Below, one piece after another: positions 1-64,000 of a stretch of DNA of 64,000 nucleotides. The DNA is taken from assembly GCF_963169125.1 (NCBI RefSeq), contig NC_084802.1:39640607-39704606 (forward strand), in the 5' to 3' direction. Source of the DNA: Humulus lupulus (lineage: Eukaryota > Streptophyta > Magnoliopsida > Rosales > Cannabaceae). Every line of letters begins with the position of its first letter. The first letter of the stretch is position 1. The translations under genes and the position numbers were made by a program. The notes beneath the pieces are model-generated. The model saw only the letters and a program-made list of their open reading frames with translations, searched no databases and was not told the DNA's origin.

Positions 1-288
1 ATCTTAATCTAGATCACTTGCAACTCGTATGCTGAGTAAATTGCACTAGTAACCATTCATTAAATATTACATACTTTAATATGTTACTGACTATTTTATT
101 CATTATATATGATCTTAATTCTATTGTAATAATACAAGATCATATTCTCATGAATGAATAATGAATTTTCTTGATATTATTATATAATTAAATCAAACAA
201 TAATTATAACATTCAAATATAATAAAATTGTACTTTTATTTAAATCAATAAAATGTCTTTACATATGTTTAGGGCATTAATCCTAACA
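1..288 (-). mobile_element. Partial LTR-like end, copia type
   Basis: Read on the minus strand, a terminus begins at 288 with TGTTAGGATTAATGCC and runs off the left edge of the window. The terminus at 3904 starts almost identically, and both copies carry a short AATCTAGAT block about 275 bases inside. The rest of the two stretches matches only weakly, so they may be related elements and not one LTR pair. No coding sequence is present. Confidence 0.3.
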
Positions 289-1510
289 AAAATCATATAT
301 GTTCCTAGTAGAAGGCTAAAAGCTTAGAAGACTTTTTATAGGGGGAGCACCTAGTGTCAGCTCTCCACCAACCCCTAGCACAGGTGCATCAAGTGAGCTA
401 CTACTAGTTAGGAGGGATAGTAAAGCGGGCATATGAGGACCACGAAGTGACTCATATGTCTCCATGAGTAGGAGTACTCATGGACATTACTGGGCCACCC
501 CAGTAGTGCACTGAAGCATGCTGCCAAAGGTTTATGGGTACGATTCCCTTGGCTTGTCGGTATGCCGCTTGCATGGAATGTTGCCCAATCCTCCAAGAGA
601 CGTCGTGCTGCACCATGGGCACGAGTCTTGACATGAGATGGGATGGGAAGTCTTTCGTGGGACTTGTTAACATACAAACATTGGAGGGTGCACAATGCTT
701 GAGAATGATAGAGGTCTAGTGTATACTACTAGTTTGGCAGCTAGTCTCGAGGGCCTGCCAACATGAAAGAAGTCATGGTACCATGGACGTATGGGAGTCC
801 TTGGACCGTGATAGGAGTTATTCGGATAGTATCGAATGGGGCATGACAAAAGGTGTTGGCAGGCCAGCTTGGTGTTGGCTCTTGGCCACACATGCTACCT
901 TGGCTTGCGAATGTCTGGGTGAGCATCAGTGTTGGGATTTTCCTTGCCACAGTGAGATCCTATGGACAGTGTGAGTATCTTGGCTAGAGAGCCTTGATGC
1001 ACGGAAGCACTCATAGATGCTTGAGAGTGTGACTCGACAAGAGTTGTTCGAGAGACGGAAGTGAGCAAAGGCACACGATCGCGGGAAAAATGTGCCCATT
1101 GTTATCCGAATGGTTGGAAGGCTGACCTTGGCTCAAAGGTGTCAAGGTGCCTCAGGGGCATTTCCGCTGTCAAAATGTCAGCCGGTGACACCTGGTGTGC
1201 AGGCTGCAAGTGCCAAGGAGGCACCTAGGGGCTGGGGCTCGGGATTACAAACTTTTGGAAATAACTTTAAATTCAGAAAATTAAATTACAAAAATCCTAT
1301 GCCCCATATGGCTTACAATTTTGTAGAACTAGAAAAAATTAAGAACAATTCCTAAACCCAAAACACCATATAATTAACGACTCTTAAGATCAAACATTAA
1401 TCAAAATAAACATCCATCCGTTCATCACATATTACAATAATATAAGAATGCATATTATACCCACAAAGTAGTTAATGTATGCAGAGATTAATGATCGTCC
1501 TTGTACCAAT
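289..1510. other. Unassigned stretch, GC-rich part at 340-1250
   Basis: The base composition at 340-1250 is clearly richer in G and C than the AT-rich surroundings. Short open frames occur on both strands but none shows a recognisable domain or codon pattern. Its position between two LTR-like ends suggests the non-coding interior of a large non-autonomous element, or a degraded separate insertion. I recognise no gene here. Confidence 0.25.
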
Positions 1511-3904
1511 TGTTGGTAACTGGTTTACCATATGCGCAACAAAAAGCACGGGATGGTGAGCCCAGAGATTTTAAAAAAAATATTTAAACAATTTTTAAAT
1601 AATTGAATCCATTAATATGCAAAACATTAATCAAAGAGAAAGAAAGAGATAAAGGAATTACCAGTTGTAGAATAATCAAGAATCCTCGCTATCTTTTAGT
1701 ATCTCCAACGAACATCCAATCAAAAGCAGCCTTGTGAATACTCAAACCAAGATCTTCCAAGATGTATCTCTACACCTCAAGACGTGTATGGGTACGTAGA
1801 GTAATGGTGGGAAAATTTCTGATTCACAAGATGTATTCAACTTATGAGCACTTGGAATATTAGGTCTGAGACAGTTTTTAGGGATAGGAAAATATTACGT
1901 TATATTTTTCCTTTGTGTGAAAAGCTTAGAATTTTCTCTCTAGAATATTATTTTCTTCTCTTGTTGTTTCAATTAATTTATATTAGATAGATTTATAAAA
2001 TAATTAATTAAATTCAAAATACTACTTATAAATCAACTATTAAATAAATAAATAAATAAAATATCAAGATCTAATCTTGATTCTTGTTACACTGATACAC
2101 GTCAACTATAGTGTCAGTATTGTAGTTGGCGTGTAGCACATCCCCGATTTCAGGGATGTGTTTCAACCAGTTTCTTTTAATTATTATTTAATAACTATTT
2201 ATTCAAAAATATATAAACCTGATAACTTATCTTATCAGATTAATTAAAGAATAATTATCATTTCAAATTCAAATCCAATTTGAATTATCAAAAATATTTT
2301 TTTCACATTATTTAAAGAAATAAAACTAATTAATTATCTTAATTATTTAAATGTTATTTTTCGAAAATGTCCATTTTATTTTTTTTTTAAATTCAAAAAT
2401 AATTTTTTTGAAAAAAATTAATATATTAATTAATTAAGGGTTTATACCTTTTTAGACCATGTGTTTTGTCTCATTACCTGTTTGGACCATGTATTTTGAC
2501 AACTTACTTTTTGGACCCTGTGTTTTCTAAAATAGTTCAAATAGACCTTTAAACCCGATTTTGATCAAAGTTTTTTGAATTAAAATTACAAATAATTCAT
2601 CAAACTAACAACTCAGAACAAAAATAAAGTCATTCTGCCTAAGAACTGTGTTGTTATACTCAATTTTTTGTTCATCAAAATCAGGTTTAGGGGGCTATTT
2701 GAACCATTTTACAAAACACAGGGTCCAAAAAATAATTTCCAAAACACAGGGTCCAAACAGGTAATGAGGAAAAATACAAGGTCTAAAAAACTATAAACCA
2801 TTAATTAATTTGTCTCAATTACATATTTGACCCTGAAGAACAAATTTCTTCCAAATATGTATTTTCCTTGATTTTTCCCAATTTCAACTCTTATCTTGAA
2901 TAGTGTTCATAGAGTCATCTCGGAGACCTATGGACCTATAATTTCAAGCTCCAATAAATTTATATTATTAATTAAACTATTTAATATAATAACCTTAATT
3001 TATTAATCTCAATATTATTCCACTAAAAATATGAGATTGTACTATTGTAATTATAGTCATTTATTTATTGAGTATTTTTTAGTATAAAAAATGTCCATCG
3101 ATTTAATCACTACATACAATTCATTCCTCTATTAATGGTTCATAATTAAAGTATGAATTAATTACCGTTTAACTTCTTTAATTGTATCTTGTTTCCTTAA
3201 GTACCATTAAATTTACTAGTGAAGGTTAATTCATAAACTGATTTATGAATTTGAATTTAATAGCCTTTCAGTTCCAAAAGCCAACCCTTAAGAGAACCAT
3301 TATTCAATTCCTCTCATAAAGGTATAGATTCCATATCTGTATATTATGTCTCCAGCCATTTACATCAATGAGTTCCCAAAACAAAAGTTTTTAGCCTGAT
3401 CATTTTGACAAACCATAACGAGTGAATCAAAGAACTCGTATGACCTAAAAAGGAATTCATAATAACTTCAGGAATAAGATCAATATGTATATGATCATCT
3501 TATTGATATTAACACTTATAATGTAAACGGTATTATTAAGTATTAATAACATATCGGGTCCCGTTCCTGTATAACCACTTTATACAGAGTACCTCCACTA
3601 AGATGTCATACTACATTAGTAATTCGAATCTAGATTACATGTATTAATAATACTAGTGAACTATATTTACAGTATTTATTCTAAAGATTCCATAGAACTT
3701 TGTTTTACTACGAACTATTTAAATTCGTTTCCTACAATCTTAAGATTGTAGTCACAATAAAAAATTTGAGAATTTTCAGATATTCATATAATATTATTCT
3801 ATCAATAATAATAAACAATCAGTATATGCAGAAAATTCATTTCAATTTTTTATTTCAAAAATCAGTGTTCATTATATATGCTTTAAAAGGCACTAATCCC
3901 AACA
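1511..3904 (-). mobile_element. LTR-like sequence, copia type (putative 5' LTR)
   Basis: On the minus strand this starts TGTTGGGATTAGTGCC at 3904 and may end GTTACCAACA at 1511. Next comes ATTGGTACAAGG, which loosely resembles an initiator-Met primer-binding site. A MITE lies inside at 2438-2799. The boundaries rest only on terminal TG..CA motifs. The right border abuts the PBS of the LTR at 3923-4401, so this element probably inserted into that one. Confidence 0.35.
2438..2799. mobile_element. MITE, Mutator-like, 362 bp
   Basis: Long terminal inverted repeats are visible: the left end reads GGGTTTATACC and the right end ACTATAAACC. Inverted similarity extends more than 60 bases, including TTACCTGTTTGGACC against GGTCCAAACAGGTAA. 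A 9-bp direct repeat ATTAATTAA flanks it at 2429-2437 and 2800-2808. A 9-bp TSD with long TIRs fits a Mutator-derived MITE. No coding capacity. Confidence 0.75.
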
Positions 3905-3922
3905 CTTGGCTTTGGTACCACT
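3905..3922 (-). other. Primer-binding site next to the heat-shock-element LTR
   Basis: On the minus strand, two bases after the LTR end (..CTCTACA), the sequence TGGTACCAAAGCCAAG resembles the initiator-tRNA-Met PBS TGGTATCAGAGC with substitutions. This makes the LTR at 3923-4401 a 5' LTR whose interior has been replaced by the element starting at 3904. Confidence 0.55.
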
Positions 3923-4401
3923 TGTAGAGTAGAAAATTATAACACTTTTATTATTATTATTGAAGAGTAATACAATCTTAGAACACTCTTGACAAATGGA
4001 CTCTCTTAGACACTCGTAATCTCACGCAATTGGACTATTTTCTCACTTGCACTTTTAGGCACACGTCACACTTGTATTTATAGGTTACAAAGGAAACATC
4101 CAACTCTTCCTAGAATTTTTAAACTTTATAATACATTAACTACTTTCTACTTTTCTCTAAATGACTCTAGAAATCTCTATACATTGTTTAATTAGTTCTA
4201 AGTTTCTTCAAGAACTTTCTAGAATATTTTAGATTTCTCCTAATATTTTCTAGAATATTTTAGATACAATAATGACTTCTAAATTTCTTCAAGAACTTTC
4301 TAGAATGTTCTATGTTATTCCTAGTACATTCCAGAACATTATAGAATTCTAGAACTTCTAGATACGGTAATAACTTTTAACAAACTATACATAATACAAC
4401 A
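3923..4401 (-). mobile_element. ONSEN-like copia 5' LTR, 479 bp
   Basis: On the minus strand the LTR begins TGTTGTATTATG at 4401, ends CTCTACA at 3923, and is followed by a tRNA-Met-like PBS. Its upstream half holds several arrays of alternating GAA/TTC units. A TATA-like CTATAAATAC follows at about 4075-4085, then an AATAAAAG stretch near the end. This order of clustered heat-shock elements, TATA box and short LTR is the known design of the heat-activated ATCOPIA78/ONSEN family. The interior and the second LTR are not visible, so this is a truncated copy. Assignment to ONSEN relatives is by architecture, not alignment. Confidence 0.65.
4190..4360 (-). promoter_or_regulatory. Heat-shock element cluster in LTR U3
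   Basis: Heat-shock factors bind alternating nGAAn/nTTCn units with 2-base spacing. At 4207-4224 four units alternate perfectly (TTC aa GAA ct TTC ta GAA). At 4288-4310 five do so, adding tg TTC. At 4329-4358 further units occur (TTC ca GAA, then TTC ta GAA, then cTTC), and isolated TTCTAGAA sites lie between. All are 110-290 bases upstream of the TATA-like box in the minus-strand LTR. Confidence 0.7.
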
Positions 4402-4755
4402 AGCTAGGTTGAAAACATATACTTCCAGTTCACTCTTTTTTAAGTAAATATTTTTTTTTATATGTTTATTTTTGTTCTCATTTCTCAAGATTCATTATTC
4501 TTTCTTTGCAAATGAAGATTGGGTCTTGATATATACGGCTAATTCTCAGGTATGGCTTGTCTTTTAATTTTCTTATATATTTAAACTGAATCTTATATTA
4601 TCTTGGTGCTTTGTGTTGATTTTAATAAGATTTTTATTATTATTATTCATTTAGTTTCTAAAATATATATTTTATTTTGTTTAGATTCTAAATTTTGGAT
4701 GTATTGTTTTCTTTTCTTTTTGTTGCAAGATATTAATTTGGTTGTATATTATAAA
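4402..4755. other. AT-rich spacer, no gene seen
   Basis: Low-complexity AT-rich sequence with no supported coding region. Its last nine bases (4747-4755, TATTATAAA) are the left target-site duplication of the next MITE. Confidence 0.5.
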
Positions 4756-5140
4756 GAGAGTGTTGCGATAATTCTCCTATTTTAATCTCTTGGTCAATTT
4801 TTGCTCCCAAAAACATATGTCGGAGTATTTCTTTTCTAATTTTATTTTTATGATGGTATTGGTTGTAATTATGTCATTCTTCCTACAAATTGTTTGAAAA
4901 TTTTCGAATAGTTTACAATGTCAAAATCATATTTGTATTTTTTCGAACACGCATGGTAAACCGGAATATCAAGAACTCTATTTTCAATACTGTAAACAAT
5001 TCAAAAAAATTTGAAACTTTTACGGGAAGGATATCGCAACTACAATAAACACCGGCATGGAAAAAAATACTCTGAGATGTGATTTTGAGAGTGAAGGTTG
5101 ACTAAAAGGTTGAAATAGGAGGTTATTGCTAGTACTCCTC
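4756..5140. mobile_element. MITE, Mutator-like, 385 bp
   Basis: The two ends are inverted copies: the left begins GAGAGTGTTGCGATAA and the right, read in reverse complement, GAGGAGTACTAGCAATAA. Imperfect inverted similarity runs about 75 bases and includes CTCCTATTT and GGAGTATTT blocks. A perfect 9-bp TSD TATTATAAA lies at 4747-4755 and 5141-5149. No coding sequence. Confidence 0.75.
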
Positions 5141-5361
5141 TATTATAAATATAAATATGTGAAAGTACTACATTTATGGAGTTTTTTACAAATAGTTTCT
5201 TATATCATTTTTTTATTCATAAGCACATATAGAGTGACCCCTAAATGTTGATTTTTATATGATATTTATTACTCTTTTTTCAAAAAGTGTTTGTTAAAGT
5301 TTAATTGTAGTTATAAATTTGTTTTAGTTTTCTTGGTTGTTATCAAATAATTTATTTTTGG
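5141..5361. other. Spacer without gene
   Basis: AT-rich sequence between two MITEs; no supported feature. Confidence 0.4.
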
Positions 5362-6128
5362 GAAATTTGTGGCATAAATTTCTTATGTAGTTCATTTTGT
5401 TACACTTAAATCCTTATGTAATCTTTTTGGCAGTGAAAATTACTACCATTACACAGTGGGTGCGGATGTTGGTTCCTCGGTTGCTAAGTGTGTCAAGCGA
5501 TACACGTGGCAGCATCTGATTGGCGACAAAATTCGCTTTTGAGAAATTTGTGGCATAAACACATATGTAGTCTATTTTGTTACATTTTAATCCATGAGTA
5601 AATTTTTTGTTGCCAAAAATTAAATAAAATAACTTATTCACCTCAAAAAATTACTAAAATCTAATTAACAAATTATTGAAATATTAATGAAAACAAAATA
5701 ATAAAAAAATCATCTTTAACAACTAAGAATTTAATACACGTGGCAACACTCTATTGGGCCACGTGTATTAAATTATTAGTTGTTAAAGATGAATTCTTTA
5801 TTGTCTTTGTTTTAATTAACATTTCACTAATTTGTTAATTAGATTTTAGTAATATTTTGAGGTGAATAAATTATTTTATTTAATTTTTGGCAACAAAAAT
5901 TTTTACTTAGACATTAAAGTGCAATAAAATGAAATACATATGTATTTATGCCACAAATTTTTCTGTCAATTGGGTGCTACCACATGTACCACTTGACAAG
6001 CTTAATAGCTGAGGAATCAACATCCGCTTCAAATGTGTAATGGTACTAATTTTTGCCACCAAAAAAATTTACATAGGGATTTAAGTGCAACAAAATAAAC
6101 TACATAGGGTTTTATGCCACAAATTTCT
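5362..6128. mobile_element. Nested foldback element, about 767 bp
   Basis: Almost the whole segment folds on itself. The outer ends are GAAATTTGTGGCATAAA and its inverse at 6108-6128. Blocks in the left arm (TGCGGATGTTG, TTCCTCGGTTGCTAAG) have inverted partners in the right arm near 6010-6030. The same terminal motif recurs at about 5550 and 5945, bounding an inner foldback whose centre lies at 5740-5765 between two CCACGTG-type sites. No TSD could be fixed. This looks like one MITE inserted in, or duplicated within, another of its family. Confidence 0.7.
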
Positions 6129-6667
6129 GAATACTTTTTATTTGTGGTTTTCTTGTAAGCTTGCAACACCATTTCATGTAAACTTGTGAAGTGGAATATA
6201 AGGAGATTGATCTTATATGTTGATTAATTTAGTTTATTACAAATTTGTTTGAATAAGTGTAACAACTATTTTGGATGTTTGTATTATCCATATGTTTTTA
6301 GTATTTTTGGATGATATTGTATAAGGTTTTTATTGTATTCAATGGATGTCATTATTTAAAATTATGATATGTATTTCAGACAAAATGCAAGTTTGAATGA
6401 AAACAAGTCTAATAAAATATTCAAAATTAATTAATTTTTTTTAATTTATAGGTCCAAATTCGAACAGGCCAACCCAAATCGAGTCAGGTTGCAATGTAGG
6501 TTGAATATGAGGTTTTGAAGATTTGATGTTGTTAAATGGTCCATGATTTTAGCAACCTGTCTAATTTAGCCCGACCCAAATAGATGTCATTAACTCAGCC
6601 AACCCAAATCGTGAACATCCATTACATATTACTTTCTCTGTCATTTAATTTTCTTCTTCTTATAAAC
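6129..6667. other. Spacer without gene
   Basis: AT-rich sequence with no supported coding region. It ends in TTATAAAC (6660-6667), the left TSD of the next element. Confidence 0.4.
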
Positions 6668-7003
6668 CAGTGACGGACCTAGGATTTTTGTGCAGTGATG
6701 GCTTAGAATAGACAATATATGTATTAATTGACATCGATAAACATAAAAATTATAGTTGTCTACTTCAAATAAAAATTGTAATTAATTTTAGTAGCTTTAT
6801 CTATTTTTATGAAGGATTAATTGCTTTAAAAAATATTTATGGGGGCTTTTTTGTTAATATTTAGTGAATAGTTAGTAAATTATAATGAATTTAAGGCTTT
6901 TTTTGTTATTCTTAGATAAATAATTAATAAATTTAAAGAATTTTTCATTTTCATTGGGGACTTAAGCCCTCATTGCACTAGGTCTTGTGTAGGTTTGTCT
7001 CTA
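6668..7003. mobile_element. hAT-like MITE, 336 bp
   Basis: The left end is CAGTGACGGACC and the right end in reverse complement TAGAGACAAACC, matching at 9 of 12 bases. A perfect 8-bp TSD TTATAAAC is present at 6660-6667 and 7004-7011. Eight-base TSDs and CAG-type ends are typical of hAT elements. No transposase is encoded. Confidence 0.7.
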
Positions 7004-7011
7004 TTATAAAC

Positions 7012-7344
7012 TATGGGTGCCTTTAGTAATGCTTTAGCAGGGACAATCGTTAATACGGCTAAGCTTTTGGAAACATTTCTTGTTGATAAGTAAAAAAGTA
7101 TGGCAAAATGGCTTACAACTCTCAATGAAAAAAAAAACTAAAATGTTGACTTGAAAACTCTCAACCAAAAATTATGAGGGAAATATAATAAGGATGGTGA
7201 ACATAGGAAGAAGAAATTAACACGAAATCTCTAGTGGTTCGGCATTAAAAGGCTGACATATATGTCCAAGGTGAGTTTTATTAATGAGTGGTGATTTTAA
7301 CAATGTTTTGGTATGCAAAAATTGATCTTACATTCTGCAACATT
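7012..7344. other. Spacer; probable location of the missing left MULE end
   Basis: No gene is seen. The left terminus of the MULE that follows should lie here or nearby, but I found no counterpart of its right TIR (GGGAAATTTCACTTT), so that end is decayed or lost. Confidence 0.3.
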
Positions 7345-7760
7345 TTTGCTCAATAGGTGCTCGATACTATGTAGAAGACAGTTACGTTGTGAGCTCGATG
7401 CTACTCGATAGTGGCTCGATGATAGCTCAATAGGTATAGCATTTATTTCTCAATGGTGCCCGATAGGAACTCGATATGGGTTCGATTGAACCCTAGACTA
7501 TTTGGTTCAGTAGTTTCTCGATATGTGCTTGATGGGAGCTTGATAGGGGCTCGATAATAGGCAGATGGTGTAGGTTCTGTTAAGATCTTGATGCTGCTCG
7601 ATTGTGGCTCAATATATGGTGCTTGATGGTGCTTGACTAGTACTCGATAGGGGCTCGGTGAAATGTTTGGTTAGGGTTATGTTCGGTTTAACAACTTTTT
7701 GTTTGATGTAGGATCGATTGTTGCTCGATGTAGATTTGATTATAGCTCGATAAATTTCTT
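7345..7760 (+). repeat. CTCGAT minisatellite, block 1
   Basis: Degenerate units of about 11 bases built on CTCGATRNTRG recur head to tail, for example CTCGATAGTGG followed by CTCGATGATAG. The block lies just upstream of the first recognisable transposase exon and ends near a 3' splice site (TCATCACAG, about 7820-7828), so it is probably intronic or in the leader. Confidence 0.7.
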
Positions 7761-8027
7761 TTTAAAACCTAAAAAAAAAATTAACAATTTTTTTTAACAA
7801 TTTTTTCTGTTTTTTTTCATCACAGGTTCCACTATTTACGTTTTTGTATCTTACAATGGTGTTTGGGAAATAGAAGGGAAGAAGTGGATTTTTAAGGATA
7901 CTCAATGCATAGTGACACCGATGGAGAATGACGTAACATACTTGCAACTTCTTGACATATTCCACAAGGAACTTCGTGTTGATAAATAGATGTATGGGTT
8001 GAAATTGGAGGTTCCTTACACATGTGG

Positions 8028-8654
8028 CAACCAGGCCACAGAAGATGTTTTTTTACCAATAGCTACATAAACACATATTACATTTTTCCCTTGTTGATTG
8101 AGAATCGTATCTATAGCTACTGTTGTTTTCCCAATCTGTCTGTCCCCAATAATTAATTCTCGGTGACCACATCCTATAGGTATTATAGAATCAATAGCAA
8201 CAAGTCATGTTTGAAGAGGCTCATATAAGGAACATCTCGAAATAATACCCAGAGCAAGAGATTCAATTAAATGAGATTCAGAAGCTGAAATTTCACCTTG
8301 ACCATCAATAGGTTTAGCCAAGGCATTTATAACATGACCCAAAAAATCCTCACTTACCAATATCTGAGCAATTCGTCTTGCTGCTTTTACAGAACTCCCT
8401 TCTTGTATCAGCAAACTGTCACTCATTAATACAACACTGACAGTATTTTATTCCAAATTCAGAGCAATGCCTATGGTACCCTCTTCAAATTCTACTAATT
8501 CACCTGCCATTACTTAATCAAGACCATAAATACGAGCAATAACATCACATACTTGAAGTACAGTACCGATATTTAAAATCTTTACTTCTTTATTATATTG
8601 TTCAATACGCTCACGAATAATATTACTAATTTCATCGGCTCGAATGGTTACCAT
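8028..8654 (-). pseudogene. atpA: Plastid atpA 5' fragment (ATP synthase CF1 alpha)
   Basis: Translation from ATG at 8654 gives the conserved N terminus ([19 protein letters not shown]). It continues through the regulatory and nucleotide-binding region ([17 protein letters not shown], then [15 protein letters not shown]) and breaks off at about codon 205 after VAIG. The P-loop is altered, reading RQIGKT instead of the family's RQTGKT. In-frame stops occur near codons 46 and 68 and around 8200. In the chloroplast this is the catalytic-ring alpha subunit; here it is a dead copy without a plastid promoter or transit peptide. Confidence 0.9.
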
Positions 8655-8708
8655 GAATATTTCATAATTTTTTTTTTCTTTCAAAAAAAAATCCTTGCAG
8701 TAGAAAGA

Positions 8709-9185
8709 CTAATCCATTATTTCTTTCATCATTCCAAACATGTCAATATTGGTATTGATGGTACATAAATGTAACTCGTTATTTAAACAACTATTCAGAG
8801 TTCCTAGAGCTCCTTGTAAGGCTTGTTGGAAAACTTATTGTTGAACTTGGCTAATCGCTCTTTGTTGTTCAAAATGAATGGTTTCATTTTTGTAATTTTT
8901 TTATTGTTCCAAAGTCTTAGAAGTTGAATTAATCAAATTTCATTTTTCTCGTTCTATCTCAGAATATCCATTCACTTGAAACAGATCTGCTTCCTTTTCT
9001 ACTTTTAGTAAGCGAGCCCGGGCTTTTTCCAGTTATTCTAGGGCCCTCCCGCGTAGTTCTTCTGAATTTCGAATAGTCTTCAAGATCTTCTATTTTAGAT
9101 TATCTAATAAATCACTTAATGAAAGTAGATTATCTTTCCATTCATGTAATGAGCCTGTCCTTTCTTCTCTAGTCATATTCGAATA
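8709..9185 (-). pseudogene. atpF: Plastid atpF 3' exon fragment (ATP synthase CF0 b)
   Basis: From about 9110 to the stop at 8709-8711 the frame matches the second exon of atp[47 protein letters not shown] and a terminal MKEIMD. Stops have replaced several codons, mostly Gln. The 60-70 codons preceding SDLLDN do not resemble exon 1 and may be the end of the plastid group II intron. It lies 54 bases upstream of the atpA copy, as in the plastid operon. Confidence 0.85.
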
Positions 9186-11737
9186 TGAAAATATTGAAAC
9201 TGCTCACTAATCCAAGAAAAAAGTATCCAGAGGACTCTTCTGGCCAAATAAATAATTGTCAGAAAGTTGTTTTTTCCTCAAATCCAAAGAATTCCTCTTA
9301 CTTTATACATAGGCCCGTTTACACCCGTTCATGTTGAAAGTGATCTTGGTGTCCGTGCATTCTTAGGAGTAACAACGAAAGAAAGGATTGCCTTGTGTGT
9401 CACTCCTGTTAAGAATATTGTCATTTGAGATCCATATTCCACTCCCGGTCCCATTGTTAATAAAGTTTGTAGTGAGGTGGGCACTTTAATCTAGAAAGAG
9501 ATCTTGTGGGAGATCCTGTGGGTACTGTTGGACCTGAGGGGGATCCTAAGGGAGGTCCTATTAGTGACCTGAGGGACAACCAGTATGAATACAACCCCTA
9601 TGTGAATGACGATCCAGTGGTTGAATTTAATGAAGGGTCAGGGTACGATTTAGAGGCATATTATAGTGCAGAAGTGTCGATTGACAGGTTTGATGATTTG
9701 CAAGTCGAACAAGTACAAGAATAGGCAGTACTTCCTATTGCATGGGCGAACCTACCAAGTAGATGACTCCGGACACCTTGGACCAGCTCTAGTCATCCTG
9801 GTGGAACAAAAGATAACATGACAGGGAAAATTCCAATATTTTCAACAGAAGATCACAGAAGATGGAATTCTCCCATGTTTATGAAAGAATATATTATGGC
9901 CTCTGCTCAATCACATACCTCCTATTCTAGTGCACCATTGGGAGAAATACACCTTGGGAAGACTTTTGAGAGCAAGATGGATTTGAAAACCAAAGCGGCT
10001 CTCTTCGCAATGAAGAATAATTTTGAGTTTGTGGTGAAGAAGGCTGGTACTGATGTGTGGTTTATCACCTGTAAGGATCCTGACTATGATTGGAGATTAA
10101 GGGGGAAAACGTAGCACGCTCTTCCATGTTTCATATCAATGTTTACAATAATGTACATACGTTCTCATTAGAAGTGCGACAGAAATGCCACCTTCAAGCA
10201 ACACCTTAGGTCATTGGGCATCTTATCAAGAACAAATGTGTTACTGATGGCACTAGCTACATGGCAAACAACATAAAGGAGGATATGAAGAAATCTTTTG
10301 GGATCAATATGAGTTATATGAAGGCATGGAGATGCAAAGAGAAGGCACTCGGTTATGTCAAGGGGACACCTGAAGAATCCTAATCCAAGTTACCTTCTTA
10401 CTTGCACATGTTGCAGCAAAAGAATCCAGGTACAATAATTGATTTTGTCACAGAGGATGATCTCTTTCTTTATTGCTTCTTCTCACTTGGAGTTTGTAGA
10501 AGGGGATTTACATCATGTTGTCCTGTGATATGTGTGGATGACACTTTCTTAAAGATGATTTATGATGGCTACATGTTGTGTGCTGTTGCATTGGATGTGA
10601 ATGCCATATTTATCCAATTGCTTTCACATTGGTGGATAGTGAAAATCACAATTCTTGGAAGTATTTCATGAAGAAATTGAAGGAAGCCATTGGAGTTGTT
10701 GATAATCTGGCTTTTGTATCAGACAAGCATGCTAGCATTATTCATGCTCTTGAGGTCATCTTCCCTGATGCCTACCACGGTGCATGCTACCATCATATAA
10801 GTATGAATGTAATCGCTAAGTTCAAGATTGATCACTGTCACGCAGAGATGTGGAATGCAACATATGCATTTCAGAAGTCAAAATTTCACAGAATCTTTAA
10901 CAGTATAAAGTAAATGGATTATGCCATAGGTCAATATCTCAAGGGTATTGGCTTTGATAAGTGGACTCGTGCTTACTTTCTTGGGAATCGATACAATATA
11001 ATGACAAGCAGCTACGCAAAAAGCTTCAACAACAAAACCAAAGACGCAAGAACCTTCCCAGTCACTACTTTTGTGGAATTCATTCATTTCACACTTCATT
11101 CATGGTTTGTTGGGCACCGTGATGAGGTAGAAAAGTGCACATCCAAACTATCACCACTAATGGAGAAATATTTGGCAGGTATTGCAGTTGATGCAAGGTA
11201 CTTGAAAGTCCACGCTCTTGGACAGTTTGAATTTCATGTGGTGGACCCAGATGATGATGGTGAGGTGAATTTGATGACCAAATCATGCTATTGTGGCACA
11301 TTTCAGATTATAGGGATACCTTGTGTTCATGTAATGGCTGCATCCATTAACCGTGGCGTTAACATTTACTCACTATGTTCCCCATTCTACACTACTGACA
11401 TGTGGAGGGAGTCGTATAAAGAAACAATTTACCCAATTGGAAATGAGGATGAGTGGATAGTTCCTGAGGACATAAAGAATATGCAAGTTGGGCCACCCGT
11501 TGAGAAACAACCAGTTGGTCAGCCAAAGAAGAAAAAGGTAGGAAGAATGAAGACAAAACGTTATCCATCGACAGGTGAAATGTTGCACAAATAGCGTAAG
11601 TCTAGTATGTATGGTGGTCTTGGCCACAATAGGGCTTCATGCAAAGCTAGACAATAAACTATTTGTATCAATTTGGAAGTGTTTTTATTATTAACTTTAC
11701 TTGGTTTCTCTTGTTTGTTTTTTTGCCAAATTCTATG

Positions 11738-11945
11738 TAGCTCGATATAAACTCGATATGTTTTGATAATAGCTCGATAGCAGCTCGATGACAGACTTGT
11801 TAAAATAAATTTTAAACTTGACTCTTTTCTTAGCTTGATGGTTGCTCGATATGAGCTCGATGGTTGCTCGATAATAGCCTATTAAATTAAATTTAAAATC
11901 GAATATGTATGTTGCTCGATAACAAATCGATAGAGCTTGATAATA
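11738..11945 (+). repeat. CTCGAT minisatellite, block 2
   Basis: The same 11-base-type units (CTCGATAGCAG, CTCGATATGAG and so on) lie just past the transposase 3' end, in the spacer between the two convergent MULE genes. CTCGAT is on the plus strand, the transposase sense strand. Confidence 0.65.
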
Positions 11946-12947
11946 CATTTACAATAGTTATATTTCTATAATTGTCACAAAAAAACCCAAAACACAAACA
12001 GAACATGTAAAGACCCTATATATATACAGTCATCATAAAAAATGAAGAGTCTATCATATTCGCTCTTGTAAAATAGGTCCAATAAAAAAAACAAAATATA
12101 CAAGTATCTGATGGTGTGGAAGCTAGTCAAGGTCGCACATTCTGATACCACAAGTATGTTGTCCACTTGTTCCTGAACAACTCTATATTTTCATCGCAAA
12201 TGGTTTCCAATGGAAGGCCAGAAATGAGATGCTCAATATGCTTGATAGCATACACATCACAATATCCATTGTAAAAACATATAAACATTAAATGTACAGT
12301 AGTATAAATTTCCTTAAAAACTAATATAGTATAAATATGATGTTATTTACCTTCTCTTGGACTGAGTGAGCTCGTGTTGTTGTAGGCAGCGCCATATGAA
12401 CTGGTGTGACTTCTTTCCTGATGTAGGAATCTTCAACATCAAGCTATCCTTGAACAGTTTACTCGGGAGCAATAGAGAACGAAACAACATGCACCATGGC
12501 TTCATAATTTCCTCCATCTTGCGTCACTAATCACTAAGATGTCTAAATCATTTATGGTGAATGCCTAACTAGAAATAGAAGTCGCAATGCCAAACCAATG
12601 AGATTGCTGATAGTTCTGGCACTAATATACATCCGAGCTCCTGACCAAGACATTAGAAAATGTTGCTCGAGGTTGGTCACCATGGACATGACGTCAGCAT
12701 CCCAAAGGTACCCTTATTTTCTAGTATTGGTCTTGTACTGATCATATCTGGAAAGTATCACTTGTGAGAACATCACGTTCATCACAATAGCACTCTGGCG
12801 ATATGTCTTGGGGAATAACTGGCGACACCTACGAAGCATGTGTTGTGCCAAATGAATATGCTACAAGAAGAACACAGAAGAAAAAGCTAGCAAAAATTAG
12901 CATAAATGGTTGAAATGTAGTTTGAAAAGCATGCATCTAGCTCATAT

Positions 12948-13105
12948 CGAGCCCCTATTGAACCCTATCAAGCCATGTCGAGCTCCTAGCGAGCTCAGAT
13001 ATAGCTAGTTCACACATTTAATTTCAAAATCTACCTTATTCCCCCATCAAGCCCCTATCAAGCTCATACAACCCCCGATCGAGCTCATATCGAGCCCCTA
13101 TCGAG
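12948..13105 (-). repeat. CTCGAT minisatellite, block 3
   Basis: Units read as ATCGAGCCCCT on the plus strand, so CTCGAT lies on the minus strand, the sense strand of the Ulp1 gene. It sits between coding remnants at 12900 and 13131, consistent with an intron. Confidence 0.6.
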
Positions 13106-13982
13106 TCAGTCAAAACAGACCTTACAATTTTCAAAATAGGATAGAATTTGTTAACATTTTAAATAAATAGCTTACCCCATCTTCGAGCCACGATCGGGGT
13201 GTCTTCCACGGTGGAAACCATGCTGAATCATGACACCCTGTCTTCACATCCCTCGGAGTCTTGTTGGGGATGTCTCCAAGCATCCATTTGCAGAGTGTCC
13301 TATATTGTTTGACATCTGACTTCTTGAGAGGGTCTAGCACCAATGCCTCCTCTGTATCTACAACTGCATCAGTGTGAGGTCTCTTCCTCATTGGATTAGT
13401 GTAGTCCTCAAACCATTCTGGCATGCATCTTCACCACTTAAATTGAACCTCATGCACCTCCTCAGGGTTGACATTAGCGACTCCCAGAGTCACAGCATCA
13501 GGTGTCACAACAATGGTGGGAGTAGTGGTTGGATCAAGTTCAAAGTCATCTGGAATATCCAATGACTCTGAGTCTGAATCTGCCCTGGAGTCCCTCGGTC
13601 GTTCCTTAATAAATGTCAGGATCTGACTAATTACGTCCATGATCACTGACTGGTTCTTCAAGAGGGTCTCCTGTCGACCCTCGACTCTCTCCAACTGCTG
13701 CATCAATTCTTTGATATCAGCTAGAATGGGGCTAGTGCAACCCCATCCTAATCAAGGACAGTTACACTGTGTACTTTAAATAGTGCTGGAGTCGCTAAAC
13801 GAGTCATTTGGCCATAACCATGTAACTAAACATGATTAACGGTTTAGGGTTAAAAAATTTGGCCAAAAGGTATAAACATTTCATTAAAACATTTACTTCC
13901 ATACATAGGATCCCAAACTACATTCAAAAAGGTTAATTACAATTGAAAAGTTACAACCAGCCGACCTAAGCGGCAAAATAGG

Positions 13983-16367
13983 TGTAATGCCCTGAATTCT
14001 CCTATGTGATTTAATGGCGGGATTAGTAGGCCGGGAGGGCCATACTTGTTTAATTAAGCCATTAAATGATATTATGCATGTATATGTGAATTATATTATA
14101 ATATGATGTTAAATGCATGCAGGTGAGTCCACATTTTAATTACAGGGGTGTGATGGTGATTTGGCCTGTTGAGGGCATAATTGTATATTTATATGCATGT
14201 CGGTGATATATGTTGAGACCACATCATAATGTGGGTTTGTTCGAGCCATTCGGCATGAGACGATCTTGGAATGTTGATTAGCGGTCTAGTCACAACAGGT
14301 TTAAGATCGGGGCTCGGGTTGAGTCTCGGGATGATTTTAATGATTAGAGTGTTGCCGGGTATTAAAGGGTAACGATATGTGAATCATTGGTGTTTGAGAT
14401 TATCGGGAATAACGGGAATTGGAGAGCGTTAATTATGATTAACGAGATAGGTGGAAAATACCAGATATGCCCTTGGGAGCCTTTAGAAACTTTAAATTGA
14501 CCTAGGGGTAAAATGGTCATTTCACCCCTAGGATAGATATAAGCCATTTTTGGCTGAGGTTGAGTTAGAAAAACATAGCACGTTTGAGAGCTTTCCCGTA
14601 TCATCTTCCTCTCAGTTTTCTTTGTGATTTTTTAATCAACCTTGGGGATTCAAGCTTGGGAAGCAAGCCTTGGGAGTTTGGGAGTGTGTTCCTCCATTGA
14701 AGGGCTTCATAAGTTGAGCTTTGGGTAAGTTTCTAGCCATATAATTCCTTGGTTTGCTCTGTTTTAGCTTTGTTTTGCAGTTGTGATTTCTAGGTTGAGA
14801 CTTTGGTTTTGATGGGAGTTTTGGCTAGGGTTCCTATGGTTGGGATGTTTGGGGTATGTTAGGATGGTTTTTGGGTTCATTTGGCATCAAAAATGGGTTT
14901 TGGAAGCTTTGGAATTAGGTGGGAATCGAAGGAGATGAAGAAGGGCGTTTCAGGGCATTTTAGTGCTGGAGGTAGCACTATAGCGCCCACCTTAGGGCGC
15001 TACAGCGCTACTCAGGAGGCAAATGTGCATGTTGGGGGTTCTGAGTATAGCGCTGGGGCGCTAGTGGTTGAGCGCTGTAGTGCTACTCTGTTCCTTCAAA
15101 GTCCCGTTTTGAGTGTTTTTAAGGGTTTTGACTTGGGGTTTCAATCCTTAAGGCCCGGGATCAAATCTACTCACCGTGTGGGCATGTTTCAAGGTCCCAA
15201 GAGTGGTTCTTAGGTTAAAATCCTATCCATGTTGATTCTCATTAATTGAGGATATAATTGGTTGTGATTAGGTGACTGCTAAGGAAGCAAAGGTCAATCG
15301 TTATCAGGAGTCGTTCTTATTATTATTTCTCGCTCGAACCAGAGGTAAGAGAACTGCACCCCATATGTGACATGCATGATGATTCTTGAGGCATGTTGAT
15401 TGTGTAAATGTGGACATGGATTGATTATCGAATGCTTAGCAAACCTTGCTCACTTGTGTATGTTACTAACTCATTAGTCAAATTTGGCAAAGGTGCTAGT
15501 ATCAACTGTGAAGCTGTGACTTATTAGTCAGGTTCGGCAGTGGTACTGGGCACTAGTCACATAGTGCTGACTCATTAGTCAGGACGGCCTTGGCGTGTTT
15601 AGCGCAAGCCAACAAAGATTAGATCTAATCGACTTTCTGCATTGGATGACTCAAAGAGCATTAATGCCGGACCGACCTCAAGTTCGATGAATGTAATAAG
15701 CGCTTGTGTGGCTTACCCATCAATCACTCATCTGTTAAGTTAGAGACTTACCCATCAGTCTCTCATTTTTTCAAGGCTAGTGGCTTACCTAGCAGCCACT
15801 CTTCTGATTAAATTGGTGACTTGCTTGTCAGTCACTCAGTATGATTTTCTAGAACCTCAAGTGATACTCGCTCATCTGTTTAAGAGTTGTAAACTCTGTG
15901 TGATTATAATGATAATCATTTTATATTTTTTATATACAACACTGTGTTTTCTTGCTGGGCTTTGGCTCATGGGTGCTATGTGGTGCAGGTAAAGGGAAAG
16001 AAAAGCTCACCCAGCCTTGAGTGGAGAGCTCAGGTGGTGATGTGTACATATGCGGCCGCTTGACCACCACGGCCAAGGAGTTCTCAGAGGAACTAGGGGG
16101 TTTATCCTATTTTGCCGCTTAGGTCGGCGGGTTTGTAATTTTGGAACAATAATGCCCTTTTTGAGTTGTAAATAACTTGTAAATGTTCTTGTGGGCTCAT
16201 GAACAATTTTATGTATTGAATAAAACATATCCTTTCCTTTTTATTGGTTCTCACCTTAGCCTGTTAATACCACTTAGAACACGTTTTTAACCAAAGGACT
16301 CAGGCAATGAGTCAAATTTCCGGTTCACCGTTCACCGTAACTGTTCTAGGGTAGCCAGGGCGTTACA
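13983..16367 (+). mobile_element. Solo gypsy-type LTR, 2385 bp (inner)
   Basis: Begins TGTAATGCCC, ends GGGCGTTACA, and is flanked by a perfect 5-bp TSD ATAGG (13978-13982 and 16368-16372). No gag or pol sequence lies inside, so it is a solo LTR left by recombination. It inserted into an older LTR of the same family in inverse orientation. It holds the conserved CTTGCTGGGC block (15951) followed by the splice-donor-like GTGCAGGTAA. Confidence 0.88.
15440..15850 (+). repeat. Tandem repeats within the inner LTR
   Basis: Imperfect units containing ACTCATTAGTCAG and later CTTACCCATCAGTC/CACTC recur every 35-85 bases across this part of the LTR. Confidence 0.55.
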
Positions 16368-16624
16368 ATAGGGGTTGACCCTAGTTCCTCTAAGAAACTC
16401 TGACCGTGGTGGTCAAGCAGCCACATACGTGCACATTGTCATCGAAGCTCTCCAACTCAAGGATGGTCCATTTTCCTTTTCCCCTTACCTGCATCATATA
16501 GCACCCATGAGCTAAGGCTCAGGAAAAAAAATTAAACATGCTCATAGCAGTTAATAACATGTTACCAAATTATAATAAGCATGCCAACCTTACTCATGCA
16601 TGCATACCATTCATATAAATGACT

Positions 16625-16860
16625 ACAGTGTCATATGGGGCCAATAGCCCAAGATAAATGATCAATGAAGCATATTGGGGCCCAATACCCAAAATACATG
16701 ATTAGTGAATCATACTGGAGCTCAGCGCCCTAATACACGATTAATAAATCATACTAGGGCTCAGCGCCCTAATACATGATTAATAAATCATACTGGGGCT
16801 CAGTGCCCTAGGATATGGGACTAATGAGTCACCCCAGGGCCCGTTGCCCTATCCTCTGTA
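16625..16860 (-). repeat. Tandem repeats within the outer LTR
   Basis: About five units of roughly 45 bases, each with ATGATTAATAAATCATACT then GGGCTCAGCGCCCTA, follow one another. They are the outer LTR's inverse counterpart of the repeats at 15440-15850. Confidence 0.65.
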
Positions 16861-17849
16861 TAACCAGCCTTGGAGCTGATTCAACGTACCTGGAGCTATA
16901 ATTTTCCACAACCAATAGGTCGGTCAAGCGTATGTCACGCTCCTGATTAGGCATAACCATATCAACCAGCGCTCAGCATGCTATTGTCGTCGTTGACTTA
17001 TAAGTCAATGCTTTTCGACCAGCGCTCAACGTTATTACCGTCCTTGACTTATAAGTCAATGCTTTCGACCGGCACTCAGCGTGCTAATGTCGTTCTTAAC
17101 TCATTCAAGGCCCAGCCCTAGCTCACAACAAACTCCATCGCAAGCTATTGAATGGCCTCATATGCCCAATATTGTAACATCGGGGCATAACCATAAAAAT
17201 TGTACTTCGACTCCTGTTGCACCTTGGCTTCTTCTTTTTATAGTTATCCTTCTAGTGCTACATGTTCTTCTTACAAGAATTTAAAAGCCTCTTGTAAGAG
17301 AACTTTCCCCGTGGATAGCTAAAGAAGTAATCTATGTCCTCAACCATCTTCAGTATATCTCATCATATATTCAACTTTCCCTCTATGGAATTTACAACCC
17401 CCTCAACCAACAAAAAGAGCAAACTCTATGTCCTCAACTCTGCTTGGGATGGTGTAGAGCTAAAATTCAACCCGTCACCAGAGCAAACTCTTCCATGCCG
17501 AACCTACAGGACTTGGAACCCAAAAAGAAATGCATCTCATCTTCTTTTTTACTTGTTATTTTCCTCAACATCAGTTCATGTACCAAAACTCCTGAGAAAT
17601 GAAACTCTGAAGCCAAGAAGAACTAGTTGAAAGGGGATTCCTTAGCCTTTTCTACTAGGTCAAGCTCCACAAACTTTTTCTTAATATCAACCAAATTCCT
17701 ACCACCAGGAAAGTGATCTTGAAACGGAACAAGCAACTTCGACATCTACATCGAAACATGAAAATAATTGGTAAGAAAACAGAATGTTAAACATATTCGA
17801 GCAAAAATTCAAATAAAATTATAAGAAATCTTAAGTAAACACTTTCATC

Positions 17850-18520
17850 GAGCTCTGTCGAGTTCTATCGATCTATCATCGAGCTACAACATAACCCTAT
17901 CGAGCCACTATCGAGAAACTATCGAGCCTATCGAGAAAATCTTAATCTGTCTACATAAAGAACCATCGAGCTACAATCGAGCCTATCGAGCAACATCATC
18001 CCTAAAACTATCAAGACTATCAAGCCATTGTCGGGCTATCAAGAAAAGCATAATCTGTCTCCATAAAGAACCATCGAGCATGCATCGAGCTACAATCAAG
18101 CCTATCGAGCAACATTATCCCTAAAACTATAGAGACTATCAAGTCACTGTTAAGCCCCTATCGAGCATATTGAGTAAATTTTTACTCATCCTATCGAGCA
18201 TTCACGAGCTCCTATCGAGCCAAATTCTATTAACCCTATCAACAAACTATCAAGCCTATCTAGAAATCGTCCTATCGAACCTTATCAAGCCTATCAAGAA
18301 ATCAACTTATCAAACCCTATCGAGCCTATCGAGAAATCATCCTATCGAACCCTATCAAGACCTATTGATCTAATCCAATCAAGCTAACATCGAGTCATAT
18401 CCAGTTCTAATGTATCAATACCATTGAGCTTGTATTGAGCTACTATCGAACTTCTATCAAACCAAATATGTTTATCTAATCAAGCATATATCGATCTCTC
18501 ATTGAACCCATCAAGTAACA
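17850..18520 (-). repeat. CTCGAT minisatellite, block 4
   Basis: The longest block: dozens of degenerate ATCGAGCCTAT-type units on the plus strand, i.e. CTCGAT on the Ulp1 sense strand. It lies between the leader/first-exon region (above 18550) and the DUF1985-like exon (below 17640), so it is probably intron 1 of that gene. Confidence 0.7.
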
Positions 18521-18969
18521 TCAGCAAACCCAGAAAAAAAAATACATGAAACGTGATTCATACCCCTCGACCCAGATTTCATACAGAAATGAAAAACAAA
18601 GAAGCATTGGGGTTCAAAAATACCTTAGTTTGCGTTGCGTCCCTGGTTTCGATGGTGTCTCATTTCTCGTCAAATGCTTGGAGGCGGCGATGATGTCTCG
18701 TTTCCTTGGAGGAGGTGATGAGGTATATCGTTTCCTTGGAGCCGGTGATGGTCACGGAGGACCCAAGTCGGACTCGATCTCAGTGGTGGCAAATCTGGGT
18801 GCCGTCGGTTCAGGGTTTGGGGTTCTGAGTTAGGTCCAAGAGAAAGAGAGAGGAAGCAAGAGAGAGAGAATTAAGTTCTGCTTGGGGGAAAAATAAGAGG
18901 GGTAGTTTGGGTACATAATGAATCTTTAGCATCAAAGTGAAAAGATGAATAATGGTGGCATTTTTTTTT

Positions 18970-19018
18970 TTTTTTTTGTATTTTGGGTACACTTTATGCG
19001 TAGAAAGTGAAATTTCCC
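18970..19018 (-). repeat. Right terminal inverted repeat candidate of the MULE
   Basis: Read inward from 19018 the minus strand gives GGGAAATTTCACTTTCTACG, then CATAAAGTG, followed by a homopolymer run and the leader of the Ulp1 gene. GGGAAATTTCAC-type ends are common in plant MULEs. The left partner was not found. Confidence 0.5.
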
Positions 19019-20358
19019 TTTCAGATTAGGTGGTTAGACCAAAGTGGTTGAACGATTGGAGAGGCAAGGCCAATGAGTTTGTAGTGGTAAGGGCGACGAG
19101 TATTTGTGAGCAACTAAGGAGACGAGAATGGCGAAGGGTTTGTGAGTAGCTAGGCTGACAGTTTGGTAGAAGATCCACTAACTTGAGACAAGTGGAGGAC
19201 CTATGCGACGAGAAAAGTAGTTGGGACATTGTGGTCATGGTTGTCAGAGATCAAAGAGTTAGGCAAGGACGGATGTGTATGGATTTTATGTGTGATTTGA
19301 TTTCGAATTTTTGACGAGGCTTTTTTTTATTTGGTTGTTTCAAATGAAGATTTAAACAAATTCATAAACTTGTGTTTTTGAGTTTTTTTTAGTATTATTG
19401 ATCAATTATTTTGTTTATCTATGAAAGGGAGATTTGAATAAATTCATAAAATTTAACTATTTTATTAGATTTTTAAAAATTGTTTAATAATTGCTCCAAT
19501 CAATAATTGACACGCAGTTAAAAATAATAGCTATATAAATAATTAAGGATGTACTACAACCCTACCTTTTTTTTATTGATGGAAGGTAGTATTATCATCA
19601 AAATAAAATAGAGAAAAATGGGTTTATACCATTTTATATCCAGTTTTAGTTAAATATCATATATAATCTTGTGTTTTTCTAAAAATATTACAATAGACCT
19701 TGTGATTGTCAAAACAAACCAAAGATAACCTTAGACCTAATTCTAGCAAACTTTTTCATAAGAATTTTTTTTATTAAAATGTTAAATTACTCTTTAATGG
19801 AATTACAACTAAGTGATATTATGCATTTATATTTGAAAATTTTAATTTATTCTTGATTTTTTTTATATTTATTTTAGAGATTATCTCTGGTATAATTTAG
19901 TAATGTTAGGGTTTGTTGTGGAATTTTGAAAAATATCGGGTCATACATTATTTAACAAAAATTTAAAAGCATAGAATGTTATAAACTCAAAAAAATTATA
20001 CATAAGTTTAACTTTTACCAAAATGTTGATTCTTATGCCCCAAATACCCCTCATAATTATTTTTCTAACAACCATTTAAACCAACTTTTTTTTAGGGAAC
20101 CATTCAAACCACCTTCACCCATTATAACAATTATCACAAGAGTATTAAACACAAAAACAATATCTTTATTCCTTCATAAAATTACAATCAATAATCACAC
20201 CATATGCTTTTCTTTTTCTTTTTATACACAAATCCATAAAAACTTCCCATCCCCACCACTTTTCGCTTTCCCAGTCTTTATATATCTATATATGTTTTTT
20301 ACAGTGACAAGTATTATTTGACTTCCACATATGAATTTTGAAACCATGAAACGATTGT
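19019..20358. other. Intergenic, no gene recognised
   Basis: 19019-19310 is moderately GC-rich with an unassigned minus-strand frame of 70 codons (19026-19238) that resembles nothing I know. 19320-20358 is AT-rich. A stretch starting GGGTTTATACC at about 19620 resembles one end of the MITE at 2438-2799, but I see no paired end. The last part contains the 3' flank of the xylanase gene. Confidence 0.4.
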
Positions 20359-23300
20359 TCAAGCCTTTAAATCAATGGACACCACCAAGGGCGAGTCACC
20401 CTTATCATTTTCAACCACAAACGTCTTGACAACCTTCTTACCCCCAGTAACAACTTCCAATGCATAAGTACCATTGAACCCTCTAAATCCAAACTCCCCT
20501 TCGTCACCCACGTGCCCATGAGCACGTGACAACCACTCTTTCTTCAACTCAAGGTACCTCTTACCAGCCTCATTGACTTCCCCTTCAGCCTCCACCAAGT
20601 GAGAATTTTCCCTACTCATAAACAACTCCCAAAACCCCCATAGCATCACTCCCTCCACAACAGGGTGGGCATAGGCCTCTCGAAGCATCACTTCAAGATC
20701 GTCGGCCCGTATGTACTCATTCTCAGAGGACACGTCCAGTTCAGTGAACCAAATTGGAAGCCCAAGAATCCCAAGGTCGTCCAGAGCAGAACTTACAATG
20801 GGCCCAATTGGGCTATCAATGTGGCCTTGGATCCCAATACCACCAACAGGCGCACCTTGCTCTTGCAGGTCCAGAATATGTTGGATGTACTTCTCCGGAC
20901 AGGATCTTGTGTCACACCCATCTTCCACGTGGTAATCGTTGACGAATAAGAGAGCTGAGGGATCTAATTGGCTGGCTGTCTTGAACATGCTCGACCTGAT
21001 TTCTTTGCCTAAATGGTCTTGGTAAAATGAGCCGTGGAGCATTTCATTGTTGACATCGTAGTGTCTGAATTTTCCCTTGTAGCGAGTTAAGAGACTGCTG
21101 AGTCGGTTCTGGACAGCGGTTGATAAATCGTTCTTGTTCAGTGAGCGAATCCATTGTTGAACCGTGGCCTCAACTTCCCAGAAGATGCAGTGGCCTCGAG
21201 CCTCGATTTTGTTTGCCTGACAAAAGGCCAACATATCGTCCGCATCCTTGTAGTTGAGGCTACCTTGCTGAGGCTCGGTCCAGTACCATTTCAGCTCGTT
21301 CCCGAAGACGGCCCAGTTGAAGTTTTCCACGAAGAACTTCACGAAGTCCTCGTTGTCGATGTTTGACCGGCTCATGCACGATCCGAATGGGAAGCTGTTC
21401 TGGGTTTGTTTGACTTTGACAAATGCTCCATGCAGGTTTCCTGACTCCGCTCCAGAGAATTTAAGAATCACATCACGCTTACGAATCTGCAGAAGTAGTC
21501 AATAGAGATATATTAAAGAAAGGTTATATCTAATCCTATCAAATTGCACAAGCCTATTATGTTATCTGTAAGCTAAACAAAACATGACATATTATGTTAA
21601 GTATATAATGGATCAAATTGCACATCCTAATTCCAATATGTATTCAGAAACAAATTAAATTAATCTATTTGAAAAAGCTTTTATTAAGGAAAAGGTTGAT
21701 ATAAGTTACCAAATCAGTCTGCCTTCTCAAATGCTTAAACCTTGCTTCTCTGTCAACAGCAAAAATCTGAAGCCCAGCAAGCATAAACTCAACCCCAGAA
21801 GAAGGGCCCTGTACATAAACCATAATCTTGGAAGGCTGCTTCTCAATTCTAAATGAGCCACTAATTTCATGCCATCTGTCATCGTTGATTTCGGTTTGTC
21901 CCCCGTTGACCCATTGATTGTCAACGCCAAGGGCAACGTTGATATTCTGTGGACCAGTTGCACCAGAGCCAATTCGAACCCAAGCAGACACTTGGTATGT
22001 TAAGAATAGCTTGATTTTGTCAGTGATCATCTGAGCTGGCCCCATCCATGTCTGAGTTCGGTTCTTCACATGGATAAAACGACCACTTAATGGTTCATGA
22101 GCTCCAAGGGAGTCTCTAGCCATTGGAGGAATTATATGAGGTGAACCAGTTTCAACATTTAAGCTGCAGTTTCCAAGGCTAAACCACCCATTGGTACCAT
22201 TAAGTAGACTGCTGTTGTCAATTATATTAACTCCAAAAGCTGGGTCCTGATCAATACAAAAAGCAAAAAACCAAATTGGTACTTCTTAGGACATGAATAT
22301 ATTGAAATGAGAAAGATATTGCTATAACGCAGTGTTAAAGATAAAACTATGCAAATGTGACGCAAGAGGAAAATTGAATTGTTGAACCAACCGCAATTAC
22401 TGGTACAGGTGAAGGAGGGGCTTTCTCTGCATGCTTGACAACTAAACTATTGAGAAGAATATCAGTTCCTGAAGGAGGACCTTCTAAATAAACGACCACT
22501 TTTGATGGGGAGCCATTTAGAAGGAACTTTCCTTTCAATTGTGTCCAGTCCTTGTCTGTTGCCTGCACACTGAAAAAACCAAGCTTTTCAATGAGGGACT
22601 CATCATATCATACAGATGAATAAAGGATGAGAAGACTAAGCAGTATACTAACTTGGCAATTCCAATATATTGATCGCGTTGATTTGGTGTCTGGACCCAT
22701 AAGGTGGCCCGCAAATCTGAACTTTTGACATTGTTACCAAATATGCGAACAATAGCAGTAACTTCATAAGCAAGCTTTCGCTGGACTCTTTCACTGATGT
22801 CCTGCTGAATTCCATGCCAATTCTGAGTGCGTTCAGTAGCTGAAGCGAAAACCTTTCCAGATAGTGGAACGATTTTTCCATCTCCCATAGAATCATGTAG
22901 AGCAATCTTGCAGCCTCTTCCAGACCAATTGTTCAAGCCATCCTCAAATGTTGGGTTAAGAATGATATTACCATCTCCAGCAGTGGTACATGCGCTGCTA
23001 TCACCCTATCATCGAGTGAAAACATAATAACCCAAATGAAATTAACACATTCACTAAAGAGAAATAACTCTAGTGCGGAAGAAAAACTTGAAACCTATAA
23101 TCAATTACCTCTGATTTTTGTGGACTTGTACAGGTAACGACTACAGATTTGATGAGTAGATCAACTCCAGGAGAAGGGCCTTCCAAATAGATGATAACCT
23201 TTTGAGGCATTGTCGACAATGAGAAAGAGCCTTCCAAGGTTTCCCAAGTTTCTTTTGACACAGAAGTTCTGTGTTTATAACAATCATTCAGACGAAATCT

Positions 23301-24213
23301 TCAACTTTTTTCTTTAAAAAATAAGAAGAAAAAATATCACAACATGATAAAAAAATAACATCCATTACCTTCCAACAAAACAATAGCTGGTCTTTGAATC
23401 TTGATATTCTAGCTTCAAAGTTGCCATGACATCTGCAGGTCCCTGAAGAGCGCCAGAGACTCCAACACAAGCAGAAACTAAATACGTGGAGCCTGGAGAA
23501 ATTTCACGAGTGATATCTTGCTCCAACCCTTGCCAACATTCAGTACGATTCACAACGACAGCATACTTGCCAGCTGATTTTGCAGCCACTTCTTTTGAAT
23601 CAAAAGAAGCAACAATGGCACTGCAGCTGTTAGCATGCCAAGAATGCAGCCCTTGAGAGAAGTCATGGTTCCGGATGATATTTGTAGCATGGCTGCTACT
23701 GGCACTGGTCATAATTTGGTCTACAATCTGAATGCAACACACCAAATAAATACCGAGACAATGCTAGTTCTTAAACTTACTCCTTTTGTGTCAATATAAT
23801 TTTCCAAAAACAAAGCTCATTTCATGACTCATTTATCAGCTTCATACAGCAATTGTTATATGCCCTTGAATTTTTTGGCCATAGTTGTACTGTTTCACTT
23901 AGAACGGTATTGCATTATCTACGTTATTAGGTTACTAATAATTCTAAACACATACTTCTTCAGTTGCAAGCGAGAGTATTAAATTGCCAGTATGCTGCGC
24001 AGTGAGTACATTCTTAGTCTAATAATAGACAAGGGAATATCTGAACTTTTTAAACACTACTAGCCAAGCCAGAAAGCGAACATAACAAATGCAATAAAAT
24101 ATTAATTGGAAAAGAAAAGGAAACTTCTATTTGGGTGAAGGAATAAGTAAAATAAAATAACATACTTTTTCCTCTGAATTATCAGCGGTGTCGTTTTTGC
24201 GTAGATTCTCCAT
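20359..24213 (-). CDS. XYN1: Endo-1,4-beta-xylanase, CBM22x3-GH10
   Basis: Seven exons join in frame with GT..AG introns: 24213-24166, 23727-23369, 23268-23109, 23005-22653, 22569-22392, 22246-21710 and 21486-20359. They give 920 residues, close to the roughly 917 of Arabidopsis XYN1/RXF12. Exon 1 encodes only MENLRKNDTADNSEEK, with no signal peptide or membrane segment. Residues 17-189, 190-366 and 367-545 are three family-22 carbohydrate-binding modules (NWSGRGC, LEGPPSGTDILL). Residues 546-920 are the GH10 barrel. The acid/base Glu is in YDVNNEMLHG (about E693) and the nucleophile in WFTELDVSS (about E794). GH10 enzymes cleave xylan backbones, and this subfamily is linked to secondary cell-wall xylan. 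All key residues are intact and no stop interrupts it. It is the only host gene here that looks functional. Confidence 0.95.
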
Positions 24214-24560
24214 GGTTTCTTCGGATATCTAATCCCAAAAACAAAAATTCAAATTAGAAAGGCTTCTACCTAGAAAAAAAAAACGAAATGGGAAATGTGA
24301 AAAACAATACAAACAATTGGTTTTGCGTCTTGTTCGAACTAAAAAACAAAGAGCAAGGGAGTAATAGTAGTAGTAGTCGTACCGAGGAATGTTTTTGCTT
24401 TGAATGTTTGATCTTGAAGACTTGAGATGTGAACCATAGGGAGAGCTTCTTCATATATATATACATATATATATATATATACCAGAGCAGAACCAAAACC
24501 CAATTAAGTTTGCGAGTGAAGTCTACGAAAACTCAGGCTCTGTACGCCTGCCCAACCAAC
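24214..24560 (-). promoter_or_regulatory. XYN1 5' leader and promoter region
   Basis: Upstream of the ATG (24213) the minus strand carries a CT-rich leader (24400-24330) and, at about 24452-24480, an alternating TA run that could serve as a TATA region. There is no in-frame upstream start that would extend the protein with a signal peptide: TAG stands in frame shortly before the ATG. The transcription start is not determinable by eye. Confidence 0.4.
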
Positions 24561-25484
24561 CAATCAACGCTGATGCCTAAAAGAACCCAATCGCTATTTG
24601 TCTGCGACTAATAGAAACAAATGGATCACCTTTTTCTTTCTATTTTCCTTTTTTGTAATTAATAAGGATTAGCCAATATTGAAAATCCTTCTTCCTTATT
24701 TATTTTCTGATTTTCCAAAAAATTTCCACTCTTTTAATTTTTTTTTTTTTTTTGCCACTTTGGGGAAGGCAAAACTCCAAGGCTTCTCCACTTTTGCTTT
24801 GTCTTGCAGGCTGGTATGCTTGAATTGAAATGAAAGCTTTAGATAGATATAGCTATTGTTTATGCTGTGTGTGTTTATTATTTTAGTTAACTCTATATCT
24901 GTACTTTTACGATTCCTTCCTTAATCTTTAATTGTAAGATATTACTGTCAATTGGCTTAGATCCCAGCAAATTAGGTACAACATAGGTTTTCAGCTCTCA
25001 TTATTATAAGAAGACCCAAGTTCGGATCCCCATACATAAGAACTTGATTTGACCTTTGAAACAGTCCCTTTTAAATTGTGACCAACGTGAGAACGTTTAA
25101 GTAGTAGAGGTATTTTGAAACAACTAGTATTCTATGTTTTAACTAAAGGAATCTAGGCAGAAAGTAGTTGAAATGGATGTTGCTCTATAGCGATAGGCCT
25201 AAATTAAGCTGTTTAATCGGGTTCTTGCTCAATTGAAACATTAATCTGTAGCTAACAGAACAAACTTTTTTATAATAAACATTAAGTAACACAAGTGATT
25301 AGTCAATGATTTCCAACCTAACCGAGTAATTGTTAGACTATCAATATATAAGATATTCTAACCCAACTATGCAATACCACATAAACCACTGAAAAACATT
25401 GAAATGGACTCCAAGCCTAAGGTAGCTAAAAGGGTATGTTGATCTTGGTTTGTTGTTATGTAATTGGGTTTCTAGGGATTATGT
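24561..25484. other. Intergenic, no gene recognised
   Basis: AT-rich with poly-T runs at about 24738. Nothing coding is supported. It ends in TATGT (25480-25484), the left TSD of the copia element. This piece and 39343-39770 were contiguous before that insertion. Confidence 0.4.
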
Positions 25485-25685
25485 TATTACGGAAAGGTAA
25501 ATGAGACAAAAGAAGGAAAAATAGTCTTATTGAATTGATTAAAAAATATACAGAGTAGTGAGCAAATTTATATACAAGCGGAAGAGAGTAGAACAACCCA
25601 GCTATACATAACAAACTATTAACCAACTCAGCCTATATTCAGGGAAATAGTTTTTACAGGTAAGTATAATATTTAGACTCTATTA
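25485..25685 (-). repeat. 3' LTR of copia A
   Basis: 201 bp starting TAATAGAGTC right after the polypurine tract GAAGGGGG and ending CCGTAATA next to the TSD. It is about 97% identical to 39142-39342. Confidence 0.92.
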
Positions 25686-28600
25686 CCCCCTTCAAGATGG
25701 ACTGTATATATCATATAGAGACATTTTGGCAATATAAGAAGTGAGGATTGTAGATGGTAGAGGCTTGGTGAAGGCATCTGCAAGTTGTAACGCACTATTG
25801 ACAGGAATAAGGCAGATTTTGGAGTTTTTGATCTTGTCCCTGATGAAATGGCAGTCGAGTTCAATGTGTTTGGTACGTTCGTGGAAGGTAGGATTGTTGG
25901 CGATGTGGATTGCTGAATGGTTGTCACAATAAATAAATGTTGGATTGTCTTGTGGTATGTGAAGGTCGTGAAGGAGATATTGCAGCCATGTGATTTCACT
26001 ACTGGTGGCAACCAATGCACAATACTCACCTTCAGCTGAACTCTTAGAGATGATGGGTTGTTTCTTTGTTCGCCAAGAAACAAGGCAGTCACCGAGGAAG
26101 ACGCAAAAACCAGTGGTGGAGCGTAGTGGGGCAAGAAGCCCAATCTGAATCAGAAAAACCCCGAAGATGTAACGAGGATTTGGCTGAGTATAAGAGTCCT
26201 TGGCCTGGACTTCCCTAAGTACCGCAGTAAATGGTGGACTGCTTGGAGATGTGGAGTGCGAGGAGATGCCATAAATTGGCTGAGATTGTTGACAGCGTAA
26301 GTGATATCAGGTCTAGACAGTGTAAGGTAAAGAAGCTTGCCAATAATTTGTCGATATGAAGAAGGATCTTCGAGAGGTTCCCCTTGTTGATCATCGAGCT
26401 TGATGCGGGGATCCATTGGCGTTTTGGCGGGTTTACTGCCAGTGTACCCTGTGTCGGTTAGCAATTGGAGTGTGTATTTCCGTTGAGATAAAAAGAGTCA
26501 TTCCTGTCCTCGAGCAATTTCAAAGCCAAGGAAATATTTGAGAGGACCTAAGGCTTTGAGGGTGAACTTGCTGTTGAGAGAATCTTGAAGTTGATGTAGG
26601 AGTGAAATATTGGGACCAGTGATGATGATGTCATCCACGTACACAAGTATGGCAATGAAAGAGTTGTTGCTGCCTTTGGTGAAGAGAGTATAATCAGCCT
26701 GTGATTGGGTGAAACCTTCCTGGAGTAGTGCATCAGAAAGCTTCTGATACCATTGTCTAGATGACTGTTTAAGACCATAAATAGACTTGTGAAGTCTGCA
26801 AACCAGATCTTTATCTGCACAAGTAGAAGTGGGTAAAGTTAGTCCTTTAGGTAAAGTCATGTAGACTTCCTCATGGAGATCTCCATTGAGGAAGGCATTA
26901 TTAATATCAAGTTTGAGAGTATGCCATTGTTTAATGGTGGAAATGGAAAGTAAAAGTTTGAAAGTGACCATCTTGGCCATAGGAGAAAAAGTATCAAAAA
27001 AATCCAATCCTTCTTGTTGGGTGTATCCTTGAGCAACGAGACGAGCTTTGTGTCTCTCAACTGAACCATCACTGTTGTATTTTATCTTATATACCCAGCG
27101 ACAGCCTATGGCTCTTTTATTTGGAGGAAGGGGCACAACCGTCCATGTCTTTTTCTTGAGTAGAGCCAATAATTCAGTTTACATTGCTTGATTCCAAACA
27201 TCGTATTGAGCAGCCTGTTTGTATGTTGTGGGTTCAAGCTGAGCTGTCACTGCAAGAATAAAAGATCTATAAGAAGTAGAGAGATTAGTATATGATAAAA
27301 AAATTTGTATAGAATGAGGAGTAGAGGATTGGTCTTGGATGGTTGAGTGACACTCATAGTCACGAAGATAGCTAGGCGGTTTAGAGGGTCTGCTGGTGCG
27401 TCTAAGAACAACTGGCGGATCGTGGTGTTGTTGTGGGGAAGTTGTATGTTGATTTTCCTGTTCAAGATCAGGTGGAGGGACAATAATGTTGTCATTGTGA
27501 AGAGGAGTGCTATCCTGTAATGAAGTGTTAGTACCAGAAGTACAAGGAACAGATAAAGGAAAATCACTTACTGGTGTATGAGAAACATGAGAAGAGGGAA
27601 AAACTATGTTAGAAAAAGGATCAATATTACGATCATTAGTATGCAGTTTATGAAAAGGGTATATCTGCTTGTGAAACACAACATTTCTGGATATAAAAAT
27701 TTGTTGTGTGTTTAGATCATATAATTTATATCCTTTTATTCCATGAGGGTACCCTATGAAGACACAAGTACGGGCTCTTGGAGCAAATTCAGTTCTATGT
27801 GTCGTGAGTGTTGATGAGAAAACAAGACATCCAAAATTTCTCAAGTGGTCATAAGTAGGTATTTTATCAAACAAAAGTTCATAAGGTGTTTTATTTGCCA
27901 AATTAGGAGTAGGGGTACGGTACGGTTTATATGATAAACCGCTGTCATAATGCAATCTGTCCAGAATTTTATTGGCAAATTACTTTGAAAATAAAGAGCT
28001 CTAGCAACATTTAGGAGATGTTGGTGTTTCCTTTCAGCTGTAGCATTTTGTTCAGGAGTTTCAACACAAGTAAATTCATGTAGGATGCCAAAATCAGCAA
28101 ATAAATCTTTAAAAATTAATTCAGGAGCATTATCATATCTGAAACACTTAAAAACACAATTGAATTGAGTTTTAACATAAGACATGAATTGACGTATAAT
28201 ATGTTGAGCATCAGATTTATGTTTCAGCAAATATATCCAAGTAAATCTAGAAGCATCGTCAACTAAGGTGAGAAACTATCTATAATTAGAGTGAGAAGGA
28301 ATATGGTAAGGTCCCCATATGTCACAATGGATCAAATCAAATTTGTGTTGAGCAAAGTTGTTGTTATTTGAAAAGGGTAATTTTCGCTGTTTTGCTAAAG
28401 GACAGATGTAGCAAGGAGAATTCTTATGTAAAACATGCATATTACAATGGAAATTATTACTAAGTAAAGCTAGGCGTTTGTGAGATGGGTGTCCAAGCCG
28501 TGAGTGTCGTATATTAGTAGAAACAGTGAGAGTATAGGTAGGGACAGGTGAGAGATCCAACATGTAGAGGCCATTGTTGTTATTACCCTTGCCAATCACT

Positions 28601-29298
28601 TTCTTTGTGTGTGATTCCTGGATATGAAAACTGTCAGTATAGAATTTAAACTTAATGGACTCATTGGTAGTAAGACAGCTTACAGAGAGTATATTGAACT
28701 TGAAATGAGGCACATAAAGAACATCATTTAGAATGAGTTGTTTGGTTAAAGCAACAGTACCACTGTGATGAACTAGAAATGATTCATTATTAGGCAAAAT
28801 CAATCTTGTAGCTGATACAGAACAAACAAACTGAAATAGCTTGATATTATTGCATATATGCCTTGTTGCTCCTGAATCGATAATCCAAGATGTATCTAGA
28901 GGAGCAACAGTTTGAGTAGTTAAAATCATACCTGTATTACCTGTGGATGGACTAGTATCTGAGATAGACATGGGTGGTTGTTGAGTAGCAAGCAAGTTGA
29001 GAAGCTGCTGGTATTGTAGTGCATTTAGTTGAGGTAGGAGAGTATGATTGTCGCCAGTCGTAGTGTTGGTGTCGCTGCTGATGCGGACCTGATTTGCAGC
29101 CGCTTCATTGGATTTATTTTGTTTGTTGTAGCCTGGAGGGTATCCATGTATCTTGTAGCATCTTTCCACAGTGTGTCCATGAATGTTACAATGAGTGCAG
29201 AACGGTCTCCCCTTCTTTTGTGGATGATATTTTGGCCCTTGATATACTGATCTAGTAGAGGTAGGCTTGTTTCCTTGGAAGGCAAATGCCATGGTAGC
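25686..29298 (-). pseudogene. Copia A polyprotein: zinc knuckle, PR, IN, RT, RNase H
   Basis: Continues the gag frame cut at 38110. In order: a CCHC knuckle-like segment (CTHCNIHGHTVERC, about 29200); protease with the active-site triad in WIIDSGATRHIC; the integrase HHCC zinc region (HSRLGHPSH..CYICPLAKQ) and core (VDDASRFTW, YDNAPE, then ERKHQH); reverse transcriptase with the YVDDIIITG box at about 26630; and RNase H with SSAEGEYCAL and YCDNHSAIHIA. A stop before 28276, a frameshift near 27900, a stop at about 27179, one near 26498 and a frameshift near 26160 make it non-functional. The last residues lie just before the PPT. Confidence 0.9.
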
Positions 29299-29640
29299 TG
29301 TAACGACCCAAATTTGCTAATCGGGCTTAGGGCCTTGATTAGTGTGCCTGGAGGGCAATAAATGATTTAATATGCTAATATGTGGATTTATGTGAATATA
29401 TGATAATGATGCATGTTTAGTTGAGTTAAATGTTCATGTGGGCCACATCAGGGTATTAGGGGCATAAATGAGATAGATGTGATACATGTGATAAATGCTA
29501 TATATATATGTGATATGTCTGTGGAGCACGATCCGAGAGAGTCTTGGGGAGCGGTTAGCCAGAAAGTCACAACGGGGTTGAGAATCTGACTCGGGGCGAG
29601 TCGAGGGATAATTTGGGTATTTGATATATTATGGGGTTAT

Positions 29641-29971
29641 TGTGACGCCCCACGTCACTATGGCTGCTTTCTGGAATGACGACTGGCCCTACAAACCAAG
29701 ACAAGTCTTTCCAGCGTGCTTTGTCCTCACTCGCACACTTCCTGGGAAAACTTCCCAGGAGGTCACCCATCCCTAGATTACTCCAGGCCAAGCACACTTA
29801 ACCATGGAGTTCTCAAGTGATGGGCTACCGAAAAGAAGATGCACCTTCAACTGTGTAGTCCCATACCTACACAGTCTTAGAATCATTACACTTGACCTTC
29901 CCCAGGCGGTGTGGGATTGCACAGCTTACCCGGTCTTTCCCCTTACGGATCACGGGATTCTGACTGTCACA
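29641..29971 (-). mobile_element. Solo Cassandra TRIM LTR, 331 bp
   Basis: On the minus strand it runs TGTGACAGTC to GGGGCGTCACA, with a perfect TSD GTTAT (29636-29640 and 29972-29976). The middle is derived from 5S rRNA: AACTCCATGGTTAAG, then GGATGGGTGACCTCCTGGGA, matching the promoter (A box to C box) part of plant 5S genes. Cassandra elements encode no protein and carry an RNA polymerase III promoter in the LTR. The right gypsy LTR lacks this insert at the equivalent site (36267). Confidence 0.93.
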
Positions 29972-31178
29972 GTTATCGAGTTAAGGAAATAAATATTTGG
30001 AGATATGTTTGAGGATAGAATGTCTAGGAGGGAATATTGGAGAAATTTACCATTTTGCCCTCGGGGACGTTTTGGTACCCCGAGCCTTGAGGTAACCACA
30101 TAGACTTAAGTTAAATAAACCAAAACTTAGAATTGTGTAGAGCATTCAGAAACTGACTCTTTCCCTTTCTCTCTCTCGAGGTGGTCATTCTTCTTCTCTC
30201 CATTTGAAGATTGGGAGCATTCTTGGTGGAATCAAGAATAAGGTCTAAGGAGTTCAGCTGGGAATTTAGGGAGCTTGGAGCTTGGAACATAAAGGGCTAG
30301 TTCTAAGGTTTAATTCAGTAAGGGGTAAGCTTAAATTATAAAGATTATGTGTAGAATTGCAGCTGGTTTGCTAGAGTTTGCATGTTAGTTAAGTTTGGAT
30401 TGTTCTTGAGTGTTTTAGTTGAGTTTTGGAGCAGATTTTTAATGGGTTTTTTATGTTGATATTGAGCTGGTATGTTGTGTTAATTATCAGGGATTGCTAG
30501 CTAAGTTTCAGGGTCAATTGGCTTGAGGAAATATAGAAAATTGGTGAAGAATTCTGGGTTTGGAGGTGAGGGCTGCGGCCCTAGGAGGGGCGCACCGCGG
30601 CCCATGCGCGCGCGCGGCCATGGGAGGCCGAGAAGTTCATGCGCGCCGCGGCGCTTGGTGTGTGCATTGCGGCCTGTGCGTGTTGCAGGGTAGTGCTAGC
30701 CTCTGTTTTGAGGCTAGCCGCGGCACCTGAGGGTGGGGTCGCGGCTCTTAGTGCCAGTTTGTGTTTTTAAGGGTGTTTAAGCTTGGGAATTCAATGGTTA
30801 AGGCTCGGGATGGATTTTATCACCCGGATTGATGGAATTCAAGGTCCCGGAGGTTAGGGTTATGGCTCGAAGATATTTAATGAATTAGAACTTGATGGAT
30901 GGATATTGTTAATGTGTTGTGACTAGGGTTTCGGCGAGGCTCAAATTAGAGGACTGTGCTCGGGACGTCGGTGCTCAGAAAGCTTGGGACTCAGGTAAGA
31001 AAACCCTTGTTCCCATAGAGCTTGTATGCAGGGCTGAGCCCAATGCATTTAAACTGCAGGGCATAGCCCTTTATCTGAATTTGCTAAAATTCTGTACTTG
31101 CTTGCTATGCTATAAATGTTATTATGTGAATGTTCGGCAAGAGTCGGGAACGGTGTAGACCGAGAACGGCAGGGGCCG

Positions 31179-31516
31179 TGTAATATCCAACATTTTCATA
31201 ATACATTTATTTATTATAAATCAAAGTTTTAATACATAAAATGTACAACTTTACAAATTTAAGAAATAGTAATGGAAAAATAGTGTTTAAAATATGATTT
31301 TATGTTTTTAATGAGATTAAAGAAAGAGAAACTTGAGTAGTCAAGTATTGGACCCAAATGTCATATAATTTTAATTGGGGATTTTTATAAAATTAAGAAA
31401 GTTTGGCTAAAGGGCTTATTTGAAAAGAATTTTAGTATTTTGGGTCCAAGTGTAATTTTTAAAAATAAATAAATAAATAAATAAAATAAAAGGCTTCAGC
31501 CTTTCATTTTACCCGA

Positions 31517-31584
<68 letters not shown>

Positions 31585-34312
31585 GTGTTACTGTTGCCGA
31601 CGACGCAGGAGTACTTTCCGGCCACCATTTTTAGCCACGCGCCGGACCGTTGGATTCAGAGGCCTCCGAACTATCGACCCACGCGGGAATCTAGAGCTCA
31701 CTCGCCGATTAAACGCCTCAACCACTCGATTTAAGTTCGGCCACCCCGCGACTTCAAAGTTGCGATTCGGCCACCTCGGGCATCCGTTTGCCGATCCGTC
31801 ACCACCATCGTGCTCCTCGTGTTGTGGGCTTCAAAACCCAATAACTTGTTCCTACATCTACCATAGTTGGGTGGTGGGCCCACCACGAGCCACCGCGATC
31901 CACCGTAGACCGACGGTCGAAACTTAGTGTTCGAGGTTCCGAAGTACGTTTTGAGTCTCAGAAAATCATCGTTTGACTTATTGTGGAACCCGATCATTTT
32001 GGTATAATTTCTTTAACCTATATATTTTGATTTAATTGTGATTGATTAGAGTAATTGTTATTATGTGTATTTATGGTATATAATTATATATTATTGATAT
32101 ATGGAATATTTTCTGTAATTTACTGGCTGTCTGGGATTATATATATTTTTGATACAGGTTTTGATTTTGGAATTGTCCACTTTATAGCCGTTGTGCTGTC
32201 TAATTTTCTAGAAAATATTAGATATTAAATCAAGTATAAAAATACATATTTAATTGATTTTATATTAATATGGAAATTATTATGATTAAGTAATTTTAAT
32301 TATTATTGTTATTATTTTGTTAAGTAAATCAAGAATACAGATTCATATATATATATATATATATATGAAAAGTATGATTTATAGTAAACCTATTATCTAA
32401 CCATTATTATTGTATATTAATATTTGAATATTAAAATAATATCAAATATTAGTTTCCTACAGTTATTGATATTTGTAAGACCAGTGAAGTTTGGAGAAAG
32501 TATATTTATTATATCACTGGAATTGATATTATGACTAACTAATAATAATATAAATATTTATATTTATATTATTATCATTATATTGATTATTACAACTTTA
32601 TGTTACAAATATGATTTCTTTTATAAAATGACTATTTGAATATATACATCCATATACGTATTGCTATTGAAGTATTTTGTTATTAATATCGAAATAAGTT
32701 TAATTATAGACGATAATTATTATTGTTGTTAGGATTATAATTATTATTATCATTTATATAGTTTCTGGTATGATTAATATACACTATCAATAGTGTATAT
32801 TTACGGATTAGATAGAATTTAATAAATTATGTGCCTTGAATAGGATTTGTATGGATTTGATTGATTGACTCTTGGTGAGCCGTTTTAAAATAAGCTAAGG
32901 ACCTAAGGTAAGTAAATCTCACCTTTTGTGCTTAAGTGTAAGATGCATGACTACATTGATTGTGTACATCTGATGAGTTAAGTATGGTATGATGATGATG
33001 CATATGATAAGTATGTGAAGAATGGTTATATGAACACCATAAGGGTGTTGTGTGATATGTAATTGATGAATTCTGTGATATGTGAAAGATGTCTTACTTG
33101 GTTAAGAATGATATGAATTATGTGCAAGTATGTGTTCTTATGTTGATGGATATGTGGATTACTCTATGTTCATGATTTGTTATATGTTATGATATATGAA
33201 GCGTTTAAGTTTTTAGGCTGGAAACCTTAGACCTGAGCCATAGCTCTACGTTAAGGTATAACAACGCCACCAACCCAAAGCTTCATGTATTATGACTAAA
33301 GATGTTTTGAGTTATATGAGATGTGATACAATGCCTTGATTGAATACCATCAACATCAGTCATGAACACGAACATTGGCATTTCAGCATCAGCATGTATG
33401 CATGGCATGTACAGTTATGTGATATAAGACCATGCATATGAATATGAGAAAAGTTATGAAATGTCTTGAAAAGTCTTATGTAAAGTTAAACATTTTAATG
33501 ACACAAGGCTTAAGCAAAGTGATAATAAGATGTTTAAAAAGGGTGCCACTGTTTTGATGAAGCAATCAAGTAAGTTCAGTAAAGAAGACGGAAGTCTATA
33601 AGACTTATAGTGGCTGCCCACTAGTGTGGGCTAGGTCAGAGTTGACCATTCAGATATGTTTGCCATGTTTCCGTCTTTCTCCTCCATATGTGTAATAAGT
33701 ATGGCAGCTATGGCAACGATGAAATGAGCGTTATGATGAGCCTAGCTGAGATGATGGCTAGCCGGAGCAGAACCCATGGGATTCTATATGATATGTGTAA
33801 CAAGCCCTGCAGGCATTGGCTGAATCAAACAGTGTGCACAAGTGATATTGGGCCCATAAAAATGTGAAACTAAAAGAAAGAGCATAAAAGTAAAGTTTGA
33901 AAGTGCATGAGCAATAAATGAAATGCATAAGTATATAAGTCAGCATATTAGTATATGTGCACTACAAACTCACGACATTCATGTGTATGTGTATGCATGA
34001 GATTTGCTTACTGAGCGTTAGCTCATTATGTTATTTTCCAACATTTTTCCAAGTGTGGCTTTAGCTGTTGAGCAACTTGTGGAGCACGGACTCAGTAGCA
34101 ATGCAATAATGGTTTAGAGTTTTCATATGGCTGCCTTAAATTTAAAGTATTCATACGTGTAATAATTTCTTCTAATAAGTTTATATAAAAGTTTAAATTT
34201 TTCTGTATTTCTTCGTATCATTTTATTTAATTCTTTTGGTCAAGTGCCTTACATACTCGTAAACCCTAGAATTACGAGTATGTGGCAGACGTACCCTACC
34301 TTAGGGACGTTT
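31179..34312 (+). mobile_element. Solo LTR, about 3.1 kb, inside the gypsy LTR
   Basis: Starts TGTAATATCC and is bounded by TSD GGCCG (31174-31178 and 34313-34317). The uninterrupted site can be read at about 37470 in the right LTR. The right end CTTAGGGACGTTT lacks the expected terminal CA. The left part holds a GC-rich leader-like section and a (CT)n run. No gag or pol is seen. The length and the conserved TTAGG.ACGTT end suit a large gypsy LTR of another family. The TSD borders lie in a GGCCG-rich tandem region, so they may shift by a unit. Confidence 0.75.
31520..31582 (+). repeat. (CT)n microsatellite, about 31 units
   Basis: An uninterrupted CT run of 62-63 bases within the 3.1-kb LTR. 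Pure runs of this length are usually young and length-variable. Confidence 0.95.
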
Positions 34313-34965
34313 GGCCGGGAATGGCAAAGGGCCGGGAACGGCGTTAGGCACGTTGAGTGCAAAGCCGAGTACGGCAAGGGGCCGGGAGCAGCGTTGAGCA
34401 TGTGGGGTGCGAGTTGCCAGGGCGAGTCCCTAAAAGGATACCTGGGATATCCTCACGGCGTGGTCCGCGAACCCAGGGCTTGGTAAACGCCTGGGACGGC
34501 TAGGTCGTATGTGTTTAGCCCATTGGTGGCCTGTTTATATGCTTGATATATGTATTGCATATGTTATCTGTTTGTGGGTTTTCTTGCTGGGCTTCGGCTC
34601 ACAGATGCTCTGTGGTGCAGGTAAGGGTAAAGAGAAGGCCAACCAACCGTGAGTGTAGCAGGCATGGGGCGGCGTGTACATGTTTGGCCAGCCTGGCTGC
34701 CACAGCCAGAGGATTTTGGGAGATGTTTTTAAATAAACCTAAGTTTTGTCGTTTAGTCGACTTGGTTCAGTTTATATATTGTAAATGTTTCTAAACTGTG
34801 TGTTTGGGATCCCAAGTGTAAAACTTTTTATGATTTTCTATGGAAACTATTAATCCTAGAGTTTATCCTCTGCTTATGGCTTAATTACACTATTTGACCT
34901 AAAACATCGATTAGCGAGTTAAAAGCACGTTTTTAAACTCACTTAGTAATGGCTCTAAGGAAGTA

Positions 34966-35933
34966 AAAACAGGCAGAAAGTGGGCGGACTTGGTATACCT
35001 ATCCACAATCACCCACACCGAGTCATGCTGTCCCACAGAGACCCCACCTTCACTTCCAAGTTTTGGGAGAGTCTGCAGAAGGCTATGGGCACGTAGTTAC
35101 GGTTTAGTACCGCTTATCGTCCTCAGACGGATGGGCAGTCTGAGAGGACGATTCAGATATTGGAGGATATGTTGCGAGCCTGTGTGCTTGATTTTGGGGG
35201 ATCGTGGAGTAAGTATCTCCCTTTGATCTAGTTCTCGTACAGCAACAGTTATCAGGCGACTATCGGAGTGGCTCCGTACGAGATGCTTTATGGAAGGAAG
35301 TGTAGGTCACCTATTCATTGGGATGAGACAGGTGAGAAAAGATATCTGGGTCCAGAGATGGTTCAGAGGACCAATGAGGCAGTTGAGAAGATTAGAGCGC
35401 GTATGCTCGCCTCCCAGAGTCAACAGAAAAGTTATTCAGACCTAAAACATAGGAGTGTGGAGTTTCAAGTTGGTGATCATGTGTTCCTTAGGGTTTCACC
35501 CATGAAGGGTGTGAAACGGTTTGGTGTTCGGGGCAAGTTGAGCCCTAGGTTTATTGGCCCCTTTGAGATTCTGGAACGAGTTGGGGAGGTAGCTTACAGA
35601 TTAGCGATGCCTCCAGCTTTATCAGGGATTCATGATGATTTCCATGTATCCATGCTCCAGCAGTATATGTCAGATTCGACGCATGTGCTAAGTTTTGAGA
35701 ATCTGGAGCTTGATCAGGATTTGTCCTATGAGGAGAAGTCGGTTCAGATTCTTGGCTGAAAAGATAAAGTCTTGAGAAACAAGACCATCGCCTTGGTGAA
35801 GGTGCTATGGAGAAACAGCAAGATTGAGGAGGCGACGTGGGAACGTGAGACAGAGATAGGGGAGCGGTACCCCGAGTTGTTCAGGTAATTTCGAGGACGA
35901 AATTTCTATAAGGAGGGGATAGTTGTAACGATC
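34966..35933 (+). pseudogene. Gypsy integrase C-terminal fragment
   Basis: Begins in mid-integrase (HRDPTFTSKFWESLQ). It holds the third catalytic acid of the DDE core in QTDGQSERTIQ, then the GPY/F-type region (KLSPRFIGPFEILERVG) and a terminal stretch with chromodomain-like or tail motifs (EEATWERE, YPELF). Stops at about 35098, 35230 and 35759 interrupt it. The mature protein would insert gypsy cDNA. This stub lacks the zinc domain and the first two acids and cannot act. Confidence 0.88.
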
Positions 35934-38109
35934 CGAATTTGCTAATCGGGCTTAGGGCCTTGATTAGTGTGCCTGGAGGGCAATAAATGATTTAATATGC
36001 TAATATGTGGATTTATGTGAATATATGATAATAATGCATGTTTAGTTGAGTTAAATGTTCATGTGGGCCCCTTCAGGGTATTAAGGGCATAAATGAGATA
36101 GATGTGATAAATATGATAAATGCTATATATATATATGTGATATGTCTGTGCAGCACGATCCGAAACAGTCCTGGGGAGCGGTTAGCCAGAAAGTCACAAC
36201 GAGGTTGAGAATCTGACTCGGGGCGAGTCGAGGGATAATTTGGGGATTTGATATATTATGGGGTTATCGGGTTAAGGAAATAAATATTTGGAGATATATT
36301 TGAGGATAGAATGTCTAGGAGGGAATATTGGGGAAATTTACCATTTTGCCATCGGGGACGTTTTGGTACCCCGAGCCTTGAGGTAACCACATAGACTTAA
36401 GTTAAATAAAACAAAACTTAGAATTGTGTAGAGCATTTAGAAACCGACTCTTTCCCTTTCTCTCTCTCGAGGTGGTCATTCTTCTTCTCTCCATTTGAAG
36501 ATTGGGAGAATTCTTGGTGGAATCAAGAATAAGGTCTAAGGAGTTCAGCTGGGAATTTAGGGAGCTTGGAGCTTGGAGCATAAAGGGCTGGTTCTAAGGT
36601 TTAATTCAGCAAGGAGTAAGCTTAAATTATAAAGATTATGTGTAGAATTGCAGCTAGTTTGCTAGAGTTTGCATGTTAGTTAAGTTTGGCTTGTTCTTGA
36701 GTGTTTTAGTTGAGTTTTGGAGCAGATTTTTAATGGGTTTTTGATGTTGATATTGAGCTGGTATGTTGTGTTAATTATCAGGGATTGCTAGCTAAGTTTC
36801 AGGGTCAATTGGCTTGAGGAAATATAGAAAATTGGTGAAGAATTCTGGGTTTGGAGGTGAGGGCCGCGGCCCTAGGAGGGGCGCACCGCGGCCCATGCGC
36901 GCGCGCGACCATGGGAGGCCGAGAAGTTCATGCGCGCCGTGGCGCTTGGTGTGCGCGCTGCGGCCTGTGCGTGTTGCAGGGTAGTGCTAGCCTCTGTTTT
37001 GAGGCTAGCCGTGACGCCTGAGGGTGGGGTCGCGGCTCTTAGTGCCAGGTTGTGTTTTTAAGGGTGTTTAAGCTTAGGAATTCAATGGTTAAGGCTCGGG
37101 ATGGATTTTATCACCCGGATTGATGGAATTCAAGGTTCAGGAGGTTAGGGTTATGGCTCGAAGATATTTAATGAATTAGAACTTGATGGATGGATATTGT
37201 TAATGTGTTGTGACTAGGGTTTCGGCGAGGCTCAAATTAGAGGACTGTGCTCGGGACGTCGGTGCTCGGAAAGCTTGGGACTCAGGTAAGAAAACCCTTG
37301 TTCCCATAGAGCTTGTATGCAAAGCTGAGCCCAATGTGTTTAAACTGCAGGGCGTAGCCCTTTATCTGAATTTGCTAGAATTCTGTACTTGCTTGCTATG
37401 CTATAAATGTTATTATGTGAATGTTCGGCAAGAGCCGGGAACGGTGTAGACTGAGAATGGCAGGGGCCGGGAACGGCGTTAGGCACGTTGAGTGCAAGGC
37501 CGAGTACGGCAAGGGGCCGGGAGCAGCGTTGAGCACGTGGGGTGCGAGTTGCCAGGGCGAGTCCCTAAAAGGATACCTGGGATATCCTCACGACGTGGTC
37601 CGCGAACCCAGGGCTTGGTAAACGCCTAGGACGGCTAAGTCGTATGTGTTTAGCCCATTGGTGGCCTGTTTATATGCTTGATATATGTATTGCATATGTT
37701 ATCTGTTTGTGGGTTTTCTTGCTGGGCTTCGGCTCACAGATGCTCTGTGGTGCAGGTAAGGGTAAAGAGAAGGCCAACCAACCGTGAGTGTAGCAGGCGT
37801 GGGGCGGCGTGTACATGTTTGGCCAGCCTGGCTGCCACAACCAGAGGATTTTGGGAGATGTTTTTAAATAAACCTAAGTTTTGTCGTTTAGTCGACTTGG
37901 TTCAGTTTATATATTGTAAATGTTTCTAAACTGTGTTTTGGGATCCCAAGTGTAAATTTTTTTATGATTTTCTATGGAAACTATTAATCCTAGAGTTTAT
38001 CCTCTGCTTATGGCTTAATTATACTATTTGACCTAAAACCTCGATTAATGAGTTAAAAGCACACTTTTAAACTCACTTAGTAACAGCTCTAAGGAAGTAG
38101 GGCGTTACA
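35934..38109 (+). repeat. Right gypsy LTR, 2176 bp, intact
   Basis: TGTAACGATCC to GGGCGTTACA, adjacent to TSD GTAGC. It contains a GC-rich GCCGCGGCCC block (36860-37030), CAGGTAAGAAAAC (37284) and the conserved CTTGCTGGGCTTCGGCTCAC block (37718) with GTGCAGGTAAG after it. Confidence 0.92.
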
Positions 38110-38939
38110 GTAGCATTCGGATTTGTATCAGTATCAAGAGTCCCTTTTTTATTTTCCTCTTGAGTAACCAAATGAAAGACACGATTCACTTCAGGCAATG
38201 GATCCATTAACAAAATACTGCCACGAACTTGAGAGAACTGATCGGAAAGCCCCATTAAAAAGGACATAATGTATTCCATGTGATGGTGTACTTGTGGTGG
38301 TTCTTGCAGCTTCTTGACACCACCACAAGTACAACCATTACATGTGCAAGAAGGGCGGTAATTGGAGAGCTCTTCCCAAACAGTTTTCAGCCTTGTAAAA
38401 TACATACCCACGGTCTGAGCATCTTGTTTCAAATTCATCAAACTTTTTCTTAGATTGAATATGTGTGGCCCATTTCTCTGATGGAATCTAACTTTCAGAT
38501 CAGTCCAAATAGTGGCAGCTGATTCATCATAAAGAATGCTGGAAGAGATTTCTTTAGATACAGAATTCAAAATCCAGGAGATAACAATGTTATTGTTTCT
38601 AATCCAGGCATTGTGAAGTATGTAATCAGATGGTGGAGGTTTGGGAATAGTGCCATCAAGAAACCCTAATTTATTCTTGATAGATATCGATAATTGCATA
38701 GCTCTACTCCAAGACACATAGTTATCTTGACCAGTCAAGAGCTGAGACACAAGAATATTACCTGGATTATCTCCATGATGAAGGTAATAAGGATTCGTGG
38801 GATCTTCCAGAAAGCTTTTTGGATTGGTCATTTGATTACTTTGATTCCCATGGATGATGGGGTCTGGCGGAGCTTCAGCAAATCGTGGAGTTGATTCTCC
38901 AGTTCCTTCTGGCATGGGTGTTTGATCATCAGTGGACAT
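38110..38939 (-). pseudogene. Copia A gag, N-terminal part, cut by gypsy insertion
   Basis: Starts at ATG 38939 (MSTDDQTPMPEGTGES), 200 bases after the PBS. It carries the copia-type gag signatures NYVSWSRAMQLSI and LGFLDGTIPKP, then a UBN2-like region (YFTRLKTVWEELSNYRP, CTCNGCTCGG). The frame runs intact for 275 codons to the gypsy junction (TSD GTAGC) and resumes at 29298. Gag forms the virus-like particle in the cytoplasm. It is disrupted here only by the insertion. Confidence 0.88.
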
Positions 38940-39141
38940 GATGAACAGAAGAAAAAAAAACGTGAGTCAAGAACAGAACCGAATGCGGGAGAACAAGAAC
39001 GGAACGGGATGAAAGTCAAGAACGGAAAAATGAAACATAGGAACAGAGTGTTCGAGGAGAAGAGGAGGAAGCACGACAAAATGAAGAGAAGGAAGAAGAA
39101 ATGTTTAGGATCGATCAGGGAACTTTCCCGGGTTGATACCA

Positions 39142-39342
39142 TATTACGGAAAGGTAAATGAGACAAAAGAAGGAAAAATAGTCTTATTGAATTGATTAAA
39201 AAATATACAGAGTAGTGAGCATATTTATATAAAAGCGTAAGAGACTAGAACAATCCAGCTATACATAACAAACTATTAACCAACTCAGCCTATATTCAGG
39301 GAAATAGTTTTTACAGTTAAGTATAATATTTAGACTCTATTA
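39142..39342 (-). repeat. 5' LTR of copia A with PBS
   Basis: 201 bp. Its minus-strand end CCGTAATA is followed without spacer by TGGTATCAACCC (39141-39130), a tRNA-iMet-type PBS. Confidence 0.92.
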
Positions 39343-39347
39343 TATGT

Positions 39348-39770
39348 AGACTCGGATTACACAGGTAGGCATTGACATTAGAAAGCCCATTCATGTATAT
39401 GTCTTTATGTTGTTCAGGACTGCTGTTAGTTGGAAATCAGTTCTTCAATCGGTGGTAACCTTAATAACGACTGAGTATATTGTTGTCACAGAAGCAGTTA
39501 TAGAAATAATGTGGCTGAAAAGGATAACTAGAGAGCTTGGAGTACAGCAAGAAAAAATGAAGTTATATTACTACAATCAAAGCGCAATCCATATTGAAAA
39601 AGCACCAAGTTTTAGTGTATTAATGTAATGCTTCCTTTTGTGAGAGATATCATCTTAACTAGTGAGAGTAGAAGATATCTACCAATGACACAAAACCACG
39701 TATATGATCACAAAGACGCTTCCCAAAAACAAGTTCAGCTATAGCCTAGACTTGATTCGAGTAAAGAAGC
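39348..39770 (+). pseudogene. Copia RNase H relic (another element)
   Basis: A plus-strand relic begins at the TSD (YVDSDYTG, typical of RNase H). It continues with TAVSWKSVLQSVV, MWLKRITRELGV and QSAIHIEKAPSF, and after a stop VRVEDIY and LPKNKFSYSLDL, i.e. the last part of a copia polyprotein. Several stops are present. Copia A therefore inserted within or at the edge of an older, opposite-oriented copia copy whose upstream part (left of 25480) I cannot recognise. Confidence 0.7.
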
Positions 39771-40795
39771 TAAGAGGGGGCAGCAGTTTTTTGAAACGTG
39801 GTAAAGAATTGTTTAAAAGTGTCACTCAAATTCGAAGTTTTGGATGAATGGACAGAGAATTGGTGATGTCGCGCCATTTTTAAGAAACGACCTTGACAGT
39901 AGCAAGGTGGCACTGCAGCGCCATTATTGGGGCGTTGCAACACCAGATGCACCACAACTCCTTGGAAACAAAGTTGGCATTGTGAGGCTAGATTGTTGTG
40001 GCATCAAAGAGCCAGATATCGAACCAAAAATCAGGGCCTACACTAAAATTGGAGGCCCAAGTTTAATGAAATTAGAACCTCCAATACAAGTAAATTTTTT
40101 ATTTTGGTATATAAAAATGATATTTTTCTAAAATGTATATGGAGTAGTGTTATTTTGAAAATTTTGGGACAACTATTTAATTGGGACCTATACTAGACTA
40201 GGGCCTGCCCAAACCAAAATGATCGGAAGTCAGAAACATGTCAACGAAACAGCGTATTCTCGCCTCATAGAGCCCAAATAGGGAAATTGTTAAATGAAGT
40301 AACGACTATATAGTAAATAAATCATTTTTCTAAAAGTTACACATAGTATTGTAAATTTCAAATAAAAAAATTAAAAAATACGAAATTTTTAAAAAATTAC
40401 AAAAATACAGATAAATAGTTTGTAACAGTTCTATAATCTTCTGTTACAATTTTCCATTTAATCTGTAAATATTGTTTACAAAATTGTAATATACCGTTAC
40501 AAACTTGTAAACTTTAGTTAGAAATTTATAAACTTTTGTTACAAAAAAGTTGTATTGTTACAAATTTTTAAACTTTGTTTACAAAAATATATTCGAATTT
40601 ATGATTATGCCCCTCCGTGTTTTTGTAATTTTTTCTAGATTCTATATTTTTAGTATTTTTTTTTAAGATCTTAGGAATTTTTGTGAATTTCCCATTATTT
40701 AATGTCTTCTTGATTACTAAATTAGTTAGATTTGATTATGTACTCATTGGGTTTGGAGTTCTAATGTATTGATACTATTATGTTCATTATATATG
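39771..40795. other. Spacer without gene
   Basis: Unassigned sequence. From about 40300 it is AT-rich with repeated TTGTTACAAA-type words. No coding region is supported. The last nine bases (TTATATATG) are the left TSD of the next element. Confidence 0.4.
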
Positions 40796-41090
40796 GAGAA
40801 GTTTGCATAAATATGGAAAAAAATAAACATAGTTTCTATATTTATGGGAAAAAAATAATTTTATAAAATATGGTAAGTTTTGAAAAAAAAAATTAATATG
40901 GTAATTTCATATAATATAAAAATTAATTACCATAATCATAAATACGCAAAACTTTCTCTTTTCTTCTTTCTTCCTTTCTTCTCTCTCATTTGGTTCTCTC
41001 ACCTCAGCCATCCACCGGCAATGTTACCTCTGCCTCCATCCCCGCCCCCGCCCCCACCCCTAACGACTACGTACCTCCCCCTCTGGTTCT

Positions 41091-41644
41091 TCTTCTTCAG
41101 ATCTAGTTTTATTTTTATTTGATTTGTTCTTCTTCTACTTTTTCACATCAAGTTTCGCAATTTCAAATTTGTTTTTGCATTTCATATTTTATTTTTTTTC
41201 CTTATAAACGTAACTATAATTGGTTACAATCACGACCTGTTCTGATTTCTGGGTTTTTTTTTTCAAGATCTGTTTAAGTAACCGGGTACAATGATGTCTG
41301 ATTCTTTTTATTCATAACTGATATTTTTTTAGATCTAGTTGTAACTAGTTACAATATCTCCCCGTCTTCTTCTTCTTCTTTTTCTTCAGTTCTAGTTTTA
41401 TTTTTATTTTCTTTGTTCTTCTTCTTCTTTTTCACATCTGGTTTCGTCATTTCAAATCTATTTTTGCACTTCATATTTATTTTTTTTCCTTCTAAACGTA
41501 ACTGTAACCGGTTACAATTACGATCTATTCTGATTTCTGTTTTTTTTTTCTTTCCAAATCTGTTTAAGTAACCATGGACAATGGCATCTGATCATTTTTA
41601 TTCATAAGTGACATTTTTTTAGATCTAGTTGTAACTAGTTACAA
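41091..41644 (+). repeat. Tandem duplication, period 290 bp
   Basis: Two copies (about 41091-41354 and 41381-41644). Each runs from a TTC-rich start through CTAGTTTTATTTTTATTT and TCTGTTTAAGTAACC to GATCTAGTTGTAACTAGTTA. The corresponding palindromes start at 41341 and 41631, 290 bases apart. Confidence 0.8.
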
Positions 41645-42181
41645 TAACGATCAATATGTATATATATATATTTAGATCTAATTTTCAATGCAGGTCTAGA
41701 TAAGTAACTAGTTACCATTGTAATTTTTTTTTTTCATATCTATTTTTTTTTCAAACCTAGCTATAACCAGTTACGATTATGATCATTTTAGATTTTTGTT
41801 TGGATCTTATTTGTTTTTAGGTTTGGCTAGGTATCCGGTTACCATCGCAACTATTTTTTTTTCATATATATTTTTTTCAAACCAAATTGTAACCAATTAC
41901 CTTCACGATCAATTTAGTTTATTTTTTCGTATAAGTTTTTTTTCTCCAAATCTCACTAAGTAACTAGTTACAATTCAACTGTTATTTTGATAATAATACA
42001 TTACTAAAAAATCAAAATTATTTTTATAGTTGTAACTAGTTACTAAAACACCACTTAAAAAATAAAACTAATTTTTATAGATATAACCAGTTACCACACA
42101 TCACTAAAAAAATTGACAGTGGAAAATGATCACTACCACAAAAAAAATATCAAAATTGTTCTAATAATGGTAACCGATTAC
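41213..42181. repeat. Array of GTAACYRGTTAC palindromes
   Basis: At least 14 exact or near copies of a 12-base palindrome. GTAACTAGTTAC starts at 41341, 41631, 41704, 41960 and 42032, and GTAACCGGTTAC at 41504. Variants occur near 41278, 41570, 41763, 41831, 41889, 42083 and 42170. Spacing is irregular at 50-130 bases. Weaker copies continue at 42945-43130 in the neighbouring element. Confidence 0.8.
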
Positions 42182-42506
42182 ATCGGAGAAAATGTTGATT
42201 GAAGAAAATAAAAAATAGAAGAAAATAATAAAACAAAACATTTTTCAATGTCTAAACAAAAAATAAATTAAAAATAATACCTAAAATTACTGAAATACCC
42301 TCACAAAAATTCAAAATTAGCCAAAATAATCTTATATAATTAAATATGGTATTACTAATAAATTATTACACAAATATAGAAAAACAAATCCCATAAAAAA
42401 GTAAGAAAATCATAAAATACCATATAAAATGCACATACAAAAAATATCATATTTATAAAAGATTAGAAAATTTTCTCATATTTCATATAAATTCCTCTTA
42501 TAAATG

Positions 42507-43423
42507 CAACTGTAACGTGAATGCTAAATTTGAAACAAAAGTTATTAGATATTGGGATTTCCCCACAAATATAAGAATTTTAGGAGCTGTTTACATTAAT
42601 ATGGGAAAAACAGTATTGGTAAAAATTTATTCGAAACCACCTATTTAAACATTTATATGGAACTTAATTCTCATATTTCATAATAAATTCTAAAAAAAAA
42701 TCCTAAAATAACTTTCATCATCCTCTCTCTAGAACGTTGTTCTTCGACCAGTGAACCATTAGCTAATGTTACTCACACAGCCACTGACCACCACCTTCGT
42801 CGCTCACCCAACCCTCTACCACCATCATCATTGTCTTTATCAACAATCTTCTTCTCCTTTTGATTTTTTTTTCCCAACAACTACAATCCTCTTCAATGGT
42901 TTTTCTTTTTATATTTTAAATTCTTTTTCCTAGATATGGCTTAAATGACTAGTTATCATCGCGTTCTAATATATATATATATATATAGTCGGTTATCAAT
43001 ATTGAAAATATAAGTAATCAATTAGCATGTAATCTGAAACTAAGAATAATGGTAACTAATTACTATGAAATGTGTTTAATTTTTGGGTAACTAATTATTC
43101 ATATTACTGCAAATATAGGTAACTAAACCATGAAATCTAAAATTAAGAAAAATAATAATTGATATTGCAATAAATAGTTACTATTATCAAATTATTTGGT
43201 TTTTATTTATTGATTTTTTTTATAAATATTTGTGAGAAGGTTGATTTTTTGTTTTTTGTTTTTTGGTAGTGATATAATATATTTGTACTAAAATATTGTA
43301 TTACTATCTAAAAAATTTAATACTGTCACAAATATTTGATATTGCATTTGAAATTCCGTTTTTAATAATTACCAAATTAATTAAATAAAGTAGTTTTAAT
43401 TAAGATACATAATAGCAATTGAA
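42507..43423. mobile_element. Probable second, diverged MULE-like element
   Basis: From about 42573 the sequence GGAGCTGTTTACATTAATATGGG resembles the left end of the element at 40796. Again it is followed by an AT-rich part, a CT-rich leader-like part (42710-42900) and degenerate palindromes (GGTAACTAATTACT near 43050). No right end or TSD was found, and no gene. Confidence 0.4.
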
Positions 43424-44497
43424 TGTTAAAACAGACTTCAAATCTGTCGTTACAGAATGAGGATTGGTCGCGACAGAAACTAAACACAATAAAAAAAAAA
43501 AACAGTGTGCAAACAATAAAAAACACAATGAATTTTTACAAGGTTCAGAAACCCTTTCGGATAACCAACTCATTGGGGTCACGCCTAGAGAATAAAACCA
43601 ATTAATAAAGAATCACAAGTAAAAAAAATATTGACTTAAACAAAACAAGACTCCCTCTTGAGATTTGTCACAACTTTGCTGCACTTCTCTTCACTAATTT
43701 GATTTTGATTGAAATGCATAACCACTTGAACTCCCTTCAATGGTCAGCGATTGCTTACATCCTCCCGAAGCAAGGCTTGTAAAAGTCTTCTCCTGAAGAC
43801 CTTAAGAGTTGTGTTCAAACTACAAACTATATTCAACACATGACTGTGATATAGAACACACCACAAGACTAAACAATCAGTTTACTGCAAGATCACGTGA
43901 ACAATGTGATCTTGTATACAAACTATGAACTCTCACAAATATTACAATTCACTCAACAAAACAATACACCAAAGAGTTCACTTTTTCTCAAAGCCCTAGT
44001 AGACTATTTATAGAGACCATTTAGCCATCAGAAGGGCCGAGAAAGAATCCACAATAAAAGCAAGAACATTCTATGATATTCTTGATTGATGAAGATTTGT
44101 CAATCAATTGACTATGTTCAGCCAGCCAAGCAAACCGTGGGGACAGCTTATACCTGAGTCAGATAAGAATTTTCTAAAAATAGAAAATAAGCAATTACCT
44201 CTCTAGGATTTTATTTCATGCAGTCAACCATTCTTGGAGAGTACGAAAATTAACACAGGGAAATCCATAAATGAATTCAGCTAAGCCACATAATATTTTC
44301 CTCATAAAACCAAGATAAACATTATTCTTTTAAACATATTGTGAATATAAATATAAATAAGGAATATTTGCAAATCCTACCAAATAATCCAAGATATTTA
44401 AACCCAAAAATCATAATGAAAAAGGAATTTAAATCAGATTTTAAATAAAATAAAATAAAAAGACATTTCCATAAATTTGTCAATTTAGGATTTTACA
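43424..44497 (-). repeat. 3' LTR of a Sirevirus-like copia, 1074 bp
   Basis: On the minus strand it starts TGTAAAATCC at 44497, directly after the purine-rich AAAGGAAGAAAT, and ends GTTTTAACA at 43424. Next to it, in element order, lies an env-like gene relic, as in Sireviruses. The 5' LTR and pol are not in this window, so it is the 3' fragment of a larger element. Confidence 0.6.
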
Positions 44498-44895
44498 ATT
44501 TCTTCCTTTGACAATTTTATAGACAAGGCATATCTATTTTTTTTAAAAAGAAACCATGCAAGAAACATGTTAGTGCTTAATCCAACAAATATAATAAAGA
44601 GTCACAAAATGACTCCCTCTGACAAATATAATCTAGGCACATAACAAAAAACAAGCAACCAACATAGTTCAAACAGAAACAAAAAGAACCAAAAAATGAG
44701 AGTACGCTCTCTCTCTCTCCCCTCATTGTCTAAAGAAATGCCAAATGATAAAAAGAAACAGGACAAAATAGACCTTTAGTGTTCTTTTACATTTATTAAA
44801 AGAAGATAAAAATAGATGGAGAGGAACTAAAACTGTCAAGGGCTGGAGCAATGGAGGCATGAGAATTGTCAGGGAAGCCAGGATGTGGTGCTGAG
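44498..44895 (-). other. 3' untranslated part of the Sirevirus-like element
   Basis: Lies between the env-like frame and the 3' LTR. The end of the env-like frame probably extends here (44895 to about 44820) once the solo LTR at 44896-46042 is taken out. A short CT run is at 44709-44720. CTGAG at 44891-44895 is the TSD of that LTR. Confidence 0.45.
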
Positions 44896-46042
44896 TATTA
44901 TATTTTAATATAATGTTTCATTGATTAAATAAGTGTTACAAAAGTGATTATTTAATCTAGTAGGAGAATGTTATATTATCTCATATAATATAATATTAGA
45001 TTAAATAATGTGACAAAATGTGATTTGTCACACATTGTAAGATATTATTGAGAGTCACAAAATTGGACACATATGTGTGTCTAAATGTGACATATTTTGA
45101 AGTTACAAAATCAGTTACAAATTTGTAACTCCCAAATATTACCCAATAATGTGTATATTATATGTTACACATTTGAGATTGGATTTCATAAAGCCATTAT
45201 AAAATATGGCTGTTGGAGATATGATTTTAACCCCAATAATGTGTTTTGGGAGTTACAAAGTCATTTGGGAGGGTTTGGAACTATTTGGAAAAATAGCACA
45301 TTTTCAAGTGCCGAAAATGGGCTGTGGCCGCGGGCTGGGGGACAGAAAGCAGTGGCCGCGGCCACAGGTGCATTTCAGGCCAAATTTTCAATTTTTTCCA
45401 AATGTGTTGAACGGTTCTAAAAACCCAAATAACTCTCAAATCTCAATTTTAATTCTATATTAATCCAATTAAACACTGATAACAGCTATGGAGGTTGGTG
45501 GAATTTGAAATCCAAATGGTATCTCAAACTCTATAAATAGGAGCCTAATGCTCACTTGTATGACACATCATTTTTTATCCACAAAGCACTTGGCTGAAAA
45601 ATACACCACAGAGGCTTGATAATTCCATAAAGTTATTTCCTAGAGAGATCCCTCAGTGCTTAGAGAATAGGGGGAAATAAGCTTTTGGACAAAGGTTTTG
45701 AACCTTGTTCAAGTTGGTGATCCCCACTACTCTAGACTTTGGTTGAGTGTGAGTTTGTGTTTTCCATTGATCTTTTCATTCAGTTGTTCTTCTTGTATTA
45801 TTATTGTATTGAGTTTGTAATGCTCTTCTTCTATTTCCATTTACATATTTATTGGTATCTTTTGTTTTAGAGTTTTAGTTCTAATAATTCTCTTCTTTCT
45901 CTCTTTTCTACATTTACTTGTATTGTTGGTCATTGAGTTGTAAACCTATTTATCTATCATCTTGTCCATTGTATTCTTTGCATAGAGTTATATTTTTGGT
46001 TTTTCCACTTTTCCATTGAGCAATAAAATATATTCTCTAACA
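44896..46042 (+). mobile_element. Solo copia LTR, 1147 bp
   Basis: Flanked by a perfect TSD CTGAG (44891-44895 and 46043-46047). It is homologous in inverse orientation to the LTR of copia B (48596-49705), sharing the TTATATTTTAA.ATAATG start, TGATTAAATAAGTGTTACA, a TATA-like CTATAAATAGGAGCC (about 45531), AATAAGCTTTTGGACAAAGG and a CTAACA end. Its first two bases are TA instead of TG. It has no interior. It lies inside the env-like gene of the Sirevirus-like element. Confidence 0.88.
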
Positions 46043-47767
46043 CTGAGTGTCTTCCAAGGCAGTGAAACGCTTGGAGAGGTTGGAAATTCCTGTCTGGACA
46101 ACAGTAAGACTGGTATGAACATAAGGAGAATCAGGCTCGACATCTCCAGTCATAGAAACCATCAAGGAAATGCCTTTGGACTTTTTAGTCGAGGTAGAAG
46201 CGCTGTCATCTTTGACTGTGTACGTAGAGCCAGCCAAAGGAGGGACCAGAGACTCATAAGACATCTTCAAAGGACGTTGGATGTCCAAAAATTTGTAAAT
46301 GATATTTGGAAACATCAAGTGTTGGCCTTTGCACTTTGCACCACCCAAAGAGACTATTTGATCAAAGATTGCAAAAGCATGATCAATAGTAATACCGGTC
46401 CTGACTTTAAACATATAGAAGGCATGTCTTGAGTGATCGTCAAGGAGTGAGTGGTGGGACGCCAATTGCTCATTGCAAACTTGAAAAGAGCACCATAATA
46501 GTGTGTAATGTCTGAGACCTTGAGGGAAGTATTTGGTTCTTACACCATAGCTTGGCCAACCAATTCAGACAGAACTTGATCATTTGCAAATTCAACAGAA
46601 TCATCATAGTCCACTGAGACTAGATTGAGGTCTCAAGCAATTTCAGCATGGCCAAATTTATACCAATGCTCTCTAACATAGACCTTTTAAAACATAAAGG
46701 GTTTAGTATCAAATAATTCATCCTTCAAGTTGGTATAAATTCTTGAACCACTCGAGGAACATACCCATCAAAACCAGACAAAGATCGTAACTCGCCCCTT
46801 TCTTCTATTGTAAGCAAGACTCCAAATACCTGATGAGGTGAAAATAGAAAATTACGTTCACTAATGAAATTCATATGCTCATAAAAATGCATATTTTTCT
46901 CATTACCATTAAAGCAATAAGTAAGTGGAAGAGCCTTGAAAGAAGAACCTGAAGAGCGAATTAGAGTGCCCTTGCCTTTGGTGCTTTCGGTTGATAGCTC
47001 GGGAAAGGTCAATGGCTTTTTGCCTTTTGGATTAGATGCCACATGAATGGTTTGTGATGGATCTTCTTCAGATTATGACTCATCCTCAGATTCTTCAAAA
47101 AAAGGATCTTCTTGATGTTCTTCATGAATCGGCTCAGTCAAGGATGGATCAAGTTCAGGAATGGAGTCTTCATTTTCAAGAGAGACATCCTATGAGGAAG
47201 TACAAGCAGGAGGATTAATGTTTGCCTTCTTTTTGAACCTGGAAAGTGGAGTGGAATCTGAGATGGAGATAGCCCCTTTCACATGGGTCACTTTTGCCTT
47301 CTTGGACTGCTTGGGACTAGCGGGCTAAGATTTTCACTTGCTCTTCGATTTGGATTTCAGCACATCATAAATAAAGAGGACTCGGAGAGCTGGGCAGAGG
47401 GATCGGTCTCTGCATCTGCTGAGACACACTGTTGTGGGTTAAGGACGGTCTTGGCTGAGACTTTTGGTGAGGCAAGTGGAACCGCCGAGGATGGGCTCTT
47501 CTACACATTGAGGTCAGGAAAGGTCACGCCTTTACTGGAAGCACTGGCCAACAGAGAACCACCAGGACCTAGAAGAGCAAGGACATTCTTCATTGTTGTT
47601 GCTTTGGGTCGATGACCTAGATAAGCTGAGACGACAGGAGGAGAAGCAATTGAGACAGGCGGAATGGAAGCTGGGGCTGGTGGAGTGACGGAGGGAACCT
47701 TCTCGGTAGTGGTCTTCTTTTGAGGAACCGTTGTCTTAGAGGTGGAACCATGTTCTCTTGTCTTCAT
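46043..47767 (-). pseudogene. Env-like (retrotransposon-associated) gene relic
   Basis: Three successive minus-strand frames: 47767-47501 (MKTREHGSTSKTT, Pro/Thr-rich), 47042-46725 (GEL.SLSGFDGYVPRVVQEF) and 46465-46043 (HSRHAFYMFKVRTGITIDHA, then KSKGISLMVSMTGDVEPDSP). They are separated by stops. The middle motif resembles the YVP.IV.EF signature of plant transposon/env-like proteins found 3' of pol in Sirevirus-type copia elements. Position upstream of a 3' LTR on the same strand supports this. The protein's function is unknown even in intact elements. I recognise it by pattern only. Confidence 0.5.
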
Positions 47768-48595
47768 GGCTTGCTACAAGAAGACAAATGAAAACACAAA
47801 GAAGAAAGCTATTAAACCCTAGGCACAAGTTAGCAAAAATTGAAACAAGAAACACTTAGCACCAAAAGCATTAGGATTCCGAATATATACAGAATTCGGT
47901 GAACAAAAGTGGCAATTTTGAAAATGGGTAACCAAAAAGCAGGGGAAACCAAATTAGTGATTAATGCCAAAAATATCTCCTTTTATAAAATATTCTCTCA
48001 CACCAAAAGATTGGAAAACTTTTCAATGATTTCGAATATAATGAGATAAAACAAAAAATTGCTTTCCATTTTTATTTCAATTTTTTCTAGTACATGGTCA
48101 AACAATAAAAAAAAAAATTTATTTTTTTATATAGAAAAACTAAATTGTCAAAATAAGATAAGATCCAATTTCCATATCATATGTGTCCTTGTAAATGTCA
48201 AGTCATATGCAAGAGAAATAAGATAATCATTTAAAAAAAAATAGAGACTGAATAACATAATTAGAATATTAAGGTATGATGATAAAAATGATCCGAAAAA
48301 AAGTATATACCAGCCACAAAAAATATTTAATCAAATCAATATGTGTATGAGGCTTACAATATATCGTACACAGTTTCGACAACAGACATTTGTGTGAGCA
48401 TGTGTAAGTAAAGAAAATTGGCGTTTCTTTTGAGCCTTTTTGAGCAAGGGTCATTACCCATGTTAGGCAATATTAACATTTTTCCAATTGTAACCATAAT
48501 GGAGGCTATGACTCTCATACTGATGGTAGCCATTTACACTGGTAGAGTATCATCCATTATAATTGCTAATTACCTGCTAACTACCTCTAATATAA
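47768..48595. other. AT-rich stretch without recognised gene
   Basis: Probably the spacer upstream of the env-like frame plus the flank of copia B. No coding region is supported. It borders the copia B 3' LTR at 48596. Confidence 0.4.
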
Positions 48596-49705
48596 TGTTA
48601 GGAAAATATGTATTTGTCTCAATGGAAATGGTAAGAAAATTACAACTCTATGCAAAAATATTACAATAGACAAGGATTGATTAAATAAAATGGTACAAAC
48701 TCTAAGCAAAAGATTACAAATAAAGTAAAGTGTTTGAAACAAAAGAAAAGAAAAGATTACAACTCTTAAACAAGAAATACAAGTAAATAGAGAAGAAGAA
48801 TATAAAGATGAAAAGCAATAGAATGAAAGAAAGGAACAAGAAACAAAAGATAAAAAACTCTCACTCACACTACCAAAGTGAAGAGTGTTGGGGATCACCA
48901 ACTTGAACAAGGTTTGAAACCTTTGTCCAAAAGCTTATTTCCCACCTAACTCAAGCACTAAGGGATCTCTCACAGATTATAGGAAATGCTTTCTGAAATT
49001 ATCAAGCATCAAGGCTCCTATTTATAGAGTTTAGAGACATCCTTTGAATTTCAAATTCCGCCAACCCACATGGCTGTTACCAATGATTAATTGGTTTTTT
49101 ATGGAATTAAAAATGAGATTTTGGAGCTATTCAAGTTTTTGGAACTGTTCAACAAAGATTGAAAAAAAATGAAAATTTGGTCAGAAATACATTTGTCCGC
49201 AACCACTGCTCTCTGTCCCATGGGCCGCGGCCACCAACATTATGTGGCCGTGGCCACTGACCAATTTTAGCACTTGAAAATGTGCTGTTTTTCCAAACGG
49301 TTCCAAACCCTCCCAAATGATTTTGTAACCCCCAAAACACATTATTGGGGTTAAAATCATATCTCTAGTCATTTCACATATGGCTTTTATGAAATTCATC
49401 TCAATATTGTGTAACAACAAATTTACACAATAAAGGGTAAATTTTGGAAGTTACAAATTTGTAGCTGAATTTGTAACACCAAATATGTTACATATTTGGA
49501 TATTTCTCATATATCTAAATATTATAACTCTCTATTATATGTTACAATATGTGACACTCTTTGTCACATTTATTTAATCTAAAACATTATATTATAATAT
49601 AATATTACATTATATTATAAAATAATATAACATTCCCCCACTAGATTAAATAGTTATCTTATTGTAACACTTATTTAATCAATCATTATATTTTAAAATA
49701 TAACA
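48596..49705 (-). repeat. 3' LTR of copia B, 1110 bp
   Basis: On the minus strand TGTTATATTTTAAAATATAA at 49705 to CCTAACA at 48596. It is preceded by the purine tract AAGTGGGGGATA. It contains a TATA-like CTATAAATAGGAGCC (about 49027-49013) and a GGCCGCGGCC block (49200-49265). Confidence 0.9.
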
Positions 49706-50379
49706 TATCCCCCACTTGATTAAATAAGAACTCTCTCTTATAGGAGTCATTGCATTAGTGCATAAAGTAAAGTGTTTTTCAACTTGAAGTTTACTATAGT
49801 GTAATTATCACAAAATTTGTCGAAAATTTGGTTGCACTAGGCAGGCATTGAACCATCTTTTCATGATAACAAATCGGTGATAACACACACACCTTTGCGA
49901 TGTTCACTTGAGACCTCTATGTCTTGCTTTGCACCGTTAATGACCATGTGCACTTTTCCATTCATGGACGTTCATGAGAATACTCCCAATTCTCATGAGA
50001 GGCGGCACCACCCCTAGGTCCATATAGGTAGAATTCTTACAGTATTTTGTTACAAAAAATACTTGACTTCACAAGATTGAATTATATTAAAAAAACTTTT
50101 CGGTTTTAACCCTCAACTTGGTAACTCACAAGTACTCAATATCTCAGATGGGACTTGTTTTGAGTACAACTAATATTCACTTGATTAACTTGTTGTTACC
50201 TATTGAACCTAACACTAGTTAAATAACTAGTGTTAAGATAGGTTACCATCAATCGTGAATCTCTTTAGGGAGTTTAAGTCCCATCCCTTTAGATGATGCA
50301 GCCACTAAATCCATCGTTAGTGGCTTAGTGAAAGGATCTGCAAGATTTTCACTTTTTCTCACATAGGATATTGAGATGA
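49706..50379 (-). other. 3' untranslated region of copia B
   Basis: Lies between the RNase H stop region and the polypurine tract. No additional frame is supported. Confidence 0.55.
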
Positions 50380-53300
50380 TCATCTTTGAATCAATTCTCT
50401 TACATATCCATGTCTTAGACTAATGTGTCTAGACTTCCCATTGTACACTTCGCTGTATGCTCTAGCCAATGTCACTTGGCTATCACAATGTATCGATATA
50501 GTAGATACATTCTCTTTGATTAGGGGTATCTCTATCAACAGATCCCTTAACCATTCGGCCTCTTTTTCGGTAGCAGCCTGAGCTATAAACTCTGCGTCCA
50601 TAGTGGAATGAGATATACAGGTTTGTTTCTTGGAGCCCCAAGAAATTTCACCCCCATCAAGTGTAAATACCCAACCAGTTGTGAACAAGTTGTCCCCAAG
50701 ATTGGATATCCATCTTGCATCTGTATATCCTTCTAAGATTGAAGGAAATTTGGAGTAGTGAAGGCTTAGTCCTTTGGTTTTCTTGAGATAACCTAGGACT
50801 CTTCTAATAGCCTTCCAGTGATCCACACTTAGATTACTTGTAAACCTACTAAGTTTACTCACCGCAAATGCTATATCAGGTCTAGTACATTGGGCAACGT
50901 ACATTAAACTCCCTATAGCACTAGTGTACTCCAATTGAGCCACCGCTCGTCCTTCATTCTTCTCTAGTTTTACACTATGATCGAATGGAGTATTGGCATC
51001 TTTAACCTTGAGATGGTTAAATTTGTTCAATACTTTCTCAACATAGTGGGCTTGACCCAACGCAAAACCCCCACTATGTTTCTTTACTTTGATACAAAGT
51101 ATGGTGTCAACTTCTCCAAGATCTTTCATCTTGAAGGTTGATGATAGAAACATCTTCGTTTCTTCTATCCCTTTCATGCTATCACTTAGAATAAGCATGT
51201 CATCCACATATAAGCAAACAATGACACATATCCCTTACAAGTTTAGGAATACAAACACTTGTCTCCATTGTTATGTCTAAACCCATTAGGCATGCTGGCT
51301 TGATCAAATTTCTCATGCCATTGCTTAGGAGCTTATTTCAATCCATATAAGGATTTTACAAGTCTACATACTTTATGTTCATATTTTGGTAGGACAAACC
51401 CTTCGGGTTGTTCCATATAGACCTCCTCATTGAGGTCACCATTAAGGAATGACGTTTTGACATCCATTGATGAACATACAAGTTGTGTATAGAAGCTAAA
51501 GCGAACAAAATTCTTATAGAAGTTGTTCTTGCAACAGGCGCATAGGTATCGAAATAATCGATACCCTCTTTAGGCCTAAACCCTTTAGCTACTAATCTAG
51601 CTTTAAAGGTTTGGATAGTGCCGTCAGTATGGTATTTTCTCCTAAATACCCACTTACACTCAATTGGCTTAGACCCCGGTGGGAGTTCTACCAATTCCCA
51701 AGTGTTGTTGGAAAGAATGGAATCTATCTCATCATTGATGGCTTCTTTCCAAAATGCATTATCTCTCGATTGCATAACTTCTCTATAAGTCTTAGGATCA
51801 TCCTCAACGAGAAGTACAATAGGGATTTTCTTAATGACTTCCTCTCTATTTCCTTCTACCATGTAGAATGAAATTCGTTGAGAATCTATCTCATCCACTA
51901 CTAGTTTTTTCTCCTTCTTAAGTCTTTGACTTCTTCTAAGTTAAAAGGGCTGTTTTACATTCTTTTGAGAATCAACTTTGGATGTAGAAGCTTGAGAATT
52001 GTTCTCATATAACAAATTCTCTTTTAGAGATGTTGAAGCTTGAGAATTGTTGTCACATAACATGTTCTCAAAGAATTCAACTTCTCTAGATTCAATCACA
52101 ATATTAGACTCTAAGTCTAATAGCCTATAAGCTTTACTATTGTTGGCATAACCAACAAAAGCACACTTTTATGGCTCTTGAACCTAACTTTGTTCTATTA
52201 GGTTCGTTTTTCTTGCAATATGCAAGACACCCCCACACTTTGAAGTACCCTTTGTTGGGTTTTCTTCCTTTCCATAACTCATATGGAGATATCTCATTTT
52301 TCTTCATTGGTATTCGATTAAGAATGTGACAAGCGGTGAATAACGCTTCACCCCATAAGTTGAAATATAACTTAGAAAACACCAACATAGAATTTACCAT
52401 CTCTAGATAAGTCCTATTTTTCCTTTTGGCAACACCATTGTGTTGTGGTGTATAAGGTGCGGTGCACTCATGAATTATACCACTTTCTTCACAAAATGTA
52501 TTGAATTCATTAGAGAAGTACTCTCCCCCTCTATCATTTCTTAGCACCTTAATCTTTTTATTTAGTTGATTTTCAACTTCTAATTTATATAATTTAAAAG
52601 CATCAAAAGTTTCATCTTTATGCTTTAAAAGAAACACATAGGTATATCTACTAAAATCATCTATAAAATTAAGAAAATACCTTTTACCACCTCTAGTTAA
52701 AACACTATTTAATTCACAAAGATTACTATGGATTAAATCTAGTAAATTAGATGATCTTTCTACTCTAGGAAATGGTTTCTTAATCATTTTTGACTTAACA
52801 CATGTTTCACATTTACCATAGTTTTCATATTGCATGCAATCATACCACATTTTACTACTCTTTTCATGGTTGAAAAACCTATCTGCAATAGTCTAAGATG
52901 CCACAAAAATAAAGAATCATACTCAACAATATATGCGGAATTAGCATTTTTATTGATAACATTGAAAGTTACATCATTGGTGCACAATTTAACCATACCC
53001 TCACAAGATTACCCTTTTCCGAAAAATACATTTGATTTGGTAAGTATAAGTTTACCGGACTCAAAAACAGCTTTAATACCGGGCTTGCCAAGAAAATCAC
53101 CACTTACCAAGTTTCTACTCATTTTGGGAACATAAAGTACATTCACTAATGTAACTTTCTTGCCGGAGGTGAAAAAGACTTCAATGGTACCTTTGCCAAG
53201 TACCTTAGATTTTCCCTCATTGCCCATTTGAATCTCATGGTTGCCCTTTGACTCTTCAAAGGTCTTGAACAATGATTTTTCATGGGTGACATGGACGGTG

Positions 53301-53445
53301 GCACATGTATCATACCACCACCCTTTCACCTTGCCTTGGATCGCATTCACCTCACTAAGGGTAGCAACTATGTTTTCCTCTTGAGTTGCATTCACCTTAG
53401 GTCCTTGCTGGTCTTTTCTATGCCTACACCCTCTAGCATAGTGAC
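50380..53445 (-). pseudogene. Copia B polyprotein: PR, IN, RT, RNase H
   Basis: Order on the minus strand: the rest of the zinc knuckle (YARGCRHRK, next to the TSD); protease WWYDTCATVHVT, in which DTGA has become DTCA; the integrase zinc region (LWHLRLLQIG, CETCVKSK) and core (FIDDFSRYTYVF, RNDRGGEY, HNGVAKRKNR); reverse transcriptase ([31 protein letters not shown]); and RNase H ([29 protein letters not shown]). Stops and frameshifts occur near 53009, 52850, 52140, 51940, 51400 and 51215. It is therefore inactive. Confidence 0.9.
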
Positions 53446-55795
53446 TGTAGCGTCCCAAATTTGCTAACAAGGCTTAGGGCCTTGATTGGCGTGCTTGGAG
53501 GGCAATAATTGATTTATTTTGTTAATATGTGAATTTGATAAGTATGTGATTAGAAATGCATGTTTAGGTGAATTAAATATGCATGTGGGGCCCATTTGGT
53601 TGCTAGGGGCATATTTGTAATTTTAGCCCGTTGAGGGCATAAATGCAATATTTATGTATATTGTGACTGATACCACGTGTGAGTTGTGATATAATTGTGT
53701 TGCACGATCTGAGACGATCCTAGGGAGCAGTTTAGCTGGAAAGTCACAACGTGGTCAAATACTCGTCTTGGGAGGAGCCTAGGGGTATTTTGGGTATGTA
53801 ATATGGGTTTTGGATTTATTAAGTATCAGGTAGTAATTTAGTAATGATTCGAGTATGCTGGGATTAACGGGAACTTTTAGGTATACTCGAGGACTTAGCG
53901 GAATTTGGGTGAAATGACGAAATTGCCCTTGAGGTTAGTATAAGAATTTTATTAGGGGAAAGGGCAAAATGGTAATTTGGCCTTAAGAGGTCATTCATGT
54001 TTCTTTTACACTTAGGCTTATTCATGATTTTTCTGCTGGAAGTCTAGAGAGAACCAAACTAGAAGGAAGGTGAAGAAGAGCTAATCTTCTTTGGGGTCAA
54101 GGAAGGATCTCAAGGCTGAAGTTGGGGAAACTAGAGTCAAGCATAGGCCAAGCTTAATTCAGAGGTAAGGTTTCATCTCTGGTTATGAGTTTCCTTGAAT
54201 GTTTTGAGAGTTTGGGTTGAGTACTGAAAATTGGATTTGTGGCTTAGTGATTGTGAAGTTCAGCTTGGGAATCAAGGGATTTATGCTTGGAGTTGGACTT
54301 GGAGGTAGCTCAAGGTCGAGATTCTGCTTGAGGTAAGGATTCCACGCATCTTTGAAGTTTATTTGCTGGTGTGGTATAAGTTTTCTGAAGGGTGGTTTAA
54401 GTTTTATAAAGTGTGGTTTAAGTTTTGTAAAGTTTTAAACCACTAGGTGATTCTTGGGTTTGATTGTGTGTTTGGGCTTGTTGTTGTTGTTTCTGAGTTG
54501 CCATACTGTTTATTTGAGATTTTAGGTCGAATTGGGACTTAGGTGCACCTTGGTATTGATTTGGAAGAGTTTTGGCTCGGGAAAAATGTTGGGAAAAACC
54601 TAGTATTATGGGTTCGCGTATGAGCGCCGCGGCCCTGTTCTTCCGTGCCACGACGCTAGGTTGAATCAGGACAGGGGAAGCTTGTTGGGCGTCGCGGCCC
54701 CTATAGGGCTGTGTTGTGGGGCTAGGCCAATTTCAGGAGATGGGAATTTGTGTTTTTTGGGTTTTGGCTCAGGGGGCTTGGGGGACGCTTTCGCTACCTT
54801 GTGTGGGGAAACGGGAGGATCCGAGAGCACGGGATTGGTTCTGAGGGGTGAATATGAATTGGTTAGTAATGAGAGTGTTATGTATGTGTTGTGACTAGGT
54901 TTTCAGCGAGGCTCAGGTTAGAGGACTGTGCTCGGGATTTCGGTGCTCAAGAAGCTCGGAACACAGGTAAGAAAACTGTTGTACCCGTAGAGCAGGGCAA
55001 AGCCCATAGTTGTGTTGCAGGGCACGACCCTATATGATTGTGTGCAGGGCGTAGCCCCATTGATTATGTTAATACATGTTTAAGTATTTGTTTAATTATT
55101 CTATGTGTGCATATATGTGAATGAATGGCAAGATCCGGGAACGGTGAAGGCCGAGAACGGCAAGGACCGGGAATGGCGAAGGCCGAGAACAGTAAGGGAC
55201 CAGGAGCAGCGTTTAGCACGTGGAGTGCGAGTTGCCAGGGTGAGACCCTAAAGGATACCTGGGATATCCTCACAGAGCAGACCGCGAACCCAAGAACTGG
55301 TAGAGCGCCTGGGATGACATGGTCGTATGTGTTTAGCCTGTGGCAGATTTGTTATATGCTGAATGATTGATATGCATGTGTTATTTATTTGTGTGGAGTT
55401 TTCTTGCTGGGCTTCGGCTCACGGGTGCTCTGTGGTGCAGGTAAGGACAAGGGGAAAGTCGACCAACCATGAGTACGGAGAGTGTGAAGCGACGCGTACA
55501 TGTCTGGTCTGCCTGGCTGCCACGGCCAGGGGTATTTTTTTGGGAGATGTTTTGTACTAAATCTTATTTTGTCGTGTAGTCGACTTTAATCATATTGTGA
55601 GTTGTAAATATTTATAAGCAATATTTTTGGATCCCGAATGTTAAACGCTTTATAATTTTCAAAGAATGACTACATTTTCAAATTGTGTGATTTTAATACA
55701 GTTTAGTTACACTTTTGACCTAAAGTCTTGCCTAGCAAGTTAAATGCACATTTTAAACTCACTTAGTAACGGCTCTAAGGTAGTAAGGCGTTACA
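53446..55795 (+). mobile_element. Solo gypsy LTR, 2350 bp, in copia B gag
   Basis: TGTAGCGTCCC to AAGGCGTTACA with a perfect TSD GTGAC (53441-53445 and 55796-55800). It splits the gag zinc knuckle between CFVCGKKGH and YARGC. It is related to the LTRs at 29299 and 59859: shared start AAATTTGCTAA..GGCTTAGGGCCTTGATT, CAGGTAAGAAAAC at 54965, CTTGCTGGGCTTCGGCTCAC at 55403. No internal genes. Confidence 0.93.
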
Positions 55796-56373
55796 GTGAC
55801 CCTTTTTCCCACACACAAAGCAAGGACCTTTCTCGCCCTTAAACTTGTTTGGGTTGGTTTTTGGACCCAAGGATTTGTCGTTACCCTTTTTCCTTTTGTT
55901 TTTGGGATGTTTTGGTTGTGATACCGCATTTGCTTTGGAAGTCTCTCCATTAGACCCCTCTACAAGTTTATCTCTACATATCAATTCCTCCTCAATTCGA
56001 ATATGTTTTTGGATTTCCTCCAAAGAATAATCCTCATTTTTATGAAGGATTCCTTTCCTATAGCTCTTCCAAGTTGGTGGTAATTTAGCCACTATAGCAC
56101 CAACTTGAAAGGCCTCGGGAAGCTCAATCTTTAACACTTTGAATTTGTTAACAATTATTTGCAATTCATGTATTTGAGGAAGGATAGGTTTATCACCAAA
56201 AAATTTGAAATCAAAGTATTGAGATATCATAAAAATTTTGGTACCTTCCTCTTCCGCCTTGAACTTTGTCTCAAGTGCGTCCCATATCTCCTTTGCCAAT
56301 TTGGTCTCGGTGTAGAGGTCATAGAGCCTATCGGAAAGAGCATTGAGGATATGACTCCTACAAAGGAGATTGT
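55796..56373 (-). pseudogene. Copia B gag, middle and C-terminal part
   Basis: A long open frame beginning at the composite junction (LLCRSHILNALSDRLYDLY). It continues through UBN2-type gag sequence (AKEIWDALETKFKAEEEG, LPEAFQVGAIVAKLPPTW, KHIRIEEELICRD) and a basic linker to the first half of a CCHC knuckle (CFVCGKKGH). The reading frame is intact, so both interruptions are by insertion and not decay. It joins 63596-63806 upstream and 53445 downstream. Confidence 0.9.
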
Positions 56374-59191
56374 TGTAACGCCCTACTTCCTTAGAGCCGT
56401 TACTAAGTGAGTTTTAAGACAAAACAGTGTGCAATGATCTCGCTAACCGAGGTTTTTAAACAAAAGTTTGACTAATTAAAAGTTAAGGCTGTAATCTTAG
56501 AAAAATGCGTCGTTTCAATAGAACTTCTAGTATTAAACATTTGGGATCCCAAAATAAGGTTTGAAAACTATCTACATCTTAAAATAAGTTTACAATTGAT
56601 CAGTTATAAAAATCATAGATTGTTACAGCCATTTTCGAATAAATCCCCAACCAAAGCAGTCGGGCAGGCCAAACATGTACGCGTCGCTTCACGCTCTCCG
56701 TACTCATGGTTGGTTGACTCAGTCATTGCCCTTACCTGAAACACAGAGCACCCGTGAGCCGAAGCCCAGCAAGAAAACTCATGCAGAACATAACATATGC
56801 AATGTATACAGTTTATCATAACAGATAATCCACAAATAAACAAGTCAACCATTAGACTAAGCAAACACGGCCATGCCGCCCCAGAACCTTACCAAAGCCC
56901 TGGGGTATCGGTTCTCACCGTAAGGATAACTCATGTATCCACCGGGCCCCGCCCTGACTATAGCATCCCATGCGCTAGGTGTTACTTCCGGCCCCGCTGC
57001 CGTACCCGGCCTACGCCGTTCTCGGCCCTTGCCATTCAATTTACTATAATCACACATATAGCATAACACAACAACATTCCAATAAATATTAATTCATTTA
57101 AGTATACACCCTAACATGTAATGCAATATAGGGCCATGCCCGGCAATCATCTCATCATGCAACATGCAATATAGGGCCATGCCCGGCAATCACACTATGG
57201 GCCCACGCCCTATCCTACGGGTGTTATAGTTTTCTTACCTGCATTCCGAGCCTCCTGATGCACTAAAGCCGCGAGCACGGTCCTCAAGCACGAGCCTCTC
57301 CAATAACCTAGTCACAACACACAAGAAATATCCCTCAACACTAATCAAATCAAAAACCGCTTCCCGGGACCAATCCCACACTCTCGGGACTCCCAACTCC
57401 CTAAAACAATTCATCGGAAACATCCCCCGAACCCCCGGAGCAAAAGCTCAAAATGCAACTTTTGGTGCCCTGAAAATGGCCTAGCGCCGCGGCACTCCCT
57501 TCAAGGGCCGCGGCGCCCAGCGAGATGCCCCTCTCCTGATGCAACCTCGCGCCACGGCGCCCAAGAACAGGGCCGCGGCGCTCATACGCGAACCCAGATT
57601 TCTGGGTTTTCCCATGCGTTTTTCCCGAGCTTCAACCTCTCCAAATCACCCCAAATAAATACCTCAACCCCAAAATCAAATCAAACCTCATATAAACCAT
57701 CTAACAACCCATAAACACTAGATTCAAGCTCAAAACACAAACATACCCAACAATCCACCCTTAGATTGCAAAAATCAGCAACTTCAAACTAAAACTTTAA
57801 AAACTTAACTCAAGCTTCAAACTTCTCAAATCAAAACATAAATCAAACTTAAATATGCATAAGTTCCTTACCTTAAGTAGAAAATTCACCCAAAAGCCTC
57901 CTCACTTCAGCCCTTCTTCCCTTCCTCTTCTTCTCTTTCACTTGCCCTAGCTTTCTTCTCTCCTTCTCTTTCTTCTCTTCCATTTCTATCAATGCTTAAG
58001 TGAACATAAGTGCCCAAACCGAACCCCCCTAAATCCCAACTGAAATTTGTCTATAACCCTTGCCAAAAGACCATTTTACCCTTTCCTACTAATCCTCCTT
58101 AGCTAAACCTTAAAGGGCACTTAAGTCTTTACACATCATTTCAATTCTATCACTTTTTACCTTAAAACTTGTTACCCAAAGCAGTAACTAATGGTTACCC
58201 AGGTTACTAAATCTCCAATAACCATTACCCGCTAAATCTCAGCTTAACCATAAAATTCCCAAAGTACCCCTAGGCTCCTCCCGAGCCGGGTATAGAAATC
58301 CCGTTGTGACTCTTAAGTTAAGTAGCTCTCTAGGACCGTCTCGGCACGTGCATCACAATAATAACACCACACTCACGTGGTACAATTCACAGAACACAAT
58401 TATCACATATATACCCTCAGCGGGCTAAAATTACAAATTTACCCCTATCATGCAAACGGGGTCCACATGCGTAATTATTTCACCTAACATGCATACTAAC
58501 CACGTAGTCATGCATCTCAATGTTCAATTAGTCATATAACATGCTTTAAATCATAACCATGCATTTAACTCATAAAATCACACATAAATCCCATCGTGCC
58601 CTCCTGGCACGCTAATCAAGGCCCTTAAGCCTTATTAGTGGGATCAACTTGTAGGCCCCGCTGGCCTAACCCTTAGTACAACTTCAGTTTATGCTGAATT
58701 AAGAGTCAGAACTCTCCCTCCTTTCTCTGAACACCTTACAGATCCTCGTCTGTTACCACGCAGAGATGCACCTCTCTCTTCCCGGAACTTTATTTCCTCA
58801 TAACTTAGCAATTTACCAGCTCTTTATTCTTTCAAATAGGCAAACACTCCTGCCTTAAGAAGTTTCAACGACCTTCTTGGCTTTCCCTCTGAACTAAAGC
58901 CAAACTGTAGTATTCATTATCTTTCACCTCTTACCAAGCCCTATGTCGTGTTACATTAGAAAGACACCAGCAACCGCCACCACGACTAACTTGCCAGGGA
59001 TTACACTTCCCTTAATACCTCAAGTATTCGCCTACTTAGCGCTTAATTCTTTAAGATCCTTGATAAACTTTCAGACTGCCATTCCACTTGCAATCAACTG
59101 ATAATTCCAGGTTCCCACTCTGTTCCTTTCGTCCTCCAAATCCATTCCAACAATTTAAAATACTATGGGGTCTCAATTCCGTATCATCGAC
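56374..59191 (-). repeat. Left arm of the palindrome, 2818 bp
   Basis: Reverse complement of 59314-62131 with equal length and only scattered single-base differences (I counted seven while comparing about a third). On the minus strand it consists of 545 bases (59191-58647) leading into a complete 2273-bp gypsy LTR (58646-56374) that ends GGGCGTTACA at the TSD. Confidence 0.93.
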
Positions 59192-59313
59192 GTTTTACCC
59201 TGAAACCAGTTCACTAGAAAATTTCCCGAAATACTTCTATCCTTGGTTTCCAGCTGGCAATAACCAGGTCGTAGATCAACTCTTGGAGACATCGTCCCCA
59301 CTGGTACCCAACA
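59192..59313 (-). pseudogene. Palindrome loop: gypsy reverse transcriptase scrap
   Basis: On the minus strand one frame reads RVDLRPGYCQL, matching the conserved (K/R)IDLRSGYHQL motif of gypsy RT, then ETKDRSISG where intact copies have an IREEDIPKT-like stretch. Only about 40 codons are present. They are not repeated in the arms, so this is the unpaired centre of the inverted repeat. Confidence 0.7.
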
Positions 59314-62131
59314 GTCGATGATACGGAATTGAGACCCCATAGTATTTTAAATTGTTGGAATGGATTTGGAGGACGAAAGGAACAGAGTGGGAACCTGGAA
59401 TTATCAGTTGATTGCAAGTGGAATGGCAGTCTGAAAGTTTATCAAGGATCTTAAAGAATTAAGCGCTAAGTAGGCGAATACTTGAGGTATTAAGGGAAGT
59501 GTAATCCCTGGCAAGTTAGTCGTGGTGGCGGTTGTTGGTGTCTTGCTAATGTAACACGACATAGGGCTTGGTAAGAGGTGAAAGATAATGAATACTACAG
59601 TTTGGCTTTAGTTCAGAGGGAAAGCCAAGAAGGTCGTTGAAACTTCTTAAGGCAGGAGTGTTTGCCTATTTGAAAGAATAAAGAGCTGGTAAATTGCTAA
59701 GTTATGAGGAAATAAAGTTCCGGGAAGAGAGAGTTGCATCTCTGCGTGGTAACAGACGAGGATTTGTAAGGTGTTCAGAGAAAGGAGGGAGAGTTCTGAC
59801 TCTTAATTCAGCATAAACTGAAGTTGTACTAAGGGTTAGGCCAGCGGGGCCTACAAGTTGATCCCACTAATAAGGCTTAAGGGCCTTGATTAGCGTGCCA
59901 GGAGGGCACGATGGGATTTATGTGTGATTTTATGAGTTAAATGCATGGTTATGATTTAAAGCATGTTATATGACTAATTGAACATTGAGATGCATGACTA
60001 CGTGGTTAGTATGCATGTTAGGTGAAATAATTACGCATGTGGACCCCGTTTGCATGATAGGGGTAAATTTGTAATTTTAGCCCGCTGAGGGTATATATGT
60101 GATAATTGTGTTCTGTGAATTGTACCACGTGAGTGTGGTGTTATTATTGTGATGCACGTGCCGAGACGGTCCTAGAGAGCTACTTAACTTAAGAGTCACA
60201 ACGGGATTTCTATACCCGGCTCGGGAGGAGCCTAGGGGTACTTTGGGAATTTTATGGTTAAGCTGAGATTTAGCGGGTAATGGTTATTGGAGATTTAGTA
60301 ACCTGGGTAACCATTAGTTACTGCTTTGGGTAACAAGTTTTAAGGTAAAAAGTGATAGAATTGAAATGATGTGTAAAGACTTAAGTGCCCTTTAAGGTTT
60401 AGCTAAGGAGGATTAGTAGGAAAGGGTAAAATGGTCTTTTGGCAAGGGTTATAGACAAATTTCAGTTGGGATTTAGGGGGGTTCGGTTTGGGCACTTATG
60501 TTCACTTAAGCATTGATAGAAATGGAAGAGAAGAAAGAGAAGGAGAGAAGAAAGCTAGGGCAAGTGAAAGAGAAGAAGAGGAAGGGAAGAAGGGCTGAAG
60601 TGAGGAGGCTTTTGGGTGAATTTTCTACTTAAGGTAAGGAACTTATGCATATTTAAGTTTGATTTATGTTTTGATTTGAGAAGTTTGAAGCTTGAGTTAA
60701 GTTTTTAAAGTTTTAGTTTGAAGTTGCTGATTTTTGCAATCTAAGGGTGGATTGTTGGGTATGTTTGTGTTTTGAGCTTGAATCTAGTGTTTATGGGTTG
60801 TTAGATGGTTTATATGAGGTTTGATTTGATTTTGGGGTTGAGGTATTTATTTGGGGTGATTTGGAGAGGTTGAAGCTCGGGAAAAACGCATGGGAAAACC
60901 CAGAAATCTGGGTTCGCGTATGAGCGCCGCGGCCCTGTTCTTGGGCGCCGTGGCGCGAGGTTGCATCAGGAGAGGGGCATCTCGCTGGGCGCCGCGGCCC
61001 TTGAAGGGAGTGCCGCGGCGCTAGGCCATTTTCAGGGCACCAAAAGTTGCATTTTGAGCTTTTGCTCCGGGGGTTCGGGGGATGTTTCCGATGAATTGTT
61101 TTAGGGAGTTGGGAGTCCCGAGAGTGTGGGATTGGTCCCGGGAAGCGGTTTTTGATTTGATTAGTGTTGAGGGATATTTCTTGTGTGTTGTGACTAGGTT
61201 ATTGGAGAGGCTCGTGCTTGAGGACCGTGCTCGCGGCTTTAGTGCATCAGGAGGCTCGGAATGCAGGTAAGAAAACTATAACACCCGTAGGATAGGGCGT
61301 GGGCCCATAGTGTGATTGCCGGGCATGGCCCTATATTGCATGTTGCATGATGAGATGATTGCCGGGCATGGCCCTATATTGCATTACATGTTAGGGTGTA
61401 TACTTAAATGAATTAATATTTATTGGAATGTTGTTGTGTTATGCTATATGTGTGATTATAGTAAATTGAATGGCAAGGGCCGAGAACGGCGTAGGCCGGG
61501 TACGGCAGCGGGGCCGGAAGTAACACCTAGCGCATGGGATGCTATAGTCAGGGCGGGGCCCGGTGGATACATGAGTTATCCTTACGGTGAGAATCGATAC
61601 CCCAGGGCTTTGGTAAGGTTCTGGGGCGGCATGGCCGTGTTTGCTTAGTCTAATGGTTGACTTGTTTATTTGTGGATTATCTGTTATGATAAACTGTATA
61701 CATTGCATATGTTATGTTTTGCATGAGTTTTCTTGCTGGGCTTCGGCTCACGGGTGCTCTGTGTTTCAGGTAAGGGCAATGACTGAGTCAACCAACCATG
61801 AGTACGGAGAGCGTGAAGCGACGCGTACATGTTTGGCCTGCCCGACTGCTTTGGTTGGGGATTTATTCGAAAATGGCTGTAACAATCTATGATTTTTATA
61901 ACTGATCAATTGTAAACTTATTTTAAGATGTAGATAGTTTTCAAACCTTATTTTGGGATCCCAAATGTTTAATACTAGAAGTTCTATTGAAACGACGCAT
62001 TTTTCTAAGATTACAGCCTTAACTTTTAATTAGTCACACTTTTGTTTAAAATCCTCGGTTAGCGAGATCATTGCACACTGTTTTGTCTTAAAACTCACTT
62101 AGTAACGGCTCTAAGGAAGTAGGGCGTTACA
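59314..62131 (+). repeat. Right arm of the palindrome, 2818 bp
   Basis: 545 bases with no recognisable gene (59314-59858), then the gypsy LTR from TGATCCCACTAATAAGG (59859) to GGGCGTTACA (62131), 2273 bp. Both conserved splice-donor-like sites are present (CAGGTAAGAAAAC at about 61264; the CTTGCTGGGC block at 61732). Confidence 0.93.
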
Positions 62132-63154
62132 ACTTGGTATCAGAGCGAGCCAAGGTTTATTGGTTCTGGAGATCGACCGAACATGTACGCTCGCTGTCAG
62201 TGACAAGCTCGACTCAGGGTTGGTTGGTATGAATGATTGACATGTCTGAATATATGTTTGAATGCCCTGTTTGCCTGCTTATTTATATGGAGCATGAGGA
62301 ATGAAATGACATATGCATGAGATACTGATAGGGCCTGGCCCTTGACTATTGCATGTTGAGATTGATGCATGCTGAATAATACTATTATGCATATGGATGA
62401 ATATTGGCATAATGGTTCGCATATTGAGTGTACGTGGTGAATTTTCTGGATTAAATTCATATGTTATATCTGTATATTGGCTTGTATGAAGCATGATGAG
62501 TATGGATATACTTAGTGGTGATAGAATCTGGTAGCTAAATGTATATCATTATGATTTTGGCCTATTTATGCTTTTTGGGTGCATGATATATGTGGTCGTT
62601 GGAGTCTAGTTGTGGTTTGGTTCAGAGTTTGAACCACGGAGCTCGGGAGTTGGTCAGCTTTGACAGGTGAACTCGTGTTGTTGGTTCCTAGAAGGGTTTG
62701 TGAACCTGGTATTGGATTGAAAGGGGGAATTCTAGATATATGTTGGAGTTGAGATCTCCAGTTATCCCTGTTAGCAGCAGCAGAAAGTCACTAGTGTGTG
62801 AGTAGGCTGTGGAGTTTGTTAGTTGAGATGGGATAGAAGAACAATGGATTCTCTGGGGAGATGGCTGATTTAGATGTTTTAACAGTAAGGTTACCGGTGA
62901 TGGTTTACTGTGAGGTATGGACAGATAAAGGTATTGTATGAGAGGTTTAAAGGGTGTTATCCTCGGGTTTTGAGGAGAGTTCGAGTTGACAAGGAATTTA
63001 TCAATAGGTGAGCAGAGTTAATTCCACCCTTGGTTATGAGGATGAGAGATCCTGATTAGAGGGTTGTTTTAAATGTTGAGGCAGAGAGATGCCTGGAAGT
63101 GGTACTCAGGCTGAGGTACTGGCTTAATGGGTTGGAAAGAACCTAGATGATGAA
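62132..63154 (+). other. Gypsy PBS and 5' leader
   Basis: Directly after the LTR comes ACTTGGTATCAGAGCGAGCC, a standard tRNA-iMet PBS, making the LTR of the right arm a 5' LTR. About 1 kb follows with no supported gag frame; 5' leaders of this length are usual in large gypsy elements. It ends abruptly at the Cassandra PBS. Confidence 0.65.
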
Positions 63155-63595
63155 TGGTATCAGAGCCTTGAGCCAGCCGGAAGTGTGGCCGACGGGGACG
63201 TCGGGCCCGTAAGGGAGGGTGATTGTGACAGTCAAAATCCCGTGATCCGTAAAGGGAAAGACCGGGTAAGCTGTGCAATTCCACACCGCCTGGGGAAGGT
63301 CAAGTGTGATAATTCTAAGACTGTGTAGGTATGGGACTACATAGTTGAAGAGGGCTTAAATGGATTGATGGGTACTACCTATATCAGGAAGGTGCATCTT
63401 CTTTTCGGTAGCCCATCACTTGAGAACTCCATGGTTAAGCGTGCTTAGCCTGGAGTAATCTAGGGATGGGTGACCTCCTGGGAAGTTTTCCCAGGAAGTG
63501 TGCGAGTGAGGACAAAGCACGCTGGAAAGACTTGTCTTGGTTTGTAGGGCTAGTCGTCATTCCAGAAAGCAGCCATAGTGACGTGGGGCGTCACA
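63155..63595 (+). mobile_element. Truncated Cassandra TRIM: PBS, interior, 3' LTR
   Basis: PBS TGGTATCAGAGCC at 63155, a 56-base interior ending in the purine tract AAGGGAGGGTGAT, then a 372-bp LTR (63224-63595, TGTGACAGTC to GGGGCGTCACA). 5S rRNA-derived sequence lies at about 63411-63485 (GTTAAGCGTGCTTAGCC, GGATGGGTGACCTCCTGGGA). Compared with 29641-29971 this LTR has about 39 extra bases near 63350-63390. The 5' LTR is missing; gypsy sequence stands in its place. Confidence 0.9.
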
Positions 63596-63600
63596 ATTGT

Positions 63601-63806
63601 CCTCCTCCCTCTTCTTTATTTTCTCCACCTCCTTAGGAGTGTCCTTGTCGGATGGCGTTGGGAGAGGTTCTAGAGTGGACTCTAGAATGTTTGAGAGTGG
63701 TCAAAAGGAATCTCACCTTGTCTTACCACCTAGTGAAATTGGACCTATCAAACCTATCCAACCTCACTAGGTCTTGATTCATTATCTTGACGGTTTCACC
63801 TTCCAT
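63601..63806 (-). pseudogene. Copia B gag, N-terminal part
   Basis: The ATG at 63806 starts MEGETVKIMNQDLVRLDRFD, about 28 bases inside the end of the 5' LTR. It follows the gag pattern FD..NFTRW and then, after a frameshift near 63720, PLPTPSDKDTPKEVEKIKK up to the composite junction. The frame resumes at 56373. Confidence 0.8.
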
Positions 63807-63833
63807 TGAAACAAACAAGGGTATGCTTTTGAA

Positions 63834-64000
63834 TGTTAGGAAAATATATATTTGTCTCAATGGAAATGGTAAGAAAATTATAACTCTATGCACAAATATT
63901 ACAATAGACAAGGATTGATTAAATAAAGTGTTACAAACTCTAAGCAAAAGATTACAAAAAAGTAAAGTGTTTGAAATAAAAGAAAAGAAAAGATTACAAC
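63834..64000 (-). repeat. End of the copia B 5' LTR (partial)
   Basis: Matches 48596-48770 closely (TGTTAGGAAAATAT, ACAAGGATTGATTAAATAAA) and continues past the window. The sequence just inside it (TTCAAAAGCATACCC on the minus strand) is not an initiator-Met PBS, so the primer is unidentified. Confidence 0.88.

What the first reader, a model, noticed from the sequence alone, without database searches (positions are those of the whole stretch)
56374..63595. Chimeric palindromic retroelement flanked by a single target-site duplication
Seen: equal 2818-bp inverted arms ending in a gypsy LTR, a 122-bp loop, then gypsy PBS/leader fused to a Cassandra 3' half. The two outer ends come from different families but share one TSD, ATTGT, inside an otherwise continuous copia gag frame. 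Known: LTR elements integrate linear cDNA with 5-bp TSDs, and co-packaged RNAs can template-switch. Inference: a self-primed or strand-switched gypsy cDNA recombined with a Cassandra cDNA in one particle, and the chimera was integrated using two non-matching LTR termini. I know of no described family with this layout.
Basis: partly seen in the sequence, partly recalled or inferred. Interest (0 to 1): 0.92.

Follow-up and report, generated by a model that had tools for sequence, protein, structure and literature searches.

The report
Palindromic gypsy–Cassandra retroelement chimera
A plant mobile element was copied into a hairpin-like palindrome, fused to a second, tiny mobile element called Cassandra, and inserted into the chromosome in one step; similar fusions elsewhere in the same genome suggest the two kinds of element share one helper.

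Summary
56374-63595 is one insertion in a copia gag frame, flanked by ATTGT. It has 2,818-bp inverted arms (8 mismatches), a 122-bp loop, a gypsy PBS and leader, then Cassandra from its PBS to its 3' LTR end. Compared with genome copies of the gypsy parent (non-coding, LARD-like), both arms lack about 310 bp holding the PPT and the first 18 or so bp of U3, the loop lacks about 1.25-1.3 kb, and both outer ends are U5 ends. Best reading: reverse transcriptase skipped the PPT, the minus strand folded back and primed itself, the plus strand passed through the PBS onto another minus strand, and a further switch at Cassandra's PBS supplied the second U5 end. The deletion and fold-back joints were found nowhere else in the assembly, so this is no family. 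The class recurs: 13 of 42 full-length Cassandra hits, window included, join gypsy sequence, 13 of 13 with perfect 5-bp TSDs, and two other palindromes with two U5 ends turned up (L047, L057). This makes a Ty3/gypsy lineage the likely Cassandra helper here. It is a new variant of the known template-switch complexes.

The parts
56369..56373 (.). target-site duplication ATTGT, left copy
56374..58638 (-). left arm: inverted gypsy LTR beginning at its U5 end, lacking about the first 18 bp of U3
58639..59191 (-). left arm: inverted gypsy 3' internal region; PPT and about 310 bp missing at the joint with the LTR
59192..59313 (-). loop: 59192-59218 continues the left arm natively; after a deletion of about 1.25-1.3 kb (ACT shared) a second native gypsy piece runs to 59313
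59313..59314 (.). fold-back joint CCCAACA|GTCGATG, one site in the genome at <=2 mismatches
59314..59866 (+). right arm: gypsy 3' internal region
59867..62131 (+). right arm: gypsy LTR with the same deletion at its U3 start
62135..62146 (+). gypsy PBS core TGGTATCAGAGC (tRNA-iMet type, label recalled), 3 nt after the LTR
62132..63154 (+). gypsy leader, continuous with the PBS in two genome copies
63152..63158 (.). gypsy-leader/Cassandra joint at the edge of the Cassandra PBS; natives share AATGGT
63155..63223 (+). Cassandra PBS, short internal region and PPT (PPT by eye)
63224..63595 (+). Cassandra 3' LTR with 5S-like block (63415-63486), ending in a U5 terminus
63596..63600 (.). target-site duplication ATTGT, right copy
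55973..56373 (-). copia gag of the host element, left part (continues on the minus strand beyond 63600)

Best explanation
This is one integrated aberrant cDNA made by a Ty3/gypsy-type particle that had packaged RNA of a non-coding gypsy element and of Cassandra. Steps: (1) a tRNA primed minus-strand DNA on gypsy RNA; after the first transfer the enzyme jumped over about 310 nt holding the PPT and the start of U3 (shown as sequence; timing inferred), then over about 1.25-1.3 kb further in (shown). (2) With no PPT to start the plus strand, the minus-strand 3' end folded back, primed itself and copied its own length, giving the palindrome (inferred; the shared deletion in both arms and the single joint fit). 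(3) The plus strand ran through U5 and the PBS and moved by normal plus-strand transfer onto another minus strand carrying gypsy PBS and leader (inferred; invisible at the joint). (4) That strand was itself a chimera: a Cassandra minus strand, ended at its PBS, had been extended on gypsy leader RNA through the shared AATGGT (joint shown). (5) Integrase joined the gypsy U5 end and the Cassandra U5 end to one target with a 5-bp stagger (TSD shown).
For: Perfect TSD at both LTR termini and an open copia gag frame across the empty site. Both arms share one PPT/U3 deletion, found only in these two arms at <=2 mismatches. The loop deletion joint (<=3 mismatches) and the fold-back joint (<=2) are each found once. 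Of the 8 arm differences, 3 are changes in the left arm and 5 in the right; at 7 of 8 none of the 3 to 6 aligned copies carried the changed base, so the arms fit one molecule rather than two parents. Genome copies give the native order LTR-PBS-leader-loop piece-3' internal-PPT-LTR (for six copies' 3' half; for two copies' 5' half). The Cassandra joint lies at the edge of its PBS. Independent cases: L047, an inverted-U5 gypsy3 palindrome with arms of about 640 bp running directly through PBS into Cassandra, TSD CCAGC, and L057, a Cassandra-only palindrome, TSD AGTAT; in both, the inverted copy stops before the U3 start and PPT.
Against: Microhomology at the fold-back joint is only 0-3 nt, and the plus-strand transfer leaves no mark. 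The gypsy leader between the two PBSs needs an extra switch that L047 does not need. No reads, particles or extrachromosomal DNA were available. The order of steps is inferred. The leader/Cassandra joint was tested by similarity only (1 of 40 scored hits); its exact pattern search did not complete. The gypsy3 U5 end, used in L047 and L058, matches Cassandra's at only 9 of 13 bases.
Confidence: 0.8

Rival explanations
1. Intermolecular strand switch instead of fold-back: the minus strand jumped onto a second minus-strand copy of the same deleted RNA, or sister RNAs packaged together were copied in opposite sense.
For: L058 reads as an inverted gypsy3 LTR switched directly to Cassandra without a palindrome, so strand-to-strand switches do occur. 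Fold-back microhomology is minimal.
Against: Both arms share a deletion found nowhere else, so two molecules with the same private deletion would be needed.
Confidence: 0.13
2. Chromosomal rearrangement after ordinary insertions: a minus-oriented gypsy element and a plus-oriented Cassandra inserted nearby, then an inverted duplication and deletion joined them.
For: The left end alone looks like the U5 end of a minus-oriented gypsy insertion.
Against: Both outer ends share one 5-bp TSD at the same target site with the gag frame open across it. 13 other insertions of mixed or palindromic make-up also carry perfect TSDs.
Confidence: 0.03
3. Assembly artefact, such as an unsplit palindromic read.
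For: Inverted repeats from unsplit reads are a known artefact class (recalled).
Against: 8 differences, 3 changed left and 5 right; the outer ends fall exactly on LTR termini with a TSD; independent palindromes L047 and L057.
Confidence: 0.02
4. Two separate cDNAs integrated by one U5 end each at the same target cut, and their free ends were then joined by repair.
For: Both outer ends are U5 ends.
Against: The gypsy/Cassandra joint sits at the Cassandra PBS with AATGGT shared, as expected of reverse transcription, and PBS-edge joints recur.
Confidence: 0.04

Closest known systems
Template-switching complexes of Sabot & Schulman 2007 (PMC1950507, whole text read)
   Same: Fusion of two LTR elements during reverse transcription, integrated once, with a 5-bp TSD; the authors propose co-packaged RNAs.
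   Different: Theirs are direct, three-LTR complexes of one family with highly similar outer LTRs. This one is palindromic, joins two families, lacks the gypsy PPT/U3 end and has two U5 ends. L046, L048 and L050-L052 resemble their type more closely, but between families.
Cassandra TRIM elements (Kalendar 2020 PMC7215508, passages; PMC10853983, passages)
   Same: 5S-like LTR, iMet PBS, short internal region, PPT; tandem arrays in the same genome.
   Different: Here the 5' LTR is replaced by gypsy sequence. PMC7215508 calls the autonomous partners '(unknown)'.
Autonomous/non-autonomous pairs such as RLG_Cereba/RLG_Quinta (PMC11302176, passages) and RLG_Wilma/Sabrina/WHAM (PMC9744471, passages); TRIM partners in PMC4717578 (passages)
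   Same: Helper inferred from a shared PBS, similar LTR termini or related longer elements.
   Different: Here physical chimeras, not only shared motifs, tie the partners together.
Self-primed retroviral palindromes (recalled; the listings showed none by title or abstract start, and those papers were not read)
   Same: Fold-back of minus-strand DNA.
   Different: Those are recalled as unintegrated or defective products; this one is integrated with a TSD.

Membership tests
Template-switching complex (Sabot & Schulman) | one TSD round the whole complex | tested here: met
   ATTGT
Template-switching complex (Sabot & Schulman) | two highly similar outer LTRs in direct orientation plus a third internal LTR | tested here: not met
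   left end inverted gypsy LTR, right end Cassandra LTR
Cassandra TRIM | 5S-like promoter block in the LTR | tested here: met
   63415-63486 aligns to a recalled plant 5S gene, 77 vs shuffle maximum 29; against it, Rfam 5S only below threshold and nothing in three other copies at E<=1
Cassandra TRIM | both LTRs present | tested here: not met
   only the 3' LTR; the 5' side is gypsy leader
LARD-like gypsy element (parent) | LTRs, PBS and PPT with no long ORF inside | tested here: met
   one genome copy (L005 and L011 stretches): no gypsy-sense ORF over 76 aa; PBS and PPT present. Other copies not scanned for ORFs
LARD-like gypsy element (window copy) | PPT and U3 terminus | tested here: not met
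   deleted in both arms
Multiplying element family | other genome copies with the same joints | tested here: not met
   only the window's own sites; leader/Cassandra joint in 1 of 40 scored hits of 4,132 candidates

The most novel reading that the evidence does not exclude
Fold-back priming is a standing rescue route for LTR-retroelement cDNA that has lost or not reached its PPT: it yields linear palindromes with two U5 ends that integrase accepts, and PBS transfer between families that share a tRNA primer stitches Cassandra onto them. In this plant Cassandra is a passenger of a Ty3/gypsy lineage, and chimera surveys of this kind can name the unknown helper of non-autonomous elements in other genomes.
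Probability: 0.5. Interest if true: 0.78.

Novelty: new variant of a known kind. Interest (0 to 1): 0.66.

Why it matters
Cassandra is described as widespread in vascular plants, codes for nothing, and its helpers are called unknown in print (PMC7215508, passages). PMC9744471 (passages) says it is difficult, without experiments, to tell which autonomous family moves a given non-autonomous one. A fusion molecule made by reverse transcription needs both templates in one reaction, so chimeras are direct traces of shared packaging. The palindromes also suggest that integrase can use two U5 ends of different families, and that loss of the PPT need not end a cDNA's life.

Tried and rejected
Reading the loop as reverse-transcriptase code: dropped, because genome copies show it is two pieces of the parent joined by a deletion. 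Placing the LTR start at TGTAACACGAC (59552): rejected by comparison with family copies. Rfam for 5S: below threshold or nothing; the Cassandra label rests on direct alignment to a recalled 5S gene and on anatomy. Treating the element as a family with many copies: rejected. L062/L036, an inverted Cassandra LTR beside an array, has no resolved ends and was left out of the TSD count. The titles and abstract starts listed by searches showed no palindromic two-U5 LTR insertion and no gypsy-Cassandra chimera survey; the listings were capped, most listed papers were not opened, the library lacks most subscription papers, and two Cassandra papers (PMC7750724, PMC4079214) were not held.
Full report
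The window lies at G000:C28:39640607-39704606 in a 2.48-Gb genome. The species was not given and was not identified.

Observation. Inverted arms 56374-59191 and 59314-62131 are 2,818 bp with 8 differences; the tool reports 2,820 because two chance bases extend them. The element runs 56374-63595, with ATTGT at 56369-56373 and 63596-63600. Joined flanks keep a frame open across the site, and the left flank is copia-type gag, Retrotran_gag_2, E 8.6e-32. The gag copy appears to have a frame break nearer its start, which was left as it is.

The gypsy parent. The search with 59100-59400 returned 80 matching pieces, with 40 candidates scored of 3,488 found. Six copies fetched beside the window (L003-L008) show the native 3' half, and stretches of two of these copies (L011, L012) show the 5' half. 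In gypsy sense the order is LTR, 3-nt spacer, PBS, leader, then about 1.3 kb, the distal loop piece, about 1.25-1.3 kb, the 3' internal piece, about 310 bp ending in the PPT, and the 3' LTR. One copy (L005, L011) holds no gypsy-sense ORF above 76 aa, so the parent is LARD-like. A related gypsy element with flanks GTAGC and a solo LTR with flanks GTGAC lie elsewhere in the window.

What is missing. Both arms go straight from the 3' internal piece into the LTR at GATCCCA|CTAATAAGG. The PPT (ATGAGGAGGGGATAGT in copies) and about the first 18 bp of U3 are gone. This joint exists only in the two arms at <=2 mismatches. The loop joins two native pieces through ACT across a deletion of about 1.25-1.3 kb, found once at <=3 mismatches. 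The fold-back joint is found once at <=2 mismatches. The reversed-pattern control gave 0 in each of these three searches.

Same molecule. Of the 8 arm differences, family copies mark 3 as changes in the left arm and 5 in the right. Three to six copies were aligned at each site; at 7 of the 8 none carried the changed base, and at one (56786) two other LTRs of the window do. Copies differ from the arms by far more: 81.7-89.5% identity over the long LTR stretches, 91% over a short one, 92.5-98.9% in the internal piece. Two independent parents would not be expected to agree this well. With rates recalled from the literature the difference would mean roughly 0.1-0.2 million years, but reverse-transcription errors and gene conversion make this loose.

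The right part. Gypsy homology is continuous from LTR through PBS and leader to about 63158 in two copies. Of 40 scored hits to 62950-63330 (4,132 candidates), only the window spans the Cassandra joint; 39 stop at 63158. Of 10 gypsy copies read there, 8 carry AATGGT (as in GATGATGAATGGTTAGAAG), L011 has AATTGT and L012 ACTGGT; Cassandra reads CACATAATGGTATCAGAGCC in most copies. So the joint lies in shared AATGGT at the edge of Cassandra's PBS. That is where a finished minus strand ends (established retroviral scheme, recalled).

Termini. The outer ends read inward as TGTAACGCCCTAC (gypsy) and TGTGACGCCCCAC (Cassandra). Both are U5 ends, 11 of 13 the same; the gypsy3 U5 end matches Cassandra's at 9 of 13. 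For the 11 inner bases a simple chance estimate of 9 or more matches is 1.3e-4; it ignores base composition.

The class. Searching Cassandra 63155-63595 gave 42 full-length rows (40 scored of 3,542 candidates), ranked by identity and so not a random sample. For 30 of these, the window included, I read the 5' side; the other 12 were judged from the table alone, by an adjacent upstream Cassandra LTR. 3' sides were not read throughout, so the count is a lower bound. In 13 of 42 Cassandra is joined to gypsy sequence: window, L044-L052, L055, L056, L058. TSDs are perfect in 13 of 13 (12, L055). L057, a Cassandra-only palindrome, makes 14 of 14 whose two ends I resolved. A limit: in the window and L049-L052 the left ends were placed by LTR homology first, and in L045 LTR homology points to the same end; in L044, L046-L048 and L055-L058 the left end was located by looking upstream for the right-hand 5-mer before TG, and accepted because it fell on an LTR terminus, so there the TSD is not an independent test. 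By outer ends: two U5 ends in the window, L047, L057 and L058; gypsy U3 plus Cassandra U5 in L044, L045, L055 and L056; Cassandra at both ends in L046 and L048; gypsy at both ends in L049-L052. L049 also carries an inverted 673-bp gypsy stretch. No copia partner was seen among the 13. Among copies with a Cassandra 5' LTR read, flanks matched in some (L026, L028, L035, L037) and not in others (L027, L031, L033, L040), so TSDs are not universal by this reading.

The other palindromes. L047: TSD CCAGC, inverted gypsy3 U5 end, arms of about 640 bp (8 mismatches, 1 gap), 357-bp loop, then ACT-PBS-Cassandra. Its inverted copy stops near LTR position 1326 and never reaches the PPT. This is the simple product the model predicts: fold-back, then PBS transfer to Cassandra. 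L057: TSD AGTAT, Cassandra U5 folded on itself, 109 bp to the centre with 4 mismatches. In 3 of 3 palindromes the inverted copy lacks the PPT.

Genome-wide joints. Gypsy-type LTR end-ACT-PBS-Cassandra internal: 277 sites at <=3 mismatches, reversed control 0. Canonical Cassandra is 4 mismatches away, so a few mutated canonical copies may be included. A shorter form gave 307 at <=2 mismatches, control 0. The other joint, Cassandra LTR-TAA-gypsy leader: 39 sites at <=2 mismatches, control 0. Inherited copies of one chimera, and elements such as L050-L052 that hold both joints, count more than once in these numbers.

Helper. The gypsy parts of L044 and L055 include open stretches with protease, reverse transcriptase and RNase H, L044 also gag; the internal part of L046 has gag. 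L055's gypsy part is 89.9% identical to L046's. So coding Ty3/gypsy RNA itself recombined with Cassandra. This makes a gypsy lineage the likely helper; it does not prove whose integrase acted.

Verdict. The additions are the missing PPT and U3 end, the two-U5 geometry, the PBS-edge joint, and the evidence that this is one unique member of a recurring class. Absence from print rests on the listings of searches in an open-licence library only.

Noticed in passing
29299-38114: Gypsy element of a related family with matching GTAGC flanks; its first LTR holds a solo Cassandra LTR (29639-29971, flanks ATAAC) and a larger insert.
   Followed up: partly
53441-55800: Solo gypsy LTR with flanks GTGAC in the same copia gag region that took the chimera.
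   Followed up: partly
48594-48763 and 63832-64000: 95.9% direct repeat, perhaps LTRs of the host copia element; the second runs to the window edge.
   Followed up: no
L037, L038, L033 (C1:56397679 on, C9:159303573 on): Tandem Cassandra arrays with a 444-bp period.
   Followed up: no
L062 2790-3240: Inverted Cassandra LTR head-to-head with a truncated one beside a tandem array; ends not resolved.
   Followed up: partly
L045 around 3190: Gypsy LTR switched to Cassandra PBS through TAATGGT, the same kind of microhomology as in the window joint.
   Followed up: yes
5362-6127: Imperfect palindrome of about 766 bp (81%) unrelated to the finding.
   Followed up: no
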